The translations under genes were made by a program, and so were the position numbers. 33,737 nucleotides of DNA from Microcaldota archaeon (GTDB lineage Archaea > Micrarchaeota > Micrarchaeia > Micrarchaeales > CABMGC01), in contig JAJYYF010000010.1 of assembly GCA_021801225.1 (NCBI GenBank), positions 1-33,737 of the forward strand, in the 5' to 3' direction. The notes under the pieces were generated by a model. That model saw only the letters and a program-made list of their open reading frames with translations, did no database searches and was not told where the DNA came from. Positions 1-33,737 of this stretch are shown piece after piece (position 1 is the stretch's first letter; each line of letters opens with the position of its first letter).

Positions 1-87
1 CTTTATATGACCTCGAAACTCAATGGAGAGAATTATGTTGAGAACCTGCAGGACATAATTGATGAGAAAAGGGGCTTCAGACGGTAA
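1..87 (+). CDS. 3' end of an unidentified reading frame (truncated by window edge)
   Basis: An open frame runs from the first base to a TAA at 85-87, giving 28 residues that end in IIDEKRGFRR. I do not recognise it. About half of its third codon positions are G or C, clearly more than in the ribosomal genes that follow, so it may belong to different or recently acquired DNA. The opposite strand is also open here, so the coding call is weak. Confidence 0.25.
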   Translation, partial: LYMTSKLNGENYVENLQDIIDEKRGFRR

Positions 88-144
88 CGTTATTGGACTG
101 TTACATAAAAACAGATATTATTATGGCTAAAATTAGTATAAATA

Positions 145-291
145 TCAGTATAATCTTGCTGCATATAAATAAGCTCCAGTAATTATTAGCACTGCAACAA
201 TTATAAATAAAAACATTACCGCCGGCATTCCTATTAAAAGTTTAGGATCATTCGATATGTATCTACCACTGCCGCCTCCTGAACCATATAT
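145..291 (-). CDS. Probable Sec61-beta-like small membrane protein with non-canonical ATA start
   Basis: The minus-strand frame gives 48 residues: a short Gly/Ser-rich N-terminus (YGSGGGSGRY), a polar stretch, then one membrane helix at about residues 20-43 and the tail ARLY. This plan and length match archaeal Sec61-beta (SecG), the small tail-anchored subunit of the SecYEG translocon, which typically has a Gly/Ser-rich head, an (R)Y/F motif and one C-terminal helix. No ATG, GTG or TTG precedes the Gly-rich part in frame. ATA at 289-291 is the only codon placed to give the family's length; the first in-frame ATG (226-228) would remove the head. A TATA-like element lies about 35 bp upstream. 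Alternatives are translation from ATG 226-228, or a one-base shift from the nearby ATG at 285-287, which is in another frame. Confidence 0.45.
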   Translation of the reverse strand: MYGSGGGSGRYISNDPKLLIGMPAVMFLFIIVAVLIITGAYLYAARLY

Positions 292-323
292 CTCACAATT
301 ATTTTGAATTAATTACAAAATTA

Positions 324-333
324 TTTTTATAAA
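324..333 (-). promoter_or_regulatory. TATA box of the Sec61-beta-like gene
   Basis: On the minus strand TTTATAAAAA reads toward the small gene. A start of transcription about 25 bp downstream would fall near 300, leaving a leader of roughly ten bases before the ATA codon, in line with the short leaders common in archaea. Confidence 0.4.
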
Positions 334-600
334 TGAACATATAAAAATGTTATTATACGTATCTTCATATTACTATGGGTTACTATTTACGCCACAGAGT
401 AACAGTTTAGTTACCTTGGAATGACAATTAATAAAGGTCAATCCTTTGCATGATGTAGTTATTGTATGATATAGTACAACTCCGTGCTATTCTACTGATT
501 TGGTGATCTAATTATGAATTTTGAAGCTAAAAATGCCACCAAATGGTAACTATTAAGCCCCTTAAAATATGATTTTAATATACGCATAAATAAAGAAAGG
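334..600. other. Non-coding stretch without recognisable gene
   Basis: No frame longer than about a dozen codons with a plausible start was found on either strand. The only ATG with a reading frame and some spacing (514-549) gives 11 residues. No tRNA-like fold or clear C/D box pair was seen. The right end merges into the promoter of the ribosomal operon. Confidence 0.5.
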
Positions 601-609
601 ATTAAATAC
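601..609 (+). promoter_or_regulatory. TATA box of the ribosomal protein operon
   Basis: ATTAAATAC is preceded by a purine-rich stretch (AAAGAAAGG) that could serve as the BRE. It lies about 45 bp upstream of the ATG at 648, placing transcription start near 630. It is the best promoter candidate for the long operon that follows. Confidence 0.45.
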
Positions 610-647
610 TTTACAGCTCTAAATCATATTCACATTTGATAATAGTT

Positions 648-941
648 ATGGACTATGATAATAAAAATATAGTCCTCAATGAGCTCATAGGTTTGAAAGT
701 ATTGGTTCTAAGTTGCATCGACAAAAATCAAAAAGGTATACGTGGAGTAGTAATTGACGAAACAAAAAACCTAATAAAAATAAAATCAGGAAAAGATGTA
801 CTTTCTTTGATAAAGAAAAATACAAAGTTCAGATTTTATTACGGAAAACAGCACTTCGATGTAGAAGGAAAAGAAATAAACTTCAGATCAGATGAACGTA
901 TTGAGAAAGGACTAAAGTATTATAAAAGAAGAAATATTTAA
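648..941 (+). CDS. rnp1: Ribonuclease P protein component 1 (Rpp29/Pop4)
   Basis: This 97-residue protein matches archaeal Rpp29, a subunit of RNase P that helps the catalytic RNA remove 5' leaders from precursor tRNAs. The Sm-like barrel is visible as GLKVLVLSCIDKNQKGIRG followed by VVIDETKNLIKI, with a basic C-terminus (KGLKYYKRRNI). In archaea rnp1 normally sits between L29 (or SUI1) and S17; here S17 follows after 24 bp, while L29, S3 and L22 are missing upstream. I prefer ATG 648 over an in-frame TTG at 636 because TTGAT just upstream of 648 fits the ribosome binding pattern of the neighbours. Confidence 0.88.
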   Translation: MDYDNKNIVLNELIGLKVLVLSCIDKNQKGIRGVVIDETKNLIKIKSGKDVLSLIKKNTKFRFYYGKQHFDVEGKEINFRSDERIEKGLKYYKRRNI

Positions 942-965
942 AATTTATTAAAATACACGGTGTAT

Positions 966-1253
966 ATGTTGGAATGTAATGATTTAAAATGTCCGATTCA
1001 CGGAAATCTAACAACAAGAGGTACTAGACTATCAGGAAAAGTAGTTAGTGCAAAGACAAAGAAAACTGCAATAGTTGAGATAGATTATACAAAATATATC
1101 TACAAATATGAACGTTACCTGAGAAAAAGATCTAGAATACCTGCTTATAATCCAGACTGTATTGCAGCAAAGGAAGGCGATATAGTAAATATAGATGAAA
1201 CAAGAAGACTTAGTAAAACTAAATCTTTTGTTGTAACTGAAATTGTAAAATGA
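966..1253 (+). CDS. rps17: Small ribosomal subunit protein uS17
   Basis: The 95-residue protein carries the archaeal S17 signature: an N-terminal CNDxxCPxHG segment (Cys4 and Cys9) followed by the OB fold (LSGKVVSAKTKKTAIVEI and, further on, EGDIVNIDETRRLSKTKSF). It is a primary 16S rRNA-binding protein. ATG 966 is preferred over GTG 960 because the latter lies inside GGTG (959-962), which then serves as the ribosome binding site. It lies between rnp1 and L14 as in other archaeal operons. Confidence 0.95.
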   Translation: MLECNDLKCPIHGNLTTRGTRLSGKVVSAKTKKTAIVEIDYTKYIYKYERYLRKRSRIPAYNPDCIAAKEGDIVNIDETRRLSKTKSFVVTEIVK

Positions 1254-1265
1254 TTGGTGTTAAAA

Positions 1266-1670
1266 ATGAGAGGAGTATCATCTAAAGTAATTAAAACGCT
1301 TATTCCAGGAAGTGTTCTTACCTGTGCAGATAATAGCGGTGCATATGAGTTCAGAATAATCCACATTATAGGAAAAGGTGGAGGCGGAAGACACGGAAAA
1401 CTTGCTTCAGCAGGAATAGGAGATATAGTTTCAGCAAGTGTAAGGAAAGGAACACCTACATATATTAAAAAACCGGTAAGAGTTGTAATAGTGAGGCAAA
1501 AAGCAACATTAAGAAGATCAAACGGTCTTCACATAAGATTTGAAGACAATGCCGGAGTTATGGTAAATGAAGAAAACATGCCAATAGGTACTGAAATAAA
1601 AGGAGCAATAGCACGTGAAGTAGCAGAAAGATTTACTAATATAAAAGGAGTGGCATCAAGAATTGTGTGA
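1266..1670 (+). CDS. rpl14: Large ribosomal subunit protein uL14
   Basis: The 134-residue product has typical L14 features: VLTCADNSGA near residue 25, a glycine-rich loop (GKGGGGRHGK), and VRKGTPTYIKKPVRVVIVRQ in the barrel. L14 lies at the subunit interface next to L19e and L24e and binds 23S rRNA. GGTG at 1256-1259 is a ribosome binding site six bases before ATG 1266, so the upstream TTG 1254 is less likely. Its stop codon lies only 12 bases after the S17 stop plus its own leader, in a tightly packed operon. Confidence 0.96.
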   Translation: MRGVSSKVIKTLIPGSVLTCADNSGAYEFRIIHIIGKGGGGRHGKLASAGIGDIVSASVRKGTPTYIKKPVRVVIVRQKATLRRSNGLHIRFEDNAGVMVNEENMPIGTEIKGAIAREVAERFTNIKGVASRIV

Positions 1671-1675
1671 TATTT

Positions 1676-2044
1676 ATGCATATTAAAAGTAGCAAACCTA
1701 GAAAGCAAAGATTGTTCAGACTTCAAGCACCAGCACATGCAAGAAAAGCATTTGCTCATTCAAGAATATCTAAAGATTTGATAAAAAAACTCGGTATTAA
1801 AAAAAGATCAATTCAAGTAAGAAAAGGAGATACTGTAAAAGTAATGACTGGTTCTAATAAGGGAAAATCAGGAAAAGTAAACAAAGTAGAAACAAAACAC
1901 GGAGTTCTTCTAATAGAAAACTTAACAAGAAGAAATGCAAAAGGGAAAGAACTACAGATACCTATAAAAACATCAAATGTATATATTACTGATCTAGATC
2001 TTAATGACAAATTAAGAAAACAAAAATTAGGTTTAAAAGAATAA
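1676..2044 (+). CDS. rpl24: Large ribosomal subunit protein uL24
   Basis: A 122-residue KOW-domain protein. The basic N-terminus (KPRKQRLFRLQAPAHARK) and the KOW motif VRKGDTVKVMTGSNKGKSGK are diagnostic of archaeal L24, an assembly-initiating 23S rRNA binder near the exit tunnel. ATG 1676 follows GTGTGAT, which overlaps the L14 stop codon (1668-1670), so the GTG at 1667 is better read as ribosome binding site than as start. The order L14-L24-S4e is the normal archaeal order. Confidence 0.95.
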   Translation: MHIKSSKPRKQRLFRLQAPAHARKAFAHSRISKDLIKKLGIKKRSIQVRKGDTVKVMTGSNKGKSGKVNKVETKHGVLLIENLTRRNAKGKELQIPIKTSNVYITDLDLNDKLRKQKLGLKE

Positions 2045-2056
2045 TAATGTGATAAA

Positions 2057-2743
2057 ATGGGCGTAAAGGCAAACAGAAGGCATATTAAAAGACTCGCATC
2101 AAGCAAATATATAGGAGTAGGTAGAAAGAGTTCGGCCTATGTAGCTAAGCCACTTCCAGGAAGACATACCAAAACCTCAAACATAGCTATTAAAACAATA
2201 CTTACTGAAAAACTAGGCTTAACTAGTACTGGAAAAGAATCAGAAAAAATCATAAAGGGTAAAAATATAAAAGTAAATGGAAATGTAATTAAAAATCCTT
2301 TATATCCAGTTGGTTTTGGAGATATAATAGAGATACCTGTATTAGGAGAGAATTTTTTCATAAATAATACTAAAAACGGATCTTTTACATTAGAAAAAAT
2401 AAAAGAACCAAAACAACAATTATTCAAAGTCATAGGTAAATATAAAACAAAAGGAAACAAAGTAATGCTTCGTTTACATGACGGTAGAATAATAAACACA
2501 GATAAATCTAAAGAGATAAATGTTAATGATTCAGTGGATATAAAAAACAAAGAAATATCCTCTATAATAAAGCTGGAAGAAGGCGGAAAGTGCCTTGTTA
2601 TAAAAGGAAATCACACCTCGCAATCCGGCATAATAAGAAAAATAATAAACGGTACTGCTACAAGATCCTCTTTGGTTTCAATCTCTTCTGGGAAAGAAAA
2701 CTTCGAGACGACCTTAGATAATATTATTGCAATAGCTGATTAA
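2057..2743 (+). CDS. rps4e: Small ribosomal subunit protein eS4
   Basis: 228 residues, slightly shorter than the usual 235-240. The protein shows the S4e order: basic N-terminus (RRHIKRLASSKYIGVGRKSS), an S4-type RNA-binding segment (IKGKNIKVNGNVIKNPLYPVGFGD), a central domain (VMLRLHDGRI) and a C-terminal KOW-like part (EEGGKCLVIKGNHTSQSG). It is found in archaea and eukaryotes, not in bacteria, which helps fix the domain of the organism. A clear GTGATAAA precedes the ATG. Confidence 0.95.
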   Translation: MGVKANRRHIKRLASSKYIGVGRKSSAYVAKPLPGRHTKTSNIAIKTILTEKLGLTSTGKESEKIIKGKNIKVNGNVIKNPLYPVGFGDIIEIPVLGENFFINNTKNGSFTLEKIKEPKQQLFKVIGKYKTKGNKVMLRLHDGRIINTDKSKEINVNDSVDIKNKEISSIIKLEEGGKCLVIKGNHTSQSGIIRKIINGTATRSSLVSISSGKENFETTLDNIIAIAD

Positions 2744-2744
2744 A

Positions 2745-3260
2745 ATGACGCAGAATCCAATGGAAAATATATATCTTGAAAAAGTAGTAATAAACATAGG
2801 TGTAGGTCTAAATGAAAATATGGTGGACAATGCCAAGGCTTTAATTAAAAAATTAACAGGACATGATGCAGGAACTACAGTTTCAAAAAGAAGAGATCCT
2901 GAGTTAAAACTTAAAAAAGGCCAACACATAGGAGCTGTATCAACAATAAGAGGCAAGGAAGCCTTTGATTTCCTAAAAAGAGCACTAGACGCAAATAACA
3001 ATATACTAAATAAAAATGCAATAGCAAACAACTCATTAAATTTTGGCGTTAAGGAATACATTTATTTTTCAGGAGTAAAATACGATCCTAAAATAGGAAT
3101 ATTAGGTATGAATGTTAACGCAGCATTTACAAGAAAGGGCTCTCGAGTAGCAAAAAGAAAGAGAAAGACAACTAAACCAGGAGCAAAACATAGCAGAATA
3201 ACAAAAGAAGAGATAACTAAATATTTAGAAGACAAATTAAAAATAAAGATACAAGAATAA
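2745..3260 (+). CDS. rpl5: Large ribosomal subunit protein uL5
   Basis: 171 residues with hallmark L5 segments: LEKVVINIGVG at the start, the LKKGQHIGAVSTIRG loop, the GVKEYIYFSGVKYDPKIGILGMNV stretch and a basic tail (RKGSRVAKRKRKT). L5 binds 5S rRNA and contacts the P-site tRNA. The gene starts one base after the S4e stop codon, so the two are probably translationally coupled, with CTGAT inside the S4e end as the binding site. Confidence 0.96.
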   Translation: MTQNPMENIYLEKVVINIGVGLNENMVDNAKALIKKLTGHDAGTTVSKRRDPELKLKKGQHIGAVSTIRGKEAFDFLKRALDANNNILNKNAIANNSLNFGVKEYIYFSGVKYDPKIGILGMNVNAAFTRKGSRVAKRKRKTTKPGAKHSRITKEEITKYLEDKLKIKIQE

Positions 3261-3275
3261 AGAGGATATGGTTAA

Positions 3276-3431
3276 ATGAAGGTTAATTTCGAACAAAAAT
3301 TGAAAGGCAAAGGAGTAAGAAAATGCAGATTATGCGGAAATTCAAGAGGTATAATAAGAAATTATAACCTTAGAATTTGTAGAAGATGTTTTAGAGAGTA
3401 CGGTAAACAATTAGGTTTCGAAAAGTATTAG
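3276..3431 (+). CDS. rps14: Small ribosomal subunit protein uS14, zinc-binding form
   Basis: A 51-residue gene between L5 and S8. Four cysteines at 17, 20, 35 and 38 form the CxxC...CxxC zinc site of archaeal/eukaryotic S14 (CRLCGNSRG ... LRICRRCFRE), followed by the conserved C-terminus FREYGKQLGFEKY. S14 helps assemble the 30S head near the A site. The ATG at 3268 upstream hits a stop after three codons, so 3276 is the start. The gene is short but complete and in its normal place. Confidence 0.95.
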   Translation: MKVNFEQKLKGKGVRKCRLCGNSRGIIRNYNLRICRRCFREYGKQLGFEKY

Positions 3432-3439
3432 TGAATATT

Positions 3440-3820
3440 ATGGATGTTCTTGCAGATGTTTTAAATAAAATAAAGGTATGTGAAAATATAGGTAACTTAG
3501 AGTGCGTAGTTCCATCTACAAAGTTGATAAAAGCCGTATTAGAAACAATAAAGAAAAATAATTACATAGAAGATTTTGAAGAAGTAACTCAAGGTAAATT
3601 CAAAGTAATAAAAATAAAGCTATCAAAAAAAATAAATGACATAGGTGTAATAAAACCTAGACATGCAGTTTCGATAAAAGAATATCAGACATATGAAAAA
3701 AGATATATTCCAAGTAAAGATTTTGGTGTACTAATAATCTCTACTCCAAAAGGTATAATGACAAACAAAGACGCAAAGCAAAAGAATACAGGCGGAAGAT
3801 TATTAGCATACTTATATTAG
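3440..3820 (+). CDS. rps8: Small ribosomal subunit protein uS8
   Basis: 126 residues. MDVLADVLNKIKVCE is the S8 N-terminus and the C-terminal end (IISTPKGIMTNKDAKQKNTGG followed by RLLAYLY) is the family's rRNA-binding signature. S8 binds helix 21 of 16S rRNA and organises the central domain of the small subunit. GTG 3431 would add three residues, but it overlaps the S14 stop and the AGTGA there looks like the ribosome binding site for ATG 3440. Confidence 0.95.
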   Translation: MDVLADVLNKIKVCENIGNLECVVPSTKLIKAVLETIKKNNYIEDFEEVTQGKFKVIKIKLSKKINDIGVIKPRHAVSIKEYQTYEKRYIPSKDFGVLIISTPKGIMTNKDAKQKNTGGRLLAYLY

Positions 3821-3835
3821 TTTAGTGTTGATTAA

Positions 3836-4357
3836 ATGCAGGAAATAGAGATAGAAAACGGAGTAAATGTTTCAATTGAAGGAGAACATGTCCATATAAA
3901 GGGCAAGTTAGGTTCAACTTCAAAGAAATTTAATAGCAGATTACTCTCACTTTCACAAGAAGGTAAAAAAATAAAAATAAATATAACTCAAAATAAAAAA
4001 CTTCAGAAGAAATCTAAATTAGCAGAACAGGCATTTGCTTCAGAATTAAAAAACTCTATAAAAACAGTACAAGATGGAATAGAAACAAAAATGACTGTTC
4101 TATTTGCACACTTTCCTATGACTATAGAGGTAAAAGGAAAGGTAGTTTTTGTAAAGAATATTTTTGGAGAAAGAGTTCCTAGAGAAACAACTATTGTCGG
4201 AGATACAAAAGTAGATGTGAAAGGCCAGTCAATAACTGTAAAAGGCGTAGATGCTTATGATGTAGGTCAAACAGTTGCAAACTTAAGAAAAATATGTTTT
4301 CCAAGAGGTTTTGACACTAGGGTATTCCAAGATGGAATATACAAAATAAAAGAGTAA
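3836..4357 (+). CDS. rpl6: Large ribosomal subunit protein uL6
   Basis: 173 residues forming two similar alpha/beta repeats, the N-terminal part around EIENGVNVSIEGEHVHIKGKLG and the C-terminal part around IVGDTKVDVKGQSITVKGVDAYDVGQTVANLRKI. The C-terminal signature near the end (FPRGFDTRVFQDGIYKIKE) is typical of archaeal L6, which binds 23S rRNA near the sarcin-ricin loop and factor-binding site. Spacing and order after S8 are normal. Confidence 0.95.
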   Translation: MQEIEIENGVNVSIEGEHVHIKGKLGSTSKKFNSRLLSLSQEGKKIKINITQNKKLQKKSKLAEQAFASELKNSIKTVQDGIETKMTVLFAHFPMTIEVKGKVVFVKNIFGERVPRETTIVGDTKVDVKGQSITVKGVDAYDVGQTVANLRKICFPRGFDTRVFQDGIYKIKE

Positions 4358-4373
4358 ATATTGTTGTGTTTGT

Positions 4374-4730
4374 ATGAATATTAAAAAGAAATCAAAATTC
4401 GTAGTTCCTAACTATGGTGCAAAGAGCAGAAAAGGAGTAAAAAATAGATGGCGTCATCAAAGAGGAATAGACAACAAAAAAAGAGTAATGAGAAGTGGTT
4501 ATGGCGCAATACCTAAAATAGGTTATAAAAATGACGTTATAAAGAACGGACTTGGCGCTGACGGAAAACAAAAAGCATTAGTTAGAAATGTTTTTGAGTT
4601 AAAGGATGCAATGTTAATTCCTGATGTTTCAATAGTTTTACACCACGCTTTATCAAAAAGAAAAAAATTAGAACTGCAAAAAATAGCAGAGAAAGAAGGC
4701 CTAAAGGTCGCAAATAGGGTGAAAGCATGA
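4374..4730 (+). CDS. rpl32e: Large ribosomal subunit protein eL32
   Basis: 118 residues. The basic block WRHQRGIDNKKRVMRSGYGA and the following IPKIGYKNDVIKNGLGADGKQ stretch are characteristic of L32e, a protein of the archaeal/eukaryotic large subunit that lies on 23S rRNA at the solvent side. The C-terminus VSIVLHHALSKRKKLELQKIAEKEGLKVANR also fits. The stop codon overlaps the ATG of L19e (ATGA at 4727-4730), a coupled junction. Confidence 0.93.
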   Translation: MNIKKKSKFVVPNYGAKSRKGVKNRWRHQRGIDNKKRVMRSGYGAIPKIGYKNDVIKNGLGADGKQKALVRNVFELKDAMLIPDVSIVLHHALSKRKKLELQKIAEKEGLKVANRVKA

Positions 4731-5218
4731 CTATAAAATTTGCTAAAAGAGTAGCATCTGAAATATTAAATAGAGGAGAAAGTTCAATAAGAATAAATTC
4801 TTCTGGGTTAGACGAAGCAAAAAAAGCAATGACAAGAGAAGACGTTAGAACTCTTATAAAAAATGGAGGTATATACGCATTAAAGGCAAAACACAATAAA
4901 AGCACTAACTCAAAATTATTAAAAATTAGAAGAAGTAAGGGAAGAGGAAGAGGACAAGGTAAAAGAAAAGGAACATTAAAAGCAAGAAGAGGAGAGCTTT
5001 GGATAAAAAAAGTAAGATCCCAAAGACTTTTATTATTAAGATTAAAATTAATGGGTAAATTAGACAATTCAAAATACAACAAGTACTATATGCTTATAAA
5101 AGGTAACAGCTTTTCTGATAAAGCTTCATTAATATTACACTTAAGAGAAAGCGGTATAAAAATATCCGATGACGAGTTAAAAAATATAAAAGACTTCATG
5201 AAAGCCCAGTATAAATAG
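4727..5218 (+). CDS. rpl19e: Large ribosomal subunit protein eL19
   Basis: 163 residues. The N-terminal globular part (KFAKRVASEILNRGESSIRI) is followed by a basic core with KGRGRGQGKRKGTLKARRG and a long helical C-terminus, the L19e plan. The family bridges the large and small subunits. GGGTGA lies 8 bases upstream of the ATG, inside the end of L32e. The order L32e-L19e-L18 is the usual archaeal one. Confidence 0.94.
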   Translation: MTIKFAKRVASEILNRGESSIRINSSGLDEAKKAMTREDVRTLIKNGGIYALKAKHNKSTNSKLLKIRRSKGRGRGQGKRKGTLKARRGELWIKKVRSQRLLLLRLKLMGKLDNSKYNKYYMLIKGNSFSDKASLILHLRESGIKISDDELKNIKDFMKAQYK

Positions 5219-5226
5219 ATGAGATT

Positions 5227-5793
5227 ATGGCAAAGATTTTCAAAATAGGTTTCAAAAGAAAAAGAACGCATGTAACTAATTACAAGAAAAGGTTATCTCT
5301 TGTAAAAAGCGATTTAAAAAGGGTAGTTATACGAAGATCAAATAAAGGTATAATATCACAAATAGTCAAGTACTCTGAAATTGGAGATGAAGTTTTAGTA
5401 ACTGCATACTCAAAAGAATTGTTAAAGTATGGTTGGCCTTCAAGAAGCAACAGAAACACAGCATTTCTAACAGGATTGTTGTTAGCAAAAAAAGCAGCAT
5501 CGAAAAAATTAGAAAATGAAGAATATATATTAGACATAGGTCTAAGTGCTTCTGTAAAGAACTCAACACCATTTATATTTGCACAAGGCTGCATCGAAGG
5601 CGGTTTGAAACTCCGTTCAGGGTTATCTACAGATAAATCATTATTTGAAAAACAAAATATGTACATAAATAAATTAAAAGAAGACAAAGCGGCTTACGAA
5701 AAGGCATATAGCGGATACTTAAAATCAAAAATAAATCCCGAAGAGCTTTCTTCATTATTCGAAAAGGTAAAAACAAAGATTCTTAATGAGTGA
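5227..5793 (+). CDS. rpl18: Large ribosomal subunit protein uL18
   Basis: 188 residues, in line with the longer archaeal L18. The N-terminal basic region (RKRTHVTNYKKRLSLVKS) and the core with VVIRRSNKGIISQIVKYSEIGDEVLVTAYSKEL, then NRNTAFLTGLLLAKKA, match L18, which binds 5S rRNA together with L5. The C-terminal archaeal extension ends in a helical segment (PEELSSLFEKVKTKILNE). GATGAGAT precedes the ATG by a few bases. Confidence 0.94.
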   Translation: MAKIFKIGFKRKRTHVTNYKKRLSLVKSDLKRVVIRRSNKGIISQIVKYSEIGDEVLVTAYSKELLKYGWPSRSNRNTAFLTGLLLAKKAASKKLENEEYILDIGLSASVKNSTPFIFAQGCIEGGLKLRSGLSTDKSLFEKQNMYINKLKEDKAAYEKAYSGYLKSKINPEELSSLFEKVKTKILNE

Positions 5794-5797
5794 TTAA

Positions 5798-6451
5798 TTG
5801 GAAAAAAGAGATAGAGAGATCAATACTGTTTCAGAGTTTGCATGGACCCCAAAAACAAAATTGGGAATAATGGTAAGTGAAGGGAAAATAAAAAATATCG
5901 ACGAAATCTTTGCTATGGGAAAACCAATAAAAGAAGTAGGTATAGTTGACTCATTAATTCCTAATCTTGAAGATAAAGTTCTTGAAATTGCATCAGTACA
6001 GAGAATGACAAAAAACAACAGAAGGCAAAAGTTTAGAGTTACTGTTGTAGTTGGGGATAGAGCTGGACATGTAGGTATCGGTGTAGGGAAAGATGTAGAG
6101 GTAAGACCTGCAATTGATACTGCAATAAGAACAGCTAAGAAAAACATAGTATCTGTAAAGTTCGGTTGCGGTTCCTGGGAATGTAATTGCGGTACTCCAC
6201 ATTCACTTCCATTAACTATAAGATCAAAAGTAGGTAGTTCTGAGGTAATACTTAAGCCCGCACCAAGAGGTGTAGGAATAGTTGCAGCAGAAACCATGTA
6301 CTCAGTTATTGAGTTAGCAGGATTAAAAGATGTATGGACTTACTCGCGTGGCAGAACAAGAGACATATATAACGTAGCAACTGCAACACAAAAAGCACTT
6401 AAAAAAATAAGCGAGATAAGAAATCCAGAAGCAGTTAAGGCTTTACAATAA
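5798..6451 (+). CDS. rps5: Small ribosomal subunit protein uS5
   Basis: 217 residues starting at TTG 5798, four bases after the L18 stop and directly behind GTGATTAA. The double-stranded RNA-binding part (QRMTKNNRRQKFRVTVVVGD with GHVGIGVGKDVEVRPAI) and the GVGIVAAETMYSVIELAG stretch are diagnostic. A CGSWECNCG segment at about residues 125-133 is also typical of archaeal S5. S5 contributes to the decoding region and mRNA entry. The operon ends here: L30, L15 and secY, expected next, are absent and T-rich DNA follows. Confidence 0.96.
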   Translation: MEKRDREINTVSEFAWTPKTKLGIMVSEGKIKNIDEIFAMGKPIKEVGIVDSLIPNLEDKVLEIASVQRMTKNNRRQKFRVTVVVGDRAGHVGIGVGKDVEVRPAIDTAIRTAKKNIVSVKFGCGSWECNCGTPHSLPLTIRSKVGSSEVILKPAPRGVGIVAAETMYSVIELAGLKDVWTYSRGRTRDIYNVATATQKALKKISEIRNPEAVKALQ

Positions 6452-6463
6452 ACAGCTATTTTT

Positions 6464-6492
6464 AATCAATTTATTTATTTTTATTTATTTTA
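6464..6492 (+). terminator. T-rich terminator of the ribosomal operon
   Basis: Repeated runs of T (TTTTTAATC, TTTATTTATTTTTATTTATTTTATAG) begin about 12 bases after the S5 stop. Archaeal RNA polymerase terminates at such T clusters without needing a hairpin, and none is seen. Confidence 0.4.
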
Positions 6493-6511
6493 TAGTAATT
6501 TTATAAATACG

Positions 6512-6519
6512 TTTATAAA
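6512..6519 (+). promoter_or_regulatory. TATA box of tRNA-His
   Basis: TTTATAAA lies about 30 bp upstream of the tRNA 5' end, the normal spacing for an archaeal tRNA promoter. A second similar sequence (TTATAAATA) lies 10 bp further upstream. Confidence 0.55.
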
Positions 6520-6544
6520 TGAGTTTATCTTAAATTACTTCATT

Positions 6545-6615
6545 GCCTTGATGGTGTAGCGGCAGCATAAGGGACTGTGGATCCCTAGGTCCGGGTCCGA
6601 CCCCCGGTCAAGGCC
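6545..6615 (+). tRNA. tRNA-His (anticodon GTG)
   Basis: The sequence folds as a complete cloverleaf: acceptor GCCTTGA/TCAAGGC, D arm with G-G in the loop, anticodon stem AGGGA/TCCCT with loop CTGTGGA (anticodon GTG), T stem CCGGG/CCCGG. Position 73 is C, as in all tRNA-His. The base before G1 is T, so the identity base G-1 opposite C73 is not encoded and would have to be added after transcription. CCA is not encoded. A short T run follows (TTTTT at 6620). Confidence 0.93.
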
Positions 6616-6677
6616 TAGTTTTTCAACCAATTAAACACTATTAATATATATTTACTTTGTATTGTATATTTGTTTAA

Positions 6678-7787
6678 ATGTTAATAGAAATATTCTCTGT
6701 AGGTGCAATAGATGCACTAGTACCAGTTTTAATAATAGTTATATTTATTGGTGCAGCAGCAGGGATAAGCAGAGGCTTTAGTTTTTTCAATCTATTTGGA
6801 GTAGGTACCTTGATGGGGATGGGTCCAAAAGCTAAAGGATCTTTAGCACAAAAAACCTTCAAAAAGTCCTATACTAAACCCTCTCAAAAACCATTAAAAG
6901 TAAAAAAGACCAAATTTGAAGATGAAAAAGAAAATAAAGATAAACAAATTAGAAATGATTTTAATAGATACTTCAACAAAGGCACAACAGCCGCAACTAT
7001 AGATACAAGTGGTCCAGAACCAAAGGGAGCAAGTCAATTAAATGAACCTGATAAAAAATCTTCAAGTATATTTGTAAATGCTTTTGAGAAATCACTAATT
7101 TTAACATCACCCTTAGTTAGAGGAACATACGGAGCTGGGAAAGGTTTTGTAAATTTAGTTGCTAAAAAAGGTAGACTTAAAAAATTAGCCGGAGTGGTAT
7201 ATAAATATGATGAGGAGACCTTCAAAATAAAGAAAAATGGAGAAGAGAAAAACTTCGCAAGATATACTAATAGAGGTTATAATACCCTTCTAGAAGAAAA
7301 TATGTTTGGTTTGGCAGTAGCAAGAAGAGAAGTTTTAAAAGAAAAGCAAAAAATAATAAATGACAAAAAACTTTCACAGATTAAAAAGAAACTTCTACTT
7401 GCAAATCTTGCTGGTCTTGATCGTGTTTTTTCAAAAAGACTTGAAAATTTAGAAAATTCTTTTGATAAAATAAATAAGTTACAAGACTCTTATACTAAAA
7501 AATTATTGAGTTTAAGAACAATTCAAGATGAAAAGATTAAAGAGGAAAAACGACAAAAAATAATCGATGAAACTTATAATGAGTTTGCAAAAATATACAC
7601 AAAATCGTTCAACACCACTAGTGATTATAGGGCAGAGGATTTAATAAATAACATTCAACAAATTACTAATAAGAGATATGGTAAGTTTACATTTAATCTT
7701 AGAGTAGGAGGTAAAGATCCGAATGAAAAGTCTAAAGATTACCGCACACTTATAGAGTTCAATCTAGGTAGAAAAGAAGAAAAATAA
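6678..7787 (+). CDS. Membrane-anchored basic protein, first gene of the secretion-like cluster
   Basis: I do not recognise this 369-residue protein. One membrane helix lies at about residues 12-33 (VLIIVIFIGAAAGISRG), followed by a long soluble part that is Lys-rich and charged (pI clearly basic), with a strongly helical, probably coiled-coil stretch at about 210-320. With a short N-terminal outside segment the bulk would be cytoplasmic. It opens the cluster: it is 63 bp downstream of tRNA-His and 16 bp upstream of the first of six polytopic proteins. A cytoplasmic scaffold or assembly factor for the membrane complex would fit, but this is only context. Confidence 0.85.
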   Translation: MLIEIFSVGAIDALVPVLIIVIFIGAAAGISRGFSFFNLFGVGTLMGMGPKAKGSLAQKTFKKSYTKPSQKPLKVKKTKFEDEKENKDKQIRNDFNRYFNKGTTAATIDTSGPEPKGASQLNEPDKKSSSIFVNAFEKSLILTSPLVRGTYGAGKGFVNLVAKKGRLKKLAGVVYKYDEETFKIKKNGEEKNFARYTNRGYNTLLEENMFGLAVARREVLKEKQKIINDKKLSQIKKKLLLANLAGLDRVFSKRLENLENSFDKINKLQDSYTKKLLSLRTIQDEKIKEEKRQKIIDETYNEFAKIYTKSFNTTSDYRAEDLINNIQQITNKRYGKFTFNLRVGGKDPNEKSKDYRTLIEFNLGRKEEK

Positions 7788-7803
7788 ATGGTAGAGATTT
7801 GCT

Positions 7804-9051
7804 ATGCAAAAAATGAAAACATTTCGTATATCTGTCCTTTTAACCTTATTATTATTTGGAATTTCATATGCGGCACCAGTTCTTTGCAACTCCAATCTGT
7901 TAAATACTAATCTCTATTCAGAAATTGCATACTTTTCAAATTATTCTATTAATGTTGCAATTTCATTTTCATTATTTGCAATATTGACATCATTTTTCTT
8001 TATAGCAGTTATTTATATAATAAATAAAGTATTTCCAGAAGCACGTTTGGGTTCATTTATAAATAACGAGTACAAAGAAATAGTAAAATCAATACTAATA
8101 ATAATTATAATTTATGGTTCATTAGCATTTTTTAGTGGTGTTGCAGTTTCATTAACCGGAGCTTCAGTAGGTACCTTCTCTACAAGTTTAGGAAATCTTC
8201 TTTATAACAGCGAAGTTTATTTATGTGGTACAAATAATATCTTAACAACAGGTACCGAAAATCTGATAAGTGTTGCATTAGCTGATGGGTTATTAAAAGG
8301 ATTAACAATAAGTTGGGGAGGTCTTCCAATACCTCCGGTTCCTCTTCCCGGAATCGGAGCATTTCTTCCTGTAGTAAAATCAGGTGTAGAATTTAATTTA
8401 CTAACTAATAATATATTTCAAACAGACTTCGTATCAGGAACTCAATTTGTAACCTCAGTAATGAACGATATCTTTAACAATGTGATATTTCCAGCAGTTA
8501 ATTTAATAACTGTTCAAATAAGTATACTACCTATCTTTGAAATTATAGGTTTATGGTTCTTAATACCACTGGGCTTGATATTCCGTGCACTTCCATTTAT
8601 TAGAGGAATTGGTGGAACATTAATCGCATTAGGGATAGGGATAGCTATAATATGGCCAGCGACTCTTGTATTATTTAATATACCTGTATCTAACTTTTTT
8701 TATGGTTATCTCTCACTTCATGGAGAAACACCTACTTCAGCATGTAGTTCATTAGGCTTATTATCAACAATATGTTCTGGCCTCTCAGAGTATTCATATT
8801 TTTCTCCATCAATTGCTTTAACAAGTTCTGCAGTTTCTAGTATAACTCCATTTTCAATAGCATTATCCTCTTTGTCTTCAATATATCCTGGGCTGAATTA
8901 TATACTACAAAATACCTTATACATAATACTTCAGGTTTTCATACTTTTCATATTTGATTTAATAATAGCCTATACAATTACGGAAAACATAGCAAAAACA
9001 TTAGGAGGATCTTTAGATCTCTCTTTAACTAATAGATTGAAGTTGTTTTAA
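7804..9051 (+). CDS. Polytopic membrane protein, paralog 1 of 6 (VirB6/TrbL/CedA-like by context)
   Basis: 415 residues with a probable signal peptide (1-23, ending SYAA), then several membrane helices (about 48-72, 95-118, 225-260, 268-292, 365-390). The shared motif of the six neighbours lies at residues 261-285: R-A-x3-I-R-x2-G-G-x-L-I-A ... W-P. Cysteines C28 and C141 lie in outside loops. No enzymatic motif is visible. Polytopic proteins next to a VirB4-type ATPase usually form the inner-membrane channel of type IV secretion systems, which is the inferred role. The next gene starts on the last base of the TAA stop. Confidence 0.88.
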   Translation: MQKMKTFRISVLLTLLLFGISYAAPVLCNSNLLNTNLYSEIAYFSNYSINVAISFSLFAILTSFFFIAVIYIINKVFPEARLGSFINNEYKEIVKSILIIIIIYGSLAFFSGVAVSLTGASVGTFSTSLGNLLYNSEVYLCGTNNILTTGTENLISVALADGLLKGLTISWGGLPIPPVPLPGIGAFLPVVKSGVEFNLLTNNIFQTDFVSGTQFVTSVMNDIFNNVIFPAVNLITVQISILPIFEIIGLWFLIPLGLIFRALPFIRGIGGTLIALGIGIAIIWPATLVLFNIPVSNFFYGYLSLHGETPTSACSSLGLLSTICSGLSEYSYFSPSIALTSSAVSSITPFSIALSSLSSIYPGLNYILQNTLYIILQVFILFIFDLIIAYTITENIAKTLGGSLDLSLTNRLKLF

Positions 9052-10301
9052 TGATACCACTCTTATTCGCAGTACAATCAACGGCATGCAATCTGGGCAA
9101 TATTAATGCTAACAATTGGATTGGAATAAATGGATTGGTAATCATAGCAATGTTTTGTGTTGGTGCATTAATTTACAGTTTAAGCTCTCTACTACCTATA
9201 CAAACAGGTAAGAAGATAAAAGGAAATGTTATTTATGAATTAAGTGAAGGAATAATAAGTCTAATAATACTTCTTTCTTTAATCTCATTAGTATATGCAT
9301 CATGTTCTGTAGGTTCAACTCTATCTGGACAAAGTAATTATCAAAATATTTTTCAAGCAGATGAATATTATGTTGGTAACTTACTTTTTGTTAAAGGAAC
9401 TTCATTAGTTACCCAACTCAGTTTCCAAGGAATTGCAGTAGCAATAGATGGAAACATAGTCACATTAATTCTAGGAAAAGTTACAGGCGCTTTAAACAAG
9501 AATTTAGGCAGCGGAAATAGTTTATTTAATCTAGGTAACTCCGGTTCAAGTTCTTCTGGTTCTACGGGAGCAGCTCAAATAGGTTCACAAGGAAGTACTA
9601 CAAATCCAACAGTTGGCTTCAGCGTGACTCTTGCTACTTCATCAGATGTTGAAGGATTATTTGATAGTTATGCTGGAACATATGCAACTTATGGAGCAGG
9701 AGTGGTAGTTACATTTGGTTTACTTTTTGTTCTTTATCTTTTACTTCCAATAATAACTGCATTAGCCTTTACTCTTGTTGTCCCTATATCCCTAATATTA
9801 AGATCCTTTGGATTTTTAGGTCATGGCTTACGATCAATATCAAATACTTTGCTTGCTTTAGCAATTGCTTTTTATATTGTTTTTCCCTTAACAATAAGTA
9901 TGAATGCATTTATAGTTAATTGGATGTACTGCAGTAATGGCGTTACAGTTTGTAATCCTTATACAATATACACTGGAAACTATAAAATTGCTACAATACC
10001 TATAGGTTCACTTTTTAAACAAAATACAGTTAACTTTTTAAATTATGGAGGATTTTCTTTATCACTTCCAACAAATTTCTATAGTTCTTTGGCTACTAAT
10101 GGGGGAGGTGTAGGGCAAACGGTGAAAAATCTTTTAGAAGGTATAGTCACATTACCTAATCAAGTTGCAGGTGTCTCAACAGAAATATCTGAGTACTTTT
10201 TTGAAGGGGTTTTATTAGTTGCAATTGATTTAATGATAACTCTTGCATTTGCTCAAGGCCTTACAAAAGCATTTGAACAAATACCACATTTAATAAATTA
10301 A
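9051..10301 (+). CDS. Polytopic membrane protein, paralog 2 of 6
   Basis: 416 residues. Helices at about 26-48 and 66-85, then a large outside region containing a Ser/Gly-rich stretch (about 152-185), helices at about 215-280 and a final one near 385-405. The shared motif is R251 to P279 with four extra residues between the two arginine positions (RSFGFLGHGL, then RSISNTLLALAIA). Unlike paralog 1 it has no classical signal peptide, but a short hydrophobic N-terminus. ATG overlaps the previous stop (TAATG), so translation is probably coupled and fixed stoichiometry is possible. Confidence 0.87.
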   Translation: MIPLLFAVQSTACNLGNINANNWIGINGLVIIAMFCVGALIYSLSSLLPIQTGKKIKGNVIYELSEGIISLIILLSLISLVYASCSVGSTLSGQSNYQNIFQADEYYVGNLLFVKGTSLVTQLSFQGIAVAIDGNIVTLILGKVTGALNKNLGSGNSLFNLGNSGSSSSGSTGAAQIGSQGSTTNPTVGFSVTLATSSDVEGLFDSYAGTYATYGAGVVVTFGLLFVLYLLLPIITALAFTLVVPISLILRSFGFLGHGLRSISNTLLALAIAFYIVFPLTISMNAFIVNWMYCSNGVTVCNPYTIYTGNYKIATIPIGSLFKQNTVNFLNYGGFSLSLPTNFYSSLATNGGGVGQTVKNLLEGIVTLPNQVAGVSTEISEYFFEGVLLVAIDLMITLAFAQGLTKAFEQIPHLIN

Positions 10302-10319
10302 ATGAAATAAGAAGATATT

Positions 10320-11762
10320 ATGGATAAAAAAATAAATTTAAAGATTTCAAGAATTCTTTTAAGTTTACTTTTAATCTTTTTAACATTTAATTTAGCTTCA
10401 TCCGCAACAACAAATACTTATAATCTAGAAACTCCTGTATCACAATTTCAATCATGGTTCCCAATTATAACACTTGCAGTTATAGCGAGTTTTTCAGTAG
10501 TTATACTCTATTTTGTATTGGGCTATGTACTTAATAACAAAAACATGATTAGCGGAGCAAAATTAGAAATGCAAAAGGTTTTGTTTACAATTGTTGTAAT
10601 GGTCATAATTATTTTATTATTAAATTATGTTGGAACTGCAGAGTACTCAACTAATTTAATATCAAAAAGCTCAATACAAACAATATGTAATCAATTAAAT
10701 AATCCAAATACTGATAACTCACTTGCATTTGTTGATTCTGCAGAAAGTGTTAACTCCCCAACTTATAATATCTGTTCAGGTTTGATAGCTAATGCAGGAG
10801 GTAAAAGTATAACTACAAATTTAGATTACGGACTTGCAGCTACTTATGTAATACTATCAAATCTTACAAATCAAGCGGCTAATAATCTAAACGCAATTTA
10901 TGTTTATAGAACTTACGTAGGTTTTCTGTCCAACTTCAAGGCTACTGACGGTTTGTGTTTTCCACAAGTAACCTGTTTGTTAGGAGGTGAGGGAGCATCA
11001 TTTAGCGTAGAGTATGGTTATGATCCATTTGCAGGATACAATCCATTAATTACTCGTTCTACAGAGTTTGTTTCAAATCAATCTACATTAATATTTTATC
11101 TTTTCATAATTCAACTTCTCTTTATACTGCTGGTAATTTATGGTTGGCCATACCTTCTAGCTGCAGGATTAATCTTAAGTGCATCTACTCTTACAAGAAA
11201 AGCAGGTGGTTTTCTAATAGCATTTGCAATTTCTGCATTAATAATATTTCCAATAATTTATCTGATGGAGTATACTGCATTTACCTCAAATACTTTATCT
11301 CCAATAGGTGCTTCATCCTTACCTTCTTTATCATTAACCGGAGAAACATTTAACTCAAAAATAATACACTATGATGCAACAGGATCAAACTTTTTTGTAT
11401 TTCCAAATGCTACGTATGTTCTTAATTACGATGGTTGTTGGCCGCATGGAGGATTAATAGCGCAAGAGTTACTAGTTGTTGGTGCTTATAGTGTACCAGT
11501 TTACGGCCTTGTTCTCGGAGTTGTAAATATATTAGGTACTGTAGGAAATAACCCTATTAGCGTTCCAATACCTTTCTTTAATTGCAATCCATCTAATGCA
11601 ATAAACTCAATCTTTGACCTAATGAATCTTTATGGAATTATGTCAGTTATTGGTTTAATATTTCCATTATTAAATATATTTATAGGGATTACGGCAACAA
11701 TAGGGATCTCACAATTATTGGGTGGAACAACAAATATACTGGGATTAAATAAATTATTATAG
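10320..11762 (+). CDS. Polytopic membrane protein, paralog 3 of 6 (longest)
   Basis: 480 residues. A hydrophobic N-terminal segment (about 10-29) is followed by helices near 50-70 and 85-102, an outside domain with several Cys (for example TICNQLNN, LCFPQVTCLLGG), helices near 258-315 and the C-terminal pair. The shared motif is present at about residues 285-310 (STLTRKAGGFLIAFAISA), but its first arginine is replaced by Ser. The C-terminal outside loop has further Cys (GCWPHGG, FFNCNPSN), suggesting disulfide-stabilised outside parts. It ends at the base before the TTG of paralog 4. Confidence 0.87.
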   Translation: MDKKINLKISRILLSLLLIFLTFNLASSATTNTYNLETPVSQFQSWFPIITLAVIASFSVVILYFVLGYVLNNKNMISGAKLEMQKVLFTIVVMVIIILLLNYVGTAEYSTNLISKSSIQTICNQLNNPNTDNSLAFVDSAESVNSPTYNICSGLIANAGGKSITTNLDYGLAATYVILSNLTNQAANNLNAIYVYRTYVGFLSNFKATDGLCFPQVTCLLGGEGASFSVEYGYDPFAGYNPLITRSTEFVSNQSTLIFYLFIIQLLFILLVIYGWPYLLAAGLILSASTLTRKAGGFLIAFAISALIIFPIIYLMEYTAFTSNTLSPIGASSLPSLSLTGETFNSKIIHYDATGSNFFVFPNATYVLNYDGCWPHGGLIAQELLVVGAYSVPVYGLVLGVVNILGTVGNNPISVPIPFFNCNPSNAINSIFDLMNLYGIMSVIGLIFPLLNIFIGITATIGISQLLGGTTNILGLNKLL

Positions 11763-13010
11763 TTGAAATATATGTTAAGGAAAAAGATTTTATTGTTTTT
11801 TTTCATTTCAATGTTAGTTCTAGGTTTATCCGGCGCCTCACAAACTTACTGTAGCGATCTTTTCAATAATGTTCATGGAATTGTAAGCAATACAGTTTAC
11901 AATTTATCAACATTTAATGCTTTAATATCATTTACTGGTTTAATAATAATAGCTGTATTAATAACTATGTCGTTAATCTACGGTTTAGGGGTAGCTTTAG
12001 GTCTAGACAGCTTCAAACAATTTGCAAAAACAGAGTATATAGAATCCTTTGTTAACCTATTAATCTTGTTGTTTGTTGTAGGAACAATTTTTACATCAAG
12101 CGGTTCAATTTTATTTATTTCTAACTTAACATCTTCAGTTATACCTTCACAATCTGCATCAATAAATACTAATTTAATATCCCCTAATGCTCCTTCGAGT
12201 GGTATAAAAGGGGTATACATACTTACCTGTAATAATATTCTTAATGTACAAATACTCACCGGAATCACTATTTTAATAGGAACTTATTTAGAACTTATTC
12301 TTTATCAAATTCTTTCAGGTTTATCAATACAATTTAGTTTCTCAGGTACACACTCATTTTCACTAGGAAATCTTATACCTAGCTTTTCAATTACTCCATT
12401 TGCAGGATTAGGAATAACACAGGCATTTATTTATAATGAATTTTCAGCATTAAGTGCTTTTATAGGTGTAAGCATAGGTGCAGTAGTTCTACTTTTTGTA
12501 ATATACTTTCTATTTCCAATATTTTTCTTTGTTGGAATTTTATTCAGATCATTTCCATGGACAAGAGCAGCCGGTGGCTCATTAATAGCCTTATTTATAA
12601 CATTCTTCATAATATTTCCTTCAATACTCTCAGTATTTACATTTTCAGGAGCATCTAACATCTTATCTAATGTGAACTCTTTATGTTCAACTTCAAACTC
12701 TGTAAGTCCGGGTAAAAGTTCTTGTTTTTCATCAAATGGCCTTAATTTAGTTTCATTTGCACAACAATATGGTTTAGGTTATTTATCAGGAACCTCTCCA
12801 GGATCCTTTATCGCAGGATTCTTATTTAAAAATGGGTTTTCATTTAGCTCTAATATTTCTCTATACTCAGAAGAGGTTTCATTTTATGTAATCATGCTTT
12901 TAGGTTTATTTATATCATTTCTTATATCGTATGATGTGCTTGGTGTATTAACAAGCATTTTAGGTTCGCCATCATTTAGTGCGAAGAGCATATTAGGAAA
13001 GATTGTATGA
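11763..13010 (+). CDS. Polytopic membrane protein, paralog 4 of 6
   Basis: 415 residues from TTG 11763, or 412 from ATG 11772; upstream bases do not decide. A signal-like segment (about 5-24) is followed by helices near 52-75, 95-112, 165-185, 225-260 and 268-295, and a C-terminal helix near 375-395. The shared motif is the most regular copy: FRSFPWTRAAGGSLIALFIT at about residues 261-280, ending at IIFP. Paired Cys occur in the outside loop before the last helix (SLCSTSNS, KSSCFSS). The TGA overlaps the next ATG (ATGA). Confidence 0.87.
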   Translation: MKYMLRKKILLFFFISMLVLGLSGASQTYCSDLFNNVHGIVSNTVYNLSTFNALISFTGLIIIAVLITMSLIYGLGVALGLDSFKQFAKTEYIESFVNLLILLFVVGTIFTSSGSILFISNLTSSVIPSQSASINTNLISPNAPSSGIKGVYILTCNNILNVQILTGITILIGTYLELILYQILSGLSIQFSFSGTHSFSLGNLIPSFSITPFAGLGITQAFIYNEFSALSAFIGVSIGAVVLLFVIYFLFPIFFFVGILFRSFPWTRAAGGSLIALFITFFIIFPSILSVFTFSGASNILSNVNSLCSTSNSVSPGKSSCFSSNGLNLVSFAQQYGLGYLSGTSPGSFIAGFLFKNGFSFSSNISLYSEEVSFYVIMLLGLFISFLISYDVLGVLTSILGSPSFSAKSILGKIV

Positions 13011-14119
13011 CATTATTAATTCAAAATATAATGGTATTTGTCGTAAACAGCTGTATAAGTAGTGTTAACTACTTTTTAACATCTCCATATACAACTTGGT
13101 TTCCAGTTGTAACCTTAGCAGTTCTTGCCAGTTTCACAATTTTAATAATAATTTATTCATTATCTACAATAATAAATGCCGGAAAAGTAAGAAGTTGGAT
13201 AAAAAATAAGTTTCTAGATTTATTCATTACCCTTATTCTTATAATGTCATTTGGAACTATATCTACCTTGATATGTGCAAGTAATCCTACTCCTTACTTC
13301 TCAAAAGCAGGTCTATTACCAAATAACTGTAATGTATCCTCAGTAAATGACATATACTCCCTTTCTTTATGTGATTTAAATCAATTCAATACATATACTC
13401 TTCAATTCAATCAATATCTTTACTTTTTACTTTTACTATTTTCAATAACTCCTAAAGTTTCAGGTACTTTATCAATAGGCTTAAATGGTCAAAATGGAAT
13501 AGCCGGTATAAATCCAAAGCTATCCGCTCAAACCGGCGCTGTAGATCTTGATCCATTTGGAAAAATAAATAAGTTTGATGGCTTTATACTTCCTGCACTA
13601 TATGCATTAACATTATTGAATGAAGTAGAGTTACTTTTACTGGCATCATCACCATTACTTTTTGCCATATTTATTGCAATAGGTTTAATTGCACGTTCAT
13701 TTGAGATCACTAGAACCTTTGGTAATGGTATGATAGCCTTTGCAATAGGTATAGGCTTCATCTTTCCAATAATAGTTAGTCTTAATTATGGTTTTATGGA
13801 TTACAGTGTACAAAATTCTTTGACATTAGGATTGGGTTCCTCAGTTTCTGGGATAACTCCTACACTACTACCTGTAGCTAATCCTGTTGTAGTATTTATT
13901 TCAGCGGCAATTGGTTTTGCAACAGGAAGTGGTTCTCCATTAGGTCAAGCTGCCACCTTATTACCAGAATATTTATTTTCATACTTAGGCTTGATAGTTG
14001 TAGGAATAACCATAATACCCTTGCTTACCTTTACTATAGTCACATCATTTGTTTCTGATTTTTCAGGAGCTCTGGGTGAAAAATTTGATTTAGGAAATCT
14101 TCTAATAAACTTACTGTGA
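13007..14119 (+). CDS. Polytopic membrane protein, paralog 5 of 6
   Basis: 370 residues, one of the two shorter copies. Helices near 33-55, 68-86, 130-148, 205-228, 235-258 and 325-350. Motif at about residues 229-254: ARSFEITRTFGNGMIAFAIG, ending IFP, with the second Gly of the GG pair changed to Asn. An N-terminal segment around the phrase YTTWFPVVTLAVLASFTI resembles SQFQSWFPIITLAVIASFSV in paralog 3 (near-identical register), a second region of common descent. Coupled to paralog 4 by ATGA overlap. Confidence 0.87.
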   Translation: MTLLIQNIMVFVVNSCISSVNYFLTSPYTTWFPVVTLAVLASFTILIIIYSLSTIINAGKVRSWIKNKFLDLFITLILIMSFGTISTLICASNPTPYFSKAGLLPNNCNVSSVNDIYSLSLCDLNQFNTYTLQFNQYLYFLLLLFSITPKVSGTLSIGLNGQNGIAGINPKLSAQTGAVDLDPFGKINKFDGFILPALYALTLLNEVELLLLASSPLLFAIFIAIGLIARSFEITRTFGNGMIAFAIGIGFIFPIIVSLNYGFMDYSVQNSLTLGLGSSVSGITPTLLPVANPVVVFISAAIGFATGSGSPLGQAATLLPEYLFSYLGLIVVGITIIPLLTFTIVTSFVSDFSGALGEKFDLGNLLINLL

Positions 14120-14125
14120 TTAAAT

Positions 14126-15214
14126 ATGAAGAAAAAGTTAATATTTATTATTTCAATTCTTGTTTTGTTATTGCAAGTAAGTTTTATCTACTCCGCAACA
14201 ACTACCTCACAACAATACTGCAGTTCACAAAGTTTAATAAATCAAAATGCTCCATGGTACTGTAATCAAATAAATCAAGCTATGGTGTCATACTGGGAAA
14301 AGTGGAGTCCTATAGCATATCTGGCGCTTTTTGTATCTTTCGATATTGCTTTGGTTATTTATTTAGCAAGTGTTTTATTAGGAAATGATAAACTTAAGAA
14401 CATCGCATACTCTGAATTTTATGAAGCCATAGCAACAGGCCTTATAGTTATAGGCTTTTTATCCTTAAGTGCAACAATTTTAGGATTAGGTCCATCATTA
14501 ATCGTAAATGCAAATCCATACATTACCTCTCTTTCCTATATAAATAACACAATTGCATCTACAAAAGCAGTTGTATTGCAACTATTTACTATATCACAAA
14601 AAGATTATGTATATACTAAAACCTCCTTGGGATTCTGTGTCTCAACTACAGTTAGTTCTTATTGTGTATCAAATGTCGTTGGTGTATTTAGTTTTGCAAT
14701 AAATTATTTATTCATAATACCTGCCTCTACCTTAATATCATTTCTCATGGATGGTCTAACTCTTCTTTACGGTGAGTTTTATCTAATACTACTATTCATG
14801 TATGCAGCAATACCTGTATTTTTAATTCCTGGGATAATTCTAAGGGCTATTTTACCTACAAGATCTCTCGGAGGCCTAATGATAGCTATAGCAATAGGTT
14901 TTTACATCATACTGCCAACTTTATTCTCTGTAGCATTTTACTTTACAAATACTAGTTTGATAAATCAATTTAACTCTCAAAGTTCATTTTTGTCAACACA
15001 CTCCTCAGGAGGAGATGCACAGTTAAATGCAGCTTATCAAACTTCTCCTTTAGTTACTGAGTTGAATCTAGCTCAACAAGGATTAGGTTCATTTTGGGTA
15101 TCTGTATTGTTCTATCCGATACTCATATTTGCTATGACTTATGCGATAATAACTCAACTCGCACAGTTCCTAGGAGGGGCAATTAAATCTTCTTCAAGAT
15201 TAAAAATAATATAA
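14126..15214 (+). CDS. Polytopic membrane protein, paralog 6 of 6
   Basis: 362 residues. Signal-like N-terminus (1-22, ending YSATT), then helices near 58-82, 95-118, 190-212, 218-240, 245-270 and 328-350. Motif at about residues 238-263: LRAILPTRSLGGLMIAIAIG, ending ILP. The segment KWSPIAYLALFVSFDIALVI corresponds to the WFP-x3-LAV-x-ASF region of paralogs 3 and 5. GTGATT precedes the ATG. An 84-bp AT-rich gap with a TATA-like element follows, so the six paralogs plus the first gene may be one transcription unit. Confidence 0.87.
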   Translation: MKKKLIFIISILVLLLQVSFIYSATTTSQQYCSSQSLINQNAPWYCNQINQAMVSYWEKWSPIAYLALFVSFDIALVIYLASVLLGNDKLKNIAYSEFYEAIATGLIVIGFLSLSATILGLGPSLIVNANPYITSLSYINNTIASTKAVVLQLFTISQKDYVYTKTSLGFCVSTTVSSYCVSNVVGVFSFAINYLFIIPASTLISFLMDGLTLLYGEFYLILLFMYAAIPVFLIPGIILRAILPTRSLGGLMIAIAIGFYIILPTLFSVAFYFTNTSLINQFNSQSSFLSTHSSGGDAQLNAAYQTSPLVTELNLAQQGLGSFWVSVLFYPILIFAMTYAIITQLAQFLGGAIKSSSRLKII

Positions 15215-15245
15215 TTTATTATTTTTTATATAATTGTATTTATCT

Positions 15246-15262
15246 CTTAAATAGATATATTT
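15246..15262 (+). promoter_or_regulatory. Candidate promoter inside the cluster
   Basis: CTTAAATAGATATATTT in the 84-bp gap contains TATA-like cores (TTAAATA, ATATATTT) at suitable distance from the TTG starts at 15299/15308. It would give the ATPase part of the cluster its own transcript, separate from the six membrane paralogs. Confidence 0.35.
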
Positions 15263-15307
15263 ATATTTTCTGTTTTATCTATATTATCATATAATAGGTT
15301 GTTAAAT

Positions 15308-16138
15308 TTGGCTATAAAAACTAATATTCTTATTTTTACAATCTTTATCTCAATAAGCGTTTTGTTTGCAGTGGGCACATTAGTCAGTACAAACCCTGCA
15401 TTAACAATTTTATTTTCAATAATTGCTTTATTTTTTTCAGTTCTAGGTTTTTCTACACGATTTTATACTTATTTATACATTCCATTATTTAGATCTAGAA
15501 AAAGAAATATAGTTTTAAGTAATCAGGAGGCATTTTTATTATCACCTTCTGGAAATACAATAATTATAAACGACTCTGTAGGAACATACGCTACTGCATT
15601 TGTTAAAATACCACTTTATAGATCTTCTACAGAAATGACCGAATCTGAAAAGTTAGATTTAGGGCGAACATTTAGTAGGGTACTTACATTAACTAAAGAA
15701 ACAACTAAGTTCTCATCAGAGATGTATGTTGTAAACAAAGACGAATACATAAACAAAGTAAGAGCGAAACTACAAAATAGCTCAGAAAAATTAAGAGAAA
15801 TGCAATCCTCTGAGCCTTCTAACTCTGAAAAATTAAATCGTTTAAAAGGCGAACTTACAATGTGGGAGAACTTAATATCAAACATTAGTAGTTCTAGATC
15901 CGAGTCATTAGTTACTTATAATATGGTAAGTGCTTTTGGTCAAAACGAAGAGGAAGCTTCTAGCATAGCCTATCAAAAAGCAGAAGAAATAGCTGCAGGA
16001 ATAAGTGCAGCTTTAGGTGTAACTGCATATATTGCAGAAGGAGAAGAGCTGTTATCTTTAATAGAACCAAATTATATGATACCTGTAGAAACAGTTAATG
16101 AAATAATAAGACAAAAAAGTATAAAAGAGGGAATATAG
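15308..16138 (+). CDS. Membrane-anchored VirB4 N-terminal-domain-like protein, copy 1
   Basis: 276 residues: two close membrane helices (about 5-27 and 31-53) followed by a soluble alpha/beta domain of about 210 residues with a helical insertion (about 150-190). This order resembles the PrgI-type two-helix module plus the N-terminal domain of VirB4/TraC ATPases, but no ATP-binding motif is present. It shares architecture and segments with the next gene: the strand YATAFVKIPLY after the helices, a charged helical insertion in the middle, and a C-terminal GEELLSLIEPNYMIP. I prefer TTG 15308, with AGGTTG as binding site, over TTG 15299. The assignment to VirB4 rests on fold pattern and neighbourhood. 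Confidence 0.8.
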   Translation: MAIKTNILIFTIFISISVLFAVGTLVSTNPALTILFSIIALFFSVLGFSTRFYTYLYIPLFRSRKRNIVLSNQEAFLLSPSGNTIIINDSVGTYATAFVKIPLYRSSTEMTESEKLDLGRTFSRVLTLTKETTKFSSEMYVVNKDEYINKVRAKLQNSSEKLREMQSSEPSNSEKLNRLKGELTMWENLISNISSSRSESLVTYNMVSAFGQNEEEASSIAYQKAEEIAAGISAALGVTAYIAEGEELLSLIEPNYMIPVETVNEIIRQKSIKEGI

Positions 16139-16145
16139 GGATAAA

Positions 16146-16973
16146 ATGGATGAACAAACAGTGATGTATTTAGGTGTATCTGCAATAACACCATTTGTAC
16201 TTTTAGTTTCTGCATCTAGTTTAGGTCCTTTAGGGATAATTATAGATGTATTTGCATTAATCGCAGTGGCTTTAATACTAATGCTAAATTACGCAGACTT
16301 TCTTATATTTCCAGCTGTAACAAAACTCTTAGGTATAAAAATACAATTATCAAAAGAACATTATTGTTTAAAGGAACAAAACGCCATATTGAAGTATACT
16401 GGAGGTATTTATTATGCAACAGGGTACTTGACGGCTAACATATACAATTATGTTTTCAATGCAGAGTCATCAAATCCTAACTCAGACGATGATCAAATCT
16501 CTTTAGCTCCGGAAAAGTGGGAACGAATACTTATGAATGTTGATTTTCCATTTAAATTCAATGTAATAACAGATGCAAAAGATGTTCAAAAATACAGAGA
16601 AGATTTAGAAGGTGAACGTGGTTTCCTAGAGTTCCAATTATCTAGAGAATCAAACTCATCAAATCCAAATCAAATGACATTAACTGAGTTAGAAAGAAAA
16701 ATAAATGTTACACAAGCAAAAATAGATAAAATGTCTTCTGGAGAGCTGCCTTTAAATACAATTATGTATATAGAAACTACTGCGGTAGGTATAAGCGAAA
16801 AAGATGCGGTAGATTCACTTACTAATCAATTAAATAGACTAGAAACAGTATTTCATACATTTGATGTAAACATTCTAAGAGTAGTCGGCAGAGAGATACA
16901 TACCCTATACAAATTAAATTATCTTTTATATGAACCACAATTAATTGAAAAGTTATTCAATCATCAAAAATAA
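16146..16973 (+). CDS. Membrane-anchored VirB4 N-terminal-domain-like protein, copy 2
   Basis: 275 residues: two N-terminal membrane helices (about 7-27 and 30-55), then a soluble domain. The segment LTELERKINVTQAKIDKMSS followed by GELPLNTIMYIETTAVGISEKDA is typical in style of VirB4 N-terminal domains, where a helical hairpin precedes a strand and a second helix. The end (VVGREIHTLYKLNYLLYEPQ) parallels the end of copy 1, so the two are tandem duplicates that have diverged far. GGGAT lies before the ATG. No nucleotide-binding motif is present. Probably a membrane collar to which the separate ATPase binds. Confidence 0.8.
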   Translation: MDEQTVMYLGVSAITPFVLLVSASSLGPLGIIIDVFALIAVALILMLNYADFLIFPAVTKLLGIKIQLSKEHYCLKEQNAILKYTGGIYYATGYLTANIYNYVFNAESSNPNSDDDQISLAPEKWERILMNVDFPFKFNVITDAKDVQKYREDLEGERGFLEFQLSRESNSSNPNQMTLTELERKINVTQAKIDKMSSGELPLNTIMYIETTAVGISEKDAVDSLTNQLNRLETVFHTFDVNILRVVGREIHTLYKLNYLLYEPQLIEKLFNHQK

Positions 16974-17028
16974 TCATATAAAATACTACTAATTTAAATA
17001 ATATTATCATTAATTATAATTGATAACA

Positions 17029-18537
17029 ATGACGCTTTTACGTATTCAAACACTAATGAGTAATGAGATATCAAAGCGTATATTCATCACTAGACCTCCT
17101 GAACCTCCATCAGAATTTTTATTTAATGATCCTACAAATTCAATCTTTATAGGAACAAGTAAAATTTTCAAAGTTCCCTTTACATGGACCTTCTCAAATA
17201 TAACTAATCCGCACATATCAGTTGTAGGTATAACCGGAGCAGGAAAGAGTTTTTTTGTAAAAACATTCATAACGAGGGCTAGTTATGTTTGGAATACAAA
17301 TGCAATAATAATCGATTGGGCAGGAGAGTACATTTCATGGGTAAAACAAAGTGGTGGAAAGGTAATTGCTTTATCTAAAGGGGATTACCTAAATATAATG
17401 GATCTTTCAGGCATGAAACCTTTAGACAGAACAAAACAAATAATGAACTCATTGGATATACTTACAGATATCTCAACGTACCCTGAGCAAAGAAGACTCA
17501 CCTCAGAAGCTATCGAGCAAGCTTACTTGAATCTCGGTTTTCCATTAGCCTCACCCCCGCCACCAGGAAAAGAACCACCAACGCTAAAAGATGTATCCAA
17601 ACTTCTAGACGAAAAACTACAAGAGGGGACTTATGAATATCCAGCAGAGCTTGAAAATGCAATATACCGTTTAAGACAGTTTTCCCGTGAAGGAGAGGAT
17701 TACTTTGCCAATAAAAGCACAATAGATATAGGTAAACTTACTACCTCTGGTTTAGTGGATCTAGATTTATCTAGCCTTCCTGATGAAAGATTCAGAGCAA
17801 TGGCTGCTTTGTTCATACTTCAAACATTAAAGGAAAAGATGCGTCTTGAAAGCTGGAGTTCGTCTGCAGGACTTAAAACCTTGGTTGTTTTAGATGAAGC
17901 CTGGAAGGTAGCTAGCGATGAAAGAAGCGATGCTGTTACGATTATAAGAGAAGGTAGAAAGTATAGCTTCGGTTTAATTGTAGCTTCACAAAACCCTACT
18001 GATGTAAATGAAGCAATCTTCTCAAATGTAGGAACAACTTTCATGCTTAGAATACGTTTTGAAAAGTTTATGAATTATCTACAAGGGTCATTAAACTTTT
18101 CTGATTTTATAAGAAATGAGATAAGCAAATTAGGTGTCGGTCAAGCAGCAATAGATATGGCATTTAATACTGGAGTAAGATTCCCTAATATATTTTTAGT
18201 TGATAAAATAGTCGGAGAGCTGCCTTTAGATACCTACTCTTTATTTATTTCAGATATCTTGTCTGAAAAGGAGCTTTCTGATCCAGAAATTAAAAAAGAG
18301 TATTCCTTGGATAAAATGTCGATAAATTCACGTTTAATTGAGTTGGGTTTTGGTTCAGAGGTAATAACCAAATTGCTTAGTTACATGAATGAAAAAGGAA
18401 GAACTTTAGATATTAGAGATTTTATTAAGACAGCTATGTCTTATGGAGTTAATAAAGATACACTTATATCATTCATGCGTTCAATAGGAATTAGTGATTC
18501 AATAATCTTAAAAATAATGTCTTATATAGTTGTGTGA
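17029..18537 (+). CDS. VirB4/HerA-type ATPase lacking the VirB4 N-terminal domain
   Basis: 502 residues from ATG 17029 (TTGAT upstream; TTG 17020 is the alternative). It is the motor of the cluster: Walker A GITGAGKS at 67-74, IIIDWAGEY at about 94-102, Walker B LVVLDEAW at 285-292 and the sensor-like ASQNP at 319-323, the order seen in VirB4/TraC and HerA hexameric ATPases. It has only about 60 residues before Walker A, whereas VirB4 normally carries 200 or more; the missing part seems to be supplied by the two preceding genes. Residues 435-497 form a C-terminal helical domain repeated in the next gene. No membrane helices. Expected to act as a ring at the cytoplasmic face, driving transport or assembly. 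Confidence 0.92.
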   Translation: MTLLRIQTLMSNEISKRIFITRPPEPPSEFLFNDPTNSIFIGTSKIFKVPFTWTFSNITNPHISVVGITGAGKSFFVKTFITRASYVWNTNAIIIDWAGEYISWVKQSGGKVIALSKGDYLNIMDLSGMKPLDRTKQIMNSLDILTDISTYPEQRRLTSEAIEQAYLNLGFPLASPPPPGKEPPTLKDVSKLLDEKLQEGTYEYPAELENAIYRLRQFSREGEDYFANKSTIDIGKLTTSGLVDLDLSSLPDERFRAMAALFILQTLKEKMRLESWSSSAGLKTLVVLDEAWKVASDERSDAVTIIREGRKYSFGLIVASQNPTDVNEAIFSNVGTTFMLRIRFEKFMNYLQGSLNFSDFIRNEISKLGVGQAAIDMAFNTGVRFPNIFLVDKIVGELPLDTYSLFISDILSEKELSDPEIKKEYSLDKMSINSRLIELGFGSEVITKLLSYMNEKGRTLDIRDFIKTAMSYGVNKDTLISFMRSIGISDSIILKIMSYIVV

Positions 18538-18541
18538 TTAT

Positions 18542-18838
18542 TTGCAAAAGACATTTGTAATAAGTAAAATAGATATTAAAAAGATGCTTTCTCCTTTAGG
18601 GATAAGCCCTGGGAGCATAGAAGCAATGTTAAGTATAATGGATAAATCACATAAACATGTAGATGCGATTGCATTTGTTGGTATGTTACAAAAATTAGGA
18701 TTAAGTCTAAATAAAATAGAAAACATTTTAAGAAGAATAGGAATTGATGACACTAGAATAATAGAGATATTTAACTCTTTAGACGAGGAAAAAATAGAAG
18801 CAACCTTCGGAAAAGTTGTTGATTTAAAAATTGAATAA
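18542..18838 (+). CDS. Free-standing copy of the ATPase C-terminal helical domain
   Basis: 98 residues starting at TTG 18542, preceded by GTGTGATT that overlaps the ATPase stop codon. Residues 15-77 align without a gap to residues 435-497 of the preceding ATPase: 17 of 63 positions are identical, including LG near the start, D27/F31 of the aligned block, and a shared RxIGI-x-D followed by I-x2-I near the end. The domain is all-helical in appearance with no catalytic motif. It may cap, regulate or extend the ATPase ring by copying its docking domain. I know no name for it. Confidence 0.78.
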   Translation: MQKTFVISKIDIKKMLSPLGISPGSIEAMLSIMDKSHKHVDAIAFVGMLQKLGLSLNKIENILRRIGIDDTRIIEIFNSLDEEKIEATFGKVVDLKIE

Positions 18839-18864
18839 TATGTATTTTTATTAGGTAGAATAAA

Positions 18865-19317
18865 ATGGCAAAATCAAAATTAAATTCAAAGTCAAATATG
18901 AAAGACAGGAAAACATACTGCATAATGTGTGGAAAAGAAAAAAATGGGATAGAGATAAAAATAGATAACGTCATAAAAACAATAAGGTATATAAAGAAAA
19001 AAATATTCCACACCGAAAGGAATAATAGACTGGTCGTCTGCGAAGAATGTTACCAAACATATGCAAAAAATAGAAAAAGATTTGTTTCACGACAACGTCT
19101 TTACATAGGTCTTGGTGTTGTTTTTCTTATCTTTTCAGTATTTCTAGCCCCTAACGTCGGTTCATTTATAATAGGGTTAGTAATTTTATTGTTACTTTAT
19201 ATATTATCATTTCTTAATTACACTCCTGAGTTATCAATTTCGATTACAAATGATAAAAATAAGCTATCAAAGTTCTTAAACACTCATAATAAAAAGGAAT
19301 TAAAAAATAATACTTGA
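18865..19317 (+). CDS. Zinc-ribbon protein with two membrane helices
   Basis: 150 residues. C19, C22, C59 and C62 (CIMC ... CEEC) form a probable zinc ribbon with a very basic loop between the knuckles (IKTIRYIKKKIFHTERNNR). Two membrane helices follow at about 79-94 and 99-117, then a basic polar tail. The zinc domain would be cytoplasmic and could touch nucleic acid or the ATPase. I do not recognise the family. It lies between the ATPase tail-domain gene and the coiled-coil gene, in the same direction. Confidence 0.75.
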   Translation: MAKSKLNSKSNMKDRKTYCIMCGKEKNGIEIKIDNVIKTIRYIKKKIFHTERNNRLVVCEECYQTYAKNRKRFVSRQRLYIGLGVVFLIFSVFLAPNVGSFIIGLVILLLLYILSFLNYTPELSISITNDKNKLSKFLNTHNKKELKNNT

Positions 19318-19325
19318 AACGTAAC

Positions 19326-19334
19326 CAATAAATA
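19326..19334 (+). promoter_or_regulatory. TATA-like element upstream of the coiled-coil/winged-helix gene
   Basis: AATAAATAC lies about 35 bp before the TTG start at 19365 and behind the end of the zinc-ribbon gene, in a 47-bp gap. It may give a separate transcript for the last genes of the cluster. Confidence 0.3.
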
Positions 19335-19364
19335 CGTTTTAGGATTAGTATTATTCGTGGTTCC

Positions 19365-20090
19365 TTGGCCGAAGAAGTTATAATAACTCCAAAAGTTGAA
19401 AAAATAGAGATTACTGCTAAACTTAACGGTACACTTAACGAGATAGCCGCTAATGCATCAAAATTACCTTTTTACTCAGTATCTACTGCAGAGGACTCAA
19501 TATCCATAGGTATGGTCGAAAGTAGAAATATAAGAAAACAACCGTATCTTTTCTACATTTTTGAAATACGAGCCGATAAAGTTTCAATAATTTACTCAAT
19601 ACCTAACGACATAAGTGAAAGTATGCGTCGTGCTTTCGTTCTAAGAAATTTTTCATCATTTTTAGCTGGAATATCTAATATATACGAAGTATCACAACAA
19701 GAACTTATGCAGTATGTTGATTCGACTATAGATAAATTACTTTCAGGTCTATCTCAAAACTATAGTTCATTATTCAACAAATATGAATCATTACTTACCG
19801 AGTACAGAGCTACAAAGAGACTTAACATAGAACTTTCAGCATCAAACAGAAACTTAACATTAGAAACATCAGAATTAACAGAGGATAATAAAAAACTAAG
19901 ATTAGAACTTGACAGACTACAAAAGTACTCTGATGAATCACTAATGTCAATGGTAGAAGATTGGATAACTGTACATGGGAGTAGTATAGACGTTGATGAG
20001 TTTGCCAAGACCTATAATCTAACTTCTCCAAGAGTAGAGGATATATTAAATAAAATGGTTTCCAAAGGTTATATTGAGTTGAGGGGTTAA
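19365..20090 (+). CDS. Coiled-coil protein with C-terminal winged helix
   Basis: 241 residues from TTG 19365 (GTGG upstream). The N-terminal 130 residues look like a compact alpha/beta domain, followed by a coiled coil at about 137-190 and a C-terminal winged-helix-like domain at about 195-241, where the phrase VDEFAKTYNLTSPRVEDILNK reads as helix-turn-helix and MVSKGYIELRG as the wing. No membrane helix or signal peptide. The architecture suggests a DNA-binding or docking factor made in step with the secretion machinery. Another coiled-coil/winged-helix protein is encoded at 25277, but the two do not look alike in sequence. Confidence 0.78.
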   Translation: MAEEVIITPKVEKIEITAKLNGTLNEIAANASKLPFYSVSTAEDSISIGMVESRNIRKQPYLFYIFEIRADKVSIIYSIPNDISESMRRAFVLRNFSSFLAGISNIYEVSQQELMQYVDSTIDKLLSGLSQNYSSLFNKYESLLTEYRATKRLNIELSASNRNLTLETSELTEDNKKLRLELDRLQKYSDESLMSMVEDWITVHGSSIDVDEFAKTYNLTSPRVEDILNKMVSKGYIELRG

Positions 20091-20092
20091 AT

Positions 20093-20239
20093 TTGAAATA
20101 TAATGTTTATATAAATACACATTTTAAATACATTAAATCCTACAAAATATTAAAAAGTGTTAAAAATAATACAAATTTTCTATCAAAGTTAGTGATGTCA
20201 TTTGTAGAGAAAAAAATAATGAAGAAAGAAAGTATTTAG
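20093..20239 (+). CDS. Possible small basic protein
   Basis: A frame of 48 residues starts at TTG 20093, two bases after the previous stop and behind GGGGTT, and ends at TAG. It is rich in Lys, Asn and Ser (KYNVYINTHFKYIKSYKILK at the start) with no recognisable domain. Position and spacing suggest a real gene, composition alone does not prove it. Otherwise this is a 166-bp gap. Confidence 0.35.
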   Translation: MKYNVYINTHFKYIKSYKILKSVKNNTNFLSKLVMSFVEKKIMKKESI

Positions 20240-20256
20240 TTTAAATGTGTATATAA

Positions 20257-22617
20257 ATGGTTTCAAGAAAAAAGTTAATAATTGCGGGATTGATAATAAC
20301 TTTAGCAATAATTCTAATGTTTGTATTCATTTTTGCATATATAAACAATATTCTTCTTAATTTAAAACCTACCTATATAGAAAATGGAAATATCTCTACA
20401 TCATTATCTATATTTTCATCAGGGCTGGCTTCTTATAACAACTCATTATCTGCAGTAGCATATGCTTATATAAAATATGATATTAAAAATGCAACTAACT
20501 CATCAATAGGTTTGTATTTATTTGAAAAAAACCCATTAGAAAGAATTTATCTTATAAATCCATCTAACTCTTGTTATAATTGTTTCAATTTTGATGCACT
20601 TAAAAGTAACTTAACAAATGATTTAGAAAAATATGATTTTATAAAAAACTCAAGTAGTTTCCAAACTATAAATCTTTTAAATACCTCTAACATACCGCCA
20701 GGATCTACGGTCATAATCCCTACTGGGTTACTTCCTGCAAGCTTACTTCCAGATACTGGTTTTTCTTCATTAAGCAGTATAAAAAATATAATAACACTAC
20801 TTAACGAAAATGATACAATAATTTATATAGGAGAGAACTTTTCAAGATTAGATGAGGACGGACAAATATTATTGACATCTAACACTACCTCTACTATATT
20901 AGATAAATATGGATTAGGTACATATCCTTTTTCCAATATAACTACAACAAAACAATATAATTTTTCATCCCCTACTTTCAGATTTAATAATGGTTCGTCA
21001 TTAGGAAGTATTTCATACATAAATCTAAGCAGTGGTTCTGTAATCGCATTCAGCAATACTCAAAAATCCGGTTGGAATAGTACCTCTGCATTATCTCATG
21101 ACATTTCAAAAGCAATTTTTGATAGATTTTGGATTCCTATTCTTGCAGATGGCTTTCTAAATATCTCAACAAAATCAAATCAATCCTCTTTATCTGGGAA
21201 AAATTTGTTAATAACTCTTAAAAAGACAATAAACGCTACTGGAAATTATTTGGAGTTAGTTAATAACTCATATCCATTAATACTAGTGAACAGTAATAAC
21301 AGTTACAAAAATCAAATATTTCAAGAGTTATTTAACTTGACATACTTAAATAAAGCTACAATAGGCTTACCTTCTGTAATTGGTTATGGACAGTTAGTAC
21401 CTACTAAAATAACCATAAGTCCGTACTCAACAAATAAGGCTTTTAGTCTTATAGAATATAACTCTTCATTAAATTATGTTTATAGTTTTCCACTTAATTT
21501 TTTCAATACCTCCTACACCATCTTAAAGTATAGTAAGTTTGATGTACCTACGGGCCAGTATTATATAGCTTCACTTGTCGATATAAACAATGAATCTTAT
21601 GGAAATGCTGCCTTCTACGTTCCTTATTTAAACATAACAACTACTCTAACTGATTTCAAAAATGCAAGTTTTGCACTTAATATAATGAGTGGAAGCATAC
21701 CTCTATCAAATGTTCCTTATACTATAACAATAAATAATCAATTTGAACAACAAGGAGTAATCAATAACGGTATTATAAATTATACTCTTCCAAAAGGTAC
21801 AGTTTTGAATTATGGTTATCAAGAAATTAAATTAAACCTAATTAATATCAACTACTCTGTTTTCGAGTATTATCAAGCTCCACCAGGAATTCCCCCCTTA
21901 TATATAGAATTTGGTGTAGCTGCATTCATAATCCTTTTATTAAATGTGGTTTTAAGACCACCAAACACTGAAAATTACTTTATAGATGTTCCAGAAATGG
22001 CCCCTATAAAAAAAGAAGAAGTAACTGTTAAAGCAGAAGAAATAATTACATTATTTGACACACTCAACTTTAAGTACAACTGGAAGTATATGCCTTTGAC
22101 ATCAGAAGAAATAAAGCTTGGAATAAGCAATAACATAAGAAAAGGCAACCTGCCTATCTCCATTACTCTTCAAAATACAAAGGGTATCTTGTATAAACTT
22201 TCTTCAGAAGGAAAAATAGAATCAAAAAATAATTATTATCTTCCTACTGAATGGATTAAAAAATCTGGACATGACTCGGAGTATTTAATAATCTTCAGAA
22301 AACTTAGGGATTTCTTTGTTTCAAATGCGATTCCATTTACTGATTTGGACAAAGCATCTGACTCAGATATTATAGCAACTATAAGGCAAAAAACATATAA
22401 ACTATTTATTTTTTCACAAACTTCAGGAGTAAGGCCTATAAAATTAACTAACGAGAACAAAAATGTAATAATATTCTTAAATAACGAAGAAAAACTTAAG
22501 TTTGTAGATTCATTGTATTCTGTTTATGATTCAGAAATGAATGAATTAAGACTCGCATTGTATTCAGGATATATAGAATTAGGAGATTTAGAAAATCTTA
22601 GCTCTACATTTTCGTAA
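20257..22617 (+). CDS. Large surface protein with ectodomain, second membrane helix and conserved cytoplasmic domain
   Basis: 786 residues. Membrane helix at about 8-30, then an ectodomain of about 515 residues very rich in Asn, Ser and Thr with many N-x-S/T glycosylation sites, a CYNC pair at 106/109, and beta-rich character. A second helix at about 548-567 (VAAFIILLLNVVL) leads to a cytoplasmic domain of about 220 residues that begins VKAEEIITLFD and contains YNWKYMPLTSEEIKLGI and RKLRDFFVSNAIPF, clearly more conserved in style than the ectodomain. Candidate cell-surface adhesin, receptor or substrate gate for the secretion-like system, transmitting through the cytoplasmic domain. Last gene of the cluster; it converges on top6B with a 14-bp gap. 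Confidence 0.85.
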   Translation: MVSRKKLIIAGLIITLAIILMFVFIFAYINNILLNLKPTYIENGNISTSLSIFSSGLASYNNSLSAVAYAYIKYDIKNATNSSIGLYLFEKNPLERIYLINPSNSCYNCFNFDALKSNLTNDLEKYDFIKNSSSFQTINLLNTSNIPPGSTVIIPTGLLPASLLPDTGFSSLSSIKNIITLLNENDTIIYIGENFSRLDEDGQILLTSNTTSTILDKYGLGTYPFSNITTTKQYNFSSPTFRFNNGSSLGSISYINLSSGSVIAFSNTQKSGWNSTSALSHDISKAIFDRFWIPILADGFLNISTKSNQSSLSGKNLLITLKKTINATGNYLELVNNSYPLILVNSNNSYKNQIFQELFNLTYLNKATIGLPSVIGYGQLVPTKITISPYSTNKAFSLIEYNSSLNYVYSFPLNFFNTSYTILKYSKFDVPTGQYYIASLVDINNESYGNAAFYVPYLNITTTLTDFKNASFALNIMSGSIPLSNVPYTITINNQFEQQGVINNGIINYTLPKGTVLNYGYQEIKLNLININYSVFEYYQAPPGIPPLYIEFGVAAFIILLLNVVLRPPNTENYFIDVPEMAPIKKEEVTVKAEEIITLFDTLNFKYNWKYMPLTSEEIKLGISNNIRKGNLPISITLQNTKGILYKLSSEGKIESKNNYYLPTEWIKKSGHDSEYLIIFRKLRDFFVSNAIPFTDLDKASDSDIIATIRQKTYKLFIFSQTSGVRPIKLTNENKNVIIFLNNEEKLKFVDSLYSVYDSEMNELRLALYSGYIELGDLENLSSTFS

Positions 22618-22631
22618 ATCTTTATTTTTTA

Positions 22632-24284
22632 TTAATCTTCTAATTTTTCTTCTTGTTCCTCTTCAGATTTATTCTCGATTTCTTCATCAGGTTTATTATC
22701 ATTCTGGCCAAAAAGTTTACTATATCTTTTTTCTATGAGTGTTTTTAGTGAAGCTTCAATTTCTTTTTGATCAGTTTCAGTTATCTCTGAAAGATCATTA
22801 GATAACTGTTTAATATAACGCATAATTGTTTTATACCTTGTTTCTTGCAACTGCATATTTTTAACTCCACTCAAGTATCTTTGAAGTATTCTACCGCAGT
22901 CCATGACAGCAAGTTTTATCTCTTCAATTATATCATCTTCTTTTGCTATTGCTTGTTTCCCAACTCCAGAATAAGGCACATAAACACTTGAAACATTTAT
23001 TAATACACTAACCGGTTCTTCGTCAAATCTTCCAATACCATATCTTTTCCATTGTATCCCTTTTACCGCTTCTGTTATTGCACAGTTTGAGCCATCAAAT
23101 AGTAATGGAACTTTATTTGCAAATCTTAAAACATTACCTTCTGCTTCAATAACATTTCCATCTTTATCCACTTCATTACTTTTTTTACCAGAATCCCCTC
23201 CATAAGATATACCTGCTTCTACTACAAATGGTATTCCGCCTCTGAATACTTTTGGTTTTCTTTCTACGACACTCTGGAACTTAGGATTAAGTATATTCTT
23301 CATTGCTATTTCTATCTGTTTTTCTCCAATAGTTGACAACGAATCTAGCTCTGGTGCCATCCACTTTATCTGTTTGAAAACTTTAACTAATTTTTCAGCA
23401 TCTGACCACTGAAGTTTACTAGGTTCAATATCAAATAAAATATCTGGTGCTACTGCCTTTATCTCAGCTATCTTTCCTTGAGACACTCTAGAAAAACTTT
23501 CAATCAGAAAATCAGACACCGTTTTTTCGTGACTTCTATGTGCAAACTCTATCAAATCATTTGTATCAACTCCTAATGGATGTGGTTTTATCTCCTTAGG
23601 CTTCTTTGGCATCTCATTAACCGCTCTTAAAAATACAATCTCCTTTCCATCAGGATCATTTAATTTTATGGTAGCATGCGGATTTGATAAAACTGTTCTT
23701 TTAATATACTCCTCAACTCCATGATCACTTTTTTCATATTTTAACTCGCCAAACTCTCCAAATACCTCTGTCCCTCTTGTCATTTCCTCTATTTTTTTCA
23801 TGTTTGTTATCAATGGCTTATTAGTTTTAATTTCTAAATCTACATTGCATTCATAAGATTCCTTTTCATTAGATGACCTAATTGTTATTGGTTTACCTGT
23901 AGTTATTTTCGAAAATAATGTACAACCAGAGGCTCCTATACCTTGTTGACCTCTCTGTTGGACATATCTATGGAACTTTGTTCCGGCTAAAACAGTTGCA
24001 AATACCTTTCCAACAAGTTTAGATGGTATTCCAGGACCGTTATCTTTGACACTTATTGAGTACTTTCCTTCTTCTATTAACTTTATAGTTACATCTATCT
24101 CTGGCAAAATTCCTGCTTCCTCACACGCATCCAAAGAGTTAGTAATATACTCGTGAATTATTGTAGTCATAGACCTAGTTTTTCCAGAGTAGCCCAACAT
24201 CTGACTATTTTTTCTAAAGAACTCTGATATTGAGTGCTCCTTAAACTCTTTAAAAATTTCTTCTGATTTAACATACTCAGCCAT
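22632..24284 (-). CDS. top6B: DNA topoisomerase VI subunit B
   Basis: 550 residues from ATG 24284, which is preceded by GATGAT and begins five bases after the stop of the upstream KH gene; a longer frame from TTG 24353 would overlap that gene by 65 bp and lacks this site. It is the ATP-binding subunit of the archaeal type IIB topoisomerase. The GHKL ATPase motifs are HEYITNSLD at 44-52, DNGPGIP at 81-87 and RGQQGIGASG at 111-120. The transducer domain follows, and the C-terminus is an unusual acidic tail (EEIENKSEEEQEEKLED). Subunit A, the DNA-cleaving partner usually adjacent, is not in this window. Confidence 0.96.
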   Translation of the reverse strand: MAEYVKSEEIFKEFKEHSISEFFRKNSQMLGYSGKTRSMTTIIHEYITNSLDACEEAGILPEIDVTIKLIEEGKYSISVKDNGPGIPSKLVGKVFATVLAGTKFHRYVQQRGQQGIGASGCTLFSKITTGKPITIRSSNEKESYECNVDLEIKTNKPLITNMKKIEEMTRGTEVFGEFGELKYEKSDHGVEEYIKRTVLSNPHATIKLNDPDGKEIVFLRAVNEMPKKPKEIKPHPLGVDTNDLIEFAHRSHEKTVSDFLIESFSRVSQGKIAEIKAVAPDILFDIEPSKLQWSDAEKLVKVFKQIKWMAPELDSLSTIGEKQIEIAMKNILNPKFQSVVERKPKVFRGGIPFVVEAGISYGGDSGKKSNEVDKDGNVIEAEGNVLRFANKVPLLFDGSNCAITEAVKGIQWKRYGIGRFDEEPVSVLINVSSVYVPYSGVGKQAIAKEDDIIEEIKLAVMDCGRILQRYLSGVKNMQLQETRYKTIMRYIKQLSNDLSEITETDQKEIEASLKTLIEKRYSKLFGQNDNKPDEEIENKSEEEQEEKLED

Positions 24285-24288
24285 AATA

Positions 24289-24780
24289 TCATCTATATTT
24301 TTTTCTAAGGCTCTCCATAATCCTGTAAGCTTTTTTATGGGTTCCTCCCTCAACTATAATCTGTAGTGCAGCTGTAGCTATTGCTAATTGTTCTGTAGTG
24401 CCTATTATTCCTAGCGTATTTTCTTGCAAAGCAATTACTGCACCACTAACATCTTCTATATAATTTTTGGTTTTTCCTGAAGTGCCTATTATCCTAGCCT
24501 TTACTCTAAGTAACTCAGAATCCTTTTTAATTAAGTCTTTTAAATCGATATACTTGAAGTAGTACTCTTCATTTAATAATTTATAAGCGTGGTTAAGTGG
24601 GAAGCCCATTGATATGGCAATTAGTATATTTTTTAAGTTATACTCATCATACGGTTTTCCATCTATTTTTATTCTAGCTTCATCTAGTATATCTATCTTA
24701 CACTCTAATCTTTTTTCAAGCTTATCTATTACCTTTGATATTCCAGATATCTTTTTGTTTGGTATAAAAACTATGTCCAT
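24289..24780 (-). CDS. KH-domain RNA-processing protein (Dim2/Pno1/Krr1-like)
   Basis: 163 residues with two KH-like halves. The second half holds RIIGTSGKTKNYIEDVSGA (GxxG loop at 99-102) and NTLGIIGTTEQ, ending EGGTHKKAYRIMESLRKKYR, the typical end of archaeal Dim2/Pno1. The family binds pre-16S rRNA near its 3' end in small-subunit maturation, and in archaea also associates with aIF2-alpha. In many archaea this gene precedes top6B, as here, so this is conserved synteny. It is divergent from the regulator gene at 25277 across a 496-bp gap. Confidence 0.9.
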   Translation of the reverse strand: MDIVFIPNKKISGISKVIDKLEKRLECKIDILDEARIKIDGKPYDEYNLKNILIAISMGFPLNHAYKLLNEEYYFKYIDLKDLIKKDSELLRVKARIIGTSGKTKNYIEDVSGAVIALQENTLGIIGTTEQLAIATAALQIIVEGGTHKKAYRIMESLRKKYR

Positions 24781-24890
24781 TAAATTCCCATTTTTATGTA
24801 AATTGAGATAAACAATTTAGCTGTACTTCGCCTTGAGTAATACTAATATTGTTAATTATTAATAAATCTTTCCTGTATTTATGGTATATT

Positions 24891-24970
24891 GTTACATTTA
24901 CTCTGATTTACTCAAATTTACATATATCTACATAAATTTACACAAATTTACATAATTTTACATAAATTTA
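24891..24970. repeat. Eight-unit 10-bp tandem repeat, exactly phased (consensus CATAAATTTA)
   Basis: Eight consecutive decamers end in the same place: GTTACATTTA, CTCTGATTTA, CTCAAATTTA, CATATATCTA, CATAAATTTA, CACAAATTTA, CATAATTTTA, CATAAATTTA. There is no slippage in phase over 80 bp although the units differ, so the spacing seems selected. AAATTT blocks every 10 bp coincide with the helical repeat and predict bent DNA. It lies between two divergent promoters. Confidence 0.85.
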
Positions 24971-25173
24971 CCATACGGACATATCCCCCTATAATTAATA
25001 AAACTCCAGATGATCAATACCTTCAAATATCAAAAATCTAAAAATTCCTAATGAATCATTCATGATTCTTATATTTTATTTATTTTTTTGTGATAATTAA
25101 CTGTATTTTTTAAAGCTGTCTTCGTCAATATATATTTTTTATGTATATTATATTACGATCATTATACGATACC
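24971..25173. other. Rest of the AT-rich intergenic region
   Basis: No open frame of note on either strand. It begins with a short GC-richer patch (CCATACGGACATATCCCCC at 24971-24989) directly after the decamer repeat and holds one inverted repeat at 25053-25068. Together with the repeat it makes this a candidate control or replication region. Confidence 0.5.
25053..25068. repeat. Inverted repeat GAATCAT-TC-ATGATTC
   Basis: Two perfect 7-bp arms around a 2-bp spacer. The size suits a dimeric winged-helix protein. It lies between the decamer repeat and the promoter of the regulator gene. Confidence 0.5.
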
Positions 25174-25181
25174 TTTATATA
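25174..25181 (+). promoter_or_regulatory. TATA box of the winged-helix regulator gene
   Basis: TTTATATA lies about 100 bp before the ATG at 25277, which puts transcription start near 25205 and implies a leader of about 70 bases, long for an archaeal mRNA. Confidence 0.45.
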
Positions 25182-25205
25182 TCTTTCCATTTAATAATAT
25201 GATTA

Positions 25206-25257
25206 AATCGTGATTGTTTCAAGATAACAACACATAAGGTTCATGAACTTCACGGTT
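25206..25257 (+). promoter_or_regulatory. Leader with possible stem and palindrome GTTCATGAAC
   Basis: AATCGTGA at 25206-25213 can pair with TCACGGTT at 25250-25257 (eight pairs, one T-G), starting about where transcription should begin. Between them lies the perfect palindrome GTTCATGAAC (25239-25248). This may be an operator for the gene's own product or a structured RNA leader; the sequence alone does not tell. Confidence 0.3.
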
Positions 25258-25276
25258 TTGTCGAGGATGCGTTAAT

Positions 25277-25795
25277 ATGGCAAAAACTCAAAAAAGAATT
25301 GAAAAGGAGCTTCTATCCTTAAAACATGAGTTAGCCACGCTTTCAAACAAAGGCAAAGCAGTTCCTTCAGAAACTGATGTTAATACTTTATTAAAATACA
25401 TAATAGAAGAGAGAGAAAAAACAAATAAACTTTTATACTCATTAACTGAAAAAATCAAAAAAATTGAAGAGGAACTCGGAGATGAATACGAATCAGAGGA
25501 AGTTCATTATGCAGATCCTATGTTAGTAACCAAATCTCCTACATTATTAAATAGAGAAATTCCATTGTCAACATTAGATGTTAAAATATTGAACTACGCG
25601 CAATCTAAAGGAATGATATGTGCAGATGACTTAAGGATAGAGATGAACTACAAAGGAAAAAATGCAGCATGCGCAAGGCTCAATAAATTATTCAAGCAGG
25701 GTCTATTAGATAGATTCCAACTTGGTCACAAGGTTTATTACAAATTTGATGCTGGCAAGGCGACCAATACACTTATTATATCACCTCCACGGTAG
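25277..25795 (+). CDS. Coiled-coil winged-helix DNA-binding protein
   Basis: 172 residues. The first 70 form a charged, probably coiled-coil segment (KTQKRIEKELLSLKHELATL ... TEKIKKIEEELGDE). Residues about 98-165 look like a winged helix: STLDVKILNYAQSKGMICAD as first helix and turn, DDLRIEMNYKGKNAACARLNKL as recognition helix, and LLDRFQLGHKVYYKF as wing. A dimeric transcription regulator is likely, and the two palindromes upstream are candidate sites. GAGGATG precedes the ATG. The stop codon is the first part of a strong hairpin. Confidence 0.83.
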   Translation: MAKTQKRIEKELLSLKHELATLSNKGKAVPSETDVNTLLKYIIEEREKTNKLLYSLTEKIKKIEEELGDEYESEEVHYADPMLVTKSPTLLNREIPLSTLDVKILNYAQSKGMICADDLRIEMNYKGKNAACARLNKLFKQGLLDRFQLGHKVYYKFDAGKATNTLIISPPR

Positions 25796-25836
25796 ATGGC
25801 AAAGCCTGCCTCCACAGCGGGCTTGCCGTCCTTTTT
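25795..25836 (+). terminator. Hairpin plus T-run, intrinsic-terminator-like
   Basis: GATGGCAA (25795-25802) pairs with TTGCCGTC (25823-25830), and GCC/GGC plus GC/GC extend the stem to 13 pairs around the loop CTCCACA, with one bulged A and one T-G mismatch inside. A T-run (25832-25836) follows. The GC-rich stem stands out in this AT-rich DNA. Archaeal terminators usually need only T-runs, so a small stable RNA or a transferred terminator is an alternative. The stem starts with the last base of the upstream stop codon. Confidence 0.6.
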
Positions 25837-25965
25837 CTAACTTGCCACTAAATTATCTCAATCACTTCGTGTGTTAAGAATATTTGTGTTTTAACAATAT
25901 AAATGTAAAGTCCTGCATTATTTACGAATAGGATAAAAATCAAAAATACAAACAAGTATATAAAA

Positions 25966-26139
25966 ATGAATAACGATATAAATAACATGCAAAAAAAGGT
26001 AAAAGTTGTTTTTTATAAAAGCAAAGACACTACTAAACAAGCAGGAACTTACATTCATGGAGATTTGATTATGTTTCAAGATGATGTTGTTGTAAAGCAA
26101 CTGAAAACATATTTTGCTTCAAAGGAGTTGAATTTATGA
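25966..26139 (+). CDS. Small protein of unknown function coupled to the DHH gene
   Basis: 57 residues, not recognised. The core KVKVVFYKSKDTTKQAGTYI then HGDLIMFQDDVVVKQLKTYF alternates strand-like and helical parts, the look of a compact alpha/beta domain. Its TGA overlaps the ATG of the DHH phosphoesterase (ATGA at 26136-26139), so the two are probably co-translated. ATG 25987 is an alternative start. TATATAAAAATG stands just before the first ATG, so the transcript might be nearly leaderless or the TATA lies further up. Confidence 0.6.
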   Translation: MNNDINNMQKKVKVVFYKSKDTTKQAGTYIHGDLIMFQDDVVVKQLKTYFASKELNL

Positions 26140-27146
26140 CACAGATGAAATCAAGAAAGTTTAAAACTGGCAAGAGGTTACCAAAAGCAATTGTAATAAC
26201 ACACATAGCCGATTTGGATGGAATTTTGAGTGGAGCATTAATAATGCGTAAATATAATCTAAGTAAAAATGATGTTTTATTTGCTGATTATAACAAAGAA
26301 AAACTTTTAGAAATAGAAAAGATGTTTAATAAAAAACTCAAAAAAGGAGTATCTCTTTTTATAACAGACATAGGCGTAAATACATCAACAATTAATATTT
26401 TCAAGAGAATGATTTTAAAAGTTAAAAAAAATAAAGGAAAGGTCTTCTGGTTTGATCATCATACGTGGAACAATGAAGCCTTAGAAAAACTAGCCTCTCT
26501 TTGTGACATTGCTGTTGTAAATGAAAATAAATTATTTTGTGCAGCAGAGATAACTGCTAAGGAGTTAGAGTTAAAAGATGAATTTACAAAGAAAATTTTA
26601 AAGGTAGTCCATTTATCTGATTTTAACATCAAACCAAAGGACAAAAAAACAAAGCAATTAATAGGGTATTATGTCTTAGCCACTACTTATTACTCTTCAT
26701 TTAATGATAAAAAAAGACAAAAAATAACAAGGAATATAGCGGAGCAGTTAAGTAAATCTATATTTACACCAAAGTTCCTTGTGAATGATGCAAAAAAGTT
26801 TGAAAGAATAAATGAGATTCATCTAAAAGAACTTCTAAGTACTATTAAAAAATCGGGAACTTCTGCAGTTGGTTTTACTAAATATGTTTCTACAAATCAA
26901 GCTTGTGAAGCTATTCAAAGGTTTGCAAATGTAGATGTAGGAATATATGTCAATACAGAAACAAATAAGGCACATTTAAGGAGCAAGGTTGCAGATTGTT
27001 CTGTGATCTCCCGTTCATTTGGTGGTGGAGGACATCCTCATGCTTCAGCATTTGAGATAAATAAAAAAATGTATAACTTACGATTAAAGGAAGGAAGAGA
27101 AAAAATATCTGATGAAATATTAAAAAGAGCCTCTAAATTATTATAA
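26136..27146 (+). CDS. DHH-family phosphoesterase with DHHA1 domain
   Basis: 336 residues. The metal-binding motifs of the DHH superfamily are visible: THIADLDG at 22-29, ITDIG near 76-80, FDHHT at 106-110, and the C-terminal DHHA1 signature SFGGGGHPHASAF near 293-305. Family members cleave nanoRNAs, single-stranded DNA/RNA ends or cyclic dinucleotides; archaeal relatives include RecJ-like/GAN nucleases and c-di-AMP type phosphodiesterases, and sequence here does not choose. No membrane or CBS domains are attached. The 3' end overlaps the convergent aIF2-gamma gene by six bases. Confidence 0.9.
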   Translation: MTQMKSRKFKTGKRLPKAIVITHIADLDGILSGALIMRKYNLSKNDVLFADYNKEKLLEIEKMFNKKLKKGVSLFITDIGVNTSTINIFKRMILKVKKNKGKVFWFDHHTWNNEALEKLASLCDIAVVNENKLFCAAEITAKELELKDEFTKKILKVVHLSDFNIKPKDKKTKQLIGYYVLATTYYSSFNDKKRQKITRNIAEQLSKSIFTPKFLVNDAKKFERINEIHLKELLSTIKKSGTSAVGFTKYVSTNQACEAIQRFANVDVGIYVNTETNKAHLRSKVADCSVISRSFGGGGHPHASAFEINKKMYNLRLKEGREKISDEILKRASKLL

Positions 27147-28334
27147 TACTCCAAATCCAGAAAGCTTCCATCTTTGATTAAAGTTTCTTAATACAGAGAT
27201 CTTTGATGAGTCGTCGATACACGCTAATCTATTCAATTTAATCTCTAATACATTTCTTTTTAACTTTGTAATATAACCCACAAATGTTCCAGTGCCTATT
27301 CCTAATAACAATTGTTCATTTTCTTTGAATGCTTGTTTTGGTATATCTGATCTGTTCAAAGAGGTATACGTCATTGTTATTTTATTTACTACGTCTGGCA
27401 ATGTCCCTACCTTTCCTATTATCTGTCCTACCAATCCATCAGCTTTTGTAATTGATGGGTCGCATTCAGTTCCAATAGCAATTAATCCTCCAGCTATTGC
27501 TGTATTTAGCCTCTCATTGCCTGCTGACAAAGAATCTACCTTTGTAATTATCGGAGTGTAACTCTCTTTTTTCTGTGGATTAAGATTAACTCCTGGACGG
27601 ATCTCTATCTCGGTGCCTTCTTTAAATGTACCTCTAATTATTGAACCGCCTACAACACCTCCTACTAAATCATCTATCTTTGTACCGGGTTTGTTAATAT
27701 CAAAAGATCTTGCGATATTCATAACTGGATTTGAGGTTGTATCTCTTTCAGGAACCTTTATTTTTACCAACTCCTCTAATAAAGAATCAACATTTATTCC
27801 TTTATTGGCCATTATAGGTATTATCGGAGCGTCTTCAGCTGTACTCCCTTTTAAAAATGCCTTTATTTGATCATAACTTTTCTTAGCCTTCTCTTTTCCA
27901 ACTATATCTATTTTTGTTTGTGCTACGATTACATTTTTAATTCCTAGCGCATTTATTATCATTAAGTGTTCTTTAGTCTGTGGCATTGGACAAGGCTCAG
28001 CTGCAGATATTACAAAAAGTGCACCATCAATAATACTTGAACTAGCTATAGCTGTTGCCATAAGCGTTTCGTGTCCTGGCGCGTCTAGTAAGGAAATTTT
28101 TCTAAAAGGAGAAGCCACCTTTCCATCTATACATGTCTCTTCAACTGTAAATTTGTCCTCAGCTCCACATTTTCTTATTAACATATCCGCATAGCCTAGC
28201 TTTATTGTCATACTTCTTTTCAAGCTTTCACTATGTACATCTGTCCAGGTGTGAGTCAACGCAGAAACTAGGGTTGTTTTACCATGATCTACATGACCTA
28301 GCGTTCCTATGTTTAACTCACTTTGTGTATTCAT
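27141..28334 (-). CDS. eif2g: Translation initiation factor aIF2 subunit gamma
   Basis: 397 residues from ATG 28334 (a TTG just upstream is less likely). The GTPase delivers Met-tRNAi to the small subunit. G1 is GHVDHGKT at 13-20 and G3 DAPGHE at 84-89; ITKVDSLSAG and TYTSLNRSD follow in domains II/III. Three departures from the family are clear: G4 reads TKID (140-143) rather than NKxD, the switch I region reads RSMTIKLG where RGITIKLG is usual, and the zinc knuckle that normally has four Cys keeps only C56 and C68. Last gene of the minus-strand operon cdc48-S6e-aIF2-gamma. Confidence 0.94.
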   Translation of the reverse strand: MNTQSELNIGTLGHVDHGKTTLVSALTHTWTDVHSESLKRSMTIKLGYADMLIRKCGAEDKFTVEETCIDGKVASPFRKISLLDAPGHETLMATAIASSSIIDGALFVISAAEPCPMPQTKEHLMIINALGIKNVIVAQTKIDIVGKEKAKKSYDQIKAFLKGSTAEDAPIIPIMANKGINVDSLLEELVKIKVPERDTTSNPVMNIARSFDINKPGTKIDDLVGGVVGGSIIRGTFKEGTEIEIRPGVNLNPQKKESYTPIITKVDSLSAGNERLNTAIAGGLIAIGTECDPSITKADGLVGQIIGKVGTLPDVVNKITMTYTSLNRSDIPKQAFKENEQLLLGIGTGTFVGYITKLKRNVLEIKLNRLACIDDSSKISVLRNFNQRWKLSGFGVL

Positions 28335-28347
28335 CAATTCTCAACTA

Positions 28348-28734
28348 TTACTCACTTTTTTCTTTTGGTTTGAAAAGTTCTTCGTGTGGTTTTGAACCAA
28401 ACTGCTCTATTACTGTGTTTATCTGAACTGTATCTGGACCTATAGCATTTCCTCTTACTAACTTTCTAGCCCTATAACCTTTTTCTTTGACTCTCATTCC
28501 TACTCCAAAGTTTATCAAAGCCTTTGTTTTTCTTATGCCATCTATCTCTTTTCTTGATGGAGCTCCTGAAGAATCACTTAATCCAGTTATCTTTAATTTA
28601 AAGCCATCTAAACCTGCAGCAGCTCCTTCTATCTCTTCGCCAATAATCTTTCCTATAAGCTGTCCTTCTCTTTCTTTTGGTATCTGCGCATGTCCTGTTT
28701 TTCCTGTCTTTCTATCTGAATAAACAATCTGCAT
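28348..28734 (-). CDS. rps6e: Small ribosomal subunit protein eS6
   Basis: 128 residues, the usual size of archaeal S6e. The GQLIGKIIGEEIEG stretch and the GLDGFKLKITGLSDSSGAPS block, followed by the basic GYRARKLVRGN, are diagnostic. It is part of the body of the small subunit. GGTGA lies just upstream of the ATG. In archaea S6e commonly precedes aIF2-gamma, as it does here with a 13-base gap. Confidence 0.95.
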   Translation of the reverse strand: MQIVYSDRKTGKTGHAQIPKEREGQLIGKIIGEEIEGAAAGLDGFKLKITGLSDSSGAPSRKEIDGIRKTKALINFGVGMRVKEKGYRARKLVRGNAIGPDTVQINTVIEQFGSKPHEELFKPKEKSE

Positions 28735-28797
28735 TTTTTCACCTAATAAATTATTATTAATATTATATTTCTCTACTATTTAACTCTATTTGAATTA

Positions 28798-30954
28798 TTA
28801 TCTGTACATACTATCTGGTTCTTCTTTGAATCTTCTAATTCTATCACTTACTTCCTTAGGAACAGCCGGTCTTACTTCCTTCAATGCTTTTACGAAGTCC
28901 TCTCCTTTTACTATGTCTCTATTATTTCTTATTGCATTCATTCCTGCTTCTCTGCATATATTTTCTAACTCAGCACCAGTATAGTTTTCTGTACTCTCAG
29001 ATATTTTTTCTAAATTAACATCTTTATCTAATGGCATCTTTTTTGTATGTACCTTTAATATCTCAAATCTTGCTTTTAAGTCAGGCATAGGTATCTCAAT
29101 TATTTTATCAAATCTTCCTGGTCTTAATAAAGCAGGATCTACCTCCTCTGGACGATTTGTTGCACCTAAAACAACAACATTCTTTAACTCCTGTAATCCA
29201 TCCATCTCAGTAAGCATTGTGTCTACAACCCTCTCTGTTACTCTTGTATCATCCTCTCCAGAGTTTCGTGAGTGTGCTATTGCGTCTATCTCATCAATAA
29301 AAATAATACAAGGCGCAGCAAGTCTTGCCTTTCTAAATATCTCTCTTACTGTTTTTTCACTTTCTCCTACGTACTTGCTAAGAACCTCTGGCCCTTTTAT
29401 TGATATAAAATTTGCTTCCCTTTCCGTTGCAACTGCTCTTGCAAGCATAGTCTTTCCTGTGCCAGGAGAACCTACTAATAAAACTCCTCTAATGGCGCGT
29501 ATCCCTAACTTCTCAAACTTCTGCGGTTCTTTAAGTGGCATCTCAACAGCTTCTCTGATTTCTTCCTTTACACTTTCTATTCCACCTATGTCCTTCCAAT
29601 GTACATTTGGTCTTTCTACAAATACCTCCCTAAGTGCACTAGGTTGAATATTTTTTAATCCCTCCATGAAGTTATCTCTTGTAACTGTTAAGTTTGATAA
29701 TACCTCTGCAGGTATACTTTGCTTGTCAACTATATTAGGAAGTATTATTCTTAATGTAGCCATAGCCGCTTCTTTAACCAATGCATTCATATCTGCTCCA
29801 GTATAACCGTGAGTTATATTTGCTAACTCATCTAAATCCACATCCTTTGCAATAGGCATATTTCTAGTGTGTATCTGTAATATTGTTTTTCTTGAGTTTC
29901 TATTTGGTACACCTATCTCTATTTCACGATCAAATCTTCCTGGTCTTCTTAAGGCAGGATCTATCGCATCTGGACGGTTTGTTGCTGCAATTATTATTAC
30001 CTGACCTCTTGGCGGCATTCCGTCCATAAGTGTTAATAGTTGTGAGACCATTCTTCTCTCAACCTCATTTGTCGCATCCTCTCTTTTAGGAGCAATCGCA
30101 TCTATCTCGTCCATGAAAATAATTGTAGGTGCCTTTTCATTTGCACTTTTAAATATCTCTCTTAATTTTTCTTCGCTTTCTCCAACAAACTTACTCACTA
30201 ACTCAGGTCCGGATATTGTTATGAAATTCGCATCGCTTTCATTAGCTACTGCCTTTGCTAAAAGTGTCTTTCCAGTACCTGGTGGTCCATACAATAAAAC
30301 TCCTTTTGGCGGATCTATTCCTAACCTTTCAAACAACTCTGGATATCTAATAGGTAGCTCTACCATCTCCCTTATTTTTTGTTTTGCGTCGTCCAAACCC
30401 CCTATATCTTCATAATGTACATCAGCTATCTTAACTAAAGACTCCGAAACTGGTTCATCCTTGACTACTAAATTAGTATTGCTTGTTATCTTTACTATTC
30501 CGTGTGGAACTACCTGAACCACTAAAAAATTGAAAACCAATCCAAACATAGGTATCGGTATTGAGTCTCCTTTTGCTAAAGGTCTTCCCTCTAATCTTCT
30601 TTTTGCATAATCTGGAAAATCAGGAGAAAGTGGTGGCCTTTGACTAGGCGGTGGTGCTAAAGTAACCTTTTCAGCATCCTTCACCTCTGCTTTTGATACA
30701 AAGATTTTGTCTCCTATTCCAACTCCTAAATTTTGTCTTAAATATCCGTCAATCCTTATAAAACCTAAACCTTCATCACTAGGGTGTGCAGGACCTACTA
30801 TTGCAGCAGTTGATTTTATCTTACCTTTTAACTCTATCATGTCTCCTGAGTTTATATCTAATATTCTGCGTGATTTCCCGTCAACTCTCGCAATACTCTT
30901 TCCAGAGTCCGTAACTAATGCATCTGCAACTGTAAGCTCTATTATATTAACCAT
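28798..30954 (-). CDS. cdc48: CDC48/VCP-type AAA+ unfoldase
   Basis: 718 residues from ATG 30954, which has GGTG seven bases upstream; the longer frame adds 13 residues without a binding site. The N-domain (about 1-180) begins [21 protein letters not shown]1 has Walker A GPPGTGKT near 218-226 and [10 protein letters not shown]2 has GSPGTGKT near 491-499 and IIFIDEIDA, with arginine-finger [15 protein letters not shown] segments in both. This hexameric ATPase extracts and unfolds substrates for the proteasome or recycling. Downstream S6e follows after 63 bp. Confidence 0.97.
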
Positions 30955-30998
30955 ATCTTGGGCACCAAAGTAATAGTGATACTTATTTATCAAAAAAC

Positions 30999-31007
30999 TT
31001 ATATATA
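30999..31007 (-). promoter_or_regulatory. TATA box of the cdc48-S6e-aIF2-gamma operon
   Basis: TATATATAA on the minus strand lies about 45 bp upstream of ATG 30954, giving transcription start near 30977 and a short leader that includes the GGTG binding site. Confidence 0.5.
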
Positions 31008-31079
31008 CTTTTGCTTATAAATTTACGTTAACAAGAAATTGTTCAGTTCACCTTAAAAGTTATTCTTGATTGGAATAAA

Positions 31080-31087
31080 TTATATAT
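31080..31087 (+). promoter_or_regulatory. TATA box of L40e
   Basis: TTATATAT lies about 45 bp before the L40e ATG and faces away from cdc48, so the 176-bp gap holds two divergent promoters. A second candidate (TTATAATATTATAT, 31094-31107) is closer to the start. Confidence 0.4.
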
Positions 31088-31130
31088 CTTTCCTTATAAT
31101 ATTATATGAAAATATTAATTCGTGTTACTT

Positions 31131-31283
31131 ATGGGAAAATTTCCACTAGCAGATGAAGTGTTGACAAATATCTGGCTATGCAGAAAATGCAAAGCAAGAA
31201 ACAAAGCAGGAACCTTAAAATGTAGAAAATGCGGTAGCAAATACATGCGTGTCAAGAGAAAAGAGAAGATGGCAAAGAAGTAA
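31131..31283 (+). CDS. rpl40e: Large ribosomal subunit protein eL40
   Basis: A 50-residue gene. C17, C20, C31 and C34 (WLCRKCKARNKAGTLKCRKCG) form the zinc site of archaeal L40e, and the tail is basic (KYMRVKRKEK). In eukaryotes L40 is made fused to ubiquitin; the archaeal form is free, as here. It sits by the stalk base of the large subunit. GTG lies upstream of the ATG. Confidence 0.9.
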   Translation: MGKFPLADEVLTNIWLCRKCKARNKAGTLKCRKCGSKYMRVKRKEKMAKK

Positions 31284-31319
31284 TAAGGCTTAATATTAAA
31301 AAATAATAAAGTGAGTTTA

Positions 31320-31535
31320 ATGGTAGAATTAACCCCTATAGAAAGTATGATTTTAGAAGCAATGAACGAACTAGGCGCAGTTAGTGATGAAAAGAAAAAG
31401 ACTGCAGACGACATAGCAAAAAAATGTAATAGACCTAAAAGTATGGTAACAAATGCATTGGTTACGATGTCACAAAAAGGAGCAATTAAAAGGGTAGTAA
31501 GAGAAAAAGCATCAGGCTATTATGTAATAAAGTGA
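31320..31535 (+). CDS. Small winged-helix protein
   Basis: 71 residues from ATG 31320 behind GTGAG. The order LTPIESMILEAMNEL, TADDIAKKCNRPKSMVTNAL (helix-turn-helix) and GAIKRVVREKASGYYVI (wing) is that of a minimal winged-helix domain with a basic recognition helix. S25e was considered because of its similar fold and size and the ribosomal neighbour, but the sequence lacks its usual segments. It lies between L40e and the DUF2666-like gene. Confidence 0.7.
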   Translation: MVELTPIESMILEAMNELGAVSDEKKKTADDIAKKCNRPKSMVTNALVTMSQKGAIKRVVREKASGYYVIK

Positions 31536-31560
31536 TTAGCAATAATTAACTGATGATATT

Positions 31561-32007
31561 ATGGAATCAGATAGTGTAGAGTTTACGGCTAAATACAAAA
31601 ATTGGGTAGCAATAAAGAAGATAACTATATATCCGGACACAAAGCCGGAAGAGATAGCATTTTCTTTATCCGGGATAAGACAATCTATAGACAAAAAAGC
31701 CTTCGAGCTTTTAGATATAGATATGGCTTCTTTAGATGCATATGCTGAAAAACTAGCTACCTCAGTTAAAAAAAATCCTTCTGGATTTTCAGAAGCACTG
31801 ATTAAATTATCATCACCTGAAGCAAAGGCTTCAATTGAAAAAGCATCAGAAAAGAAACCAACACATCAAGCATTTGCCCGTATATACTTAATAAGAAAAA
31901 TAGCACAACTTCTTAATCTTGATTTTGATGTAAGTCAAGAAGCATTATCAAAAATATATCCTAATTTAAAACCTCCGAAACCAAGAGGCAGAGTGGCAAA
32001 GTCATAA
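31561..32007 (+). CDS. DUF2666-like archaeal protein
   Basis: 148 residues. The N-terminus (VEFTAKYKNWVAIKKITI followed by YPDTKPEEIAF) resembles my memory of the archaeal family DUF2666, whose function is unknown. The rest is helical, with no membrane segment or catalytic motif, and ends in a basic proline-rich tail (PNLKPPKPRGRVAKS). CTGATGAT precedes the ATG. It follows the small winged-helix gene by 25 bp and may share its transcript. Confidence 0.7.
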   Translation: MESDSVEFTAKYKNWVAIKKITIYPDTKPEEIAFSLSGIRQSIDKKAFELLDIDMASLDAYAEKLATSVKKNPSGFSEALIKLSSPEAKASIEKASEKKPTHQAFARIYLIRKIAQLLNLDFDVSQEALSKIYPNLKPPKPRGRVAKS

Positions 32008-32055
32008 ATTTAAACTTATATTTACTTTAAAAATCAATAAAAAATAAATATCTGC

Positions 32056-32128
32056 GGGGAGTTAGGCTAGCTTGGTAGGCTTTCAGGTTTGGGACCTGAC
32101 GACAGGAGTTCAAATCTCCTACTCCCCA
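32056..32128 (+). tRNA. tRNA-Pro (anticodon TGG)
   Basis: Complete cloverleaf: acceptor GGGGAGT/ACTCCCC with discriminator A, D stem GGCT/GGCT using two G-T pairs, anticodon stem TCAGG/CCTGA with loop TTTGGGA (anticodon TGG), T stem AGGAG/CTCCT with loop TTCAAAT. CCA is not encoded. A run of six T follows at 32131-32136. Confidence 0.95.
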
Positions 32129-32130
32129 GA

Positions 32131-32136
32131 TTTTTT
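32131..32136 (+). terminator. T-run behind tRNA-Pro
   Basis: TTTTTT begins three bases after the discriminator base, a typical archaeal tRNA terminator. No hairpin is needed. Confidence 0.5.
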
Positions 32137-32202
32137 GCGGGGTTATATATAGAACGATGATTTTGCACCCCTGTCTAACATAGTTTTAGGATGGAAATTG
32201 GT

Positions 32203-32325
32203 TTACCCATTCAGAATTAATGCTTCTACTTGTTTCTTTGCATTTTCTAATTCTTCCTTCACTTTTTTCTTCTGCTTTTCATATTACTTTATCAATAAAT
32301 CCGCATAGTCAATTTTCTTCTCCAT
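32203..32325 (-). pseudogene. Small coiled-coil gene broken by a stop codon
   Basis: From ATG 32325 the frame gives MEKKIDYADLLIK, then TAA at 32284-32286, then a further 26 residues in the same frame (YEKQKKKVKEELENAKKQVE and on) to a TAA at 32203-32205. The second half is a Lys/Glu-rich heptad-like helix, so the whole looks like one short coiled-coil protein with a nonsense mutation. Two chance frames or a sequencing error are alternatives. Confidence 0.4.
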
Positions 32326-32347
32326 ATTAACCTAAGGTATTTGAAAA

Positions 32348-33289
32348 TCATGGAATATTTATCGAAGCTACCTGACTTTCATAATAAGAATTATTGATAG
32401 CAGTGGGTTTGCCTGAGAATTCTGTATAATTTAACCAAAGATATCCTACAAAAGTTCCATTTTGGGTTCCAGTACAAGTGAGGTTATCTATTTGCTTAGG
32501 CTGATACTTAGTCAAATTAAACGTCTCATTGTAAAACTGGGCATTTGGGAAGCCATTTGATTGAATGGTATTGCCACAGCCTATCTGGACGTTATACATT
32601 ACTGGAATGACTTTCTGTCCAATGATAATATTCAACTTATTTTTTTGTGAAAGGGATGCATTTGCACATGAGAAGTTACTAAGTGCATCACAAGTTCCCT
32701 TGTAGATTATAGTAGTAGTTGAAGAAGTAGAAGTACTTGAACTTGTTGATGTAGTGCTCATAGAAATTGTACTTGTTGTAGTATTAATGGTAGTTGTGCT
32801 TGTATTCATGATGCTGTTTTGACCAAATCCTGAAAGAGCAAAGGACACGATCACTATAATACTTAAAACTACAAAGAAACCAAGAGCAAAATTGTCGTTT
32901 GTCGCTGAACTAATATCATCAGAATGGTGAACTAATAAAAATACGAAAAGTGGAAATGCAAAATTGAATACGAGTTCCCAGAAACTGATCAGTGATATTA
33001 AAAAGAAGATGATAGAGAGGAACCAATATCCAACAATAAATGCATATCGTTCTTTAATAATTTCTTCAGCTAAGACGATTAGGATAATTGCGGGTATCAA
33101 TGCTATTGCTACATTGATGCCAGAAATTGGAACTAAACCTGCTTTCTCAAAAGCTTGTATTAAAAGGCTTATTACAGCAAGAAGGATACCTATGAGTAGT
33201 TCTTCGCCCCTTGAATGCTCACCACGTTCAAATGCACCCCAATCCTGTGTAGATACAAATCTACCAGTATTGGGATCTCTAACTACCAA
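32348..33289 (-). CDS. Surface membrane protein with Ser/Thr-rich stalk
   Basis: 313 residues from TTG 33289, behind GGTGAT. A cytoplasmic N-terminus starting VVRDPNTGRFVS is followed by about five membrane helices (31-47, 57-74, 84-103, 106-120, 134-153), a Ser/Thr-rich linker (162-194) probably O-glycosylated, and an outside domain with C200, C208 and other Cys, several N-x-S/T sites and the phrase GYLWLNYT. I do not know the family. Directly downstream of the truncated gene at the window end and on the same strand, so perhaps an operon. Confidence 0.8.
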   Translation of the reverse strand: MVVRDPNTGRFVSTQDWGAFERGEHSRGEELLIGILLAVISLLIQAFEKAGLVPISGINVAIALIPAIILIVLAEEIIKERYAFIVGYWFLSIIFFLISLISFWELVFNFAFPLFVFLLVHHSDDISSATNDNFALGFFVVLSIIVIVSFALSGFGQNSIMNTSTTTINTTTSTISMSTTSTSSSTSTSSTTTIIYKGTCDALSNFSCANASLSQKNKLNIIIGQKVIPVMYNVQIGCGNTIQSNGFPNAQFYNETFNLTKYQPKQIDNLTCTGTQNGTFVGYLWLNYTEFSGKPTAINNSYYESQVASINIP

Positions 33290-33736
33290 TCAGATCACCT
33301 TACTGAGCTTGTTTAGTGTTTTCTTCTTTAATACTATTTGCTTATTGTTCTTTACCTTCATTTTCAAATATCGAAGATTTCTTTTAGATATTCCTATCTT
33401 CTTTGCCTGTTTTGGCGTTAGTTTCTTGATAATGTCCTTTATCTTTTGCTCAGTTTTGTTATCGTAAATAACATAATCGTTATCCGAAACGCCGATAACT
33501 TCGCTTTCCTCTAAATTATTCGATTCTTTGCCGATGTGTTCTATGCCATCAATCAAAATGTGCTTCCTATGTAACTCACCTATCTCACCATCATACTTGC
33601 CGTCATGGTGTTCAAAATAGCTGAAAAGAAATTCTGATAATGGTTTCCAATAGGATTTTGTGTTATCTTTGTACAATTTGCCAGTTTTGTAATCTATAAA
33701 TGGCGTATAAGGAACTAAATCGTAGTTCTTTGTGTA
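33290..33736 (-). CDS. Unknown protein, 5' end cut off by the window
   Basis: The frame is open to the window edge; 148 residues are visible, starting YTKNYDLVPYTPFIDYKTGK. The middle (SYWKPLSEFLFSYFEHHDGK, then GELHRKHILIDGIEHIGKES) looks like a folded domain I cannot name. The C-terminal part (LTPKQAKKIGISKRNLRYLK) reads as a helix-turn-helix, followed by a basic end. A nucleic-acid-binding protein is likely. An internal TTG (33676) need not be the start, since coding character continues upstream. It abuts the next gene without a gap. Confidence 0.7.
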   Translation of the reverse strand, partial: YTKNYDLVPYTPFIDYKTGKLYKDNTKSYWKPLSEFLFSYFEHHDGKYDGEIGELHRKHILIDGIEHIGKESNNLEESEVIGVSDNDYVIYDNKTEQKIKDIIKKLTPKQAKKIGISKRNLRYLKMKVKNNKQIVLKKKTLNKLSKVI

Positions 33737-33737
33737 A

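Follow-up and report, generated by a model that had tools for sequence, protein, structure and literature searches.

Six ordered membrane paralogs of Micrarchaeota, probable subunits of a chromosomal T4SS-like machine

Comparison with described systems

The closest described systems are the Ced and Ted DNA import machines of Sulfolobales and Thermoproteales (CedA, CedA1, CedB, CedD, CedE), which resemble the locus reported here in being archaeal, chromosomal and reduced T4SS-like, in combining a polytopic channel protein with a VirB4/HerA-type ATPase, and in having a channel protein that can be duplicated (CedA/CedE); the CedA N-terminus resembles a small two-TM pilin, a likeness that the M proteins may share (PMC9905601, PMC11868833). 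They have one or two channel paralogs, whereas six (M1 to M6) stand in order in Micrarchaeota. The M proteins have no CedA sequence match, the ATPase falls far under the CedB/CedD cut-offs, and a putative VirB4-N-like domain is encoded separately and in duplicate (B3a, B3b). Homologs of VirB3 have been stated to be absent in archaea (PMC11868833).

VirB6/TrbL of bacterial conjugative T4SS (R388 TrwI, Gram-positive CD1112) is likewise polytopic and encoded beside pilin, VirB3 and VirB4, and its conservation is strongest around a TM-cytoplasmic turn, as in the M proteins (PMC2653234). It differs in giving no detectable sequence or fold match to them, although the sequence-profile test was without power. 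Several VirB6 paralogs occur in the host-dependent lineages of Rickettsia (RvhB6a-e) and Anaplasma (VirB6-1 to -4), but these are bacterial and diderm, number four or five copies with large extensions, and are not known to form position-locked hexads. The T4SS of Patescibacteria, whose cells are ultrasmall and host-dependent, is near-universal and chromosomal, lacks a recognised relaxase and comprises a VirB2/B3/B4/B6 set; it differs in having a VirB4 of the bacterial MPF-FATA clade and a separate VirB3, and the portion of the published account drawn on here describes no six-fold VirB6 array (PMC12102498). No published description of an ordered six-paralog array was found in the literature searched.

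Six membrane paralogs and their shared motif

The window, that is, the whole 33,737-nucleotide stretch analysed, carries six M genes, the ORFs of which were confirmed between 7804 and 15214; neighbours overlap or all but abut. Assignments are based on ORF, ortholog profile, hhalign and tree, with an AF2 model in addition for M6, and the VirB6/CedA-like label is putative throughout.

7804..9051, + strand: M1, candidate VirB6/CedA-like paralog, position 1
8584..8628, + strand: M1 motif RALPFIRGIGGTLIA (R261, R267; span R261-A275); both Arg in 36/36 orthologs
9051..10301, + strand: M2, candidate VirB6/CedA-like paralog, position 2
9801..9857, + strand: M2 motif with 4 extra residues, RSFGFLGHGLRSISNTLLA (R251-A269); both Arg in 44/44 orthologs
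10320..11762, + strand: M3, candidate VirB6/CedA-like paralog, position 3
11178..11222, + strand: M3 motif SASTLTRKAGGFLIA (S287-A301; Ser at the first Arg site); orthologs have R in 43/51 and S in 4/51 at the first site, R in 50/51 at the second
11763..13010, + strand: M4, candidate VirB6/CedA-like paralog, position 4; starting with TTG, or with the ATG at 11772
12546..12590, + strand: M4 motif RSFPWTRAAGGSLIA (R262-A276); Arg in 53/53 and 52/53 orthologs
13007..14119, + strand: M5, candidate VirB6/CedA-like paralog, position 5
13694..13738, + strand: M5 motif RSFEITRTFGNGMIA (R230-A244); first Arg in 53/57 orthologs, second in 50/57 with Lys in the other 7
14126..15214, + strand: M6, candidate VirB6/CedA-like paralog, position 6
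14843..14887, + strand: M6 motif RAILPTRSLGGLMIA (R240-A254); both Arg in 60/60 orthologs

An earlier note, made from the DNA alone, had taken these proteins to be paralogs on the strength of a common arginine-containing motif. Both points were borne out. All 15 profile pairs among the six ortholog families aligned with hhalign probabilities of 96.5-99.5% (E 7e-10 to 3e-23 over 202-356 columns), as against 3.3% or less between M profiles and five other operon proteins, mostly membrane proteins, which excludes a similarity of the kind expected for any hydrophobic helices. Identity between positions is about 20%, the outer loops differ strongly in length, and Smith-Waterman z values of M pairs relative to locally shuffled sequence were 1.8-11. 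The motif was located in all six copies; a strict regular expression matched four of the six proteins and a looser one five, compared with 0.0 and 0.0008 matches per six proteins in locally shuffled controls. Both arginines are near-invariant in each positional ortholog group across Micrarchaeota.

The peculiarities reported for single copies were also found. Ser287 replaces the first Arg in copy 3 and GN stands in the motif of copy 5, both being local traits (Arg in 43 of the 51 copy 3 orthologs; consensus GG for copy 5). Orthologs of copy 2 in the window's taxonomic order share its four extra residues, which are missing in family f11 (RVFPFLRKAGAFLIA).

Orthology by position, copy number and order

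Whether each position is orthologous across genomes, a check proposed in the earlier note, was answered in the affirmative by phylogeny, in which the proteins formed six clades by position with support of 99-100. At all 37 loci with a single best match for each of the six, M1 to M6 occur in the order of the window, and none of 60 loci had M genes out of order. Outside the window's taxonomic order, exactly six M genes were counted in 12/12 arrays, read in families f3, f5, f6, f14, f19 and f21 at two arrays per genome. A tree of 111 proteins grouped them by position and not by genome; it needed 7 label changes, as against a minimum of 6 and 73.8 after shuffling. From the exact count of six in distant arrays and this grouping it follows that the hexad, with its order, is old and is duplicated as a block. 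Some high-quality genomes of families f10, f13, f15, f17 and f22 gave no match.

Membrane topology

The placing of the two arginines within a membrane segment, also proposed in the earlier note, did not hold, as they are sited in a turn of about nine residues between two TM helices. In the AlphaFold2 model of copy 6, helix 186-241 is joined to helix 246-293 by a turn at R240-R246. Per 100 residues, Lys and Arg together number 22 in the motif turn, 14-18 in the two remaining cytoplasmic stretches and at most 2 in the outer loops, which by the positive-inside rule puts the RxxxxxR turn on the cytoplasmic side. Of the two functions suggested for the arginines, an ATPase contact is plausible, since a conserved cytoplasmic turn beside a VirB4-type ATPase is an expected contact place; a pore constriction is less likely, the arginines lying in a cytoplasmic turn and not inside the membrane.

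The operon around the array

The array belongs to an operon of fixed order, M1-M6-B3a-B3b-ATPase-C18-Z-H-X786. A further gene, N0, lies upstream of M1 in the window and between M6 and B3a in other species.

6678..7787, + strand: N0, conserved N-terminal hydrophobic segment (GxINALIPIIIILILLVAAAGLxRG) and variable basic tail
15299..16138, + strand: B3a, two-TM anchor and putative VirB4-N-like domain, paralog of B3b (hhalign 97.6% with B3b, 98.7% with B30 of the compact locus)
16146..16973, + strand: B3b, two-TM anchor and putative VirB4-N-like domain (AF2 pLDDT 83; PDB fold search)
17020..18537, + strand: ATPase of the VirB4/CedB/CedD/HerA group (Pfam DUF87, AAA_10 and P-loop_TraG over cut-off)
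18530..18838, + strand: C18, helical, with likeness to the ATPase's C-terminal tail; in the same operon
18865..19317, + strand: Z, small membrane protein, the N-terminal half of which has four Cys; in the same operon
19365..20090, + strand: H, coiled-coil protein, winged-helix-like at its C-terminus; in the same operon
20257..22617, + strand: X786, predicted to have two TM segments and a large outer domain; operon member phylum-wide

The five best PDB fold matches of the B3b model were all R388 TrwK/VirB4 chains (probability 0.80-0.98, with E values of only 0.014-0.25); sequence comparison of B3a and B3b with PrgI and VirB4 gave no signal. The best NCBIfam models for the ATPase were CedD (2e-20), CD1110 VirB4 (1e-17) and CedB (5e-17), all below equivalog cut-offs. 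Measured against the curated cut-offs, none of which was reached, the ATPase scored 61.9 of 700 bits for CedB, 72.8 of 600 bits for CedD, 59 of 800 bits for HerA_Thermprot and 52 of 970 bits for helicase_HerA.

Compact locus and pilins

The same genome holds a compact locus with a VirB2-like pilin, one M protein (M0, RSFYPTRKLGGFLIA), one B3-like protein (B30) and an ATPase. The order pilin, M, B3-like, ATPase was seen in 19/19 such loci, and 55 of 60 relatives match the compact-locus M, mostly with the compact-locus ortholog. Compact M is homologous to the window's M proteins (97-99.5%), as is B30 to the window's B3 (98.7%). The Gram-positive plasmid gene order Maff2, VirB6, hypothetical, PrgI, VirB4 equals that of the compact locus, with Maff2, in our reading, as the pilin equivalent.

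Pilin homologs were identified in 59/60 relatives and in 37/37 good relatives, and in many genomes compact and expanded loci alike have VirB2/TrbC-type pilins beside them; those of the window's genome lie on another contig (G000:C28). The pilins of the alignment matched Pfam TrbC with a best E of 3e-8 and T4SS_pilin in 7/9 members, while the compact-locus pilin of the window's genome reached TrbC at E 0.03 only. The best PDB sequence match of the pilins was TrwL/VirB2 (E 0.02).

Searches for family identity

Pfam and NCBIfam scans of the six M proteins and 92 relatives gave no consistent family. TrbL PF04610 had no match at E<=0.1 in the genome and none among 92 M proteins; Ced_CedA NF041796 had none at E<=1 in the genome, the Sulfolobus acidocaldarius control being detected. 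A PDB profile search yielded no match of M proteins to VirB6, TrbL or CedA, and Foldseek comparison of the M6 model with PDB and viral models returned nothing significant; a phage 'TrbL' at rank 40 (E 1.2) was set aside. Profile comparison with pNOB8 proteins gave no signal, nor did comparison of M profiles with R388-type and CD1112 VirB6 sets, which was without power, as its positive control, CD1112 with R388, also failed (1.1%). The single relaxase family searched, PF03432, was without match, and VirD4/T4CP PF02534 gave one match (E 0.003) below cut-off. By eye only, the VirB6 pattern P-x10-T-[KR]-x13-Y resembles the M motif.

Proposed machine and alternatives

The operon very probably encodes a T4SS-like machine. 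Six non-equivalent subunits of a single assembly are the best explanation for a six-copy array of fixed order that groups by position and is duplicated en bloc. On balance we favour the explanation in which the six are VirB6/CedA-like subunits of a chromosomal T4SS-like machine that co-assemble into one platform; co-assembly taken by itself is similarly probable, and the VirB6 identity is something we infer.

M1 to M6 would be polytopic subunits of a vertically inherited, chromosomal conjugation/Ced-type machine of Micrarchaeota, which would also contain the VirB4/CedB/CedD-type ATPase, two VirB3/VirB4-N-like adaptors (B3a, B3b) that tether this ATPase to the membrane, and VirB2-like pilins, the genes of which lie nearby or elsewhere. 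The six ordered, non-interchangeable paralogs would most likely form one hetero-oligomeric inner-membrane platform, plausibly with a single copy of each arranged as a pseudo-sixfold ring over the ATPase hexamer. Since R388 VirB6 forms a homopentamer (PMC9259494), six is not the expected ring number and we can only infer a six-membered ring; one of each is a tentative proposal, slightly short of an even chance. The cytoplasmic RxxxxxR turn may be the part that docks on the VirB3/VirB4-N domains, or may form the lining of the entry. Macromolecules (DNA or protein) might be passed to or from another cell, probably a host or sister cell; we hold transfer between cells to be evenly poised, and the docking role, substrate and direction given here are presumptive.

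Alternatively, M1 to M6 could be VirB6/CedA-like T4SS paralogs that share one ATPase but form several channels, separate or alternative, each serving a different substrate, partner cell or growth state. The high divergence between positions (~20% identity) and the very unequal outer loops would fit such channels, as would the divergent VirB6 paralogs of Rickettsia (five) and Anaplasma, the roles of which are unclear (PMC2653234; PMC7648143), and Sulfolobales CedE, a CedA paralog with a partly separate export role (PMC11868833). Number and order would then be expected to vary; instead there are six in the same order in 12/12 distant and 37/37 close arrays, duplication is by whole hexad and not by single gene, and the M genes overlap or nearly abut. 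We consider separate channels unlikely, though deserving of some weight.

It is less probable still that the operon is a HerA/FtsK-like ATPase-driven machine other than a T4SS, such as a surface-protein exporter, with superficial likeness to VirB4 and pilins. The ATPase does score similarly with HerA models (NCBIfam HerA 3e-16; PADLOC HerA 4e-20) and none of the membrane proteins hits a named family, but in many genomes VirB2/TrbC-type pilins stand beside compact and expanded loci, the genes of the compact locus follow the conjugation order pilin, channel, VirB3-like, VirB4, the best PDB folds of B3b are VirB4, and CedD, VirB4 and CedB are the best ATPase models. A defence reading via the PADLOC HerA matches was rejected in view of the pilins, the VirB4-type context and a near-universal presence with fixed phylum-wide order.

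For the favoured T4SS-like platform, the replacement of the usual single channel gene by six related genes in fixed order suggests a channel of six different, non-interchangeable subunits. A single-gene T4SS-type channel may have become an obligate ordered hetero-hexamer before the radiation of most Micrarchaeota families, the full hexad being later duplicated as a unit in several orders, so that a genome would carry a single-subunit system alongside one or two systems of six subunits; we put this forward with some reserve, somewhat below even. If the explanation is true, a conserved machine for secretion or DNA exchange has been kept by most genomes of Micrarchaeota, whose cells are small and host-associated, much as a T4SS is now seen in most Patescibacteria, and it would give a direct handle on material exchange between Micrarchaeota and hosts. 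We know of no other T4SS-type channel with six distinct, position-locked subunits; this would be the first, and a test of how homo-oligomeric pores become obligate hetero-oligomers, for which the single-subunit paralogous system in the same genome offers an internal comparison.

Possible pilin-like N-termini of the M proteins

A second block, WFPxxxLAVxASF, noticed earlier in copies 3 and 5 and more weakly in copy 6, is real; it opens the second hydrophobic helix, which is where the alignment with the VirB2-like pilins falls. The CedA N-terminus resembles its pilin CedA1 (PMC9905601). By hhalign, M2 aligned with the pilins at 57% and the other positions at 1-37%, while hmmsearch matched the N-termini of M2 and M5 with the pilins at 2e-6 to 4e-4.

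Gene organization

The window is a 33.7-kb contig from a Micrarchaeota genome of ~0.96 Mb, in which a ribosomal-protein operon and tRNA-His are followed by the cluster listed here.

6678-7787: N0 family; conserved hydrophobic N-terminus, then an Ala/Arg/Lys-rich tail that varies widely (294-811 aa)
7804-15214 (+): M1-M6, six nearly gapless ORFs that overlap by 1 or 4 bases or stand 0-18 bases apart
15299-16138 and 16146-16973: B3a and B3b, each with a pair of TM segments at the N-terminus
17020-18537: ATPase
18530-18838: C18, resembling the helical tail at the C-terminus of the preceding ATPase
20257-22617: X786, two predicted TM segments with an asparagine-rich part of ~500 aa between them

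The array, then B3a, B3b, the ATPase, C18, Z, H and X786, is an order kept across the Micrarchaeota loci; in a minority of loci of the window's own order (e.g. L050, L100) the M array stands apart from B3a. The N0 gene lies 5' of M1 in the window; other species have it after M6 and before B3a. C18 looks like a second copy of the ATPase tail, encoded as a gene in its own right.

Paralogy of the M proteins

The earlier note had proposed that a shared arginine-glycine motif marks the six membrane proteins as paralogs. The RxxxxxR..GG.LIA block was recovered in 6/6 ORFs, with exactly the deviations described there (first Arg lost in copy 3, GN in copy 5, four extra residues in copy 2), and essentially never arose in locally shuffled sequences. 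Orthologs of each ORF were gathered from 80 Micrarchaeota loci and the six families compared as profiles. All 15 pairs were homologous (probability 96.5-99.5%, E 7e-10 to 3e-23), which bears out the proposed paralogy, while comparisons with other operon proteins (N0, B3a, B3b, X786, Z) did not exceed 3.3%.

Retention of the two motif arginines among orthologs
M1: first Arg 36/36, second Arg 36/36
M2: first Arg 44/44, second Arg 44/44
M3: first Arg 43/51, second Arg 50/51
M4: first Arg 53/53, second Arg 52/53
M5: first Arg 53/57, second Arg 50/57 (remainder Lys)
M6: first Arg 60/60, second Arg 60/60

The deviating residues of the window, Ser in copy 3 and Asn in copy 5, are recent, local changes. 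Within a broader set of 111 M proteins the first arginine was kept in 108 and the second in 109 (Lys in two), and a proline 18 residues after the second was present in every one.

These arginines had been placed within a membrane segment, which proved wrong. In an AlphaFold2 model of M6 built from 52 orthologs (mean pLDDT 82.6) both lie at a turn between two long helices, and this turn is assigned to the cytoplasm by the positive-inside rule, since it carries 22 K/R per 100 residues, compared with 18 for the loop that follows TM2, 14 for the C-terminal tail and at most 2 for the outer loops. It is a fair guess that the turn contacts cytoplasmic partners.

Ordered arrays of six

M1-M6 occurred in the window order in all 37 loci where each of the six had one single best hit, and of the 60 loci with any M gene none departed from it. 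The trees were quick ones, with SH-aLRT support only. In a 90-protein tree each position formed a single clade (support 99-100), so that orthology by position was upheld. A combined M profile had matches in 91 of the 98 high-quality Micrarchaeota genomes, usually 7-9 in the window's two families (six, the single M protein M0 of a second locus, and split matches) and 12-18 in most others. Twelve arrays, picked for having their hits on one contig, contained exactly six tandem M genes each; they represent two arrays in each of six genomes (f3, f5, f6, f14, f19, f21), genomes outside the named loci being drafts. Family f11 has a single array of six adjoining B3a/B3b/ATPase.

In a 111-protein tree the M genes of all families clustered by array position together with window M1-M6, requiring 7 label changes against a minimum of 6 (shuffled labels, 74). 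Positions 3 and 5 were single clades (support 97-99), position 2 was one group with weak support (75), and positions 1, 4 and 6 needed one extra change each, their deep forks having low support. This grouping indicates that the ordered hexad predates these families and that duplication involved complete hexads, not single genes.

ATPase, B3 proteins and pilins

The ATPase, found in 59/60 relatives and as a full-length copy of at least 61% identity in the window's order, matched DUF87, AAA_10 and P-loop_TraG; its best NCBIfam models were CedD, VirB4 CD1110 and CedB, all far below equivalog cut-offs. In the B3b model (pLDDT 83) two TM helices are joined to a soluble domain; the top five PDB matches of this domain were all R388 TrwK/VirB4 chains (prob 0.80-0.98). 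B3a is a paralog of B3b (97.6% in profile comparison). A VirB4 N-terminal-like domain thus seems to be encoded on its own here, as a membrane-anchored protein with two gene copies, as judged from fold rank, the E-values (0.014-0.25) being weak.

Small proteins with a signal and two TM segments, encoded on the flanks of the ATPase cluster in other families, match VirB2/TrbC pilins (best TrbC E 3e-8; T4SS_pilin in 7/9). A profile of these detected pilins in 59/60 relatives, as a rule 12-14 kb 5' of the ATPase and immediately before M1; a second kind lies 2 kb 5' of another, shorter ATPase. The latter arrangement, the compact locus, is on another contig of the window's genome.

G000:C28:21507-24824 (L166:6508-9825): pilin, one M protein (RSFYPTRKLGGFLIA), one B3-like protein and a 373-aa VirB4/HerA-type ATPase

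This gene order was identical in all 19 loci read. The M protein found a match in 55/60 relatives, mostly clear orthologs, and is homologous to all six window M proteins (97.2-99.5%); the B3-like protein is homologous to both B3a and B3b (98.7%). The locus is Ced-like. A 739-aa HerA_C/DUF87 ATPase, possibly of the coupling type, is encoded a few genes downstream (L166:11484-13703).

Possible relationship to VirB6 and Ced, and proposed assembly

The M proteins are called VirB6/CedA-like mainly because the compact-locus order matches that of a Gram-positive conjugative plasmid (Maff2, VirB6, hypothetical, PrgI/VirB3, VirB4), and also on the grounds of topology and of an N-terminus that moderately resembles the pilin, a resemblance also reported between CedA and CedA1 (PMC9905601). 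Sequence models, profile comparisons and fold comparisons revealed no direct homology to VirB6 or CedA; the VirB6 profile result carries no weight against homology, since two accepted VirB6 families also failed to link. No relaxase (PF03432) was found and the VirD4 match was weak.

The constant count of six, the fixed order and the duplication of whole arrays suggest that each M product would have a place of its own in a single assembly, like the subunits of other complexes in which a homo-oligomer has turned into an obligate hetero-oligomer. A six-membered platform would match the symmetry of the VirB4-type ATPase ring, which in known systems is built on six central subunits (PMC12857230). 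Against this, R388 VirB6 (PMC9259494) and DotA are pentamers. Co-assembly of M1-M6 in some form is considered reasonably probable, and a one-of-each ring of six tentative, at slightly under even chances.

Micrarchaeota are generally regarded as host-associated, and Ced is a DNA importer. For these reasons, and because T4SS genes of Patescibacteria are required for epibiotic growth (PMC12102498), transfer between cells would by analogy be the likeliest role of the machine. Several VirB6 paralogs are already known in Rickettsiales, with five in Rickettsia (PMC2653234). Among open-access papers joining Micrarchaeota/DPANN with VirB4, VirB6, T4SS or Ced, no description of the six-M system was found, the sole match being a VirB4-bearing giant protein of Nanohaloarchaea (PMC10266531).

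Accessory proteins

X786 has no Pfam match; its place behind the ATPase cluster is constant across the phylum, and it is a candidate partner of the machine at the surface. In three genomes from other orders the second hexad is immediately followed by giant proteins with one TM segment (1366-1640 aa), candidate surface proteins (L249:224-4519, L251:10673-15595, L253:12750-16850). In two genomes long ORFs near the M array have a pilin domain fused into them (L172:3313-5211; L170:229-4083, L171): one protein of 632 aa shows repeated pilin matches (9 TM segments), and others of up to 1284 aa contain a pilin-like domain.
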